NCBI GenBank assembly: GCA_015852425.1
Contig: JAAAIG010000089.1
Location: 4,079 to 68,078, forward strand
Origin: Gryganskiella cystojenkinii
Taxonomy: Eukaryota > Mortierellomycota > Mortierellomycetes > Mortierellales > Mortierellaceae
Reading direction: 5' to 3'
DNA length: 64,000 nucleotides
Part shown: in pieces, positions 1 through 64,000 of the stretch
Layout: each line of letters begins with the position of its first letter
Numbering within the stretch: position 1 is the first letter of the stretch
Made by a program: the position numbers and the translations under genes
The notes under the pieces: model-generated
The model's input: only the letters and a program-made list of their open reading frames with translations
Told to the model about the DNA's origin: nothing
Database searches by the model: none

Positions 1-25
1 CCCCCCCCCACACACACACACACTC
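1..25. repeat. C-run followed by CA dinucleotide repeat
   Basis: The window opens with nine C residues followed by a short (CA)n tract. It is a simple microsatellite at the window edge, with no coding meaning visible. Confidence 0.9.
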
Positions 26-92
26 CCCAACAGACGCATATCAAGGCCTGAACTCAGCCCGCGACATTGTTTGATCACCTGTCGCCAACATC

Positions 93-3000
93 ATGGCCGA
101 CATGAATGATAATACTTACAAAAAATCCGAGGGTTTTACTCATTTTGACGGCACACCAAAAATACAAAAAGCTTTTGCCCATAGAGAGACGACAACGGGC
201 CATAGGGAAAAGGCACTAGAAGATGCCCGAGTATTTCAGCACCGTGGAATCCCGACTGCCGCAGATGGAAAGGAAGTCCAGCCTGTTGGACAAGCAGATT
301 GCTCGGCTCAAGTCATACCTCGGCGGTTCCTCAATATCGGATCAGTGACGTCAGGACAGCACAGGACCATTCGTTTGTCTCCAGTTCGCTCCAGAAGCTG
401 GTGGTTCGTTTTTACTGGGCAACAATGCCGTTGTTTATGCACAGTTAGGCACCACCCTCGTCCTTCCATTCTTTTGTAAGGTCGCCTTCCATATTGGATC
501 AAAGCCCTCGGCATTGATCCCCGAGCCACCAGGGTAGTCGCCATGGAACTCCGTGATTCTCACGAATGGAAAACGCACATTCGTGATGGTCAGTCCGATC
601 TTTGCCCGGCCGGGCAAGCTGGCTAGAGTCAATCTACATCTCAAAGTGGTCTCTACCGAACGTGATCTCCTATTCATGGGCGCTGAAACCCTGATTCGCT
701 TTCAGCCCAAAGGGACCCAATTTATTCATATGCCGTTAAAATGGCAGCACTGCGCTTAAATACAAAGCAAGAGTGGGTCACCGCGGTCATTATCTGGAGG
801 AAATACAAGCAGCTGTAGCAAAGTCAACCATTGCGGTAAGTGATACTTCCATACTGTTGCGCCTTCCCCTCATAAAAAACCGCCGCTAAGTCTTGTGGCC
901 TTGATTGCGTTTGTATCGGTTGAGGATTTCCTTGTAGGTGCTAAGTGTTCTTAATGACCACGACACGAGTGTCGGTCGAACGTCATTCAAGACCGCTTTA
1001 AAGGAATCAAGGATAGTGGGGAATACTGGGCTCGCCAAAAAAGTCGCGTTGATAGTTCTGTCCTATATTACGTCGATGAATTCTGCAAAAGGCAAAAAGG
1101 TGCAGAGTAATGCCGTCAAGAACTCATTGGATATACCACTTGAACAGCACAGCGAGGTAAATGATGGGATTGAAGAATCGATCCGTCGAATCATTTATAG
1201 AGTCGAGGCATTGCCTCGGAGGTAAACTGAAAATGAAATGAATAGTGGCGTCTCTGCTTGCTGTAACTACCGTGCCTAGGCACCAATCTCGCCCTATTAT
1301 TGCTACTCCACCAGGACAACGTAACTGCGCAAGTCTCGATCTCCAAGGCTGTCATCCGAGATATGATCGAGTCGACTCCACTCCCTGATATACCGACGAG
1401 ATCAGCATTGCGTATGTTCGAACTGCATTTGATAACCTGATCATTTACGAGGATCATGTTGCCATTATCCTCGAACTCGTTCAGAAGCTTCGACCGCATT
1501 CACTGAAAAAGCCTGAAACAAGAATGGCCGATGCGTCATCCCAAGGCACATTCTCGTTGTTGGGCTATCCGTTTGGTGCCAAACCCGGGGCGAAAGCTGC
1601 AAGAGCGGAAGCGAGACGAAGCGCTCGTTGAAAGAACGCTGAGAGCAAGAAACCGTGGACTAAATGGTAAGCTTGACTATCATGCATGTTGCAGGTTACG
1701 TGCTAAGAAATCGGGCATATGTTTGATTCAACCTTTTTTTTTACTGTTCCCGCTGCCAGTTAACAACCCCAAGGAGAAGGTTTCAGTTGCCAACCTTTCA
1801 CTTTTCATGGAGGTTGTCTACAAAGGGTTCACATTTATGAAGTTTCTTATTCGCATCTATATACTAATCCCATGTAGCTTTTATATTGCAACATTAGGGC
1901 CGTCAACTACATCTGGATGTCGTCGACACCATTACCTAACTTCACGCAAGAGGCGCATGACGAGATCGCCTGCTCGGTTCGTGGCTATGATGTTCATCCT
2001 TTATCAGAGCGCTTGCGGACTTTGCGCGGTGAAATTTCGTCCGAACTCGTGGAAACAGGTCGCGTCCGAGCTCGTCTTCTAGACCTGGAAGAAGAGAGTC
2101 TCTTACTTTTATACCAGAACATGTACCCGTCACCGTACTCGTTTTATTGCTCGTACGCTAACGGCTATGCATTGCATCATGCGCCGTAAAAGATAGATGC
2201 AACTTAGCCTCGTGTTATTGTGTTTCATGTTGTTGCATCGGAGCAAGAACTTGCCGGAGGAGTATTTCAAAAAACGAGGATGCTTGTGCGCACAGGGGTG
2301 ACCCAATCAAGTCGGATGCCATTGTCCCGAAGTCTGCAATGGAGGGACCGCGACTTGCCTGCAGCTCCTCGAGAACTTCTCAGAATTCAGTGTTACTCAG
2401 ATCAGCAGCGATGAAGAGGAAAGCTGTTTCCTACACTAACTCGGCTGTCAATAGTTCCGCCTATATGGAGATCAAGGCCCCAAAGGACTCACGTTCTCAG
2501 TCGAAGTTTATAGAAGACCTTTAGAGTCTGGCCTCGGAAGCGCGCGACCAGATCGACTTTCACCTGCGCAACCAGCGCTTGATCAAAGTCGTTCCTTGCA
2601 TTCAAGTCTTTGGTGAAACGGATACTTACCTGTGAGGGATTGTGAACTACCTCTATACTAACCAGCACCAATACCATTAAGTAACAAGGTCAGGCTGTTC
2701 AAGATGGAGTATGGGGCAGGATTGTATGTTTGGACGGAGGTAGCATCAGGTGAACCGAGAGACCACCACAGCTTTGACGTGATACCCAAGCTTCTCGGTT
2801 TGATCGCACAACTCAAGGTAAAGGTCTGAGTCTGCGGAGAACTGGCCCTATTCTTTCATAAACTAAAAAATATCCGTTGTGGACTGGACTAACCTAACCT
2901 TCTTTTCTGATGCAATACACCATGCTGTACAACGACAACGTCGATCTTTACTTGCGGGAACCTCCTCGTCAGTTATCAGAGGAGCTCCTGCCTGGTGATG

Positions 3001-3098
3001 CTTGGCCACAATCGGTGAATGTGACTCCCAGTAAGCGACCTTTCTTCACAAACTACCACCGCTCATCGGTCCCCGCAGAGCCAGCGCGGAACAAGTAG
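93..3098 (+). pseudogene. Decayed multi-exon gene of unknown function
   Basis: No intact gene spans this stretch, but several pieces read as protein-coding on the plus strand. These are a charged, possibly coiled-coil piece at 223-347 (begins MPEYFSTVES), pieces at about 553-759, 938-1225 and 1911-2095, and a long open frame at about 2227-2524. The last is followed in the same frame, after a TAG at 2522-2524, by a clearly coding stretch (SLASEARDQIDFHLRNQRL). That stretch appears to splice with a GTGAGG donor near 2632 to an exon beginning LFKMEYGAGLYVW and ending at a GTAAAG donor near 2818. A further coding-like block (2911-3098, starting MQYTMLYNDN) lacks a visible acceptor AG in front. 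The internal stop, frame changes and missing splice site suggest an inactivated gene. I do not recognise the family. A live gene with unusual splicing is possible. Confidence 0.45.
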
Positions 3099-4055
3099 AA
3101 GCAGTTGCATCGAATGAGTGGCGTCCAGTTCTTCGACGGCTAGCGTAAGGGCATAACGTCCGCCATTAGCCAGCAGCTTTCAGTCCTTCATCTTTCTTTC
3201 CTTACTTAGCTTGCAGATTGAAGAACAATAGTTGTACATAGCAAGGAGATATTTTCGATGAGCATGTAAGATTAGGAGTTAGTATATACGGTTTGGTTGA
3301 AGGAATATAGAGGTATTTTAGATGTTGAGATGCAAAATGTGGTGTTGTACAAACGAAGTATGTTTTCTTCAGAAAATATTTGAGAAAGTATGACCTCCTT
3401 CTGACTTGTTGTTCACATCTATTGAGAAGTAAAAATACTTGACCGAGGCTATGAAGAGCAATAACTGCTCAGAGGTATTGCAAAGTTGTCAGGATTAGAT
3501 CGCTCTCTCTCCGCTTATTGACGTTTTCATTAATAACAGTCTCTGATGTATTCTCTTTCCAACAGCCTATGTCCCAAGACGGTAGAATACTTACGTGCGG
3601 GGGGTCACGGGTGAAAAGAACAAAGTAAGACCCTTTGGATCTGCTCAAATGTCCAACGTAGATGGCCAGTGCGGTTTCATGCACGCACGTGGTGAACACC
3701 GGAGCGGATCTGGTGTTCAGCTGTTCGACTTTGATAGCAGATGGTTTCTTTTGGATCGCGGTCGCGTTTTATTTTTTGTTCGTCAGGGCAACCTGTATTC
3801 GACTCAAAGAACGCGGCCAGGGTATTTTTTTAGAATACAATTTTTTATTTTTTTTAATTGACATAAATGGTCATAATAATATATTTGTTAAAGAGGATAT
3901 GGTTTTGGTTAAAAGGTTGAGGGAGGGTCGGGAAGATTATTTGGTGGTGAGGCGGATAAAAAAAATGAGGAGTCATTAGAAAAGAAAAGAAAAAAACTAC
4001 AAGGAAATAATCGTGTTCAACTTTCTTTCATCTTCTTCTTTCGTTTGTTTTTTGT
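3099..4055. other. Non-coding stretch, AT-rich
   Basis: I see no gene here. There are only short shadow frames, a T-rich block around 3770-3860 and a purine-rich tract just after the end of the minus-strand gene that begins at 4056. Confidence 0.6.
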
Positions 4056-4778
4056 TTAAAGAGCTCCCACGTCGGCGATCAACTTGGCATTGACGAGTAC
4101 CTTGGCGCAGAGGTCAATGAACGCCTTGATGTGGACATCAATATCGGAACGAACATGGATGATGGCGTGGATATCCACATCGGCCAAACCAAGATGAACG
4201 GCCAAATCCTTGATCGTCGCGTCGACACGAACCTTGGCGGCCACGGCCACATCGACCTTGATCTTGGCCACCAACTTGACAATATCGGCCTGGATCAAAG
4301 CAACGACTTTAACGACAATCGAGTGCGCATTCGTGTTCAAGCACTCATGATCCAACTTGGGGCAGATTCTCAAAACAACCGCGCGTACATGCGCGTCAAT
4401 GTTGGCAATCACCAAAGCCTTGACATCGGCCTGGATCTTAGCCTTGATATCGACATCAGCTTTCGCTTTGGCGCTGATCTCGAGGTCCTTGACGTTCACA
4501 TTCGCAGTGATCAATCCTCCGAGGACTTTGGCCGTGGCATCAAGTTTAACAGTCACGTCCGCACACACGTTAGCCTCGAGATCCACACAGGCGTCCAACA
4601 GGATCTTGGCCTCGGCATCAACAAAGAGCTTGACCACGGCATCGATCACGTTCGAGCCACCACGCTTGAGCAGACCGACTGCGGTCTCTTGTTGACGGAT
4701 CGTGGGCAGAGCCTCGGTTGTGGAAGCGGCAAAGAGGGAGAGGGCGAAAACTGCGGGAACGAAAGCGCTGATTCTCAT
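4056..4778 (-). CDS. Secreted repetitive Val/Ala/Asp/Lys-rich protein
   Basis: A 240-residue intronless gene; the ATG at 4778 opens a clear signal peptide (MRISAFVPAVFALSLFAAST, cleavage likely near residue 22, TEA-LP). The mature chain is built from degenerate short repeats in which Val, Ile or Ala alternate with Lys and Asp (for example KAKADVDIKAKIQADVKAL). This gives long amphipathic stretches that could form beta strands or helices. Cysteines occur in the middle (DACVDLEANVCADV, RICPKLDHECLN) and near the C-terminus (DLCAKV), so two or three disulfides are possible. I recognise no catalytic motif. It could be a cell-surface, wall-associated or lipid-binding protein. A TATA box lies 133 bp upstream and the leader carries a pentanucleotide repeat. 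An upstream in-frame extension exists but would bury the signal peptide, so it is not used. Confidence 0.8.
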   Translation of the reverse strand: MRISAFVPAVFALSLFAASTTEALPTIRQQETAVGLLKRGGSNVIDAVVKLFVDAEAKILLDACVDLEANVCADVTVKLDATAKVLGGLITANVNVKDLEISAKAKADVDIKAKIQADVKALVIANIDAHVRAVVLRICPKLDHECLNTNAHSIVVKVVALIQADIVKLVAKIKVDVAVAAKVRVDATIKDLAVHLGLADVDIHAIIHVRSDIDVHIKAFIDLCAKVLVNAKLIADVGAL

Positions 4779-4800
4779 TTTGGTTTGAGTGGGGAGAGAG

Positions 4801-4822
4801 GGTAGGGTAGGGTAGGGTAGGG
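4801..4822. repeat. Four-copy GGTAG tandem repeat in a 5' leader
   Basis: Four exact GGTAG units plus GG (CTACC on the coding strand of the adjacent minus gene). They lie 22-44 bp upstream of the start codon of the secreted protein, so probably inside its 5' UTR. Confidence 0.9.
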
Positions 4823-4910
4823 TTGGTTGCTGTAGAAGCTGGAGGTGTGGAGAAAAGTTGTTTGTTGTTGGAATGAAGAAAAAACAGAATTTGGTTGTGG
4901 GGATCAACTC

Positions 4911-4918
4911 TTTTATAA
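4911..4918 (-). promoter_or_regulatory. TATA box of the secreted repetitive protein gene
   Basis: TATAAAAG on the minus strand, about 133 bp upstream of the ATG at 4778. Consensus match and spacing suit a strong, regulated fungal promoter. Identified by sequence only. Confidence 0.6.
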
Positions 4919-6943
4919 CCAAAAAAATCCTTTACCAGGGAGTTATTTTTGTGGGAAGTGGGAAGTTGGGAGGGAGGGGGACTCGAGGTACTTCCAAGGG
5001 TGCAAAAAGAGAATGGAAGGATAGTATAATCATGGCACCTAGAAGGTAACTGGGGGCGCGATAATAATAGCGCTTCTTGACATGGTTCCTGGCAACAATT
5101 AGCCAAATGAGAAAGATAGAGGTAAAGGCTAGAGTTCTCAAGAATTGCATGCAGAGAAAAAAAAGTTAAAAACAAATATAGGGTTAGAGTGCGTGTGTGG
5201 AACTGCAGGTCTAAAGAAGAAGGAGAGAACGAGAAGGGAGGTGGAAAAACGGAGAATGAGAAAGGAGAGGCAAAACCCGATCCCGCCCCTGTTTGCGTTT
5301 TGAAAAAAAGGACATTCCTCTCCAGCATAGAACCCATCAAAGGAAGTGGTCCAAGCCAAAATTTCCAGATCGGGCTCACAACTTCGTTTCTCTTTTTTTT
5401 CAACGAAAAAGGGGTGTGCAAGCACGCATGTCTCTTTCGCTCTCGACTGCTGCAAGAGAAGGGGAGAAACCACTCCTTTCTGCGTTTGACAAGTGATGCA
5501 TTGAGCATTGACAAGCAGAGCAAAGTGTTGTCAGCAATATGGACACGAAAAAAGGAGAGAAAGCAAACAAACGGTGGGTAGCCTATATTAACGGATCTCT
5601 CTCCCTCTTTTCTTATCCAAGGAAAGCGTCTGGGGTATATTTAGTCGTTGTTGGCACTGACAGTGATCTACTTGCTTCAACATGCCAAAGGTTTAAAAAA
5701 AGTGGTTATGAAAAAACAAAAATATGTGTCACGAAAAGTGATCGTAGCTTTACAAAAAGAAGCACTGTTTTCTTCCATTGTGGTTCGTAGCTCAAAGCTC
5801 TTTTTCTGGCGCTTGTGTATGTGGGAGTGTGTCTGGTACCATTCCCCCCCTCCTGGAGTTTCCCCCCTATCCCTTGTTCGTTTTAATAGCTCTCTGCATA
5901 TCTTACACGACCGCCCCCACAACTGGTGGATCTTCGCTTTTTTTTGTTCATTTTTTTTCCTCCGAAATTGTTGGGGACTAGACCAAGGTTCCTTTTTGTA
6001 GTCGGGTGATATCCCTCTGGTGGAGATAAAGTTCTCCGACTGGAAGAGTCTTTCAAAAACGCTATGGCGAGATTCTCATTGACCCATGATGAAATGAAAA
6101 AATCCTAGACCTCCTTAGGTCCTTCTTTCTCGCGTGCTGGTTTCCCATGGCCATACAACGGATCGCGTGCGAACTCGAGGGGGGGAGATGGAGGGGAAAC
6201 TGGACTCGAGGTTGAAGATCATTGTCCCTAGGGACCGTTCCTTTCTTGACCCAACTGCTCTTTCTACTCCTCTTCCTCCGCGGCGAGTTTTTTTTTATCA
6301 TGGTATTCGCGATATCCTAGCTTTTCCTTGCCTCCTGGTTTCTAGTCGCCCAGCCTATAAAAAAACAGCGCAGCCTAGTGGAAAATCGGTTACCACGGAG
6401 AGCCAGCATTGAGAAAGGTGAGGGGTAGTTAGAAGTCAGACTTGTGGTCAGGGGAATGGAGGGGGACGGGATAGCAAACCATTCTCTACAAGTCACGATA
6501 TTTTTCCTGTTACTCTTCTTGAGAGCAACTCCTTTTCAACAGGAGTACAGTAGGAAAATGTTCGATAAGCCGTGATTCTTGGTCTACGTTGGAAAAACAT
6601 ACGGTCATTGTGCGGTACCACATGAAAAACCGTCTCTTACTGGTAACTTCATATGCAGGAGTCAAGCAAAAAAAAAAAAAAAAAAAAAAGAGGAGAAATA
6701 TCTATTTCCAAAATGGCGACTGATTGTGTCGAGTTCGAGGAATTATCACGTTCCAGATAGACTCCTTGCAGGTTGGAAGATACATCAGATATGGTACATC
6801 CCTTTTGTGCTTTTGTTTTATTGTTGCGAAAAAGAAAGAAAGACAGAGATTTTTTGTTTTTTGGTGTTCGGATTTGCCATGTATGAGGATAAAAAATACC
6901 ATAGCTTATGCCCTCGGTTTCTCAAGAGACAAGAGCAGGATTA
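4919..6943. other. Long intergenic region without a supported gene
   Basis: About 2 kb with no convincing ORF. It holds pyrimidine- and purine-rich tracts, an A-run of about 20 near 6668-6688, and a TATA-like AGCCTATAAAAAAAC near 6351-6365 with no gene behind it. It must contain the upstream control region of the secreted protein gene and the 3' UTR of the PARN gene. Confidence 0.55.
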
Positions 6944-9675
6944 CTATGAGCTCGTCAGGTTGATGCATCCATGGTTCGACCGACCCCAGTGAAGGATATT
7001 GAAGAACATCTTGATCGCTGGACTATCGAATGAAAAGGGCCTGCCGCTCATCGAAGGTACCTGCTGTTCTTTAATACGATCGTCGTCATACTCTTGTTCG
7101 GATCCATTGGACAGCCCGTCTTCCTCTTCCACTACCAGCAACTCTTCCACTTTCTTGATAAGTTCTTCCTTGACAGCTGTCTTTGGAGTAGGAGGCACAG
7201 TAGCCACAGTCGCAGCCACAACCGGTACGGCCGGTGCAAGCTTTCCAGCTGGAGTTGAAACAGGCATGGGAGCAGGTGCGGGTGTTGGCGCTGCAGCGGC
7301 CGACTTAGCGGCGACCGCGGCCAAGGCGGCGATCTTTTGGCGATTTGCAATATCGGCATAAGAGAACTTTTTCGGTGCAGCAGGAGTCGCAGGTACTACT
7401 GGCGCTGGTGCAGGGGTAGGAGCTGGGATGGAAGCCGGTGTCGCAATAGAGGTAAGGGGTTTATCTCCTTCTTTGCCGTTCTTTTTGGCTGTGCTCAGGT
7501 TGATGGGGTACTTTGCATTCTTCTTCTCGACTGCAGTCTTCCCTGATCCATTGTTCTTTCCAATGCCATTGGATCCTGCCTTTCGCACGTTGTCGGGAGT
7601 AGCAGTAACAGCGAGTGGTGATGCGCGATATGTCCTTGAGATATGAGCCAACATGCGGATCAGGATGGTGCCGGTGATGTATGCGTCGTACCCGGCTTCA
7701 TGTGCAAAATCCTGTCCATGCATTTGTCGAAAGTATCTGTTGTGGCGGTACTGAAGACCTATCCACGGATAAAAGTCTCCGATTAGAACCTGTCGATAAA
7801 GAGGCCAATACCATTCACACGTATGTTCATGAACAGCCCTTACAAACGTTGGGACATCCCATGAAGGTCACATGCCCCACCAAGTTCTCCAACCCTCCAA
7901 GTGTCGAATCATGCACCAAGCCCTATAAACCCAAAGATTGACAGTGAGATCGTCGTTAGAATATATAGATGATATATAATCAGATGTCAGAGGTGGATTA
8001 CAACAGTTCATTGCATCCGTACCCTGAACGCTTCGGCAGTGTATGACACATATTTGGTGTCGATCAGCCTAACGACGATAAGACGTAGACTCTAGGTTAG
8101 TATCTGGTGTAGCACTGAACGGAAAGCTCTAGACAGGCCAAAATAAATGCAAAAGGATACTTACGTGGGAAAAGTGCGATGAACCATCTCCTTGTATCCC
8201 TCCATCGTGGGCGGCAAAGGTCCAACAAACTGAGCAATGATATACGCCAGATCTACGACCACATTGTGGCCCACGATGGGTTTCTTGCAGGCGGACAACA
8301 TATCTATCACTGAACGGAATCCACGCGATTGCTCAATATCTCTCTAGAATGCGCAGGAAAGGTTAGGAGGAAATGACTGTTAGTCCTAGTATACTCGTTC
8401 GTGATAATATCCTGCTGCGGTAAAAAAAAGAGCTTATTTTTGAACATACCTCGACGTCAGACTGCTTCCGCTGGCGATCGATCTCCTGTTGCTGAGGGGT
8501 TGTCTGTGTGATGGTGATCATTGAAGCGCGTCCCTGCGCATGCAATTCAGTGGGCCATCTAATAGACAGTGAAGGACGGATATAAATCATGGATTGATAG
8601 AGCCACGTCAGTACTAAACCTCCATGTCTTCATCTCTGTCCACAGCATTTCCTTTGGAGATTCCTTACAGGCGACGGACTTCCTGATAAACAAGTCGGCG
8701 CTGGTAAGCCGTGTTGCATTGAATGTTGACGAAATTGAGTGCCTCTGGGTTCGATTTCCATTCTTTGATCCGACGACTAATTTTTGTGTTTTTGTTTGTA
8801 TTTCAGCAATGAAGTTAAAGACACGTATTAATAACAGGTATAAAAAAGCTCAACTCTGCGACGTCGACATGCCATACGACAAACGGCCCATCAAACGCTG
8901 TCCTCGCCCATACATGGCATCTTCGATAAACTTCTTGCTGGCTTCGTCGATATGAATGACATCCAGATCATTGTTCGCCAATCGTGTTCTCTCTGCCCTG
9001 TAGACGACCTCTTCCTGCTTGGTCATATAAGGGACACCTAGGAAATCGAAAAACGAACGTTACATAAGTCGTTAACTCGACGCGCCTTGACCCTCTCTTG
9101 CTGCTCCTTGTCACCTTCATTTTTTTTTTTTGGGCTGCACTTACCTTGATACACCCACTTGTTAAAATCAAAATGGTTCCGGGCCAAGAAGTCCAGGGAC
9201 GAGGCCTCTGTCAAAAAGCATCGCCCCTGAGGCGCATATCCTGTCAGGGTCGTCGGAAAGATGAAAAAATTGAACGGTCGCGCAACATAGCCTCCATTGG
9301 AGGGATCGAAATGAAACGTTGAAATCCCGATTTGGACCGTCATGAACTGAGTCGCACTCTTCCGAAGTTCCTGGTAGCCCTCTTCCATTGTTGTAGTATG
9401 GGTTCTCTTGTTGGGTTCTGTGTGCAGACCTATTAGTATGCACGAATATCAAGAGACAGAGTTTAGTTGCATTCAATGCCATTGCCCTGAGAAATCCACT
9501 GTATATGGAGAGACCCCGTTTTGCGCGCGCGTATGGATTGCATCAAAAAAAAGTCCTAAGAATAAAGATTGGTACCCGAGAACTCTGCATCGATCGCGAT
9601 AAAGTCGCATTCGTCGATCGCCGTCTTTATCCAGGGCAGTTCCGAGTAAAAGTTGTCGCGAAGGACCTCGACCAT
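6944..9675 (-). CDS. PARN: Poly(A)-specific ribonuclease PARN
   Basis: Predicted 614-residue CAF1/DEDD-family 3' exonuclease that shortens poly(A) tails. Nine exons fit with consistent frame: 9675-9576, 9429-9145, 9037-8914, 8776-8669, 8558-8450, 8343-8165, 8068-8023, 7922-7844, 7758-6944. The start MVEVLRDNFYSEL aligns with the PARN N-terminus. Exo I is AIDAEFSG (Asp29, Glu31), Exo II is GHNVVVDLAY (Asp273) and Exo III is HEAGYDAYITG (His363, Asp368), so all four acidic metal ligands and the histidine are present. Residues between Exo I and Exo II match the R3H insertion region (FIEDAIRRIKEW). The C-terminal 200 residues are low-complexity Pro/Ala-rich, then acidic, and their exact end is less sure. 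The exon 8/9 junction was chosen for frame and a GTAAGG donor; alternatives exist. Confidence 0.9.
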
Positions 9676-10001
9676 GATGGGCTGTGTGTGGTTGTCGATG
9701 GAAAGAGGATTGGTGGCGAACAGCTTATCTGCAAGGCTGAAAAATGGCTCACAATCAAAGTGGTTAAGGGGCGTAAAACGCATCAATGCTACAAACTCCC
9801 TCAAAAAAAAAAATGCAAACCACGGTGCAAACCTTTCGTAGCCTCGATACAAACCCCGAATACAAACAACATAAATTACAAAGTTTTTTGTTCTTTAACA
9901 ATGATAATAATGAAAAATGCATGATGCGGGGGAATGGTTGTTGGATATGCTTAAACGTGCAGTTTGTTGGAGTTCTATGTTTCATTTCTTTTGGAAGTGA
10001 C
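9676..10001. other. Short spacer between two minus-strand genes
   Basis: A 326-bp spacer holding the 3' UTR of NOP4 and the promoter of PARN. I see no separate gene. The frame running through it on the minus strand lacks family support. Confidence 0.6.
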
Positions 10002-13000
10002 CTAGTCGCGACCACGTCCACGACCGCCACGGAATCCACCTCTGGATCCACCGCCGCGAGAGCCTCCTCTAGAACCTCCGCGGTCACTGGAACCACCACG
10101 GCCGCCACGGAAACCACCACGGGAGCCTCCTCTTGATCCGCCACGATCGCTTGAGCCTCCACGACCACCACGGAATCCTCCGCGATCGCCGCCGCCACCT
10201 CGACTGCTGCTGCCACGACCTCTGAAACCACCACGGTCACCTCTGAAACCACCACGGTCACCTCCGCGACCACCACCGCGGCCACCACGGAATCCATCTC
10301 TAGATCCACCACGGTTTCCACCTCCCTCGTGTATGGAGGTTCTTGGTCGCTTACGCTCCTGTGTTTGTTCTTGTTGTTGTTCTTCCTCGCCATCGTCCTC
10401 ACCACGCTTACGCTTGCTCGAGTCACGTTCATTCTTGCCCCTCCGTCCTTCACGTTCTGTCCGCTGCTTGTTCACCATCACGTTCTCGACCGAGAACTCG
10501 ACAATCAGACACTTCTTGTCACCAAACAAGGCTGGGTTGTTGTTCAACCAGCGCAAACCTGCAAGGGCGTGTGCGTGCGTCGAGTACTCCAAGAAACCGT
10601 ATCCCTTGGAACGAAGTTGTTGGGTCGTACCATCGACACGATCCTTCGAGCGAACCACCTTGGCCTGCTTGACAAAGACACGCTTGTCCCAACCCTCGGC
10701 AATCTCCTCGGGTGCCAAGTGACCACGCTTGCCCTCCTTGACCTCGTTCTTGAACTTTTGAATAGCAGCAATACCGAGCTTGCGGAGTTCCTTCTCATCC
10801 ATCTTCAATGGCAAGTTACGGATCGAAAGACGAGTCTTGGAGATATAAAGCGAGGGGTTACGCGCCAACAAGGCACGACGAGCCGAGAATGAAGCCTGAC
10901 GCTTTGCGAGCTCACCGGGGAGAATCGACGCAGCAGCGGGTGAATCAGGGAAAATAACACCCTCGCGCATCAAATAAAGGTTACGGCGGTCCTCACGTTC
11001 ACGCTTCTGCTGACCGGCCTCCAAGAGACCGACGGCGACCTTCTTATCGACAGCACGGACAATGTTGAGGACACGTCCGTTCAACGTAAACTTGACGGCG
11101 AGATCCTCGGGGAGATCGGGCTGCAAGATTGCGTGCTTCACAAAGCTGTTCTTCTTGCGCTTATCGTTCTCGGCTTGGATGGGGTTGACGATTGCAGAGA
11201 CCTTCTCGGCCTCGGCCATACAGTTGTCGGCAGCGCCCTTGTTGAAGTAGCAGACGAATCCTGTTCCACGAGACCGTCCAGTGTCGTGATCCATTGTGAC
11301 CTTGCAGTAACGGATCTTTCCCCAGTGACGGAAGCTATTTGCAAAAGAAAAGTACGCATAAAGCATATTAATATACAAACAGCAATTAAAAATCCATAGC
11401 TCTTTTGATGAGGAAAATAAAAACCTACAGCTCAAATAGATCCTCCTTGGTTGCCTCGAAATCCAAGTTACGGACGAAAAGAGTGGTGCCTTCACTTGGG
11501 TCTGGAAGAACGTATTTACCTAAGAAAGAAATTGAAGAGTGGTATTAGTGGCATGGCCAATATCGTAAAAAAACGAGTAATGTGATTCCGCATACGTCAG
11601 AATAATCAACTTACTGTTGTCCTTCTCTGCGGCTTCCTCAGCGTCGAGAGCGGCCAATGCAGCCTCGTCGTCCTCCTCATCGTCTTGCTCTTCCTCATCA
11701 GAGTCCTCACCCTCTTCATCGTCGTCCTTCAAGTGTTCGAGATCGAGCTCCTCATCCTCATCATCGCTGCCCTCTTCCTCATCCTCTTCGTCCTCATCTT
11801 CATCACCCTCCTCCTCTTCTTCCTCAGCGTCATCAGCTTCTTCAGCTTCCTCCATCTCAACATCGCCATCCTCAGTAGCTGCGACAGGCTCCTCCTCATG
11901 AGCCTTTGCCTCAGCCTCCTCGAAACGATCTTTGCTCAGAGCCCAGTCGACGGCAATGGCACGTCCGTGATGCTCTGTTCCGTTCAATGCCGCCACAGCC
12001 TTCTCGGTCGCCTCCAAGTTCTCCATCTGAACGAAACCGAATCCACGAAGGGGACCGCCGTCGTATTTGCGGGGCAAGTTGACCTCATGAACGGTACCAT
12101 ACTTTGTGAAAAGATCCCGAAGCTCTTGTTCTCTATACTTCCAGGGCAGGTTACGGACGATCAAACGGCAACGCTTGTACACAGAGGGGGAAGCCAAAAG
12201 GGCAGCATGAAGAGCGCAGGACTTGAAGATATGTCCGTCCAAATGTTGGACAGCAGTAGCTGCCAATGCAGCAGTGCTATAAATAATGTGGGCTAGAAAG
12301 GACAAGACAGCAGGTTGATGTCAGAATCTAGAGTCCCTCTTGACTGAGTTTTGCAGCTTTCCGTTGGCATGAAGGTCCTATCACCAGCCGTGTATATGTC
12401 CTTCCTTACCAGTTCCTTCTTCGATCTTCTCCTCGGTAGATTCTTCGCCTTCAGCAGGCTTGACAATGACGGGGAAGATGACCTCCTTGACTTCTCCAGA
12501 CTTGCGGACCTTCTTGTAGATGTGCTTCTTTGTGATGTCCTTGCCCAAGCCCTTTAATACGACAGTCTGGAATGAGTAGCTAGAAGAAGAAAATGCGTGA
12601 GATTTGTTAATTTCCCTTCCTATCCAGTAATTACAATCGACAGCAGGAGGGATTGGCAAAAATCAGTTCTCTTACTTCTTTTCCTTTGGTTCCTCAGTGA
12701 CCTCCTTCTGGGCCTGCTTGGGCTTATCGGCCTTGGGCTTTTGCTTGAATTCCTTCTTGGGCCTCTCCTCGCCATCCTCTAATGAAAAGTATAAAGCCCA
12801 GTAACGGTGTCGAATTGTTAGCTCAAGTGATAAAGAAGCACCCAATTGGTTCCCTGTTTCTCTATCGGCTTTAGATCAAATCACTGGAGATTGAACAACA
12901 CATACGAGCCTTCTTGACAGCCTTCTCCATGATGAGAGGTCTTTGCTTCAAGAACTTGGTTCCTCTGAGTTCCTGAATAGCCTTGTCAGCGTCCTCGGGC

Positions 13001-13314
13001 AAGACGAATTGAACGAAACCGAATCCTTTGTTCTTCAAAGGAGCCTTGGCAGTTGCAGCCGCAGCGGTTCCCTTATCCTCTCCAGCGGGGGACTCGGCCG
13101 CGATCTGTTCAGCGCTACGGTCCAGAACCACAAAACAAGAACGAACAGGTCCAACCTCGGAAAAGAACTCTTCGAGTTGTGCACTCGTGGCCTCATAGGG
13201 CAGACCACGGACGAAAAGGGTCGATTTGCTAGTGTTATCTGTCGAGTCTGCTGAGGTGGTGGTCGTTGTGGTTGTGGTGGCCTCGGCCACAGCGGGTGCT
13301 GGCGAGTCCGACAT
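10002..13314 (-). CDS. NOP4: Nucleolar RNA-binding protein NOP4/RBM28
   Basis: Predicted 927-residue protein for large-subunit ribosome biogenesis in the nucleolus. Six exons: 13314-12906, 12778-12676, 12579-12410, 12292-11615, 11519-11429, 11334-10002. The first RRM (TLFVRGLPYEATSAQLEEFF) is near residues 32-130 and a second RRM-like segment (VVLKGLGKDITKKHIYKKV) is in exon 3. A clear RRM in exon 4 (LIVRNLPWKYREQELRDLF, FGFVQM) lies near 270-345, another (LFVRNLDFEATKEDLFELF) near 465-560, and the last (LSIRNLPLKMDEKELRKLG) follows. This order and spacing match RBM28/Nop4. An acidic Glu/Asp block separates the middle RRMs. The last 75 or so residues are an RGG/GGF tail absent from yeast Nop4 as I know it, and typical of nucleolar RNA-binding proteins such as fibrillarin. 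The start at 13314 directly precedes an Ala/Thr-rich leader. Confidence 0.9.
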
Positions 13315-14221
13315 TAGTGTGTGGGATTATAAGATGAAATGGGGAAGAAGGGATAAAAGGACGTTAATGCAGACAGGAGGGACACTTCGAAGCAGCATGC
13401 ACCGACTGAGTTTGTGGCCAAAAAAAAAAAAAAAAAGAAAAAATGCCATATGGCTCGCAGTGGTGGCTTAGATTTGATAGAAGTTGTTTATTGTACGTGA
13501 TCTCGTCCGTGATCTGCAGCATTTGCGATCAAAAAACGAGACTCGCGTCCTTCGTCGCGTGGACAGCGCGCTTTGTGAAAGGGGTTCTGTCTGTCTGTGC
13601 CTGAATGACATCCATTGACTGGATTCGAATCAAGGTTTAGTTTTTTAGTATGCATCACAAACAAAGTTTTTGGGCTGTTGCCACCCTACTGTACATCTCT
13701 GTTTTCATGCTTTGGCGCCGTGTAACTGGCCATTTCCTCTTCCATCGTTGTTCGGTCTGGGCTGTGGATAAAAAACCGTGGTCGTTTTTTTTTTTTGGCA
13801 GTGCAAAAAGTCTACAAGGGGAGAGAACAAGACAGCCTTTCATGTAGAACGAGAGAAAAGGTTTGATTCTCGGTCAGATTGTCGGTGTCTTGTCCACAAG
13901 GAAGAGGAGAGACCATCGACAAAACACGCCAACTGCCACTCCACCTATGCCATATCAACCAAAACTGTGTTCTCAGGTGGCTCTTATAGCTTTTAGGGTG
14001 TTTTTTATTGTTGTTGTCCTCGTCAGAGACACTCTTGCCTCCAAATAAGAGCAGCACCAAGCGTTGAATTTTATTTCTGTTCTTCCTCCCCTTTGGACGA
14101 CAATGTTTGTTGTTTTGTTCATATTTTGACCCCTCTTTGCCTTTTGTCACCGTTCCCTTCACATCCACCCTGTCCATCATTCATCCAGTCATTCAGTTTC
14201 AATTCCAGATTTAAGGAGCAA
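13315..14221. other. Divergent promoter region
   Basis: 907 bp between the NOP4 start (minus) and the membrane-protein start (plus). It contains an A-run near 13421-13437, a T-run near 13788 and a pyrimidine-rich leader just before 14222. No gene seen. Confidence 0.6.
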
Positions 14222-16652
14222 ATGTCCAATCCTTTTGCCTCGACGGCCATTCGGGGCAATGTCCTCTTTGTCCAATACTCTACCCCAAACCGCAACAGCA
14301 ACAGCAATCTCGGGAACCTCTATGCCATTTATCTCTCCTATGGTTCCTATCCTGGAGGAGGAGGGTCTACCTCGCCTTCCTCCCCCAGTTTCGGCAACAC
14401 TAACAACAACAGCACTACAATCAAACAACTCCTACCCCTCTATTATGCAACCCAATCCCTGCCCCCAACACCTTATCTCCCAAGCCTCACCAAAGGCCCT
14501 ATGAGCGTCTCGATGGTCTCGACCAGTAGTTATGGCAGTTATGGCAGTTATGGCTACGAGCTCCTGATCGCCTTTAACCAACTCTCTCCGACCAGTCAAC
14601 CGCTCGTTGTTCGACTCTCGCCTTCAGGATCGAACGACGGCTCAGGAACAGATCTTTCCTCCAAAAATTGGAATATTGATTCTCAAAAAGATGATACAAG
14701 TCTATTGATCTTCTCGAATACAACTCGAGTCTGGCTGGCGTCTGGTTCGAGCTCAAATTCACAGGCTGGAGTTGGAGCAGGCTCGGGAATGAACTCGGGA
14801 AATGCCGACGAGGGCTCGGCCATTTACGAACTAACAACGACGAACGGTGTACTCCAGCTCCAAATCTCGAACGTATCTCAGGACAGCTCGAATGGAAATC
14901 TGTTTGTGTCGCCACCGAGATCTTTGGATCAGAACCTAATGATCTTTGACAGTACGGTGGATCCACGGATTGTTCGCATCTTTGACTCAAGTTCGTATGA
15001 TGCCGTGATCATTGGAAAGTGTGAGACCAATCAGAATGCCTGCCTCGTCTTTATGAAGGGCACTCAACCGACAACAGTAAGTTTTATTTTTTATTTTTTT
15101 TTTATTGCGTCCCGCGCATGTTCTGGTGAAGACCGAAAGATACTGACAAATATTTTTATTTTGGGGCTTTGAATAGGTCCCGACCTCTACTCCATTTGAT
15201 ATGAAGTCATGCTTTGCAGCAGGTAAATTTCTTGTTTCCCTTTTGTTCTTGAACTTACGTGAAAGTATATCTGTTTATCGTTGAGGGTCGACATGTTTTC
15301 ATTCCGAAATTTTACACATTTGTGATTTGGATACCATACAAAAATAGCCAACGGGACGTTGATCATGGCAGGAGCAACAACAGTGTATTCCTACGATTAC
15401 AGATCTGGGGCGGGTTTGCAAACGTGGGTCGCACAGAATGGCATTACCGGGTCATCGAATGATCTGATTTTGGCTTGCGCGAGCATGGGCTCGACAGTAT
15501 ATGCTGTTAAATCAGGTAAAAAAGGCTGAAAGGGATATGTGTCAAAAAATGGCAACAAAACTTTTTTCGGAACAAAAGGGAGGATGACAAATCAGCTTAC
15601 AAAAAAACACTGGACGCCTTTTTTTTCTTTCGAAAATAGGTGCGTCGATGGGCGTTATTCCAGACATTTACTCAATGGATTTGACCGACACTTCCAGCCT
15701 GAGCTGGACTTCCCATCCGTTGATCATCGCCGATCATGGTTCCGGTGGTAACAGCGGTGGCAAAGGACACGGTGAACCTCCAAAACAATCTTCTAACACG
15801 GCACGCGATGCCGGTATCATTGTCGGTGTCCTGGTCATTATCGCAGCTTTTATCTACATGTTTTATTGGCGACGCAAGAAAAACAATGCCAAAGGTCCCT
15901 TCCGCGGACTTACTACCTCGGATGCGCTTCCTCGATCGACGACGAGCCCGGTCCCTTACGCACAACCGACCACAGTGATTCCAATGCAACCGTTGGGATA
16001 CCAACAGCACCCGTACGCAGCTCAACCTCAACCACAACCCGTCGTGGCGGCTCCAATCAGGGCAGGCTCCTGGACAGCAGAGTCCGCGGCAGCGGTCGCC
16101 ACAGCGGCCATTAATTACAATGCGCAGAGCTCGATGAACAACACGATGCCACCACCGACTTCAATTCAGCTAACGGCTGCTGGTCCAAGTTACTCTACCA
16201 GTCCGACGATGGCTTACTCGGGCACGGAGCAAATGCCCATCATTGCCTCATCACTCTCGGTGGCTCCATTCCGGCCTTTTATTGTTCCTTTGGGATCTCC
16301 GACCATGTCCGAGAATGGCGGGTTTAATACGGCTAATCCAGGACTTAGCAGCAACAGTCATAGGCACAGTGCTTCAAGTCAGGCTGGACCAAAACAAGAA
16401 ATCAGTCAGGGCAGTGCCTCAGAGGTGACGAGTCATGAGAGCGAAGAAGACGATGGCTCGCCTCTGGTGAGGTCTCGGCCGATTGCTCTGCCCACAGCTG
16501 GATCTTCATCATCAATGCTGCAACCCCCGCTCAGTCGGAATATGCGCCCTGCAGCTGAGACGATGATGTCACCTGGTCTCGCGAATGCACAATTGATCTT
16601 GCAACAATCTCAGTCGCATGTGCAAAATTCACAACACCAGCAGCGCCGTTAG
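14222..16652 (+). CDS. Single-pass membrane protein with large Ser/Gly-rich ectodomain
   Basis: Predicted 693-residue protein. Four exons: 14222-15076, 15177-15222, 15348-15515, 15640-16652. The first 430 or so residues form an extracellular-type region with short beta-like segments (NGTLIMAGATTVYSYDY, GSTVYAVKSG), which looks like a degenerate propeller. One hydrophobic helix follows (AGIIVGVLVIIAAFIYMFYW), then a basic stop-transfer WRRKKNN and a cytoplasmic tail of about 240 residues rich in Pro, Gln and Ser with an acidic patch (SHESEEDDGS). I see no signal peptide after the ATG at 14222. A longer frame begins only at a non-ATG codon, so either an upstream exon is missing or the helix itself acts as signal anchor. 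Convergent with NDUFS6. Function unknown; a cell-surface sensor or adhesin is possible by layout alone. Confidence 0.75.
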
Positions 16653-17260
16653 TAATATCCCCGCATCATATATACGAAAAATAGGGTCGACTCTATAATC
16701 TTTGTATCTACGATAATTCAAAAAAAAAACATCATATACCCGTTCTTGTTACCCTTCCTCTAGGAAAACCCGTCAAATTCAAATAATTTTTCGTAGTAAT
16801 AAACCTCTCCGATTTTGATAACCCTGAGATATAATGACGGCTTCCACGGAAAGGTTACTGATCCGTGGCTCCGCTGTGATGTCCGAGCCAATGTATTTCT
16901 CAGTAAAATGATGCTGGTCTGTGCTATGGCTTTACGCCCCTAAAATGTCAAGGTCACCTAGATTTTTGAAGTGTTGTAGATCTTGACAATATCTTCAATT
17001 CCCTTCCTTTCCAAACCATAAGGACATTACCCATTTTCACTTTAGCTATAATCAGACGGCCTGCCAGTCCGATTAGGTAATAATTTCGATAACTTTTATT
17101 CTATCCTGTATGGTTGTTGGTGGTGGTGGGTTGTCGTCTGTTCTCGCAATTTTCCGCCGGTATAATCTTCGTTCAGCGCGATCCAGATTATGATATTTTT
17201 GTTTGGGTGTTTTGATGCTCAGGGTGTCCCGTTCTTTTTCTCCTCTTATAAACGGACCAC
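16653..17260. other. Convergent 3' intergenic region
   Basis: 608 bp between two convergent genes. It presumably holds both 3' UTRs; no ORF or structured repeat stands out. Confidence 0.6.
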
Positions 17261-18339
17261 CTAATGGTGGTGGTGATGGGGCTTCTGCTCGAAGCGGATA
17301 CCGCCTAGAACGGAAAATATGAAAACATGAAAGAAAGTGAGTACAAAGCTTTGTCATTCAAGCGAAGTGCAAGCGGTGTGGTAGTGGCGAGACGTACAGT
17401 AACCGCAAGCGTGAGGTCCGGCACGATCCTAATATTTCATGAGCGAAGTAGAAATTTGGTATACAGTTGTTAGACTTCTGCTGGGTTCGTTATCGCCGTT
17501 TCCTATCCAGTGCTCATCGCTCATGCTGGGTCATGGGCCGTTCTTCTTGCTACTAAGTTCGAATCCAGTGGCGTTCCGCTTTCGTGACCATCCAACAGTC
17601 AAATTCGCTTCAATGATAAATCTTTCAAGGCGTTGACTCCTGCTGGTCTGTGGATCCAATTGCTTGAAGCTTTTGCTGTGTGAATACGTTTGTTCTAATT
17701 CATTACCAAGTTAATCCAGACAGCGGGGTGTCCCAAGGATCCATCGCCACCATCGCATCTTGCGCGACGACCCTCGACCATGCGAATAGGCTCCTCGGCG
17801 ATCAACTCGATAGCAGCTTGGGGCTGGGGCTATATGGGTCAAATGGATGGGAAGAAGAAATAATGGGTATGGAGTTAGTGTCTGGTTGAAATAAAATCCA
17901 CGTATCCATGTTTGACCGTGTCCTTTTTCTTGTGATCTCGATCAATAACATTGTTATGGCTGAACCCCTCCCAGCTTAAATTCCTTGTTTATCAAAACTC
18001 GGAAAGATCATCGTTCGGATTTCCGAACAATTTGAGAGAATCCATCACTTGAAAACAATCCTTGCTCTAGCAGAAATCCTGGTTTTCATCCTATGTCCTT
18101 TGTGGCAGAATCATAAACAATACCTGAGCTTCGATATCGGTGTTCTCGAAGCGGGGGCCTTTGAAGGCAGTAGCCTTCTCGATCTGGTTCTCACTCCAGG
18201 TGGAATCTCTGTTGAAGGACTGCTTCAATCCAGCGCGGGCATTGGCAACGATGGCGGAGGAGGAGAGGGCGCGGGTGGCAATGATGCGCGAGGCGATGAG
18301 GGTGGCGACGGGGGCCTTGAAGCTCTTGAGGGCGTTCAT
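17261..18339 (-). CDS. NDUFS6: Mitochondrial complex I subunit NDUFS6
   Basis: Predicted 137-residue accessory subunit of NADH:ubiquinone oxidoreductase. Four exons: 18339-18124, 17829-17707, 17428-17398, 17304-17261. The N-terminus ([20 protein letters not shown]) is a mitochondrial presequence: basic, hydroxylated and lacking acidic residues. The zf-CHCC zinc-binding core reads [17 protein letters not shown] followed by HACGYCGIRF, giving the C-H-C-C ligand set expected of the family. Two tiny terminal exons (31 and 44 nt) complete the second zinc half-site, and frame and GT-AG signals agree throughout. The chain ends in five histidines, an unusual natural tail. The short first intron and a 278-bp second intron contain nothing recognisable. 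Divergent from the first ubiquitin-like gene. Confidence 0.93.
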
Positions 18340-18646
18340 TATATGGTTATGAAGAAGGAAGAGTGGGGAGTGATGAGAGATGAGAATGCTATGCAAATGC
18401 CAGTAATGATGCCTACAAAAAAATAGAGATCCGGAGGATCATGTCCGCTCTTGAGATTCGCGTAGTGGGTTCGGAGCAGTGTGCAATTAGAGATATTTTC
18501 GGGTAGACATTCAAATAAAGAGAGGAAAATGGATCACATGACCAATTGAAACGCCGAGTGCCGAAAGGACCAGGCAGGAACACAGACTTTGTTTGTTTTG
18601 TCCGAACCTACTCATTACACAAACATCCAAACCTCACTTCAACGCT
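18340..18646. other. Divergent promoter between NDUFS6 and the Ubl cluster
   Basis: 307 bp shared by NDUFS6 (minus) and the first ubiquitin-like gene (plus). No canonical TATA box; no gene. Confidence 0.55.
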
Positions 18647-20470
18647 ATGGACATCCGAATCTTTTCGAATAAGGAAAACGCCGACGAGGACCGCGAGGCC
18701 GTCAATTTACCTAGTTGGAATTCCCTCACATTCACCGCTGGACCAGCTGCCCATGGCTCTGGTGTCGTAGTTCATGTTCACGACGTCAACACATATGGCC
18801 TCTCTCTGGCTAGCAACAAGGTCACTTTTACAATCGACCAAGCAGGACGTCTTATGCAGAACCTAGAGAAGCTGGAAAAACGACGAGATCCAAACCTACT
18901 AAAATATGCTCGCCCGCGACAGCCCACCTACTCGCAATTACAACAAGGACAACAACAACAGCAACAACAACAACAAGTACAGATCCAGCCATCACAAGAC
19001 CACTCTCCTAATCTGATACCTCCACCTCTGATGGCAACCTGGCCAGCAACGTCCAAACCTCAACAACCTCAACCAAAGGCAATTCCCGTTGCACCAATAT
19101 CATCAACGAGGAGAACAAGGGCCAACACCAGGAGCCTTGTTGCCACTGCCACCGTCGCCACAACAACGACACAAACCACTACTAGTACCACGACAACCAC
19201 CACAAAACAGTCACCGGCGAGGAGCGTGGAGGTGTTACTTGATGCCCACCAAACCCTATTAAGATCCACATCATCGAATCAGAGCTCATCGCCTTCCTCG
19301 TCGTCGTCATCATCGTTCAAAGCTCCTCGGGTCTCCAAGGTGACACTCCCGGTCACCTCTCCAATTGCAAGACCAACGGCGCCACAACCGCAACCAGCGA
19401 CACAAATCCCGCCTGAACCTCAGGGCCCACGAGCTACGGTCGTAGAAGCGCTGCGCCAAAAGGAGCGCGAGATTGCCGAGGCCCTCGCTCGGTTGAGGCA
19501 ACATATGCAGACCCAGAGTCAAGCCTCGGTTGACTATCTAAAGAGCCTCGGGACAGGCTTTCTGGGGAATACGGTATTAGGAAGTGGTGCGAGACCGGAT
19601 GGGGGAACAAACGTCAACATCTCTAATTATACCAATGCCAGGACTCATATTTCGACGACTGCCACTACCCCTACCCCTACCAGCGCCACTAATAACAATT
19701 TCGTCGCTATCAGCCAGGCCACGAGCAGGAGTCCTCTATCTCAGCCTGCAACGGCCACGTCTATTCCTACAACGGTGCCAACACCTGTACAAAGAGCAAC
19801 GCCTATGACCACGGTCAGTGCATCACATCAACCTCCAGCATCCGCAACAACAAAGGCGACGACACGGACAGTAGTAGCCGCAGCACGCGTGTCTGTACCT
19901 AAAACGGCAGCAACACCAACACAGACGCAGACAACGGCACCCAAAACGATGCCTGTGATCTCGACCAGGGCAGCATGTCTGCCACCGGCACCGGCACCGG
20001 CATCAATACCCAAATCCACGACAACATCAAACGTCTTCACGGTGCCTGTATCTACGCGTCCACCCCACAGAACAGCCATTCTTCCGCCAACGACGAAGGC
20101 ACCGACGATGCCAGTCCCAGCACTGACCACAGCAACTGCGACTCCTGCTCCTGCTTCAGCTTCGGTTACTCCTGCGCCCGAACCACCGTATGCACCCGTT
20201 ATCGTCTCATCTGATTTTATTAAAAAGACAGCAGAGGGACGGATGTTGGTCTTTGTGAGTATCAAGCCACTACTAGGAAATCTCTACCTCGTGGAGACAG
20301 GTCGTTCGGAAACCATCGGATGTCTCAAGCGCACACTTCACCGAAAGTACGGGATTCCGGAAGACCAACAAAGATTTTCTTTTGCAGGCAAGCTCCTGGA
20401 GGATCATCTCACCCTTGGACATTACAACATTCAACGAGAAGCAACCCTTCAACTTACAAAGCGAAGATGA
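18647..20470 (+). CDS. Ubl-family member 1, long Thr/Pro/Gln-rich linker
   Basis: An intronless 607-residue protein and first member of the cluster. Residues 1-65 carry the family N-terminal domain ([19 protein letters not shown]). Residues 95-525 or so are a very low-complexity linker with polyQ, Thr runs, Ser runs and Ala/Pro, plus one charged helical stretch ([19 protein letters not shown]). The C-terminal 75 residues are ubiquitin-like: [20 protein letters not shown], then [18 protein letters not shown] and [12 protein letters not shown], ending KRR. The lysine of the GKQLED motif is retained. The terminal Gly-Gly is absent, so conjugation through the C-terminus is not expected. The chosen ATG is the one that aligns with the MDI start of the paralogues; an upstream in-frame extension has no ATG support. 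Role unknown: by layout an adaptor or shuttle-like Ubl protein. Confidence 0.85.
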
Positions 20471-20719
20471 GAGAAAAGGCGATAATAAAAAACCCCCCAA
20501 GCAAAACAAAGATTTTTTCTTAATTATTTCTTTTACATTTATTTCATGATTGTCGAAAGAAAAAACATAAGTTACCACATCCCTTCTTTGTTTCGTTTAC
20601 CAATTACGGACATGTTCCCTTTATTCTCTAGTTCTTTACAATTTTTTTTCTTTTTCGTTCTTTGCTTCACCTTCTCCCACATAACTTTTCGCTTAACGAA
20701 CGACGACCCACTTCCCACT

Positions 20720-21181
20720 ATGAATACTCATCTGTCCAACAACTCCCCCGTCGTATCTGCCAACAACGTCTCAGGCATAGTCACGACCGCCAGATCTGCC
20801 ACCAATTCAAATCCGCTCTCGTCGCGAACTCAGTTCGAATCGCAAGAGCCCAAGAATTGTCAGTGGACCGACTACTTAAAGTTCAAGAGACCGGCAAGAG
20901 TCCAACAACCCATGTCTATCTTGGCCGCTCTCGCGCTCGTGACAGTGACTGTTGTGGCCCCCTCTGCCCCTGCTGTGGTCGTTGCCTCGGCCGCAGGACC
21001 GGAGCGAGAGGAGGAGAAAGTGGAGGAGGAGAGCGAGGATGACGACGAGGTCATTGAAGACGCCTCGAGCTATGTCTCCACGGGACAACATGCATCCCAA
21101 GTCCATCATGCACCTGGCACATCTTTCCTCCACACGGCGTATTCCGATCGCAAGAACGTCCAGGATCTTCTAAATGCCTAA
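20720..21181 (+). CDS. Small hypothetical protein inside the Ubl cluster
   Basis: A 153-residue intronless ORF from the ATG at 20720 (MNTHLSNNSPVVSANNVSGI). It has a Ser/Asn/Thr-rich first half, a hydrophobic stretch near residues 72-97 (MSILAALALVTVTVVAPSAP), a strongly acidic patch (EREEEKVEEESEDDDEVIED) and a polar tail ending QDLLNA. It shares neither the MDI domain nor the Ubl with its neighbours, so it looks like an unrelated gene or insert. The hydrophobic stretch could be a membrane helix, with the N-terminus preceding it. A longer frame upstream reads through the pyrimidine-rich leader and is not favoured. Function unknown. Confidence 0.6.
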   Translation: MNTHLSNNSPVVSANNVSGIVTTARSATNSNPLSSRTQFESQEPKNCQWTDYLKFKRPARVQQPMSILAALALVTVTVVAPSAPAVVVASAAGPEREEEKVEEESEDDDEVIEDASSYVSTGQHASQVHHAPGTSFLHTAYSDRKNVQDLLNA

Positions 21182-21507
21182 TAAACAATATCTCCAAAGC
21201 AGCCCTTTCGGCACCGTTTATAACAGCTGGAACCTCAAAAAATAAATCACCTGCGTTTACTCGCTGTTCACTATAGTGGTGGTTGGAAGGACGCTCTCAT
21301 TTTTTACACGTTGGCTCTAGGAATCCGTCCAAGTACATTTTTGAATTGCAGTCCAGCTACAAAAACAACAAAAAGGTATCAAATCTATGCATAAAAAGCC
21401 TCGAGTGTGGACATTTTGTTCTTCTCTCTCTACCTTTCTCTTCCTTCTTCCTCTCCAGCCACAACTTCCTCTACGCACGTACACGCCTTCACTCTCTTTC
21501 TCCTGTC
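21182..21507. other. Intergenic leader region in the Ubl cluster
   Basis: 326 bp with a CT-rich stretch (about 21415-21507) directly before the next start codon, as seen before other cluster members. No gene. Confidence 0.5.
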
Positions 21508-22314
21508 ATGGACATCTCCTTCTCAGAGGACGCAGAGGGCAGGAAACTCAATTTCTTGAACCTCTCCACTGACACGCCAAATACCGTTACGGCCAAGCCT
21601 CCGAAATATGACTCTGACGCGGTCACGGTCAAGATGTTCGACGCCCGTTTCGGTGCCCAGATCTCCAGTGGTGGGAACAGGAACCTCTCAATCACTCGAG
21701 TTGTAGTTCCGCGGGGAAAGCAGCGGCAGCAGCGTCCCCCAAAGCGCCAGCGCTATTCTGAAGACGATGTCAAGTCCTCGATTAAGAACAAGAATACAAA
21801 GTTGGATCAGGGTACGTATGACTCGACCATGTCCAAGTTTTCGAGTCTTTCGAGCAAACCCAAGGCCCCACATTCGCCCATCATGTCCAAGTCCAAGACC
21901 AAGACTAAGACCAAGTTCAAGCTCAAGATCAACTCCATCCTCAACCAGGCTGTTGATATTGCCAAGGGCGCCGCTGTTACTGCTAGTTCAGCTATCGACC
22001 TCGGTCCTGGAGCAATGCAGGTTAAGGAACCAGAGTCGGGACCGGAACCAGAGCAAGAGCCAGAGTCATGGCCAAAAAAATTAACGCCGGTGTTTCTCAA
22101 AAACATCGATGGCCACACGCTTGTCATTAATGTCGATCTCTCGGGCACCTTTGGCGACTTCAAAATCCGAATTGAGGAAAGGACCGGTATTCCTGTATAT
22201 CAACAACGACTCCTTTCTGGAGGCAGACAACCTGAGGACCAAGAGACTCTTGCGGATTGCAATATCGTGAGGGAGTCAACAGTTCATCTGGTGCTTCGAC
22301 TTTGTGGCAGCTAG
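21508..22314 (+). CDS. Ubl-family member 2, basic linker
   Basis: An intronless 268-residue protein. The N-terminal domain starts [20 protein letters not shown] and is the most diverged of the family. The linker is basic and rich in Lys, Ser and Pro ([16 protein letters not shown]), with a short PEPEQEPES acidic repeat. It contains a probable nuclear-type basic cluster ([14 protein letters not shown]). The C-terminal Ubl reads [38 protein letters not shown] and [14 protein letters not shown]. The usual GKQLED lysine is replaced by Arg, and the C-terminus is CGS rather than RGG, so ubiquitin-type conjugation and K48-type chains are both unlikely. It sits about 290 bp upstream of member 3 on the same strand. 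Confidence 0.85.
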
Positions 22315-22606
22315 AGGTCTTTCGTCTTCTTTCGAATCGACTATTCCTCGGTCCAATACTCCAATATCTGACAAATATAGGGCCTGCAGTCCTTCAGAAT
22401 AATGTCCACAATAAAAAAGTCTTTTCTAAAGTCTTTTCAATGCGAATTCGCTGGTCATTTGCTCGCCTTGTGAACACATAATAGCATCGAAAAGACTCTC
22501 GCGGTGCGGTGTTCTTATCTTGCACGTTTTTTGAGGCTTGCAATCCCTTTCTCAATTTTTTTTCCATTCGTCCTTCCCTTTCTCACCCACAAACATACAC
22601 GCCACC

Positions 22607-23110
22607 ATGGACATTGTCGTCTCCTCGACAAGCGCGAATGGTAAGGTCACCAAGTTGGCCAACCTTACCCGTGAAGGAATGATCACCGTCACCGTTGAGC
22701 CAGCGAATGATGGCTCTTGTGGTGTCACTCTCAAGGTAGTCGATTCAGAGAAACACTCTGTTCTCTTCTCCAGTCCGACCTTGACATTTTTGGTCGACGA
22801 CGCCATGACCCCGAACCAGATGCAGCGAGAGTCTATAATCTCGCGGCCCCCGTCTTGTTCCTCCTCGGGGTACAAATCTCAAATCTTTCTCAAGACACTC
22901 CATGGAACGATAATCACACTCGGAGTCGATCTCTCGTCGGACACCATTGCCGCCTTCAAGATTCAGGTTCAAGAAGAGACCGGCATTCCTCCAGACCAAC
23001 AACGACTTATTTTTGCGGGCAAGCAGTTGGAGGACCAGTCGACTTTTGCAGATTACAACATCTTAAAAGAGTCAACAATCCATCTTGTGCTGCGACTCTG
23101 TGGCAGTTAA
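22607..23110 (+). CDS. Ubl-family member 3, compact form
   Basis: An intronless 167-residue protein and the shortest complete member, so it shows the basic architecture best. The N-terminal domain ([20 protein letters not shown]) covers residues 1-67, then a linker of only about 25 residues, then a full Ubl. The Ubl is close to ubiquitin ([58 protein letters not shown]). Lysines equivalent to ubiquitin K48 and K63 appear conserved by motif position, while the terminus is CGS instead of RGG. ATG in good context (CCACCATGG). High similarity of the Ubl to true ubiquitin suggests descent from a ubiquitin coding unit, with loss of the conjugation terminus. Confidence 0.88.
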
Positions 23111-23394
23111 AGAAATAAGGGTTCCTTTCGTCCTTTTCGAGTCAATTCTCTCGTCGGTTTCTTCCCCACAACTTCAACGAACAATCAACCAGCAGTCTCT
23201 CAGAAGAATGACCACAAAAAGTAATAAAAACGTGTTTTCTTTCGTTTGATCGAAGGCTATTGCATCGAGTCGTCGGGCATTGACTCACAATGTGAACGAA
23301 TAAAGCAGATGTTTTACTCTCGAGCTCCATTCCTCTGTCTTTTATCTCCATTCCTTTTTCTCATCTCTCAAAGCACGCTCTCTTCTAACACATC

Positions 23395-23871
23395 ATGGAC
23401 ATTGCGGTCTCCTCGGTAAACAGAGACGGTATGGTCTCCAAGCTGACCAACCTTACGTGTGATTCATTGTTTAGTGTCACTGCGACGGCATTGAACGATG
23501 GCTCCGGTGGTGTCACAATCAAGTTGGTCGACTCCCAAAACAAATCCGTTCTCGTCTCTGGTCCCACCCTGACCCTTTCGATCGACAAGGCTGTGGTGTT
23601 GCACCAACAGCAGCAACAGCGACAGCCAGGACAAGAACGACAACAGTCCTTGCAGCCCCATCTGTCAATCCCCTTGTCTTCGTCTACAGCGCCTTTGAAA
23701 GATGTGGTCGCACTCCACGATCGAAGTCCGGTCGCATGGAGAACTCGTGGTCAGTTAATGAATCAAGCTCCAGTCGCGTGGAGAACCCGTGGTCAGTTGA
23801 CGAACAAGGCTCGTCCATGGACCGAGTCATATCCCTTCGGATCAACAACCACTCATTTTAATGCCAAGTAG
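23395..23871 (+). CDS. Ubl-family member 4, N-terminal domain only
   Basis: A 158-residue intronless ORF starting MDIAVSSVNRDGMVSKLTNL, close to member 3 through residue 67 (VTIKLVDSQNKSVLVSGPTL). It then has a Gln-rich linker and, where the Ubl should be, a different tail. That tail holds two near-identical 14-residue repeats (PVAWRTRGQLMNQA and PVAWRTRGQLTNKA) from a 42-bp DNA duplication, and ends at TAG without any ubiquitin motif. It may be a truncated copy whose Ubl was deleted, or a functional variant acting through the N-terminal domain alone. The ORF is intact, so it is reported as a gene. Confidence 0.65.
   Translation: MDIAVSSVNRDGMVSKLTNLTCDSLFSVTATALNDGSGGVTIKLVDSQNKSVLVSGPTLTLSIDKAVVLHQQQQQRQPGQERQQSLQPHLSIPLSSSTAPLKDVVALHDRSPVAWRTRGQLMNQAPVAWRTRGQLTNKARPWTESYPFGSTTTHFNAK
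23731..23814 (+). repeat. Two-copy 42-bp tandem duplication
   Basis: Units 23731-23772 and 23773-23814 share the core GTCGC(A/G)TGGAGAAC(T/C)CG and keep frame, encoding the duplicated PVAWRTRGQL segment of Ubl-family member 4. Confidence 0.85.
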
Positions 23872-24236
23872 TAAGATGGCGGATCACTTTGGTGGAATAC
23901 AATTTCAATTACTCTTCCTCTCTTGCTTCGCTGTGGCCGTTAAAGGTTTCGTCTCCTAACGAATCGACTCCACCTCGGTACTACCCTTTTCACCACCAGC
24001 GGATGTCGGACCAGTATTCTCCCAAAATAATGATCTCCCAAACAATATTAAATTTTTTTTTATTGCCCTCTGATCAAGGTCACTTTCATGAGAGTCGTGA
24101 ACCATAGGAACAGCGTGTGGGCGTGCAAAGCCTGGCAGCGTGATTGTCGTGCTTTTCACCATCCTTCATGTCCCTTTCCTATTTTCATCTTCTTCGTCAT
24201 CCATCTCAAGCACGCGTCCTGTCCCCTTCTATCGCT
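23872..24236. other. Intergenic region in the Ubl cluster
   Basis: 365 bp without a supported gene. The last part is CT-rich leader-like sequence before a degraded ORF at 24237. Confidence 0.5.
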
Positions 24237-24476
24237 ATGGCGGGCCGCCATCTCGAAAATCGCGAGGGACAAGGCCACGGTTCTCAGTTCGACGCCAAGG
24301 TCCTGATTGGCAATGTTTGTCAGGATTATCCTCACAGAATACATACCTTCCAGATCGAAGCTACAGACACTGTGCACAGCGTCTGGGGGGGGGGGGAGGT
24401 GTGTAAGCGAATAAGAGCCAGGAATGCAATGATGAACACGATACAACTCGAAAAGAGCAGTTATAAGAATACGTGA
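24237..24476 (+). pseudogene. Ubl-family remnant A
   Basis: A 79-codon frame from the ATG at 24237 (MAGRHLENREGQGHGSQFDA). Its middle, VLIGNVCQDYPHRIHTFQIE followed by ATDTVHSV, resembles the first beta-hairpin and helix start of a Ubl (compare VFVKTL...TITLEVEPSDTIENV). The frame then runs into a homopolymer of nine or ten G (near 24386-24395) and loses similarity. It has no MDI domain and no C-terminal half. I read it as a decayed Ubl copy in the same orientation as the cluster. Chance similarity cannot be excluded. Confidence 0.45.
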
Positions 24477-24755
24477 GCTCAAGCTGCAGCAAGCTCTGCC
24501 AGAGCGTTAATGAGCACTCCTGAGACTCCAAGCTGGTAATGACTTTTGGACTCTAGCATAACGAGTTGCTGCTGGGGTTTTGTAACCAGCTCAGCCACTC
24601 GCTCGGCAAAGAGTGATTTCCGAGATCCGTGACTGCACTTTTCTCGTCCTGGCCGCATAACTGTCCTTTCAGCCCACAACATTGTCCTTTGCATTCATCT
24701 CTTGCTTTTTTCATCTCAACTGTGCAACAATCTCAACTCCCTGGTCGCCACTCTC

Positions 24756-25688
24756 ATGGACATCAACGTCTTTTCATCGTCCGACAGGGACAACCACAGC
24801 AAAGTCGCAAATGTCAACCTAAAACCTCCCTGTACCGTCTCTGTCGAATCCGCTGACGATGGTTCAGGAAAGATCATTGTCAAACTGATCGACCATCACA
24901 ACCAAAGTATGACCTTCTCAAGCGAGACGTTGTCCCTCACCTTTGACCATATCCAAGGACTTTTACAGCAGCGGCAGGAAATACAACAACTACAGCAATC
25001 ACAGCAACAGCAGTCTCAGGATCATGGAGTCGCCAGCCGATCTTCGCATTCGATCCGTCAACCTCCACAAACACAGCCAGTAGTACCGCCGCTGCCTCGT
25101 CGGTCAGGACGACACACAACTCCTGCCGTTACTCCTCTAGTGTCGCCACTACAGACCCAAACACAATCACAGAAAAGCAGGCAAGGAACAGAGCCTGCTG
25201 AACAAAACCAGAAAGATCACGGCCAAAAGCGTCCGCGGCATAGCGATGAGAACGACGACAGTGAATCCAGCAGCTCCAAGAGTTCCAAGAGCAGGACGAT
25301 ACCAGCAGCGACAGTCACCACTGCGACCGCCACTACCGCGGCATCTTCTTCTTCTTCGTCTTCGTCTTCGATCGACCAAGCCTCATCAAGACTAAATAAT
25401 TCAACAAGTCGAGTTGTCCAAAACTATAACGGAAGTCAGACACCCAGGGCGGGGATGATGTTCATTTTCATCAAGACCCTGACAGGCAAGATGATTGTCT
25501 GTGAGGTCAAATTCACAACTACGGTCTTTGACGTCAAGTTGAAAATTTTTATGTGGGAAGGAATTCCTGTAGAGGTGCAGAGACTGATCTTTGCAGGCAA
25601 GATCTTGGAAGATGAAAACTCGTTACAGGAATATAATATTCAAAAGGAGTCTACGCTTCACCTCCAACTTGTGGCGAGAGGAAGTTGA
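24756..25688 (+). CDS. Ubl-family member 5, Gln/Ser-rich linker
   Basis: An intronless 310-residue protein. The N-terminal domain ([20 protein letters not shown]) ends near residue 68. A linker rich in Gln, Pro and Ser follows, containing a basic motif ([10 protein letters not shown]) and a long Ser run. The C-terminal Ubl is [36 protein letters not shown] and [18 protein letters not shown]. The first strand KTLTGK and the IQKES motif are identical to ubiquitin, while the helix ([11 protein letters not shown]) is diverged. The chain ends RGS. The start was chosen at the MDI methionine; the frame opens 18 codons earlier at a non-ATG codon. Confidence 0.87.
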
Positions 25689-25825
25689 AGCTCAGTCTTC
25701 AAAATATATAGTAAAAAATAAAAAGTCCTTCTATCTGATGATATACCAATTTCAGGCAAGAAAGCAAAAGGACGTGGTTTCCCGACTTTTTATTTGATCC
25801 CTCAACAACAATAGTAACAGCAACA

Positions 25826-26745
25826 GAATGCACAACTACGTGGACTGGCATGACACGAACAACTATGGCTGCTGCTACAATGGCAATAGCCGCTGCAAAA
25901 CTTCAAGCCTCTCTTTCTAGCGCAATCAGTTACCACCGTAGCTGCGGCACAGTCACAGACAACGAAACCAACGATGGCACCGCCGTCACTACCAGCAACA
26001 ACAGCAGCGGCAACGAGCGCCTCAGCATCGTCTAATGAAAGAATATCTTGAAGTGCTACACCTCCTCGCACATCACTCCAGACTCGTCTGTTGCCATAGT
26101 GTCGTCCAAAAGCTCTAGGACCAATCGAAAATCCTCAGGTCGGGGCCAACGAATCACACCTGAAATCGATCGATGATGGAAACGAAATTCAAGTTAAGGC
26201 GACGCGAAGAAACTACGATCCAGGAGCAATCGTCGCCAAGATGACTGAGACAACTACACTTGCACGACAGGGAGCACATCGGGCACCATAACCTTCACTA
26301 CTACTGCTGCTCTTGCTTCCACTCCTGCCACTGGCATTAACACAATCGCTACATCGTCAACGTCGGTCACGTCAATACCCTCGTTCGTGTCTTCTCTTTC
26401 CAGAAATACTTCGATTGCGATTGGTTCTGCATTGAGAGAACTTCAGAACATCAAGCACGGCATGATGCGGGTCTTTGTTAAGACCCAGGCGTATCGTCTT
26501 GAGCTCACACCGTTGACGACGATCCGTGAAATCCGATGCATGCTTTGTGAACGGTGCACTCACCTGGAGTTGGAGTCGGAGATGCGTCGCGTCTTTGTGG
26601 AGAAGCACCAACCCATTGTTCATCGCCTGAGCTGTCGACCGCCAAAACGCATTGGTTGGTGAGAAACCACTCGGACAAGAGCCGTTCCTTCTCCGAGGCC
26701 AATGTCACCGCGCCAAAGGTGATGGTTGTCCTCAGGCTCTTGTTG
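25826..26745 (+). pseudogene. Ubl-family remnant B, frameshifted
   Basis: A broken copy in cluster orientation. It begins with Thr/Ala/Ser-rich linker-like sequence (from about 25826). Near 26305-26450 it continues as another Thr/Ser linker, then a Ubl start (MMRVFVKTQAYRLELTPLTT followed by IREIRCMLCER) is readable up to about 26600. The Ubl C-terminus reappears at about 26660-26735 in a different frame (SFSEANVTAPKVMVVLRLL, compare [20 protein letters not shown]). Stops and at least two frame changes break the unit and no MDI start is visible. This split of one Ubl across frames is the clearest sign of gene death in the cluster. Confidence 0.6.
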
Positions 26746-27002
26746 GCACGTACAACCCGTTCCTTTGCTCCCAGCTATTCCACGCAATTTCTTCCCTTAC
26801 ATTTCGCACCCCCTTGGATCGGTCACATGCATAGAGTAAAAAAGTCTCTTTCCCGTTTAACGCGAATTTTCGCGTTTTCTTTTTTGAAAGCAAAAAAAGG
26901 CCATTCCCAATCAATCGATCCATTCGTCTCTTTCTTCATTCCCGTCCATATACTCTTTCATTCCACCCCCTCCCCCTCCCAAACGCTCACTTCACTCTCA
27001 CC

Positions 27003-28139
27003 ATGGACATTGCCGTCTACTCTGGAAGCACCGACAGTCAAAAGCTGATCAAAATGGCCAGTCTCACACGTGGACCGACCTGCACCTTTGTAGTCGCCCC
27101 TTCCATGGACCCATCCGGAGAAGGCGTGATCATCAAAGTGCTCGATGCCAACAATCAATACATCCTCGTGTCCGGTGCCACCTTGACCGTCGACATTGAG
27201 CTCCCAAAGACACAAAAACTTGTACTCCAATCACAGATTCATCAATTGCAAATGCAGGTTCGACAACAAGAACAGCAATTGTTGGAGTACGAACAACAGC
27301 ACGGCAAGCTGCTGCAACTTTCTCAACTGCCTCATCACCACCAGCACAAACTGGAACTGGGAATACAAAAGGAGCAGAAACTGCTAAAGGAAGACCATCA
27401 CCATCATCATCAACAACAACATCACAACCATAAAACACCTCCTTTAAAGTCACACCCCTCTGCATCCGATCACGTCTCCAAGAATGACCACAGCAAGCCC
27501 GAGGCGGTCCAACATGACCTCAGAAACAGGACAACAACGACCACAGTGGCAACAAAGCCACCGAAAGGCGTCGCGAAGACTTCAGTGACAAGCAAAGCGG
27601 CAAGATCACCGCCATCCTCCCGTCTTAGAGGATCCCATCCTCAACTTGCACCCCTTGCTCGAACTCGCAAGCAACAATTGGGCAAGCAATTGGATCCTGC
27701 GCACACCAAACCAGAGAGTCAGTCGACCAGGGCAAAGCGTCCCCATCACGATATCATCGGTGATGGCGACAAGGTCGAAAGACGCGAGTCCAAGAGCCAC
27801 AAGACGGACACAGTCAGCAAGCCTACCACTAAGGCCGCCGCCAAACGATCCCCAAAGAACCATGAGCAAACCAAGAAGAAGGCAGAGAAAGAGGACGGTC
27901 AGGGAGACGAATCGGTCCGAATCATTGTAATGACTCCTCTCAATTGCTCTCATTCGTTCAAGATCAAGAGATCGACCAAGATCTCGGACCTCAAGGGCTT
28001 GATCTCGAATAAGGAGGATGTTCATCCGGACCAACAGCGCCTCGTTTTCAATGGTCAAGTCTTGCAGGACAATCGAACCCTCTCGGACTACAACATTGTT
28101 GAATACATGTCCACCATTGACTTGGAAATCATTAGCTGA
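27003..28139 (+). CDS. Ubl-family member 6, coiled-coil and His/Lys-rich linker
   Basis: An intronless 378-residue protein with ATG in strong context (CACCATGG). The N-terminal domain (MDIAVYSGSTDSQKLIKMAS) is followed by a probable coiled coil rich in Gln, Leu and His (IHQLQMQVRQQEQQLLEYEQ). A His-rich patch (KEDHHHHHQQQHHNHK) and a basic Lys/Arg/Pro linker come next. The C-terminal Ubl is the most diverged: first strand SVRIIVMTPLNCSHSFKIK, but DQQRLVFNGQVLQDNRTLSD and YNIVEYMSTIDLEIIS keep the ubiquitin pattern. The GKQ lysine is replaced by Gln, and no Gly-Gly is present. The coiled coil suggests self-association, an inference from sequence only. Confidence 0.85.
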   Translation: MDIAVYSGSTDSQKLIKMASLTRGPTCTFVVAPSMDPSGEGVIIKVLDANNQYILVSGATLTVDIELPKTQKLVLQSQIHQLQMQVRQQEQQLLEYEQQHGKLLQLSQLPHHHQHKLELGIQKEQKLLKEDHHHHHQQQHHNHKTPPLKSHPSASDHVSKNDHSKPEAVQHDLRNRTTTTTVATKPPKGVAKTSVTSKAARSPPSSRLRGSHPQLAPLARTRKQQLGKQLDPAHTKPESQSTRAKRPHHDIIGDGDKVERRESKSHKTDTVSKPTTKAAAKRSPKNHEQTKKKAEKEDGQGDESVRIIVMTPLNCSHSFKIKRSTKISDLKGLISNKEDVHPDQQRLVFNGQVLQDNRTLSDYNIVEYMSTIDLEIIS

Positions 28140-28350
28140 AGAGGTAGAACGAAATACAAATCCATGTTATCCACTTTTTTATGGTATCGCCATGGTCGTC
28201 GTTGCTATTAAGCAAAAAAAAAATAATTAACGTTTGGTGCAAGTAACAAATCGCGATCTGCGTCCACGCTCAGGACGCCTTGAGCAACAAGAGGAGGGGT
28301 GTCCTTATTTAGCCCACTCAAGTTAAAAAATTTACATGGGATTTGTACCA

Positions 28351-28370
28351 CAAACCCTAACAAACCCTAA
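28351..28370 (+). repeat. Two tandem CAAACCCTAA boxes
   Basis: Two exact 10-bp copies of a telobox-like motif (AAACCCTAA), 57-76 bp upstream of the start of Ubl-family member 7. They lie in its probable promoter or leader. Confidence 0.85.
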
Positions 28371-28426
28371 ATAACTGACTGAACAAAGAGTTCGATCATT
28401 ACTCCTTTGCATTAAACCAATTCACA

Positions 28427-29296
28427 ATGAATATTGCCGTTTTCTCGGGGAATGAGACTTTTGGCGACACGGACAAAGTTGCGAGTCTCACTCGAGGTCC
28501 GACTTTCAAGATCACGGCTGTACCAACTCCAGATGGGACCGGCGTAACCATCCAGTTCGTGGATTCCAAGAACCGAGCCGTCGTCTTTTCAGGCGATGCC
28601 CTGACGTTGTCGTTTGAGCAAACACCAGAGAACAGGCTGGAACAGCAACAGAAACAACCTCCGCCACAACCGTCGTCCTCTCCGTCATGTTCATCTTCTT
28701 CGTCATCGTCGCCGCCAGTTCGACAAGACAATCCGCCCAGGTGTCCAGATCCATCGCGCTCAAGTACTGAGTTTTCTTCAAAACAAGAACAATTCCAGCT
28801 TGTTCCAGTATCAGAAGCAAAGTCGACCCACCAAGAGTCCCCGAAAAAAAAGCGACCCCGGTATGACCCGGAGACAACAGCAACAACAACATCAACAACA
28901 ACCCCCCATGGCATCAATAGGAGCAAAGATGACATCATTATCAAGAACCAGCACAACGACTTCAACAACAAAAAGGAAACCAAAGAGAATGTATTCGTGA
29001 ATACAGATGGAAGAGTTACAAGAGAATCAACAGCCTCAACAAGCGCGCAAGGCAATGAAGAGGTTACAATCACAATAATGAGCGACATGTATAAGTCCTT
29101 TGTCATCAAAACCCGACTTTCACGCACGGTCGATCAAGTGAAGTGTCTTATCCAAGATAAGCTGGGTTTCCCACCGGACCAGCAGAGGCTTATCTATGAA
29201 GGAAAACAACTCGAAGATGGGCGTCTTCTTTCGAACTATGTTATTACAAGAAGCGAAGTTGTTTTCTATCTCGTGTTCCGCTTAAGAGGCAGTTAG
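28427..29296 (+). CDS. Ubl-family member 7, ends RLRGS
   Basis: An intronless 289-residue protein, last member of the cluster. The N-terminal domain starts [20 protein letters not shown] and shares the SLTRGPTF segment with member 6, its closest relative by eye. The linker is rich in Gln, Pro, Ser and Thr and carries a basic motif ([10 protein letters not shown]). The Ubl reads [40 protein letters not shown] and [11 protein letters not shown]. The terminus RLRGS differs from ubiquitin RLRGG only in the last residue. The K48-equivalent lysine is retained and the K63 position is not. A pair of telobox-like motifs precedes the start. Confidence 0.87.
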
Positions 29297-29711
29297 AAAA
29301 AAAAAATGGATATATCCCTCTCCCAGGAATCATCCTCTGATAGTATTCTTCGATAGCAACAATGCTGCCTGTATTCGCTCTCTCTTTCTCTATCTCTGCT
29401 CGCTCATGTAGGGGTTAAGCCTAAGAAGCTTTACTCGGGAAAGAGTGATTGCGTTTTTGATGGCATATCGACAGAAGAAATCACATGATATTTGAGGAGG
29501 TTGTGGGGGTCGTCCAGGTCGATGATGTTTCGCGTTTCCCTCCTATTCAATATGCACATATTACTATACCAAGTTCGTTCTCGCAACAGGAAATGTTTAT
29601 TGCATGTGTCGGAATAGGACTTTTTTTTTGTGGCAATATAACGCCAGGAGGGTGGGGCACTTTTTACTACTTTCTTTTCTGAAGATCCATAGCACGTCAT
29701 ATTAAAAAAAT
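29297..29711. other. Convergent 3' intergenic region
   Basis: 415 bp between the last Ubl gene (plus) and the UBA-domain gene (minus). AT-rich; nothing further recognised. Confidence 0.6.
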
Positions 29712-32227
29712 CTACTCGTCCCAATCCAACAAGTGGTTCGAAGCTTTCTCCAGATCGTAATCGTATTTCTCCAAAGCCCCCCGACTCTGTTCCCGAGTGA
29801 ACCCCATATGCACCAGCTGGTTGATCAACGTCTCCGCATGAGGAGGAGCAGCTGGCGCAAGCTGTTGTTGCTGTTGTTGTTGTTGTTGATCCACCAAAGT
29901 CACCTCATCCGGGAAACTCCCAGGCAACGCCGGACCTTTTGTGTTGTTTTTCAGCCCCACAAACATTTCGTGGTCCTTGGGAGGTCGAGGTCTCAAAGCC
30001 GGTCGTGGCGCGGACGAAGAGGATCCATCGGCCGCGAGAGTCGCTACTGAGGATGACGTTGGAGGGGGTGGTGGCAAAGGTGGACGAGGTGGGGTCATGG
30101 TCATGGACCTGTCCAGAATCACAGTCGACGTTTGATCACTCGCGGTAGCGTTTGAGGGCGAATCACCACCATCGGTAGGCCGGTTCGGTCTAGCAGGGAT
30201 TGGAGGTCGGCTAATACCTCCAGTCGCGGCTGTAGCCCCAGCCGTCGGAGAGGCATTCATGCCTCTTGGTGGTGGTGGCAAGGGTGGAGGAGACGGGGAC
30301 GCGCTTCCGAATCGGGCCTCGCCTCCGAACCGGGCCTGTTGCTGAGCTGGGGTCATACCTCCAACACCACCAGTGGAATGACGATGTGGCTGTTGTTGCT
30401 GTTGCTGTTGTTGTTGGGGTTGTTGCAGTTGATGTTGTTGATGTTGCTGAAGAAGCTGATGTTGGAGGGCGAGTCCGGTCAACTTTGGAGTTGGGGTATA
30501 AGCCGCCACGGGGATCGGAGAAGAGTTGTACTGTCCAGTAGGGCGTGCACCTGGATTCGTGCCGCTGCTATTGTTGCCACCGTTATTGCCGTGCGCACCG
30601 TATTGATAAGAAGAGTGCACAGGCTCGGCTGACGACGACTGAGGTTGGTACGGTTGTTGCTGCGGTTGAGGTTGCTGCTGGTACGAGTATTGTTGCTGTG
30701 GTGGCTGCTGAAGTTGTTGCTGCTCTTGCTGAGGAAGAACCTGAGATCCTCGATTCTGAGCATGGGTGTTTGTCGGTAAGGAATCGTACCCTTGCTGTTG
30801 CTGAAGCTGTTGTGATGAGGTAGCGCCAGTACTGACATTACTGTGACCCATCTGTTGAGCAATCACATCCTTGAGTGCAGCCAAATCATCCACGGGGGTA
30901 TCCCACGGATCTGGGGGCCCAAGTCCTTGTTCAAACTCGCGATAGTCCAATCGAGCCGCGGAGAAGGAGGGCTGGCTCGATTTCTAAAGTAGAAAGAAAG
31001 AATAATAGGAAAACATGTTTAGCTTTCTTACATTGTCCATCGCGAAAACACATCTTTGCATTGCAGTACAAAAAAATCTTACCTCTGACGCGGCATCTCT
31101 CTCGGTCCATTGACGAGGAGCAGCGTTCGAACTCGACTCTTCTTCCAGACAACTGTCGCGCAACATCCCTGTGAGCTCTGAAAGTGGAACAGCTTGCACA
31201 ATGACTTCTTCCTCGGGTTCGTCAACACTCAAGGCACCTCCAGTAGTACGCGCATGATCCTCGTTAGGTGAAGAGCTGGTGCTCGTCTGTTGCCGCGGTT
31301 GCTGGTACTGGTGCTGGTCCTGCTCCGCCAACGCAGCTTTCTCATCCTTACTGCTCGGGAACTGTGCCGCACTGTTGTCAACTACAGGACTGTCGCCGCC
31401 TTCAAACTCGCTGTAGTCGAATCGCTTGTTGCTCTTGTTGTCCAAAGGAAACTCATTGCCATAATCCTTGGGCAAGGAGGAGGCCGAAATAGTCGTCGCA
31501 GCGACCAACGTCGGGGTCAAGATTCTACGATCATCATTGTCCAAGAAACCAGGAGCGATTTTACGAGCACGCGAGAGTCGTTCTTGCTTTAGTCGGGCCT
31601 GTCGTTCCTCCGCATAGAGCTTATAGGCGTTTTCTTTGGCTTCGAGAACAGAGGCTTCCTCGGTCATGATCCTTTGGTATTCTTGGACAATCCTGTGTTC
31701 CAATGTGAATTCGTGGTACCTCTATAATAGGAAACATAAGAAACAAGTGATAAGACGTTGGTCAGTTTTGGTCTTCCACCGTTCACAAGTATAGTTGGTC
31801 CATAGTATAGATGTAGCAAAAGGACGGTATTTCCTTACCCTATGCAGGATGTCGCTTGGAAGAGCATGCATATCATAAGGAGGTGATATCTATCAGATTT
31901 AAAACAAGTACAGTCGTTGTCAGCGCTGTGTATAAGTGAACAAGCACACCTGTGCCAAGCCTCGTGCCAAGGTAACAAAACGACGCCGTCATGTCATAGA
32001 GAAAAGAAGTAAGCGTAGGCCAGTAACATACATGAACTGGCACTTTGAAGAGGGGCGATGCAATCATCTGCACATTCTTGACATCATGGTACGGGGAGAC
32101 ATCTATTCGTCCAAAGTCCAAGAAAGAGAAAGGTTGCGCGATTAGCATGCTGTGGCTGCAGTGCTCCACGTTTTTTTTTTTTTTTTAAATTGAATTCCTT
32201 AATTGTTCACATACGATGCTGAGCCAT
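29712..32227 (-). CDS. UBA-domain protein, UBAP1-like ESCRT-I candidate
   Basis: Predicted 681-residue protein. Five exons: 32227-32215 (13 nt), 32102-32032, 31889-31839, 31721-31083, 30983-29712. The N-terminal part reads SPYHDVKNVQMIASPLFKVP, then ISPPYDMHALPSDIL, then RYHEFTLEHRIVQEYQRI. The pattern of a short hydrophobic Pro segment followed by an aromatic F-x-LE-x-R helix resembles the MVB12/UBAP1-associated (UMA) region, though only loosely. A charged helix follows (EERQARLKQERLSRARK). The middle is Gln-, Pro- and Ser-rich with several polyQ runs and Pro-rich (PPPLPPPP) motifs. The C-terminus is a UBA domain (ETLINQLVHMGFTREQSRGA, then LEKASNHLLDWDE), which binds ubiquitin. Likely role: recognising ubiquitinated cargo for multivesicular bodies. 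The UBA is firm, the ESCRT assignment tentative. Confidence 0.8.
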
Positions 32228-32642
32228 GGCAGGGTGGTAAAGGGAGGAGGCAAGGAAAGGAGTGGTCAGTTGTTTGTGATAGAACAAAAGAGGTTCGTGA
32301 GTAGGTGTGGTAGCAGAGGTGTTGGATGGAATGCGCAAAGAGCGTGAGTGCATGCTGTCATTGTCTCTGACGCCTCGTCCTCGATAGGTCAGTTAAGGGG
32401 TCCATTTACCATCAAGTCACGCCATCATCTGTCGTACGCCTTCCCTCCGTTTCTTTTCTTTGCGTTCATGTTCTCTCACGGAAGCTTGTTTTTTTTTTTA
32501 TTTTTGTTTTTTCAGCAGCAAGAACTTGAGATAGAAACAAGTAGAAGTAATGCTGCTAAAAACAGGTAACAGAGGAATAATTAACAACATCGCCGGAGGG
32601 AAAAAAAACAACACCAAAAAAAAATCAACTTTGATCGTCCGT
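32228..32642. other. Spacer between two minus-strand genes
   Basis: 415 bp containing the 3' UTR of the EAF gene and the promoter of the UBA gene. Short homopolymer tracts only. Confidence 0.55.
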
Positions 32643-35067
32643 TCAGTCTTCATCACTGCTCGTGATATCGCCCTCATCATCATCGTTTAAAGATTTGCCG
32701 CCTGCAACAGTCTCCGTAAAGGCATTCAGCGAGATGGGACCCTTGACCGGCGGCTTGTTGGCTGTGTTTGCATTTGGCGTTGAGGACGAAGACTCCTAGG
32801 GAAGTAAAAGGTAGGACAAGAAAAATGCGTGAATTGGATGGTCGTGAAAATTGAAATTTGCTTGCACTCCTGCACATCAAATCGCATTGTTTACCTTCAT
32901 CTGATCCTCTAAAAAGTTGACCAAATCATCATCCTCGCTCAAAGCTGCCTCCGTATCCAGGGTGGACCTAGTTGGTGATGGCGAAAAGCTGTGTTGTTGA
33001 TGCTGAGGTGGCTTTGACTGTTGCATCATCAGTTGACGTTCACGCTCGTGAGGCGGGAGAGGCATAGGCAACTTGGGTGTCCCTCCCGCAGACGAACTGC
33101 CGCCGCCTGATCCCGGTTTTGACATCCTAGCAGAAGACGACAGCTTTGGTGTAGAGTTCAGAGACCCGCCGACTGTATGTGATTCTACACGCGCCATCGC
33201 GTTCTCCATACCAATATTGAATCCAAGTCCCCCCGATGGAGTCGAAAGACCCAGGCCGACCGCACTTGCTTGATGCGTTTGGTTCGGTCGAGGACCTTCG
33301 TTTGGGTTCCGTACCCGTCTTGCCTTCTTTTGCCGACGTCCTCCATCGGATCCACCAGAGTCTGATCCTGACCCTGACTCTGAACCGGACCCAGATCCCG
33401 AATCCGACCCTGAATCGGATCCTGATCCTGAACTTGAACTGCCCGAAGAGCTTCCAGAGCTGGATCCTGACCCTGAACTGGACGACCCTGATCCTGAATC
33501 ACTTCCAGAGGATGATCTTTTCCGTGGTCGAGGAGCCTTGCCAGACAATGATGTTGGTGCCATGGGACTGGAGGTCGTGAATGCACCACCGGGGGCAGTC
33601 GGTGTTCCCGTAACATTGCCAGGGCCGGCAGCATTGGCTGCTTGTGCACGTGCAGACGGTGGAGGAGGCATTGGAATCTTTCTCCTCGGTTTTGCGGTTC
33701 CTGTCGTTGACGTTGCTGCGGCGGCGGGAGAGCCTTTGGATCCGAATGAAGTTGACGGCAGAGTGGGGGGCAAAGGTGATGATACTGTGCTGTTGGGTGT
33801 ATGAAAACTGGCTGCATTGTGGCTGACACTGCCGGGAGTCGCTGTCAAGGATATGATAGGAGTGACGACTTCCTCCATCTCCTCGTCCTCGTCGTCATCA
33901 TCGCCTTCGTCATCTCCGTCCTGTTCACCATCCGTAGCATTGATGGCGTCCTCGATCTCCATCAATAGATCATCGTCGTCCTCTGCACCGATGGAATCTC
34001 GTCGGCCTGCAGATGCTGAGGCAGGTGAGCTTGCTGAAGGTTTCGATCCTTGACCATTAGAAGTAGCCCCACTGTATTTGTTTCCCGCGCCTGAGACACT
34101 GTTGTTGTTCTTGGATGGTTTCGATGGTACTGCCAGGGGTGGTGAGCTTCCTGACGCTGTTGGTCCGGATTTGCTCTGGTGGCGATGATTGTTGGTAACG
34201 GTGGGCACTATCCTGTTGGTACCATTGCGTTGCTGGTTGGGCATAACTGGGGTGGAGGTCATGGTACTGGAGGCAGGAGAGGCGGAAGGCGCGGCATTGG
34301 GATCATATTTGCTGTTGGGTAACAGGATGACTTGCTTGACAGTATCCTTGTTCCGTCTGTTTTGAACGAACGAAAACGCGGAATGCTGTCGCTCCAGAGT
34401 GAAAGTCTATTTTGTGTAATTTGCGCAGGGGTAAAGTTCCAGAACAGAAAGAAAAAAGTTAGTGCTACAATTCACCCCCTGGCAGTACCACCCAGCTCTC
34501 TGTGGCACTGCTTGTTTAATGTTTTGCACAGATTCTAAGCTAATCCTCACCTGTGTTTCCTCGTCAAAAATCAATAGGCAATCGATAGGTCTCGATCTCC
34601 GTTCAGCGGACGACCAAGAATACATCTCGCCACCAGATCCCAGTCCATTGACTCCGATCGATCCATTGGTAGGACCACCGGCCGAGTCGAGGTTAGACGA
34701 GGATCCACCATTCCCTGAAAACTCGAGCTCGTACGTCTCGCCGTTTCCGACCAGTCCACCTGGTCTAGATTTGTCCACAGACTCTGGTTGGAAGTTATCT
34801 ATTGAAGGTAGCGAGGAAAAAGTCAATGAAAAACGAACAAGACATGTATGTGTCCTAGTGAGTGTGGTATGTGTGCTGTGTCCTCTGTGGTTGCAGGGTC
34901 CCGCGCACAAACGAAAGAAAAATATTCGCGACTTCAATTTTTTTTTTTTTTTTTGGGTTACATTTGAACTGAACAAACTCATTTGCTGGAGGAGTGGTGT
35001 CATTGCCACTAGTGACAGAAGATCCGCATTGGACTTTGTAAACACCTTTGGCGTCCCAGCCGACCAT
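32643..35067 (-). CDS. ELL-associated factor (EAF) transcription elongation cofactor
   Basis: Predicted 672-residue nuclear protein. Four exons: 35067-34962, 34798-34551, 34406-32895, 32795-32643. The conserved EAF N-terminal domain runs across exons 1-3: VQFKYNFQPESVDKSRPGG, GETYELEFSG, then RPIDCLLIFDEET spliced to TFTLERQHSAFSFVQNRR, matching the order of motifs in human EAF1/EAF2. EAF proteins bind ELL and stimulate RNA polymerase II elongation. The remainder is disordered: acidic clusters (EDDDDLLMEIEDAINATD), a long Ser/Gly/Asp repeat (SGSGSDSGSDSGSGSG), a basic motif (KKARRVRNPNEG) and an acidic C-terminus (DDDEGDITSSDED). Ser/Asp-rich transactivation-type tails are also a feature of animal EAFs. 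ATG at 35067; frame and introns agree throughout. Confidence 0.87.
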
Positions 35068-35608
35068 TGTGTTCTGTCGTTTATCTCTTCCTGGTCAGTT
35101 CGTGCCCGTGTTACTTTTGGATGCGGATAAAAAAATAAAAGAGAGGAGAATGATTAAGATTTCAGATGTCACCACAGAAAGGAAAGAAGGAAGTGAATGG
35201 GCTTAAGGTGTAACGTTGCAAAGCTGGTTGTCGTCGAATATCGAGGATAGGTGCGTAAGCGAGTAAAAAGAAATGAAAAAAAACTCGGGTAAGAAAAACT
35301 TGATGAAGTGGAGAAAGAAGAAAAAAAGAAAGCACATGGACCCCATTGCGGTTTGAAAGGGGAACAGTGTTTAAGGGGCGTGGATATTTCATCCAACAAT
35401 CGCCAAATTATTCAAGATTCAGGAGAGAGGCCGACACATAGAATCCGGCAAGGCAGCAATCACTTTTCAACGTTCCGTAAATCTGATATGTATGTTTGTA
35501 GAAAGTGGTGCATTGGGATAATGCAGATATATATTTCTGGTGCCAACAGAAACCACACATGGTATATCCCTAAAAAGATCCTCCTGTCTACATCAACACT
35601 TCTCCAGC
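35068..35608. other. Intergenic region, EAF promoter and GID4 3' UTR
   Basis: 541 bp. On the plus strand it is purine-rich near 35265-35335, so it is a pyrimidine-rich leader for the minus-strand EAF gene. No gene. Confidence 0.55.
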
Positions 35609-37396
35609 TTATCTGAACTCGAACGAAGCAAAGCTCCTTTCCTCCACATGGTTGAGCGACAGCTGCTGGAATCTATTATAGTAGGTAGAGATACCCATAG
35701 TCAGTTTTGATATCCTTGAACGCTCGTTTCTTCTGCGTACATCACTTTTTTTTTCATGCTCTGCTTACTTTTCACTGGCTTGATGAAAATAATAACCGCT
35801 GATCTGACCCGTCGGCTTGTTGTAGCAGATATAGTAAAACCCGGCAAAACTAGCGCCAGAGATCCCTTGGACTTTATGATCAGGCACTAGGAAATGCTCC
35901 TTCCATCGCATAAAGACGACATCCTCGCTACGGAAATCAGAGTACGCGGGATCATAGTTCAGATGACGGCGTCGTTTCCGTTGGTGAAGGTGGTGTTGCT
36001 CATGATGGCTCTGGTAGTGGCGGCGGCGTCGATTCTGAAGATAGGAGGGTAAAGACAGCTCCGGCGGGTGGTGTGGACATTGAAAGTCCTCGTCCGCCTC
36101 GACAACGCGACTGAACATGCTTTGATGATAGCCCGTATCGTCGAGCTCGCACACTTCCGCATCTGTCTCACTACCCCTGTCGCCTTCGTCGTTGCCTTCA
36201 GTATCATAATACTCGTCTTCGTCGCTTTCCTCGTCATCCTCCGCTTCACGGTCCTCTTCCGAAATATCCTCCTCTCCTTCCGTGTGTCCAGCAAAGACAG
36301 AGTTGGCAATCCTCTCGAATGGCTCGAAAAGAGTCTAAATTACAAACACGGCAAAACGTATAAGCATCGTTAGCAATAAGTCATAAGAGGGTGGGGGTCC
36401 AAGGATAGTTAACGACAGCGATCGCTGCCCTATATACTCTCATATGTTTTTCGATACTCACCCAGTGTTCCTCGTCTATGCACTCATCCGCGTCCCATTT
36501 CCGAGTCAAGAAGGAATGTTTTGGTCCTATCATCTCGGCTTCGAAATACGTTGTCAACTCTGGGTATTCCTCTGTCAAACCCTGAATGTGAAGGTAACCG
36601 CACAGGAACGACTCGTTCAAATCCACATGCTATTGTCAAAAACAAAGAGTTTCATATGAGGCAAGTACTGTTAGAAATCTCTTATCCTCATGTCCCCTGT
36701 CTCCTTCCACTCTGTTCCCACTTTTGCACCCTAAAACTTTAATATCATGTTTCTGCCTTTTACCTTGATGTCGACCCTCACATCGTAGCTATTGCTGTGG
36801 GATTTTTGTTTGCCCCGGAACTGAGATCCAGGATAGAGATGACCCGTTCGTGTCGAGGGCATCCTCATAGGCGAAAACGGATCCGAGGGTCCGCTGAGCT
36901 TTGTCGATACTTGTTTCAAATGCTGCCTTGGCTCCTGTTGTTCCTCACTCTGTGCAGGTGGAAGAACATCCATCGTAATAAAGGACTCTTTGACGCGCCG
37001 TGAGAATTTGATCATCGTCGGGGAGGTTGGGTGGCAGGGACAGTCTGGGCGATGCTCTCGGTCTCGGTTCAAGAAGAACTCCAGGAGGGCTGTTGGTGCG
37101 TGCTCCCTTCCCTCTTCCTCCTTCATTCTTTCTTGGGTAATGGGCTGAATGGACAAAGCCAAAGTAGCGCTTCGAGCATGCTCATGGGTATATTGTGGGC
37201 GTTCATTCGACAGAGATGACTCGGCGGGTTCAATGTCCATGGCAAGCGCTTCTTGGCCATCGATATCATCGCCCTCTGGAAGAGGAGGGCAAGAACAGAG
37301 ACGCTGTAGTGCCTCTGCTTCAGTTCTGAGGTCAGAGAGGCCTATGATGGTCGAATTGCTGTCCGAGTTCCCTTCGTTGAGCTTGTGTACTGGCAT
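35609..37396 (-). CDS. GID4: GID/CTLH E3 ligase substrate receptor GID4 (Vid24)
   Basis: Predicted 476-residue protein. Four exons: 37396-36764, 36629-36462, 36334-35769, 35672-35609. The GID4 beta-barrel is unmistakable: [20 protein letters not shown], then [72 protein letters not shown] and the C-terminal [18 protein letters not shown]4 binds Pro or other N-terminal degrons of gluconeogenic enzymes and presents them to the GID ligase. Two additions are unusual: an N-terminal extension of about 185 residues without recognised domains, and an insert of roughly 115 residues. The insert is acidic, then His/Arg-rich ([18 protein letters not shown]), lies within the barrel after the KWDADE segment, and is coded inside exon 3 without an intron. 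Confidence 0.94.
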
Positions 37397-37877
37397 TGTT
37401 GGTTGTTCCTTTGAATAAAGAGGTGAAGAGGTAATGTTTGCGCTCGATTAGGTCTGCAGGGTAGGTCAAGTAGATTCAAAGAGAGTATGGTGTTGTTGTT
37501 GCTGCGATGAAGGTGAGCAGGTTGCAATAAAGGTAATGGCGAAGAAGTAGTGGGTAGATGTGAATAAGAAAAGGTCATGGTCAGGTCCAGGGAAGAACCC
37601 CAGAGGAGGTGCTCACTGGTGTGGCACCACGACTGCAAACCCAAATTGAGTAAAAAGCAGTCCCGGATGGGGTTGCAGCCCGTGCGACACTTCATCCTAT
37701 CTTGGCTATTGGACGACCCGCGGTCCAACCAGAAGCGACTGGAACCCCCAGGTCAGTCAGTCAGTCAGTCGATCACCAGACTGCCTCACCCACCTCCCCC
37801 CACCCGTTTCTCATCTATGTCCACATTCATATGTGTTGTGGAAATTCCCGTTTTGAGATGTTTCAGTCGATTCAACT
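37397..37877. other. Intergenic region with GTCA microsatellite
   Basis: 481 bp. It contains four GTCA units (37752-37770) followed by a pyrimidine-rich tract near 37788-37810. No gene. Confidence 0.6.
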
Positions 37878-40146
37878 TTAATAGCGGCGCCTCTTGCTTG
37901 ACTCGGAGTCGTCAGTACGATCCCGGTCCCGATACTCTTTACTATGACCACTAGACCGACGGTCGCGGTCGCGATCACGATCATAGTCTCGTCCACCGCT
38001 TCTTGATGAGGACCCGCGGTCTCTGGAGTCCCTTCTTGAACGGTCAGCATCCCTATCATGGTAGCTGCCTCTGTCACTATTCTTGGACCCGCGATCCCTG
38101 TCTCTGTCACCGCTACGGTCGCTGTCTCTGTCTCTGTACCTCTCCCGACCTTGGTCGCGATCGCCGTCTCGATCGCGAGGAGTATCACGGTCGCCCAACT
38201 GGGTATGATTAGCATTCTCTCTTCCAAATCCTCCTCCTCCGCGTCCACCTCCACGTCCACCACGGCCACCAAATCCACCCCGACCTCCAACACCTCCACC
38301 CAGCTTGGCTGCAATCTTGAAATCATCACCTCGGAATCCTGCCATCCGATGACGTTGTTGCATATGTTGCATCGCGGGGTCGGACCAACCCGAGGGTCGA
38401 GAGGTATCCTGGTCTTTCAAAGTCGTGTACTTTGTCTGACCAGCCCTTCCAAAGTTACGGACCTGCATAATCTTGGGGAGGGCCTTGACATCCTTCACAG
38501 CATCCGGCGTTGCTTCGTTGGTGGATCGCTTCAAAATAGCCTCATCAGTGTCCTAAAATGTATGAAATACCATTTTAAAGTAAGTTACTGACAAATCCAT
38601 AAAGAAATGATCACTGCAAGATAAATCTAAACAAACGAAAAACTTACCATGAAGAAAGCACCCTTATGATGATACTTCTCGACTGATCCAGAGGCTTTGA
38701 GAGCTTGTTCTGCTTTGGCTTTCTTGGCCAGGTATGCCATGTCCTCCTTGACACGCTCCTCCTCGGTCAACTCCCGTCTGCGCTCGGTTTCTGCCTTCTC
38801 TGCTTCACGACTAATAAATTCAGCAAGAACAAAAGAGAGCCTACGTTAGAGATGTTCCGTACCATAGCATCCTTAAGTCGATGTGATTCTCAGTTGTTAT
38901 CAAAAACTTACGCTTCAAGTTCTTCACGATCACGCTTGATGCGCTTCAATTCACGCAGCTTCCATTGTTCAAACTCGGCCTCTTCGTCCAGCCCGTCCGT
39001 ATCATCAATATCTGCATGGTTATCGATATCAGGCACTTCTTCAACGGCTGCTTGTTTGGATACATAGTCTTTGAGCATCTGATGCGATTCCTTCTTGCGA
39101 GCTTCAATCTCCTCTTGCCTAGCCTTTTCGGCGAGTTCTGCTGCTGCTTCGGCTCTTAATGATTCGTCAATGGTGATACGTTGGGATCTATAATAAAAAC
39201 AAAAAGAGACACCATAGGAGTTAGTCAGTATCTGGTCTCGACTATGGCAATTGTCTGGGTATCTGGGGGTTTATCTTCGATTGCGCACTTACTTGGGTAC
39301 GAAGACCGGCTTTAAAAGCTTCCGTCTAGGCGCCATCTCATCCTCAGATGACTCTTCTTCGGATCCTGAGGATGTTTCTTCTGATGATCCTTCGCTCTCC
39401 TATTTAATTCCAAAAGATTGTGACATTGGTTAGTATTTTAAATTGTACGTCGCTTCTCAAGATGGAATTCCATATCGACAAAAACAGTTTGATCTGATCT
39501 GTACCTCATCGTGACGCCTTCTGCTTCGCTTGTGCTCTTCTTCCTCCTCATCTTCTTCCTCGCCTTGACCCCAGAGTTCCTCTTCTCCCTCGGCCTCCTC
39601 ACGCAATGCTCTGGCTCTCGCAGCCTTTCGTCGTCTCAGCGTAGCCTCTTCCTCATCTTCTTCCTCTTCATCCTCTTCTTCATCTTCTTGCTCCTCATCA
39701 CTATCGCCTCGCCGCCGAGATCGAGCATCGCCACGACTCCTCCGGTCCTCTGTTTGAACAGCTTGCAAACGAGCCAATCGTCGATCTCCCCCTGTAGGGA
39801 CGGGGACAGCCTGTTGACCCTTGCCACCCTGTCTCTGCTCGGCCTTCTCTCGCAGACGTTCCTGAGTCATTCTTTCGACATTGATGACCTGATATGCAGC
39901 CCTGCGCTCTGACTCTTGGTCACCGATCGAGACGTTAATTTTTCTGCTAGAGACAGCATCGTTTCGACGGCGTCCTCCCTCTGCTTGCTCATCTTCGTCT
40001 GAAGAAGATTCCAATGCGGGATCGACGTAACCCTCTGGTGCCTGTCCTGCTCGATAACGCTGAACTTTGACGGGCTGAAGGGCGTCGCCCTTCTTGGAAC
40101 CAGAACTCGAATTAAGAGAGGGGAGTCCTGCCCTTTTTGACGACAT
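37878..40146 (-). CDS. MFAP1: Spliceosomal protein MFAP1
   Basis: Predicted 620-residue nuclear protein, a component of activated spliceosomes. Five exons: 40146-39505, 39399-39293, 39187-38912, 38810-38648, 38552-37878. The conserved MFAP1 region includes RRKLLKPVFVPKSQRITI, LDEEAEFEQWKLRELKRIKR, EERVKEDMAYLAKKAKAEQ, and KYHHKGAFFMDTDEAILKRS, ending with the VRNFGRAGQTKYTTLKDQDT block. The N-terminal half is highly acidic, with Glu runs. After the conserved domain comes an unusual tail: a GGRGGFGGRGG RGG stretch and about 110 residues of alternating Arg/Asp (RDRDRDRRSSGHSK). Animal MFAP1, as I know it, ends soon after the conserved block, so this tail resembles RS/RD domains of other splicing factors. 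Confidence 0.93.
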
Positions 40147-40322
40147 TGTTTGAAAAAGAAAGTGAGGTGCTTGTCGATGGAATGAATGTGTAGAACGAGT
40201 GAACGATTGATGGCGCGGTTGTTTTTGTCTAAAAAATTCAGATTAAAAAGTCATGTGACTTTGGATGAATAAAATGATTTGGTGTGATTTTTTAATGCGC
40301 TTTGTGTTGTTGTTTGTTGGTT

Positions 40323-42301
40323 CTATTCAAAGTGGAAACTATGACCACGGCCACCTTGGCTGTGTCCGTGGCTGTGACCATGTCCTCCGAAGGGGTTGCC
40401 ACCGCCACCAAAGGGCGATCCGCCAGCAAATCCTCCGCCGCCAAAGGGTGATCCACCACCACCGAACGGTGATCCGCCACCCATACCGCCCATACCACCA
40501 CCGCCTTGTTGGTTCATAAACATCTGGTAGAACATTGAGTTGACGTCTCCACCACCACCAAAATCGTCCATGCCTCCCATGCCGCCACCCTCAATGTCCA
40601 TACCAGAATCATAACGATGCTTCTTGGTAGGATCACTTAATACACCATAGGCTTCGCCGATATCCTTGAACTTGGCCTCTGCGGTCGCGTCGCCGTCGTT
40701 CTTATCTGGGTGATAAATAAGAGCCTGTCTTCTATAGGCTTTCTTAATCTCGCTATCGTTTGCGTCCTTCGAGACACCAAGGACCTTGTAGTAATCCTTG
40801 CGCAACGACTTCTTGAGCTCGAGCTCGGCTTGTTGAAGTTCACGACGGATATCTCTGTTGGTCTTGTCCTGCTCCAGAGCAGACTTGAGGTCCCGGACAG
40901 CATCCTCATACTGTTCCAGCTTGATCTGACATTCTGCACGCTTACGCAAGACCTTGACAAAGGAAGGATCAAGCTCTAAACTTGAATCGCAATCCTTGAC
41001 GGCCTCCTCATAGCGCCCGAGCTTGGACAGGACCGTGGCTCGGTTCGAGAACAACTTTGAGTTTGTGCTCTCGTTCTCGGGATCAAGCGCCAGCGCTGCC
41101 GTATAGAGATCGTAAGCCTCTTGCATCTTACCGGCCTTGAAAGCGTCGTTACCGGCACTCTTCTGGGTCTCGAGGGCTTTGACCTTCTTCATCAACACAC
41201 GAGCCTTGGCACAGTCCGGATCGCATCTCAGGGCTTCGGCACAGTGAGTAATGGCCTTGGCGTTCTCACCTTGACTGTAAAGGACCTGGGCACGCAAATA
41301 GATTGCATCCGAGTTTTGAGAATCCTGACGGAGCAGGTCCATGGCAACAGAGCTGGCGCCATTGTAGTCCTTCTTGCCAATCAAACATTCTCCTTTCCAG
41401 ATCAACCACTTCTTAGGCTGGATCTCAACCAAACCCAGGACACGATCGATCGCATTGGCACCGAGACCGAATTGCTTGTTGGACATGAACTGTTGGATTT
41501 GCTCGACCTGAGCCTGGATATAATCGACCTGGGCCTTTTCCTTGGTCGCCTGTGCATTGTTTGGCTCCAGTTCCAGGACTTTTGTGTACAGACGAACAGA
41601 CTCACTGATGTTTCCGAGTTGCATTTGACACTTTGCGCCACGGAGGTATCCCTATTGATATACATAAAAAAAGAGGGTTAACAATTTGAACACAAACTTC
41701 ATGATCAAAAATAACAAACATGTGGCAGAAAGTGCTGTTCAAACATTCTTGTTCATTCTTGTCTTTTTTGGTGTAAATAAAAAGTTGATCAATTGATTAC
41801 CTTGACAAATTCAGGGTCCAACCGGACAGCAGTCTGACAATCTTTTGAAGCCTCGCTGTACTTCTTTATCATCATGAGTGCCGCGGACCTGTTTCCGTAG
41901 TATGTGGCATTTGATGGTTCCAGCTTGATCGATTGACTATAGAGATCGACTGCTGCAGCATAGTTGCCGACTTTATATTCCTGGTTTGCCTGTGCCTTGA
42001 TTTGCTCAGCAGACCTATAAACAGAGTGGACAAGAAGAGAAAGCGAGAGTGTAAGTGACAAAAGAAAGATGGTAATGGATAACAAACGCATATGAAAGGC
42101 GAAAGCAACATGGGTTTCCTATGTCGCTCGATCTAGACCTCCTTCATCCACATATTTCATTGTGAACACAAGGTGCAGGAGAGAAGGGAGAGAGAAGAAA
42201 CGGTTGTTGTGCTTCAAAAGGAACGACAACATTTTCCATAAAACGGTTCGAACTTACAAGGGGGTTTCCATTTGATCAAGATCCATAGCTTCTGCAGGCA
42301 T
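40323..42301 (-). CDS. DNAJC7: TPR/J-domain co-chaperone, DNAJC7-like
   Basis: Predicted 528-residue cytosolic Hsp40. Three exons: 42301-42258, 42014-41801, 41651-40323. Multiple TPR repeats occupy residues 20-360 (for example [20 protein letters not shown] and [20 protein letters not shown]). They are followed by a J domain ([23 protein letters not shown] in [10 protein letters not shown], then [19 protein letters not shown]) and a Gly/Phe-Met-rich tail with GGGSPFGG repeats, ending GHSFHFE. The TPR-then-J order and length match DNAJC7 (TPR2), which recycles clients between Hsp70 and Hsp90. The HPD tripeptide for Hsp70 ATPase stimulation is intact. The glycine- and histidine-rich tail is longer than in animal DNAJC7. 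It lies 176 bp from the MFAP1 start in the same orientation. Confidence 0.93.
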
Positions 42302-43035
42302 GATTGGTTATATTATATTGTTGTAGTAAAGGGTACAGGGGTGAAAGGAAAGGAAGGAGGGTAGTAATGCAAGGAGAGATATTACAAAAACAAATAACGG
42401 CAAAGGGTATTATGCTTTGAAATAGGACGAGAGAGGAAGAAAAAAAAAAAAACAAAAGGAAAAGAATCGCAGAGTAGATGGGAGATTTTTTTTGAATCAA
42501 AAGAGTATGGTTGATGAGTCAGGGATGATCGCTCCGAGGAGGACAGGGATTAAGAAGAGGTGGGAGAGTAGGAGAAAGAAGGAAGAGAAGAGGGAAGGGA
42601 ACAGCACAGCACTTGTAGTCTTCTTTGGATGAAGAAGAGACTTTTGTTGTTTGTTTTTGTTGATGCGCGAGTAAACGGAGGAGGGAAGAAGAAAGGAGGA
42701 ATGGAAGAAGAAGGAAAAAGAAGAAAGGGAAGAAACTTCAGGGCACACTCTACATTTTCATACAACGCTCTATTTGCTGTGGCAGAGTCAGAAGGGCAGA
42801 CGACCGACTTGGTCCCACATGGGATTGTGGGCAATAGGAAGGGGAGGAGCGGACAAAGAACGTGACTGCGGCCAGGTGGAAGACCATCGAACACTTTTTT
42901 TTTTTTTTCTTGGAAATTTTTTTTCTTTAATTGCACGATTTGTAATTGGTTGACTCGGGTCTCTTTGGTTGGTCCCAAAAAACTCAAGTTTTTTTTTGGT
43001 GGCGGGAAGTCTATGTACGAACAAGAGAGGTCACT
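42302..43035. other. Intergenic region, purine-rich on plus strand
   Basis: 734 bp holding the DNAJC7 promoter, with a long pyrimidine-rich leader on the minus strand (42430-42760), and the 3' UTR of the LEA-like gene. The frames seen here are low-complexity shadows. Confidence 0.6.
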
Positions 43036-44001
43036 TTACATGCCCTTGTAATTGCCGTTGCTGTTGTTGTTGTTGTTGCTGTTGCTGTTGCTATTGCCGT
43101 CCATTCCGACAGCCTTCTTGGCCGTCTCCATTGACCCCTTCAACATTGAGCTCATCTTTTGTGCTCCGGCCTTGACACCATCCAGAACAGAGTCCCCGGT
43201 CTGCTTGGCCTCCTGTTCGACTTTGAAAGCATAGTCTTTGCTTTCGGGCGACAAGCTCTTGTCCCTGATCTCCTTGACTTCAGTCTTGGCCCTGTCAACA
43301 TAGCCCTTTCCGGAAATCTTAACGTTCTCGGCCTCGTTCTTGACCTGATCTGCAAGCTTTCGACCCTCGCGCGAGATATCCTTCTCGGTCACCTTCCCAG
43401 CTTCGGTCTTGACCTTTTGAGCGACCTCTTGGCTTTGGTTGGAGGTCTTCTCGCTCAGATGTTGGACCTCTTCCTTGGTTTGGTTCAGATACTTTTGGCC
43501 AGACTGAGAGAGGTTCTCCCCCATGTCTTGCGCCTTGTGTGCGTATTCTTTACCGGCCTGAGCAACGTTGTAGCCGACGGCTTGGGCTTTTTCTTTGAGA
43601 TCATGCAAGAGTGTGTCCCCATCGCCATGGAGGTGATCGACGGTCTCATTCTGCAAGTGCTTGACGTTTGGGGCGTGAGGTTCCCGGTCGGCCTTGACAC
43701 TGGCCTCACTATCGGAGGCATTCTCGTGCTTCCAACCGGGAGCATGCTTGATCACCGTCTTGTCCTTGGACGGAGGACGTTCGTCCCTCTGCGAAAGTTG
43801 GTTAGCCTCGCGAGCTGTACTGCTGGAATGGGTAGAGGAAGAAGAGTTAGTTAGAAGAGCCTAAGAAGTTACAAGAGAAATGATATACAGCTGGAAGGAT
43901 GCTCACTTGGCAAAGGCTCGAGAGAGGATGGGGAGTTGGGAAGTGTTCTGCGCCAGAGCCACGTTCATGGACCGGCGGGCAGAATGACGAAAAAGAGACA
44001 T
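43036..44001 (-). CDS. Mitochondrial LEA-like (group 3) protein
   Basis: Predicted 293-residue protein. Two exons: 44001-43907 and 43822-43036. The N-terminus (MSLFRHSARRSMNVALAQNT) is Arg/Ser-rich without acids and fits a mitochondrial presequence. The rest is a long, very hydrophilic, Lys/Glu/Ala/Gln-rich helical chain with loose 11-residue periodicity (GKEYAHKAQDMGENLSQSGQ, KVKTEAGKVTEKDISREGRK), as in late-embryogenesis-abundant group 3 proteins. These proteins protect membranes or enzymes during desiccation and freezing. The C-terminus has an Asn/Ser run (NSNSNSNNNNNSNGNYK) from a trinucleotide repeat. A TATA box 98 bp upstream suggests stress-regulated expression. I am confident in the gene model; the LEA assignment is by composition and periodicity. 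Confidence 0.8.
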
Positions 44002-44098
44002 GTTGATGGATAGTTAAGAAGAGGTATTAAATGAGTGTATATGTGTCTACGTGAGAGAAAAGAATTAAGATGTAGGAAGAAGAAGAAAGAGGCTCCCT

Positions 44099-44106
44099 CT
44101 TTTATA
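44099..44106 (-). promoter_or_regulatory. TATA box of the LEA-like gene
   Basis: TATAAAAG on the minus strand, 98 bp upstream of the ATG at 44001 and followed by a pyrimidine-rich leader. Confidence 0.6.
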
Positions 44107-44661
44107 ACCTTCTCGAGGAAGCGTGGAGATCGGTTTGGACAAAGGTATGACATGGTCATAATGATGATGATTTTTTTTTTTTGATATTCAGCGAAACGCC
44201 TTACTGACATCATTGCCACTTGCTGCATCAAATCCACTGATTATTTTTTTTTTTTCTCATTTGTTATGGCTAGATTGCCACTCTTCCTTCCTTCCAACCT
44301 GGCGCCTCCTCTTTTGTTCGACATATTGACCGTTTTGGAAAGAGTATATACGATCCAAGAGTCTTGCATATTCTCAGCGCGATCCACTGCCCGCTCCGAG
44401 GTTGCACAGAAAACAATCTGCAACAAAAATGAACAGGCTCTTGTCTCCAGGGTCCGACCGATTTATGAAACGCTCTTTTCTTTAATTGCGCCCGATCTGA
44501 AAAGATGGAAATTAAAGAAACTTCATTGGAGAATCTTGGCGGCCGAGATCATGATGACGGCACCGACCTTTTGGGAGACCTTTTATTTTATTAAATTATG
44601 TAAATTGAAGAAACAGCAATGAAAGACGTTATGTACACAAAGAGAAAGAAAAACCGTTAAA
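44107..44661. other. Intergenic region
   Basis: 555 bp between two minus-strand genes. T-runs near 44169 and 44245; no supported gene. Confidence 0.55.
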
Positions 44662-47105
44662 CTATTGGTGGTCATGCAGGACCTTGATGGCATTCGCAGC
44701 AGCCGCGAGACCAAACGTTGTCCAGGCCAGATGTGATCCCATCTCACGAGCATCACGGCCGAGGATGGCCTCACCGAGACCACTGTCTAAGATGCCGAGT
44801 TGCTCCATCAATCCGTTAAAGTATCCGCATTGCAAGAGCTGAGAGGTGAAGAGACCTGCAAAGAGAGAGTGAAGACCAATACGAGAGAAACCAGCGAGCT
44901 CGAGAAGGACCAACAACAACAAGGTCATGGGCACAACGGATGTGAACTTTGACAGGACGGCATTGAATGAGTTGTTATGGTGACCGGATCGGGTCAAGAG
45001 ACCGTGAGAGTAGTCGTGTCTGTGCGTGTCCTCGTCTACAACAACAATGAACGAGCAAAAAAGTAAGCTAAAATAGTCAATGGACTACATACCCGAGCGC
45101 ATCAACAAAAAATGGTAAACTTACGATGGCTGTGCTTTCCGTGGTGGTCATGCTCATGGTGCTCGTGGTGATGCTCATCATGATCATGATTGTCGTGATG
45201 TTCATGCGAGGACGAAGAACCAAGACTATGGCGACGACCTTGCTTGGTCACATGCAAGTTTCCGTGCGTGTGTGTGCAACCAGCAGCACCTCCACGTCTG
45301 CAGCACTTGCGACCCAACCAGATCTTGCGCGCCAAGAACAACAAGTACAAGGCCGTCAATGCACCATAGAACGAGTTGACATCGTGGTGACCGTGACCGG
45401 TGTTATGCTGTCCAAACAAGTTGGAAGTAGCGTCACCCAACAGCTGTTGGTACGAGTCCTGGACTTTGGCAAAGGGTGTGGCAGCGCCCCAGATAGCATT
45501 GACCGAGGCCGTGGCCTTATCATACTTGCTCGAAGCCCGGTGACGGATCGAATCCGCGGACTTTTTGGCCTCGTGCAACTTGCGACTTGCGTCCTCACGC
45601 AGACCCTTGCCGCTATCGGTGGCCTGGCGAGCGACAGACGAGGCCGACTTGGAAACCTGATGAGAGATTGAGGAACCCGACTTGCGAGCAGCCTCGGCGG
45701 CGTGTTCGAGCTTCGTCTTGAGGTTTGCGGTCTCCTTGTTGAAGGACTCGACCGCATGATCGTACGCGTTTTTGGGCGCGGCCTTAATCTTATTCTCAGC
45801 CTCCTTGAGTGAGTCTGCAAAGGACTTGGAGGCATCGTGGATCGCTTTCAGAACTTTGGACCTGTCTGAATCGTTCTTGGACAGACGCAACGCATCCTTG
45901 ACATTCGTTCGCGCCTGGTTCACAGACTTTTGGAGGCTACTGATTAAACCGTTGTAGGCCTCTGCGCGCGAGTTCTTGATGTCCTTGAGAGCGTTCTTGA
46001 AGACACGTTCGTACTGACTCTTGACATCACCCGCGTTATCAATCACAGCGTTCCACTGAGAGGTCAACCAGGAATCGATCTGCTCCTCGTGGTACTTGGC
46101 CTGATTCAATTTGCCCTTGAGCTTCTCCGAAACTGTGTCGAGTTCTTCCAACGCACCCTTCTCGTTACGGGCGACACGGTCAAGGATGCTGTGATAGTAG
46201 TCCTTGACAGACTTCAAACTAGCATCGAACGCACCTGTGGACGAAGGGGCAGACTTGGCCTTAGATCCGGCCTGTTGCAAAAGGCCAGCAAGGACCCCAT
46301 GGACCTTATCGATCGGCAATGTCTTTTTGGCAATGGATTTGAGTGTATCATGGGCATGATCATGACGACTAGGGTGATCCCAGATCTCGCGACAATCCCA
46401 GCCAGAGTCCGCAGCAGGATTCTGGCGACCAAACCAGTACTGAGAGCTGGGGCTACAGGCGTACTTGGGTGGGTTAAAAGCCAACGAGTCGACAGCGGCC
46501 TTGAACTTGTCCCATTTCTTGTGGGTGATCTCCCCCTCACCCTCTTTGGCCTCACCGACCTCCTTTTGGGTACAATCAGCTTGTTGGGACCATCTGGACC
46601 GGGCCCTTTCATGGGCTTCTTCATGAACCTTCTCAGCAGCGGCTAAGGCATCCTTGTACTTTTGCTCAGCAGCCTCAAAAGCCTCACGAGCTTCTTTCTT
46701 GTAACCAAACATGGCCCACTTTGCCTCGTGTGCGGCCTCATCACGGAGCTTCTTGGCCTCGAGGACCAATTCTTTTGCGGACTCGTCCGCATCCCTAGTC
46801 AACGACTTCCAGTAATCGTAGGCGCGACGCATGACCGAGTTGGACTTTGCTTTGGTGGGGTCAGCATGATGATCGTCAGCATGGTTGGCGTCGTCGTCGT
46901 CACTGTCGGTCCCCGATCCGTGGGAGGGGAACCAATACTCACGGAGGGTCTTCTTGACGCCGTTGACGACGCTATTGTGGTGGTGATAGTGCTTGTCATC
47001 GGCAATGATTTCCTCGTGCTCAGAGACGATGGTGGTGGTACGAGCTACGATGGTGGTCGTGGCATCGTTCTTGATCGTGTGGGTGCTAATAGATTCGACG
47101 CCCAT
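44662..47105 (-). CDS. Large coiled-coil membrane protein with His-rich loop
   Basis: Predicted 784-residue protein. Two exons: 47105-45125 and 45035-44662. Residues 1-560 are hydrophilic and mostly helical, with Ala/Lys/Glu-rich amphipathic stretches (KKLRDEAAHEAKWAMFGYKK, EAAEQKYKDALAAAEKVHEE) that resemble LEA or apolipoprotein-like helices. A central segment has Cys and aromatic residues (PKYACSPSSQYWFGRQNPAA). A hydrophobic helix near 570-592 (FYGALTALYLLFLARKIWLG) is followed by a Cys/Arg cluster and a His-rich loop (HEHHDNHDHDEHHHEHHEHD). A second helix (VVPMTLLLLVLLELAGFS) and a third weak one near the C-terminus (HLAWTTFGLAAAANAIKVL) complete it. The intron sits inside the His-rich loop and frame is preserved. 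The loop could bind Zn, Ni or Cu. I recognise no named family. Confidence 0.75.
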
Positions 47106-47615
47106 CCTGTCCGTTACTATTTGGTAGGTTTGACGGTGACGTTGGTAAGCGGCTTATGGGTCAATGGTGTGATGTATGGGGACAGAGTGAACGGAGTAGA
47201 CGAGACGAATGAGGATGTAGGATGATGTTTATAGGATGAAGAAAAGAAGGAGGAAAAGTCACGACCGCGTCCTTCGAACCAAAAGCATGGGCGATGTGAG
47301 ACAGAAAAAAAAAAACTGTCTCTCTGCCTGTTGAAAATGACAGTCACAAAACACCATGTCAATTTTTTTGGTGGCAAAAAAATAGTGACACTTCATTTCG
47401 TTCCTGCAACTGCGAACGTTCCCACGTCGCATGCGCACTTTTCCCGGTAACTGGGAACGCGTCGTTCCCACGCCGCATGCGCACTTTTCCCTGCAACTGC
47501 GAACGTGTCGTTCCCACGCCGCCTGCGCACTTTTTCCTGCCTCTGTTTTCCTCTCTTCACCTCACCATTTCACTCTCTTTCCTTCACAAAAACCTTCGTA
47601 CTACCATATTTCACC
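47106..47615. other. Divergent promoter between membrane protein and carboxylesterase 1
   Basis: 510 bp. Its right half carries a three-copy GC-rich tandem repeat (see 47418-47537), then a CT-rich leader before the carboxylesterase start. Confidence 0.65.
47418..47537 (+). repeat. Three-copy 46-bp promoter repeat with hairpins
   Basis: GTTCCCACG(T/C)CGC(A/C)TGCGCACTTTT recurs at 47418, 47464 and 47510 (period 46), the last copy partial. Between copies lie inverted repeats, best GGGAACG-CGT-CGTTCCC around 47454-47470. It lies 80-200 bp upstream of the carboxylesterase ATG. Candidate regulator-binding array, by position only. Confidence 0.85.
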
Positions 47616-49531
47616 ATGGCGTCTTCCCTCCCCACAATTGAATTGAATATCCTCAACTGCGGTACCTTACTAGGCTCTATCGATGAGAAACGACAAGTCG
47701 CTATCTTCAAGAACGTCCCCTATGCCACAGTTCCCGAGCGCTGGCGTCCAGCCGTCAAACCCGAGATGTGGTCAGGAGTTCTCAACGCCAGACAACAAGG
47801 GTAAACTAAGAACGCTCGACTCAGCATCAATATCCAACCACCAGATCATCGAATGTTTTACTGAGCTTTCATTGGCCTTTATCCTGTGGATGACTTAGAC
47901 CTATCTGTCCCCAACTTCCATACGACTATCCTCTGTACTCCATTGTGCCCGAGGAGTATTTCAAGGTTGGGGATGGAGAGCAACCCTACGGACTCGAGTA
48001 TGACGAGTTCCGTTGCTTGAACCTTAACATCTATGTCCCCTTGATATCCCTCAAGGAGAGAACCAAGCCTATACCCGTCATGACCTGGATTCATGGTGGA
48101 GGTTTCTGTGACGGTTCGAATGGAATGGCACTCTACGGTATGTAACTCCTCAACTCTATTCTCCCCATTCCTCTCCATGCTCCTACATTCGAAGTTAGTT
48201 TTTAAAACTGATCGTTCGAAATGCTCTCAATTCTTCAAACAAAAGACGCCACCAATTTGGTAGCACGCTCTGTTGAGCTTGACCAGCCCGTAATCGTCGT
48301 CTGTGTAAACTACCGTGTGAACGTCTTTGGTTTCCTCGCCTCCTGGGAACTGGAGCAAGATATGAAAGAGTTTATCGCCTCCACTCCCGAACCCGTCTCG
48401 GACTATTACCAATCCATCGGTAACTGGGGTCTCCAGGACCAAAGACTCGCCTTCGATTGGATCCAAGAGAACATTGCCGCGTTTGGTGGTGATTCTACCA
48501 ACGTCACAGCGTTTGGAGAATCTGCAGGGTCGGTCTCGGTCCATTATCACATGATCTTCCCTGCGCATCGCGGTCTCTTTCACCAGGCCATCATGCAGTC
48601 CGGTACCGCAGACACGGTCACACCGGGGCATCTCAAATCGCATGGCCAGGCTACCTTCGACACACTCCTGAAGAAACTCGATATCAATCCAAACTTAGAC
48701 TGGAAGCAAAAGATGAAAAAACTGAGAATGATCCCCGCGGGGGAGTTGGTCCTGGCCAGCGTTGGCGAGGGCATGTCGTACCGACCATATTATGATGGCG
48801 GTAAAATTGTCCCCTCGAAAATCACACTCAGAACCTTGGTCGCGCAGCCGGACGCGTACGATCCCAATATCCGATCCGTCTTGATTGGCGCCAACAAGGA
48901 CGAAGGAACCGCGGTTACGGCAACGTTCGGTGAGCGAACCTTGACCACCTGGCCCGTAATTCGTCAAAAGTTTGTGTCGACACCAGAACTCAGGGACTTG
49001 TTCGATAGCGTCTATGGTATCCCCGAAACCGATGAGGATGTTGTCCAGCTCACAGCTAAGCTCATGGGAGACTCGTTGTTTCTCTCCCTGACCTCGAAAC
49101 TCGTCGAGACTCTGAAGGAACGTCAACGCCGAGAAGCGTCGTCCACAAAGTTTCAGGTGCAGCAATATCACTTTGACGCTGGGCTTCAAAAAGTCGAGGA
49201 GAAAGTTCCTGGCCTAGGGGCATTCCATGGTGTCGAAATCCCATATGTTTTTGGATCTCCTGCGTATGACACGGTCTTGAGCGAGGAGGAGAAGCTCTTT
49301 GGTGCAGAGGTACAACGAATTTGGCTTGCGATTGCGAACCGGATCCCTCTCACGGTCAAGGATAGAGCACCAAAGATTGGCGAGGCGATTGTCTTTGCGG
49401 AAAGCCTTGAAGTCAAGCTTGAAGAAGACCATGACGCCCGAATTAGTAAGGAGGCTCGAAGATTCTGGACTCTTCAGACGGATTCCCTTGCTCGAGAAGA
49501 TCAACTGTTGTTGGAAGTGTCTGAGCCTTGA
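47616..49531 (+). CDS. Type-B carboxylesterase 1
   Basis: Predicted 569-residue alpha/beta-hydrolase that cleaves carboxylic esters. Three exons: 47616-47800, 47899-48137, 48246-49531. The oxyanion segment is WIHGGGFCDGSNG. The nucleophile elbow is FGESAGS with Ser234. The acidic member is probably in ANKDEGT, and the catalytic His is in AFHGVEIPYVFG. The N-terminal motif AIFKNVPYATVPERWRPAVK is the family substrate-entry segment. No signal peptide or HDEL is present, so it is probably cytosolic, unlike many secreted fungal lipases of this family. It is a paralogue of the gene at 51323 with the same intron positions and phases. Convergent with degraded minus-strand sequence just downstream. 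Confidence 0.92.
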
Positions 49532-49740
49532 TAACAACCGACGAGTGATCGAAGAAATAAAGCACTTGAAATTGTCAAAGAGACAGGAGGCATCCACGAT
49601 TTGTGAATGGTGGTCGTATCCTAGGCCAGCGCCACCGGGAAAGATTAGGCGATCCATAGATAACCGTGTCCGTGGCGATGCACCCTCGGCGACCTCCAAC
49701 TGTTCACCACATCAAAAGCGAGAATGGACACAGTAACGGG

Positions 49741-50150
49741 CTAGGAATATGAGATGAAGAAACTCCTCATCCGTGTAGACTGGTTCCTCAACGCAGTTAC
49801 CTTGGCAGACGACAGTCGAGATAGTCATGAGTGCCTTCTCTCGAATTTTAAAGTCCTCGGGGTGATCCAACATCCCACGCGTTACCCAACTCTCTAGACA
49901 TACATCAATCGACTGGTTTTGATCATCGTATTTTCAATGGCAGCACTTGGGGGACAGATAAAGATGTTTCTCGATCGAGGTGCCTCTTTTGAATAATCCG
50001 ATGTCGCGATCAAAGTTGTCTCTTGCATGACCCTTGGCAAGTAGCTCTCCCCAAAATCGCGTCGATATAATCCTTAAGATCGGGATGATCGAGTAAACCC
50101 TGGCTTCCGATTCCAAAGCACTCTTTGACTGGCTGATCAAGCTGGCACAT
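49741..50150 (-). pseudogene. Fragments with duplicated LDHP...CQGxC motif
   Basis: On the minus strand two coding-like pieces share a motif. The piece from an ATG at 50150 (MCQLDQPVKECF) contains GLLDHPDLKDYIDAILG and CQGSC and then stops. The piece from about 49917 to 49741 contains GMLDHPEDFKIREKALMTI and CQGNC. Reading continues weakly into the 3' side of the carboxylesterase gene. The pieces are in different frames with stops between them, so I read them as remnants of one repeat-containing gene. An intron between the pieces is possible. I do not recognise the family. Confidence 0.35.
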
Positions 50151-50460
50151 TGAGGTCAAGTTGCTGTCCTCAACTTATCAACCTAAACTCAATTTATTTC
50201 ACAATGCCTGGGGTTGACTTACATTATCAGTACAACGCTTTCTGGAGCAACAATAGCAACTTTGTTGGTATGAGTATCGTGCACTCCATCTTTGCTTCGT
50301 CTCATGTAGCTGGAGTGCATTCGTTTTCCACGAGATTGTTACTCCACAATTTACGCATGGTTTCGCTTCTTTTGCAGTCGATGTGTTTGTTGTGAAAAGA
50401 TATTTTGGGTTCTTTGAGCCTGGTCCGAGTAGTCGTTTTGTAGTTGCAGTTTGACGTCAC

Positions 50461-50715
50461 ACAGTACTGAACGAGAAAGAATGGTCGTTGACTCGGGAGA
50501 TGCAACGACTCTGGATCGCATTCGCGAACCAGAAACCACTTTTGGTCCAAGATCGAATCCCCGGTGTCGGCGAGGCAATTGTTTTTACGGAGGATCACGA
50601 TGTCAAGATGGGAGAGGGTACTCGAATTCCCAAAGAAGGACTGCAGTTCTGGGCTAAGGTCTCAGGACTTGTCGCTCAAGGAGACCATGCTCTGTTGCAA
50701 GAACGCGAAGCTTGA
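50461..50715 (+). pseudogene. Carboxylesterase C-terminal fragment
   Basis: An 84-codon piece with strong similarity to the C-termini of both neighbouring carboxylesterases. It reads TVLNEKEWSLTREMQRLWIA (compare TVLTEKELALSSEMQRFWIG of the 51323 gene), then GEAIVFTEDHDVKMGEG and ends ALLQEREA like that gene. Nothing upstream encodes the catalytic part: the nucleophile, oxyanion hole and His motifs are all missing. It is the remnant of a third tandem copy lying between the two intact ones. Confidence 0.8.
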
Positions 50716-51322
50716 GAGGATACGTCAGCCACATAGGGTACCCTACAAGAGAACAATAAAATAAAAATTTGAATATGTATGTTGCTGGTGAACGTGAGGC
50801 TGAGCCGGTAAAGATATGTTTCGCTTGAAAGGAAAATAGTAGTGACGAAGACCAGAGAGTTACCGAGCGCCGAGGGGTCCTTTTCTTCTGACCAACAACG
50901 TTTGGCAGCCCGCTCTTTGAACCCATTGGACGTTGTTAACAATCGGCTCGCTTTGCTGCAGGATGCAGGTTATGCTTCTGTGCGGTTTATATCCAGTTTG
51001 TTATTTTTCCTTTTTTGGTGGCACAGACACACAACACAACTGAAACCCTTCTTTTTTGCGATCGAGAAACACTCCAATATCTTTTCTCCCACAAGGCCGG
51101 CAAACCGGAGTTAAGGTTCCTCCTCAAAACCTTCCTCCACATGCTCTTTTCAACCTTCTCTTCTTCTTCTTTCCCCACGACTCTTTGAAATATAAACAAC
51201 CCCTCTTTCCCACTCTCTTTCCTTCTAGACACACTCTCTCACCTCTCTCCTTCGACCCATATAAACTGTTAACGCCATCATCTCCATATACCCCCAGCAC
51301 ATCAAACACACAGAAAAAGTCA
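50716..51322. other. Promoter region of carboxylesterase 2
   Basis: 607 bp. It contains polyadenylation-like AATAAAATAAAA near 50755 for the upstream fragment, TATAAA at 51191-51196 and again at 51260-51265 (63 bp before the ATG), and a CT-rich leader. Confidence 0.55.
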
Positions 51323-53285
51323 ATGTCACCAACAATTGAAGTTAACGTCCCTGGCTTTGGCGCCCTGCTTGGCTCTGTCGACGAAGAGCGCCAGGTCGCA
51401 GTCTTCAGAAACGTGCCTTATGCAGTCGTACCCGAGCGCTGGCGCCCCGCTGTAAAGCCTCGGAACTGGTCTGGTCTCCGTGATTGTACGAAGCAAGGGT
51501 AACGTAGAGTTTTCAATATGTATTTTTTTCTCACACTTTTCTCTCTGTGCAAACAGAGCAATCGGCTGTGGAGAGAGGGGGTGATTGTTGATAATCCTGT
51601 TTCGACAGCTATCTAACCACTTTCATTATTGGTTTTAATATTTGGATACCTAAGACCCGTCTGCCCTCAGTTAGCATCGAAATACCCTCTCGGTCTGATC
51701 GTTCCCCAGGAGTTTCTCAAGGTCGGCGAGGGCAAGCACCAATACGGACTCGACCACGACGAGATTGATTGCCTGAACCTGAACATCTTTGTACCCATGG
51801 ATTCGCTCAAGGTCGGAGCCAAGCCCGTACCTGTCATGACCTGGCTTCACGGAGGTGCCTTCCGTGATGGTTCCAACGGAGTCATTCTCTACAGTATGCT
51901 TACTAAACTCATATATTGTATCCTCGATCAATGACCATTTGGGTGATACTGTTAACTAAAACAGCGATATCTTACCTCTCTCTTTTTTTCTCTCTCATAT
52001 AGATGCAAGCAATATGGTCAAAAAGTCTGTGGAACTGAATCAGCCCGTGATTATCGTCACGGTGAACTACCGTCTGAACGTCTTTGGCTTCCTTGCCTCC
52101 AGGGAACTGGAGCAGGACATGAAAGAGTACGTCGCTTCTTCCCCCGAACCCGTCTCTGAATACAACCAATCCATCGGTAATTGGGGTCTCATGGACCAAA
52201 AGCTCGCCTTTGAGTGGGTTCGTGAGAACATCACAGTCTTTGGAGGCAACTCCCGCAATGTCACTGCGTTTGGCGAGTCTGCGGGTTCAATTTCGATCCA
52301 TTACCATCTTCTCTGTCCCTCGCATCACGGTCTCTTTGATCATGCGATCATGCAATCCGGTACCGCGGCCACCATGACTCCTGGTCATGTTCACACGGAT
52401 GGTCAAGCCGTCTTTGACCAAATCCTTAAGAACCTCAACATCCCCTTGGAGTTGGATGGTCCCGAGAAGATCAGACGGTTGAGGGCCACGCCTGCTGATG
52501 AGATCATGAACGCCGGCGGTGAGGCCGTCGGATTGGGTTACAGACCTCACTATGATGATGGAAAGATCATCCCCTCCAAGATCTCGATGAAGATCCTGTC
52601 CATGGACCCGTCGGTGTATGATCCCAACCTGAAGTCTGTCTTTATTGGAGCCAACAAGGATGAGGGCTCAGTCTTTGCGTCAATGTTGGGCGATCGCACC
52701 ATGGCTACTTGGCCTGGTATCTTTCAAATGTTCTCGCCCTCGCCCGCGCTAGCACCCTTGTTCGAGGCCGTCTATGGTGTTCCCAAGACGGACGAGGATG
52801 TCGTGAGGATCTCAGCCAGTGTCACGGGTGACTCCATGTTCATGTACCCGGTTTACAAAGCTCATCAGGTCTTTTTAGAGCGCCAGAAGCAAGCCTCAAC
52901 AGAATTCCGTGTGGTGCGATACCATTTCGATGCCGAGATCGAAAAATTGACAACGATGTTCCCTGGCCTGGGATCGCTCCATGCAGGCGAATTGCCGTTT
53001 GTATTTGGACCTCCCGCGATCGAGACTGTCTTGACTGAGAAGGAATTGGCTTTGAGTTCAGAGATGCAACGTTTCTGGATCGGTTTTGCGAACCAGATTC
53101 CATTGTCGATCGACGAGCAGGTGCCCGAGGCCGAAAAGGTAGAGGCGCTTGTGTTTACGGAGGGTTATGATGTCAAGTTTGGAGAAGGTGTTCGATTCAC
53201 TAAGGAAGGGTTGGAATTCTGGGGTAAAGTCGATGGATTCCTTGCTCAGAAGGATAACGCCTTGTTGCAGGAACGTGAGGCTTGA
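51323..53285 (+). CDS. Type-B carboxylesterase 2
   Basis: Predicted 565-residue paralogue of the gene at 47616. Three exons: 51323-51498, 51655-51893, 52003-53285. Exon 2 is exactly 239 nt in both genes, and both introns have the same phases. Motifs: VFRNVPYAVVPERWRPAVK, TWLHGGAFRDGSNG (oxyanion region), FGESAGSISIHYH (nucleophile Ser), IGANKDEGS (acid) and SLHAGELPFVFG (His). No signal peptide, so probably intracellular. Differences from copy 1 cluster in the acyl-pocket region and C-terminus (ENDS LLQEREA), suggesting divergence in substrate range. The two genes and the fragment at 50461 record at least two tandem duplications. Two TATA-like elements lie in the 140 bp upstream. Confidence 0.92.
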
Positions 53286-53780
53286 CGTTAAATGATACCA
53301 GGGCAACCAAAAAAATAAATTGTTGCCACCAATTTGTATCATAGTCTCTCCTTTTGCTTGGGACAGGGTACAGTATGTCAGGGTATGACCGCATGCATAG
53401 ATTTTTTTCTGGTGAGTGCATCAGGTGTCATGGTTTTTGCGTAAGTGCGTAAAACAAACTCTGATAAGTGATCATTCTCCACTCCTTCCAATTGACCCTC
53501 CGACTGTCAAGCCAAATACGCTCAAAGATCTAGCCATCCAGTTGAAATGAGGCTGTGAGTGGTGTATGTTTGAGAAAGGACGAAACAATCGGTCGGTGCG
53601 TTTCTTGCTTCAAAAAATTGTTAACAATGACCGCATCAAAACTCTCCAATCTTTGATAAATATCCTGGTCGTTCCTGGCCTTTCCCTTTTTCTTTTTCTC
53701 TCTAACCACTCCTGTTCATTCAGACTTACCACTTTAGACCCTTTACACTAAACACTAAACACTAAACACTAAACCCCACC
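53286..53780. other. Promoter region of the alpha-amylase gene
   Basis: 495 bp. It contains poly(A)-site-like AAAAAAATAAATT near 53310 for the upstream gene, a T/C-rich tract near 53680-53705 and a heptanucleotide array next to the start codon. Confidence 0.55.
53745..53772 (+). repeat. Four-copy ACACTAA array in the 5' leader
   Basis: Four exact ACACTAA units end 8 bp before the alpha-amylase ATG at 53781, so they almost certainly lie in the 5' UTR. Confidence 0.92.
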
Positions 53781-55827
53781 ATGGCTCCGGTAAACAAGCA
53801 CAAGCCCGAGAACGTTACTATGTTCCAGTTCTTTGAATGGTACACGCCCACGGACCACAAGCACTGGATCCGTCTTCGTGAACAAGCTCCCTTGCTCGCA
53901 TCTCTCGGTCTAACCGCGATCTGGCTCCCTCCGCCTACCAAGGGCAGGTAACTTTACTATGGTTATTGCCTTCTCTGCCGTCCATCTCACTTTAAATACA
54001 ATATCGAACTCACAATTCTATTCGTATTCGACAGTGCCCCCAATGACGTCGGTTATGCTGTCTACGATCTCTGGGACATGGGTGAATTCGATCAAAAGGG
54101 CACTATCCCCACCAAGTACGGAACCAAGGACGAGCTCAAGGAGGCCATTGAGGAGTGTAAAAAGCACGGCATTCAGATCTACTTCGATGCTGTCCTCAAC
54201 CATAAGGCTTCGGGTGACGAGACCGAGACCTTTAAGGCTGTTGCAGTTGCAGAAGATGATCGCAACCACGAGATTGAACCTGCACGCGATATCGAAGCCT
54301 ATACCAAGTTCACCTTCCCCGGTCGCCAAAACAAATACTCGGATTTCCAATGGACTCATGAACACTTCTCGGGCACGGATTGGGATGCCAAGGCAGAGCG
54401 TTCCGTAAGTGTTCCTTCATAACGATCAGAAAGCGAGGAAAATAGCAACTTACTGATGGACTACGATTGGACATTTTTTTAGGCCGTGTTCAAGATCAAG
54501 GGCGAGAACAAGTGCTTTTCCGAAGATGTCGACGGCGAAAAAGGCAACTTTGATTATCTGATGTGCTGCAACATCGACTACAAGCATCCTGATGTCGTTG
54601 CCGAGACCGAGAAGTGGGCCATGTGGTGCGTGAATGAGTTTGGTATTGACGGAATCCGTATTGATGCCGCAAAGCATATCTCCTTTGGATTTATTACCCA
54701 TCTCTTGACCCATATCCGCAAAACGTCCAACAGTCCTGAATTTTTCGCCGTTGGGTACGTACTGTTGATCGTTCGCTTTAATTCTGTCCTTGCGTTATGC
54801 AGACCCCCTTATGCTAACTAATCTTCCCTTTCCTGTTTCTCACTTCTTTGCTTTTAGAGAGTATTGGGTCCAGGATGTTGGTGATCTTGAGGAGCGTGTC
54901 GAGAACGAGGATCCCAACGCAAAATATGCCACAGGCAACATTCATCTTTTTGACGTGCCCTTGCACTTCAACTTTTTCCGGGCCGCTAACGAGGGTCCCA
55001 ATTACGATCTCTCAAAGATCTTTGATGGCACCTTGGTCCAATCCGCACCAGGTAGTGCCGTTACCTTTATTGATAACCATGACACACAGCCTTACCAAGC
55101 TCTCGAGAGCTTTGTCCAACCCTGGTTCAAACCCCTCGCAGCCGCATTGATCTGTCTCCGTTTCGATGGTTACCCTTGTCTGTTCTATGGAGACGTTTAT
55201 GGCATTGAACCCAAATCCAAGGATGAACCCGAGACCGCCATCCCTGGTCGCAAGGAAATGTTTTCGAGAATGTTGTTAGCCCGTAAGGAATTTGCGTACG
55301 GTTCTCAGGACGATTACTTGAACCACCCGAACTGTATCGGTTGGGTTCGCCATGGTGATGAACATCATCCCAAGGGTTTGGCAGTCGTGATGTCCAACTC
55401 GAACGCAAAGGGTTACAAAAAAATGAATGTTGGATCTCATCGTGCGGGTCAAGTCTGGGTCGATATGATGGGTTACTGGAGGGAGCCCGTCACGATCTCG
55501 AATGAGGGATGGGCAAGGTTTTACTGTCACTCTGGGTCAGTCAGTCTTTGGGTCGAGAAGGAAGAAGGCAAGCATTGGATCACATGTGAAGAGTCTAGTC
55601 CTGAAGAGAACGAGCGTCACTTGCGAGAAGAGCAGTATGCCAAGGACCATGAGGATGACGAGAGTTCCGATGAGGAGGAGGAGCAACAGCAACAAAAGCA
55701 ACAACAGCAACAGCAACAAGAAGATTTTGAGGCAGACCATCCTGATCTGCCAAAGCCTTTGGATACCTGGGATCATCTTTTGGAGGATGACAACAAGGTC
55801 CAGATGGACAAGGATAAGGAAGACTAG
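53781..55827 (+). CDS. Intracellular alpha-amylase (GH13)
   Basis: Predicted 592-residue glycoside hydrolase acting on alpha-1,4-glucans. Four exons: 53781-53947, 54035-54404, 54483-54754, 54858-55827. Motifs in order: NVTMFQFFEWYTPTD at the N-terminus, AVLNHKASGDETE (region I), GIDGIRIDAAKH with nucleophile Asp240, GEYWVQD with acid/base Glu271, and FIDNHDTQP with transition-state Asp345. All three catalytic acids are present. The EWY start and missing signal peptide match the cytoplasmic GH13_5-type fungal amylases, linked in other fungi to alpha-glucan primer or glycogen processing. The C-terminus is odd: an added tail of acidic and Gln-rich residues (DEEEEQQQQKQQQQ) that lies outside the catalytic fold and is probably disordered. 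Confidence 0.93.
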
Positions 55828-56318
55828 GGCCAGCGTTAAAAGTAAACTCGGGCATCGTCATTTTTAATCTTTAGGAAGACGCTTTGACGTACAATTTCTT
55901 TTCGATCTTGCTGTTTTCACGACTCAAGATCGTGAGGAGCGTTCAAGAAGCTTTTGAAATAGTGGCAGAATCTGGAGAACCTGAGGATTCTCCTTTGGTG
56001 ACCAGAGATCAATCTGCTCCTGCGACCCTGGATTAAAGCCCTGTCTCCTGATATTTTGTTTTGTGCAACCGAAATGCAATTTGAGAGGATAAAAATAATA
56101 GAACCCGCCCGACCTAAAACGGGTCCTCTATTTTCTTTTAACTCTCATTGGTTGTCTGCTGCTCACATCTTCTCTTTTTCGCTCTTTTCGCTCTTTTTTC
56201 AATTTCGTCCTCCTCCTTCCTTCCTTCATTCCTTCCTTCCTTCCTTTTCTTTCGTTCCAACACCTTTCCACACCTCTCTTCTTTCTCTTTTTATTTTGTA
56301 CTTTCGACTCAAGGAATA
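55828..56318. other. Intergenic region with TTCC repeats
   Basis: 491 bp. A (TTCC)n-like tract at about 56216-56246 sits in a CT-rich leader just upstream of the next start codon. Confidence 0.6.
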
Positions 56319-57785
56319 ATGAAGAACGCACCCAGACCGGCGAATTGGCGTTCGATTCTGGTCTCAAGGCCAGTGCTTTTTGCCCTAACCCTGACAGGAT
56401 GTCTCTTCTTTTACTTAATCGCCAAGCAGAGCATGAACGACACTCTTGAGTCCTTCGCTTTTACACCCTCTTCCTCATCATCTTGCTCCTCCAAGGACTG
56501 TGTTCAGTGGCAGGATGTCCCCAAAGAAAACGAATATCTCCATCGAGGATCCACAGCTGCTCGTCAAAACATCATAGACAGTCTCAATGAGAACCAGGTC
56601 GAGCGACCACTCAGCGTCTATCCAGGACGTAAACCAAAGACTGTCCAACTTCTCTTGAAAGAGGCTCATCAACGCTACCAGCGCATGCTCAAGAAACGAG
56701 AAGAGGTGCTCAAGTTTTACGGATGGGGCACAGGGTAAGAAACCAGGAAAAACATACAGGGATACACAGACTCCAGTCGGCTAGCTCCGCCTTCTTAGGT
56801 TCCCTCAGCCGCACTCTTTCCTCCCGTTTTCTTCCCTTCAAACTATGACGATAACGTCCCTCACAAAAATAGCTTCCGTTGCAACGTCCTCTTTAACAAA
56901 CCAAACCTAACCCCTTTTTTTCTTATTCTACAGGCAATTCAGCGAATGGCACAAGGTCGCTTACTTTTGGATTTACTTCCCTGCAGCGTTCAACTGTCCT
57001 CATGAAATCGAGCGTGTGGGACCACTTGATGATGGTGGCAAGTGGGTCTGCGGTATGTCCCTGTATACGGAGGAACCCCGAGCAAAATGTGTCTTGTACT
57101 CTTTCGGTGTCAACAAAGAGACCCGATTCGAGGGTGAGATGCTGGACAGGACCGATTGCGAGATCTGGGCTTATGATGCTTCTGTCACCGAAATGGGTCC
57201 AGGTAAAGAAAACTGTGTTTGTGTTGAGGAGGGATGGGGATTGAAAATACGAAGGATGTCCTTGACAAAAGAGTTTCACCGTCCGCTCACTCGGTTTATT
57301 CCTTGCATACTTGTTTGCTCTCTTTTCTTCTTCGAACAGAAACACATGGTCGTCCAAAGGTTCATTTCTACCCATATTACGTCGGCAAGGAGGACACGGT
57401 TGATTATCAAGGCATCACTTACAAGACGATCAAGACGTTAATGAAAGAAAACGGGCATGACTGGATCGACATCCTCAAGATTGATATCGAGCATAATGAG
57501 TACCAGACCCTGAATGCATTCATGGACGAATACGAATTGGACAAGAAAGGAGGCGGTACGTTGCCCTTCGGTCAACTTTTGATCGAGATCCATGTAGACC
57601 CCGACTTTATCAAGTTTCCGGATTTCAAAAAGTTTTGGGAGCGCCTCGAGTCCTTTGGCGTGTACCCCTGGTGGACAGAACCGAACCTGATCCCAGTCAT
57701 GTTTGGGCACCCACCCTATGCTAGCGAGTACTGTTTCTTGAACACGAGGGGAGGTTCTAAAAACTTGCTCATCCAGAACTATTGA
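56319..57785 (+). CDS. Type II membrane FkbM/METTL24-like methyltransferase
   Basis: Predicted 376-residue protein. Three exons: 56319-56734, 56934-57202, 57340-57785. After a short basic N-terminus lies one membrane helix (PVLFALTLTGCLFFYLIAKQ), typical of Golgi type II enzymes, then a Ser-rich stem. The catalytic region has ERVGPLDDGGKWVCGM, a stretch seen in METTL24-type methyltransferases. Next come KCVLYSFGVNKETRFEGEML, then WIDILKIDIEHNEYQTL (the D-x-x-K-x-D-x-E signature of FkbM-family methyltransferases) and a C-terminal GQLLIEIHVD. SAM-dependent methylation of a secretory-pathway glycan or protein is the likely role; the substrate is unknown. Frame, signature and introns agree. Confidence 0.85.
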
Positions 57786-58304
57786 AAGAAACGGATTACA
57801 AAAAAATACAATAAAAAGGAACACCCTTACACTCTTATTTAATCTCTTTGACGCCAAAATTTTCTGTAATCCTGCCACCAAAATTTACTCCCGTGTGACC
57901 CCAAGCCACACGCCGTATCAAAAAAACCGTTTGTCGAAGTGGTTCGATTTTATATATCGTTGCAGCTCATTAAGTATAACTTTTCTAACACCAATTTCAT
58001 GGCTGTTCCATCCCGCGGATCTTGTTTTCACTCTTGCTCAAGGAACCTGGCTCTGCTCTTGCCTTTGTCTTGAGACCTTACTGTACCTCATCGGAAAAAT
58101 ACCTGCGACTAGGTGTGTCCAGTCTGCAGGTGTGTCCGGTCTACGTACGCTCTCCGGACACGGTTCAAGCCACCTCAGTTTGGTGAGGTCCCAATGAGCG
58201 ATTGAAGCCCTTAATTAGCCACAATTAGCCACAATAGCCACAATGAATGAGCCACAGATCCTGTACAGCATGGACAATCCACATACAGCAATCCAATTAC
58301 CAAG
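57786..58304. other. Intergenic region with GCCACAATTA motifs
   Basis: 519 bp. After the METTL24-like 3' UTR there is a short array of AGCCACAATTAGCCACAATAGCCACAAT-type repeats (about 58215-58250). No gene. Confidence 0.6.
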
Positions 58305-58560
58305 ATGAGGCCTACCGCTCTCGCTATTGCCGCTGCTCTTGTCGCAACTGTTTGTCTCTGCTGCTGAAGCTCCCAGGAATACGAAGGAGTTCGCCGACGC
58401 CGATTTGACCTCCAAGCAAGAGCTTAAGTGTGGCGATTTGAGCAAGCGCGGTTGGTTTTGCAATGAAGGGGAATGCACCCACCTTCACAATGATGATTAC
58501 TGTACATGTAGGAAGGTTCTGCATGGCCATGAAGAACGCAGACTCCGTCTGTACGAGTAA
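58305..58560 (+). pseudogene. Small secreted Cys-rich peptide with a frameshift
   Basis: The ATG at 58305 opens a good signal peptide (MRPTALAIAAALVATVCL) but runs to a TGA after 20 codons. One base out of phase, the frame continues as FVSAAEAPRNTKEFADADLT and a mature region with five cysteines: C-GDLSKRGWF-C-NEGE-C-THLHNDDY-C-T-C. It ends RRLRLYE at a TAA (58558-58560). Removing one base near the end of the signal peptide would join both halves. It is therefore a secreted cysteine-rich peptide gene that is either newly inactivated or hit by a sequence error. The gap is too small for an intron. Size and layout resemble effector or antimicrobial-type peptides, but no named family is recognised. 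Confidence 0.65.
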
Positions 58561-58698
58561 TGCATCGCCGCATCCTCTCTCAATCCAATAAATGTTGCTA
58601 TTCTATCAGCAGCACTTTAATGTACAATCGCATTTTAATCTTCGTTCCACTGTCACTCCACCTCTTACAAAAGCACCCATACGCCACCAAAAATCGTT

Positions 58699-58886
58699 CT
58701 TGGCTCTCATGTTATCTGCCATAAGCAGGCACAATTAGCCACCAAGTAGCAACAGTCTCTCTTTCTCGTTCCAGTTGAATAGCGATTACAGTACATATCT
58801 CTTTCTCTGGTCTCTCGATATTACATTCTTATTAAATCACTCTCGGCTCTCAAGGTTTCCGCCAAAAGCAGCCACCATTAGCCACA
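58699..58886 (+). repeat. Diverged direct repeat ending in AGCCACA
   Basis: Two related segments, at about 58699-58743 and 58843-58886. Both contain GGCTCTCA, then (T/C)GCCA(T/A)AAGCAG, then A(A/T)TAGCCAC. The same AGCCACAATTA core recurs upstream at 58215-58250, on the other side of the secreted-peptide gene. Confidence 0.65.
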
Positions 58887-59307
58887 CTTTCTGTTAAACA
58901 CCGCGCAAGATCTTTCTACTCTCAGGTAAATACCGTGCAACAGAACCCTCTCCTCTCCTCTTCTTGTGCGCATTGAAACTAAAACGCAGCTGCGGACAAC
59001 CTACGAAACAGCGATTGCTAATGGGATGTTTTAGGGGTGATGAACATGACCGCGCACCAAGTTCCTCGCTGTCAGGCATTGCAGATCTTTTTTTGTTCTT
59101 TTTCATGTTCTGTACATTATCCGAAAGCTTAATGGTTCTGCCTCAAATAACATCAAGGGGGGGGGGGTCTAGTCCCTCCCCCCTATTCGGCGGACTGTTG
59201 TCCGGAAAAACTAAATTAATTAGGCTAAAGGAATTACCGGTGATTCTGTTGTCCGCTCGCTTTTGTCCGTTGTCCTGTTGTGGACACTTGCGCCTCCCCA
59301 ACAGGCA

Positions 59308-59313
59308 TATAAA
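59308..59313 (+). promoter_or_regulatory. TATA box of the MFS transporter gene
   Basis: TATAAA in the context GGCATATAAACCC, 216 bp upstream of the ATG at 59529 and followed by a long CT-rich leader. Confidence 0.5.
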
Positions 59314-59528
59314 CCCACCACATGGTTGCTTGGTTCTTGACCTCCCCCTCCTCCCTTCTTTCCATACTCTCGGTACCTTTTTCTCTCTCTCTCTGTTCTC
59401 TGCACCCTTTCTCTGTTTACTTGGTGCCTTTCTTCCTCCACCCTTCCCACTTCCTCCCTCCTCCCCCTTAATCCTATTACTCGTCTGCGCGCCTCTTTGG
59501 CACACTCGCGAACAAGTATATATTAGTT

Positions 59529-61562
59529 ATGACCTCTTCTACAAAGGCTCCATCTGTTCACTCGGACGATGTCGTAGTCGTGATCGAATCTGAAAAGACT
59601 AGCGCCTTTGACGGTTCTACCAATCAAAGCAGCCACTATGAAGAAGAACAAGAGCAAGAACAAGAACGAGTCACCGATGTAGAAAGTTGCGGCCAAAAGC
59701 TAGAAATTACCAAAGATTCCAACGTCGCCGTCGATACCCCTACCAAGGACGAACCCCCTACTACTGGTGGTGCCTCTTTACCCTTCCGAGAAGTGATGGT
59801 GATCTTCACTGGTCTCTTATTCGGTGTCTTTTTGGCCTCCCTCGATCAAACGGTGGTCAGTGTTTGCACCACCAAGATTGCAAGTGAGTTTGACAGTTTG
59901 AACGAGATCTCTTGGATCGGTACCGCTTACTTGCTCACTTCCACGGCCTTCCAACCCTTGTAAGCGTTTATTGTGTCAGTCTTTGTCGGTTTGTGTGTCT
60001 GTCTTCCTTTTTTGTTGTTTATTTTTTTAAGCTATTTACGGGGTGCATTTTGATGTTGTGTTGGACACTTTTTTCCAATTTCCGCTTCTTTGTGCTTACA
60101 TTTTCGTTCTCCTTCTTGCTTTATTTATTTTTATGTTTCTCATGCTAGATACGGAAAGGGAGCCGATATCTTTGGTCGCAAGGCCTCTTTCCTCTTTGCC
60201 ATCAGTACTTTCTTGCTCGGTTCCGCTCTCTGTGGTGCAGCCCAAAACATGACATGGTTGATCATCTGTCGTGGAGTCGCTGGTGTTGGTGCCGCTGGTA
60301 TTATGTCCAGTGCCATGATCATCATGACCGACATCGTCTCCCTCCGGGAGCGTGGTAAATACCAGGGTATCATTGGAGCTGTCTATGGTTTCTCCTCCGT
60401 CATTGGTCCCTTGATGGGGGGCGCTTTCACTGATCATGTCACTTGGCGTTGGGCCTTCTTCATCAACTTGCCCGTCGGTGCTATTACCATCGCCACCGTG
60501 GTCAAGGTTCTCAAGTTACCCTTCCATGGTGGATCCTTGAAGTATAAGTTGGCCCGTGTCGATTTCGCAGGATCTTTTACGTTGATTGTGGGTCTCGTCA
60601 TGATCTTGTTGCCCTTGAACTGGGGTGGAAGCACATACCCTTGGAATTCAGGTCGAGTCATTGGTCTCTTATGTGCTGGTATTGTCGTCCTCTTGGTCTT
60701 CTGTTACATCGAATTGAAGGTTGCTGTGGAACCTGTTATCCCCTTCCGGATGTTCAAGATTCGAAGCTGTGTCGCTGTCTTTGGTACCAATTTCACGATG
60801 GGTATGGGATTCTTTGGTTTCATGTTCTACATGCCCTTGTATTTCCAAATCGTTCGTCAAGAATCCGCTACGACTTCTGGTTTAGAAATGATGCCTTTGT
60901 TGTTGGGATTGTTGACTGCTTCCACAATTTCCGGGTTCCTTTGTTCCAAATTTGGTCGTTACCGTCCTTTTATCTGGTGCGGTTTAGCTATTGCCACTAT
61001 TGGAATGGGATTAATCACCTTGATCAAAGAAGATTCCTCTCGTGGTATGATTGTCGGTTTACTTCTCTTCACTGGTTTCGGTCTTGGTTGTTGTACCCAA
61101 ATGGCCATGTTGGCTGTTCAATCCTCTGTGGAACCCAAGGATATTGCTGTCGCTACGGCCAACTCCTCTTTTTTCCGTTCCGTCGGTTTTGTCTTTGGTG
61201 TGGCCATTGTTGGAACTGTCTTTAATAACGCAGTCAAGACGCATCTGGGTCCTTTGATCTTGCAGGATCCCTCGGTTTCACAAGTCATTGCAAATCCTTA
61301 TAACGTCAAGCTTTTTGATGCTGAGATGCAAACGGCCATTTTGCATGCTTATATGGTTTCCTTGAGAGCTGCCTTCAGGGTTTGTAGCCCTTGTATGGGG
61401 ATAGCTTTCTTGATCAGTTTATGGATTCAACATCACGCTCTTCGTAAGACAAGAAATCCTGGTGGTCCTCCAGCCAAGCAAGATCAGAAGCAGCAAAAGC
61501 AGCAGCTGGAGCATCAGGAGCAGCACGAGCAAGTGCAACGACAGCAGGAGCAGTCCAACTAA
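59529..61562 (+). CDS. MFS drug:H+ antiporter, DHA2 type
   Basis: Predicted 614-residue transporter. Two exons: 59529-59959 and 60149-61562. A cytosolic N-terminus of about 85 residues (Glu/Gln-rich) precedes the first helix ([20 protein letters not shown]). Family motifs: [17 protein letters not shown] (motif D1-like) after helix 1, [19 protein letters not shown] (motif A) across the splice, and [22 protein letters not shown] (motif C region). Hydrophobic segments to residue 580 are consistent with 14 helices, the DHA2 pattern of fungal toxin, azole and siderophore exporters. The tail is Gln/Glu/His-rich. The frame stays open for 98 codons after the TAA, reported separately. Substrate cannot be told from sequence. 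Confidence 0.9.
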
Positions 61563-61859
61563 ATCCGTTGCCACCTCCACCTCTCGAAAACACAAGTCGC
61601 TACACCATCGGGGACTTCAAGATACCAGCAATTTGCAGCAGGTTCAGCAATCCGAGCAGTTGGTGCTAACCTTGGAACATCGTCGCCAATTACGCTTGGC
61701 ACAACCGATACATCCTCTTCAAGGACCCCTCTGCTTGGCACAGGATATCGGGCATTGTTTATGCTGCGTCGCCGAATGATTCAGGAGCGCATTGCCGATC
61801 AACCGAAAAAAAACCTTCCCAAGAAAGAGATATGCCTTTCTAGCAATACACGGAAGTAA
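61563..61859 (+). other. Open frame in phase beyond the MFS stop
   Basis: After the TAA at 61560-61562 the same frame stays open for 98 codons, to a TAA at 61857-61859. The encoded sequence (SRYQQFAAGSAIRAVGANLG, TLGTTDTSSSRTPLLGTGYR, LFMLRRRMIQERIADQPKK) looks like possible protein but matches no family I know. It could be the remains of a longer C-terminus, stop readthrough, an unspliced alternative exon, or chance. The rest of the spacer to 61972 is non-coding. Confidence 0.35.
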
Positions 61860-61972
61860 AGCTTCCATTGATAATATTCACTCTTTTTGGTTAGGATATA
61901 TATGTTGTTATGATATTGAAGGGTGAGGGGAAGAGGGGAATAGAGTTCTTTTTGAGGCGGGATTTACATTTT

Positions 61973-63064
61973 TTAGGCACGCACCTTCTCCTTGACCAAC
62001 TTTCCCGAGAGAGTCCACAATTTTTCCTGCAAGACTTCATCTCTTCCAAAATGACTCACTTGAATCTCGTTAGCAATTGGAATGAAATACCTTCCTCGGA
62101 TATCCTTCTTCACAATCTCAGGACTTGTCGCCACATACAATTGTGTCAAGGCTCCAACTTCAGGTTTCATGCCTAATAATCCAGTAACAATGTCAAAGAC
62201 CTTACCATTTTACCATAGGAATCCTCGAAATGACGACCAAACTCTGTGGCAATGTGACCAGGGTGAACAATGCTGACATAAACCTCCGTATTGGCTAAAC
62301 GACGCGTCAGAGCTTTTGCGAAAAGAATGGTGGCCAATTTGGAACCACCATAACGAGTCCCAGTACCACAGGTAGTAGAGTCGTTCAAGGTTTCGAATCG
62401 TTACCGGAGGAAACGGTTCCTTCATGAGCAAGAGAACTGAGGATGACGATCCTGGAAGGTTGAGATTCCTTGATACGATTCAAAAGACCCATCGTGAAGA
62501 CAAAGTGTCTAGGATCCAAATCCAAAAAAAAGGGGGAGGAGGTTAGTTCAAACACGATCAGAATCTCAAGAAAGTAGGACGATAAAAAAAAATTGGCCAA
62601 ACGACCCTTACCCCAAGTGGTTGACAGCAAACTGTTGCTCAATACCATCGGCACTCAAAGCAAAAGATGTATTGCCTATTCCAGAGTTATTGATCAGGAT
62701 ATGAAGGGGTAATCCCTTTTTTAAAAACTCATCCGCAGCCACTTTACACATGCTCATATCATTCAGATCCAACTCCAAGAATTCGAGTTTTGCGGCGAGT
62801 GAACTAGGATAATTGGTCTTGATCTTCTTCTTGCATCTTTCAATAGCATCGAGAGCACGTTGTTTGCTTCGACAAGCCAAAAAGACATGAGCTCCATGAG
62901 CTGCGAGAGCGACCGTTGAGGCATAACCGAGACCAGTGTTCGCAGCAGTGACAATGGCGATCTTGCCGGTTTGATCTGGGAGTTGATCGTGGGAGACGAG
63001 CTGGCGTGATGTAAGTCTTCCAGAAGGCCAACTGTGACCAAGAGTTCATGAACAGGCCTGGCAT
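61973..63064 (-). pseudogene. Short-chain dehydrogenase with three frameshifts
   Basis: Related to retinol-dehydrogenase-type SDRs. From the ATG at 63064 (MPGLFMN) the frame breaks once. It resumes as LVSHDQLPDQTGKIAIVTAA with the nucleotide-binding AANTGLG segment, then LACRSKQRALDAIERCKKK and the NNSGIG motif, up to a GTAAGG donor at 62611. Exon 2 begins at 62508 (HFVFTMGLLNRIKESQPSRI, VILSSLAHEGT) with the catalytic Ser region. It breaks a second time near 62396 before DSTTCGTGTRYGGSKLATIL, which holds Tyr and Lys of YxxxK as YGGSK. A third break falls near 62206 (SYGK then VFDIVTGLLGMKPEVG), after which the frame runs to a TAA at 61973. All catalytic motifs survive, so decay is recent or the sequence has indel errors. 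Confidence 0.7.
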
Positions 63065-63207
63065 TGTGGAGGATTGGTAAAGTGGTGGGAGTGGTAGTGA
63101 TAGGGTAGTGGCAGAAGTGAAGTGACAGAAAATATTAAGAAAAATGAAGAGTGAAGACGGCGAAGAGAAGTTAGTTTTATGAAGAGTGCTGCCTGTGCAC
63201 TCGAGTC

Positions 63208-63216
63208 CTTTTTATA
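63208..63216 (-). promoter_or_regulatory. TATA box of the SDR gene
   Basis: TATAAAAAG on the minus strand, about 145-150 bp upstream of the ATG at 63064. An intact core promoter element in front of a frameshifted gene fits recent inactivation or a sequence error. Confidence 0.5.
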
Positions 63217-63314
63217 CCATGGTCGCGGGGCTTTCCGAATCCAGAGCAGGAAAAAAAAAATCGATCCAACTCAACGTGTCGCGTGTGGTTGGACGCATGA
63301 ACAGCGATGCAGAC

Positions 63315-63834
63315 AATTAATTTTGCTCTAGACGCGCGTCTTTTCGTAACCCTTGCCTTCTAGGCTATTTATTCCCGACACTGTACCGTCGAGGTCAAGG
63401 TTTCTGTTCACTGGATTATGACGGTGTTAAACGTGGACATATTGACCAGATTGAAGAGCATATATTCTCATCCTCAGATGAGAGCGAAGAATCCAAATCT
63501 GATGCTTGTTTGGATGAAACGCGACACGGTGATGATCAAAGTGCTGATCAGGAGCAACTTGAAGAGCCTAAATCCGAAGAGGAGGATACGGATATCGAGT
63601 TTGATATAGGTGACAGTGAAGGTACTTTACGAGGTTGATTGACGGTCGAGTTATTGGAAGAATAGTTGAAGTGGCTAGTTTTTGAGTTCTTTCCGCAGAA
63701 GAGTTAGATGTTCAAAGTCAAGAAAATACCTCCAGGTATTCCAAGAGTACCATCAAGAACCATGCCAAGTTCCGCCTATTGAATGTTGATAGACGCTTTC
63801 TATTGTCGAGCAGGATGAATTCCATCTAAAGACA
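63315..63834 (+). CDS. 3' part of an acidic protein of unknown function
   Basis: Two exons are readable. Exon A is open from about 63315 and is probably used from an acceptor TTCTAG at 63358-63363; it reads GYLFPTLYRRGQGFCSLDYD and then an acidic Ser/Glu/Asp-rich stretch. It ends at a GTACTT donor near 63620. Exon B starts after TTCCGCAG near 63698, continues in frame (ELDVQSQENTSRYSKST, KFRLLNVDRRFLLSSRMNSI) and stops with TAA at 63832-63834. No start codon or 5' exons are identifiable between here and the SDR promoter, so the gene is either 5'-truncated or decayed. No family recognised. Downstream sequence to 64000 shows nothing further. Confidence 0.45.
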
Positions 63835-64000
63835 CAAGAATCCCCCCAAAGTTACCCTTCGTTCTCGTTCGTCTTTTTATCTTCTTCTTTGGTCCTGAAC
63901 ACTCCAGCTTGAATTACATACGAGGAGACGACAAACATTTTGATCATGGACTACTAAACGAAATCAAACACAACATAGAGAGGAATGAGACTTGTATGAA

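Follow-up and report, generated by a model that had tools for sequence, protein, structure and literature searches.

What are the ubiquitin-like genes that stand in a row in this stretch of fungal DNA, where did they come from, and what might their products do? The answer that we favour, tentatively and at somewhat less than even confidence, is that they encode a family of adaptors, restricted to one lineage, that mimic ubiquitin but cannot be conjugated; the family would be built on a captured, tail-locked ubiquitin and shaped by birth-and-death evolution. Loss of the C-terminal Gly-Gly, closeness to true ubiquitin and the linker motifs carry this mechanism.

Two tandem arrays of two-domain genes

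Seven open reading frames (ORFs), all plus-strand and arranged head to tail, occupy 18647-29296 of the window, by which we mean the whole 64,000-nucleotide stretch of DNA analysed; each is open from ATG to stop. Six encode two-domain proteins and the fourth, U4t, is without a usable Ubl; all are single-ORF genes, and in the six intact ORFs each of the two alternative frames contains 4-18 stops. A two-domain copy begins with an N-terminal module some 65 residues long (N-module), followed by a linker and a C-terminal ubiquitin-like domain (Ubl). All six two-domain copies match the Pfam ubiquitin domain PF00240 at their C-terminus (E 2.6e-14 to 4.2e-24), and the N-module aligns in all seven copies, with 28-55% identity between U3 and each of the others. 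Linkers range from 21 residues in U3 to 468 low-complexity residues in U1. These ORFs and domains bear out what the sequence-only reading had described, namely six intact and one truncated intronless gene on one strand in under 11 kb, with an N-module and a C-terminal Ubl joined by linkers for which its range of 25 to more than 400 residues was about right.

The first copy, U1 (607 aa; 18647-20470), has its N-module at 18647-18844 and its Ubl at 20249-20464 (PF00240 E 1.5e-15); its Ubl tail is lost, and the protein ends LTKRR. U2 (268 aa; 21508-22314; N-module 21508-21702, Ubl 22087-22311, E 1.1e-16) and U3 (167 aa; 22607-23110; N-module 22607-22804, Ubl 22877-23107, E 4.2e-24) both end LRLCGS-stop. 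U4t (158 aa; 23395-23871) consists of an N-module (23395-23592) and a linker, without an in-frame Ubl. Further along are U5 (310 aa; 24756-25688; N-module 24756-24953, Ubl 25455-25685, E 7.2e-21), which ends ARGS-stop, U6 (378 aa; 27003-28139; N-module 27003-27203, Ubl 27915-28133, E 5.5e-16), whose shortened Ubl tail ends LEIIS, and U7 (289 aa; 28427-29296; N-module 28427-28624, Ubl 29063-29293, E 2.6e-14), which ends RLRGS-stop.

Two remnants that had also been proposed did not hold up: the family-Ubl scores of 26249-26659 and 24144-24473 do not rise above those of shuffled controls, being equalled by 27 and 25, respectively, of 300 own shuffles, and frameshift-tolerant alignment at both places found nothing above 25 shuffles. 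The ORF at 20546-21181 was likewise rejected as a family member, its Ubl score being matched by 20 of 300 shuffles and its N-module score by 269 of 300. The interval 26249-26659 contains a seven-residue match, MRVFVKT, and has a weak N-module score that was reached by 3 of 300 shuffles. After U4t, a possible decayed Ubl scrap at 23831-23857 scores 26.0, where the best of 25 shuffles reached 24.4; it is unproven, because peptides from the same stretch gave no Ubl signal (their scores were equalled by 143 and 67 of 300 shuffles). That the neighbouring genes mostly have introns could be upheld only indirectly, in that three frames (MFAP1 and two carboxylesterases) begin inside a Pfam profile.

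Contig C390 carries a second array. Two of its copies clearly have both domains, one is broken and two are partial. The member Cd is frameshifted and broken, Ce lacks an N-module, and for Cc a Pfam search at E up to 1 yields no ubiquitin domain, the Ubl assignment resting on a profile that had included Cc; scraps are also present, including one before Ca. Given that the window array is one of two, either copies were amplified locally at each of two sites or a single array was divided. The N-modules of both arrays are likely homologous, with support from their sequences that is not overwhelming: when a window N-module profile was scored on Ca, Cb, Cc and Cd, 0, 28, 1 and 4 of 500 shuffles were as good, and 0-3 of 500 were as good for the array-2 profile (four sequences) on the window set. 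An array-2 profile from Ca, Cb and Cd only is weaker (2-49 of 500), and the hhalign value falls from 86.8% to 17.7%. Local-profile scores for members are circular, because the members built the profile, which was run on selected stretches of the genome only.

Ubiquitin origin and altered tail of the Ubl

Judging from their sequences, the family Ubls derive from ubiquitin itself. Their identity to the ubiquitin that the genome encodes is 41-68% (Cc left aside at 26%), with U3 at 68% and U5 at 62%; the PDB matches of U3 are ubiquitin, its fusions or its variants (among the matches listed, 50 of 1379 and 60 of 281); and in the AlphaFold2 model of U3 the Ubl blocks mostly have pLDDT values of 87-93, with 71 for the last block. 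The retro-copied founder that had been suggested is not supported: the units of a polyubiquitin gene already lack introns, and a single-exon gene can arise without a retrocopy.

Type-I modifiers combine a beta-grasp ubiquitin fold with a C-terminal Gly-Gly that is exposed either from the start or after processing. Here the fold is present (PF00240 in six of six; AlphaFold2 of U3) and the Gly-Gly is absent, with Gly76 in none of nine. Gly75 is kept in all six aligned Ubls, and all eight alignable copies (six intact, the broken Cd and the scrap before Ca) end Gly75-Ser76-stop, so Gly76 has been lost in both arrays. At the codon level these eight tails read GGN-AGY-stop, and each of the three stop codons is used by at least one of them; the ends of the genome's two polyubiquitin genes are GGF and GGQ. 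A Gly76Ser change would be expected to block ubiquitin activation, and attachment of the altered Ubl to other proteins is probably no longer possible.

Identity among the Ubls is uneven, at 0.36 for residues 1-35 versus 0.71 for residues 36-63, and both Lys27 and Arg42 are present in nine of nine. For the residue sets that we take to make up the surface patches, the Ile44 patch is kept at 0.68, a marginal difference from the 0.52 of random surface sites (P 0.05), and the Phe4 patch at 0.22 (P 0.018); Cc was excluded from this conservation count, and no Ubl table or tree includes the frameshifted Cd Ubl. Eight of nine Ubls have I, L or V at position 44, and the full L8/I44/V70 triad occurs only in U3 and Ce among the nine. 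U1 and U6 are without much of the triad, so ubiquitin mimicry may hold for some copies only.

N-module, linker motifs and selection

The N-module, with six predicted beta strands, may be an undescribed small beta fold. Nothing convincing was found for it in Pfam (11 N-modules, best E 0.042), by profile in the PDB (best E 1.8) or in PHROGs (best 0.099); neither a fold search nor a comparison with viral structures gave a convincing match, and an absent match is no proof of a new fold. Five genome searches with single N-modules led back to the two arrays and, beyond these, only to C480 at E 0.2; a distant copy could be missed, because each search recovered only part of the known copies. In the protein database, the N-module of U5 gave three candidates, none of which scored, and five joined N-modules gave 2039, of which none reached an E of 10 or better; such searches would overlook distant relatives, because they depend on shared five-residue words and restrict length. 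Whole U3 retrieved 7940 proteins and was a poor query, because ubiquitin swamped it: the best 120 of the 7940 all match the Ubl profile, and among the 120 listed RLRGG is present in 119 and the N-module in none (best E 0.19). The titles and abstract openings of open-licence PMC papers yielded no described family in which an N-module, linker and Ubl are combined. The earlier suggestion that the family is possibly undescribed agrees with the lack of a match in the searches run, and holds within their limits. New here are the second array, the ubiquitin origin, the Gly-Ser tails, the linker motifs, the predicted beta structure of the N-module and the dN/dS analysis.

Two linker motifs, both picked after inspection of the linkers, are over-represented relative to shuffled sequences. 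The NLS-like KR[PQ][RH][YH] occurs in four of six window linkers (shuffled mean 0.006; 0 of 5000 with as many), as KRQRY in U2 (21742-21756), KRPRH in U5 (25227-25241), the variant KRPHH in U6 (27735-27749) and KRPRY, inside KKKRPRY, in U7 (28850-28864), all on the plus strand. PPSY, of the WW-binding type, occurs in three of five array-2 copies (shuffled mean 0.004; 0 of 5000 with as many). Neither is found in 147 other window ORFs (stop-to-stop, at least 100 aa, six frames). For the strict classical NLS K[KR]x[KR] the window linkers show no enrichment (3/6, P 0.11), and PPxY is in none of the six, so that a link to Rsp5 is not applicable to the window copies. Three loci of the genome (C624, C235 and C533) have WW domains beside a HECT domain.

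Codon models give a best omega of 0.15-0.3, which is 26-73 log units better than omega 1. The neutral dN/dS that would have counted against the sequence-only reading was tested for and is not what we see; the family is under purifying selection. The grid comprised seven omegas and two kappas on a fixed tree, with one omega per set over whole domains, and is preferred because a first omega=1 comparison had also fixed kappa; codon columns less than 70% filled were dropped, as was Cc from the larger Ubl codon set. Tree divergence is 12-30 changes per codon, with six long window frames still open. Such persistence, an omega far below 1 and the retention of tail and linker motifs make it highly improbable that these are functionless duplicates of an old fusion that was amplified and is now eroding, a scenario that would account for the missing Ubl of U4t, the frameshift of Cd, the lack of a Pfam-recognisable Ubl in Cc and of an N-module in Ce, and the array-2 scraps.

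A better, though still rather unlikely, alternative is that the proteins are competitive ubiquitin decoys, which would occupy certain DUBs, ligases or receptors and inhibit them; conflict (with viruses or endobacteria, or over incompatibility) would have diversified them, and they would recruit no cargo. Engineered ubiquitin variants serve as such inhibiting decoys (excerpt of PMC5434665), and several features would fit: a ubiquitin scaffold that is tail-locked and varies in its first half, birth and death of tandem copies, some of them broken in array 2, and the lack of a relative among the proteins searched. An omega of 0.15-0.3 over whole domains does not, although saturation could mask site-level positive selection; the N-module, kept in 11 of 12 copies across both arrays, would be superfluous for a plain decoy; and no recognisable conflict gene was found among 20 window frames outside or between members that were scanned with Pfam.

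Proposed mechanism and known systems

If the proteins are instead adaptors, as we propose, a Ubl without Gly76 would undergo no efficient E1 activation or conjugation, and would therefore act as a fixed ubiquitin-like surface. Its Ile44 face, at least partly kept in several copies, would dock on ubiquitin receptors or enzymes, candidates being the proteasome and Cdc48 receptors or the HECT-ligase ubiquitin exosite. The N-module may bind a partner or self-associate, which is a guess. The linker motif would be a subfamily address, with KR[PQ][RH][YH] directing window-array copies to the nucleus and PPSY directing array-2 copies to Rsp5/Nedd4 WW domains, and copies would be gained and lost through birth and death.

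K63-linked di-ubiquitin on PY-motif adaptors strengthens binding to Rsp5-type ligases via the HECT exosite, and I44A abolishes binding of mono-ubiquitin to the HECT domain (excerpt of PMC9282857). According to the same excerpt, a single ubiquitin binds the HECT domain weakly (~201 uM) and the effect is that of di-ubiquitin (33 uM), whereas the family proteins have one Ubl each. A more specific proposal, which we regard as unlikely but worth stating, is that adaptor ubiquitination has been made genetically fixed, by fusing each tail-locked ubiquitin variant with an address motif and a beta-domain that would be new, with an Rsp5-ligase set and a nuclear set. If true, a signal that is elsewhere added and removed by enzymes would be supplied permanently. 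Since array 2 has a PY motif and a fixed Ubl on one chain, activation of Rsp5-type ligases by adaptor-linked ubiquitin would be testable with a modification that cannot be removed. Natural non-conjugatable, duplicating ubiquitin variants would also be an evolved counterpart of the variants engineered as research tools, and tail-less variants could reveal which ubiquitin faces suffice for signalling.

The family shares with ubiquitin, as found in polyubiquitin units, the fold, Lys27, Arg42 and, in copies whose tail is intact, a chain that ends at residue 76; it differs in having Ser for Gly76, no following unit, an N-module and linker in front, and only 41-68% identity. UBTD1/2 (DC-UbP) also has an N-terminal domain and a C-terminal Ubl, but its N-domain is helical whereas the N-module is predicted to be all-beta, and the UBTD model has no Pfam match in the window proteins, 11 N-modules or array 2. 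Nuclear BMI1/PCGF proteins have a C-terminal RAWUL Ubl after a linker, an arrangement that the family resembles; however, the family lacks a RING, and RAWUL is matched only in U1 (E 0.045; 14.6 versus a cut-off of 33.5 bits).

In the shuttle factors Rad23, Dsk2 and Ddi1, as in the family, a flexible linker connects a non-conjugated Ubl with a second domain. The family could therefore consist of ordinary type-II Ubl proteins whose Ubl docks on the proteasome and delivers N-module cargo, the N-module being a fast-evolving known domain; we consider this improbable, a little more so than decoys. The Ubl of shuttle factors is N-terminal and that of the family C-terminal (six of six window copies), UBA has no Pfam match at E up to 1 in seven window or five array-2 proteins, and Pfam found no STI1 or protease domain in either set. 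In the Ubl phylogeny, where 1 of 14 inner branches is well supported and Cc and the frameshifted Cd were excluded, the family and ubiquitin stand apart, with weak support (62/71), from the Ubl of the genome's C263, which we take to be Dsk2-like. On the other side, Rad23 is the closest NCBIfam Ubl model for 9 of 10 scanned proteins (best E 8.9e-9, all far below the cut-off), and lineage-specific Ubl fusions are known from many branches of the eukaryotes (excerpt of PMC1949818).

The adaptor reading finds its nearest parallel in PY-motif adaptors of Rsp5 (arrestin-related) that carry conjugated ubiquitin. In none of the five array-2 proteins does Pfam detect an arrestin domain, and window copies are without PPxY. 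Nonetheless, Cb and Ce pair PPSY with a ubiquitin-like moiety, and a PY motif with ubiquitin on one chain is the pair reported for activated adaptors (excerpt of PMC9282857); in the family this moiety is genetically fused and single, rather than K63 di-ubiquitin.

Two arrays of two-domain genes

In the genome assembly that we searched (35.0 Mb, 1050 contigs), the window forms part of a 71,186-base contig. The window array consists of seven plus-strand ORFs between positions 18647 and 29296. All seven have in common an N-terminal stretch of about 65 residues (N-module), which opens with MDI or MNI from the first codon. In each of the six two-domain copies (U1-U3 and U5-U7), Pfam recognises a ubiquitin domain (PF00240; hereafter Ubl) after a linker of 21-468 residues; the seventh member, U4t (23395-23871, plus strand), has the N-module and no in-frame Ubl. 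Two remnants proposed by the sequence-only reading were not supported on testing. A plus-strand ORF of 211 residues with an acidic stretch lies between U1 and U2 (20546-21181); it has no Pfam match at E values up to 0.01, and testing did not support its membership of the family.

Searching the genome with U3 detected further Ubls on contig C390, and the 10 kb examined there (L014) contain five more ORFs, all in one orientation (array 2). Ca (L014 3992-4516; PF00240 E 1.1e-22) and Cb (4955-5611; E 4.9e-25) are clear two-domain copies. Cc (5993-6532) has a divergent N-module and a putative Ubl that was detected only with our own profile, which included Cc; the Pfam scan gave no ubiquitin match for it. 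Cd (6823-7329) has an N-module, with its Ubl (7356-7581) shifted by frame breaks, and Ce (7965-8342; PF00240 E 1.5e-18) is a Ubl without an N-module. Scraps of Ubl lie upstream of Ca (L014 3173-3342; score 78.5, where the best of 25 shuffles reached 23.6) and downstream of it (4667-4723; 33.9, where the best of 25 reached 22.3). One branch splits the N-modules of the two arrays (support 97/96), and their sequences make homology likely, if not overwhelmingly so; a single origin of both arrays is supported because architecture and tail are shared. Single-N-module queries found no N-module elsewhere in the genome, except for a weak match on contig C480 (E 0.2).

Among the window frames scanned, the neighbours that Pfam recognises have housekeeping or transport roles: MFAP1, RRM proteins, an MFS transporter, a methyltransferase, a TPR-DnaJ protein, two carboxylesterases and a UBA-domain protein. 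The UBA-domain protein (29715-30983, minus strand; PF00627 E 1.8e-6) lies beside U7 and converges on it, so that a ubiquitin binder adjoins the window array, perhaps by chance. The two carboxylesterase frames (48212-49528 and 51960-53282, both plus strand; PF00135) are perhaps a tandem duplicate. The 100 bases upstream of the ATG are pyrimidine-rich (top 3% of the window) in eight of the 12 copies across both arrays, the exceptions being U1, U7, Cd and Ce; such stretches would fit promoters, weakly. The genome is that of a fungus: of its 29 matches to PF04082, the fungal transcription factor domain, 28 score above the cut-off, and it also encodes chitin synthase (PF01644).

Ubiquitin-like domains with an altered tail

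Excluding Cc (26%), the Ubls are 41-68% identical to the genome's own ubiquitin (U3 68%, Cb 64%, U5 62%), and the family Ubl is ubiquitin with an altered tail. Every alignable tail reads Gly75-Ser76-stop. Among the aligned Ubls, Gly75 is kept in 6/6 and Gly76 in 0/9, the latter count including U1, U6 and Ce, whose last residue was aligned to position 76 despite a shortened tail. At the DNA level, eight copies (U2, U3, U5, U7, Ca, Cb, the broken Cd and the scrap before Ca) end in GGN AGY followed by TAA, TAG or TGA; the tail is lost or altered in two window copies (U1 and U6) and two array-2 copies (Cc and Ce). The two polyubiquitin genes of the genome end in GGF and GGQ. Most simply, the tail change would be older than both arrays, with the 76-residue length then retained while silent sites and stop codons varied.

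Two other loci carry ubiquitin-like sequence. On contig C714 (L017 3048-4742), one ORF of 564 residues holds six successive ubiquitin-like stretches, strongly diverged from ubiquitin. On contig C181 (L015 2253-2477, minus strand), a ubiquitin-like ORF ends in LVLRLS, without Gly-Gly; no N-module was found in the 6 kb examined there.

In codon-model fits that kept the tree fixed, the best omega for the N-modules was 0.2 in the window and 0.15 across both arrays (log-likelihood 35.5 and 72.5 above omega 1), and that for the Ubls was 0.3 and 0.2 (26.2 and 59.0; both-array set excluding Cc and Cd), all rough values since dS is saturated on trees that span 12-30 changes per codon. Neutral evolution of N-modules and Ubls is rejected, with omega fitted over whole domains.

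Lys27 and Arg42 are kept in all nine Ubls. With assumed patch residue sets, conservation was 0.68 for the Ile44 patch versus 0.52 at random surface sites (P 0.05), and 0.22, below random surface sites, for the Phe4 patch (P 0.018). At position 44, 8/9 Ubls carry I, L or V; the full L8, I44 and V70 triad occurs in U3 and Ce only.

Linker motifs and a possible mode of action

The linkers are hardly alignable apart from motifs. KR[PQ][RH][YH], which resembles a nuclear import signal, occurs in four of six window linkers (U2, U5, U6 and U7), and PPSY, a WW-domain ligand motif, in three of five array-2 copies (Cb, Cd and Ce). Shuffled means were 0.006 and 0.004, and 0/5000 shuffles gave as many in either case, figures weakened because both patterns were picked after inspection. 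Both motifs are absent from 147 further stop-to-stop ORFs of the window (25,544 residues, six frames). K[KR]x[KR], a strict definition of a nuclear signal, was not enriched (3/6 window linkers, P 0.11). WW domains adjoin a HECT domain at three loci in the genome (contigs C624, C235 and C533; three WW matches each), pointing to three ligases of the Rsp5 type in a single fungus.

A ubiquitin tail without Gly76 should escape E1 activation. The family Ubl would stay unactivated and, with no E1 activation expected, would therefore remain a built-in ubiquitin-like surface; the N-module would provide the partner and the linker motif the address. PPxY is absent from the window array, for which a role in the nucleus is the more plausible guess.

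Within the open-licence PMC literature, the sections consulted of PMC1949818, PMC11468923, PMC8778642, PMC11878562 and PMC9282857 do not describe this architecture. In the last of these, the relevant sections describe PPxY as a WW-domain ligand, and yeast Rsp5 adaptors as combining PY motifs with K63 di-ubiquitin. By docking on the exosite of the HECT domain, this di-ubiquitin makes the complex stronger, and binding of mono-ubiquitin is lost with I44A (PMC9282857). Although HECT binding by a single ubiquitin is weak there (~201 uM versus 33 uM for the dimer; PMC9282857), which speaks against the parallel, array 2 resembles these adaptors closely, and PPSY with a fused ubiquitin-like domain would be their permanent form.
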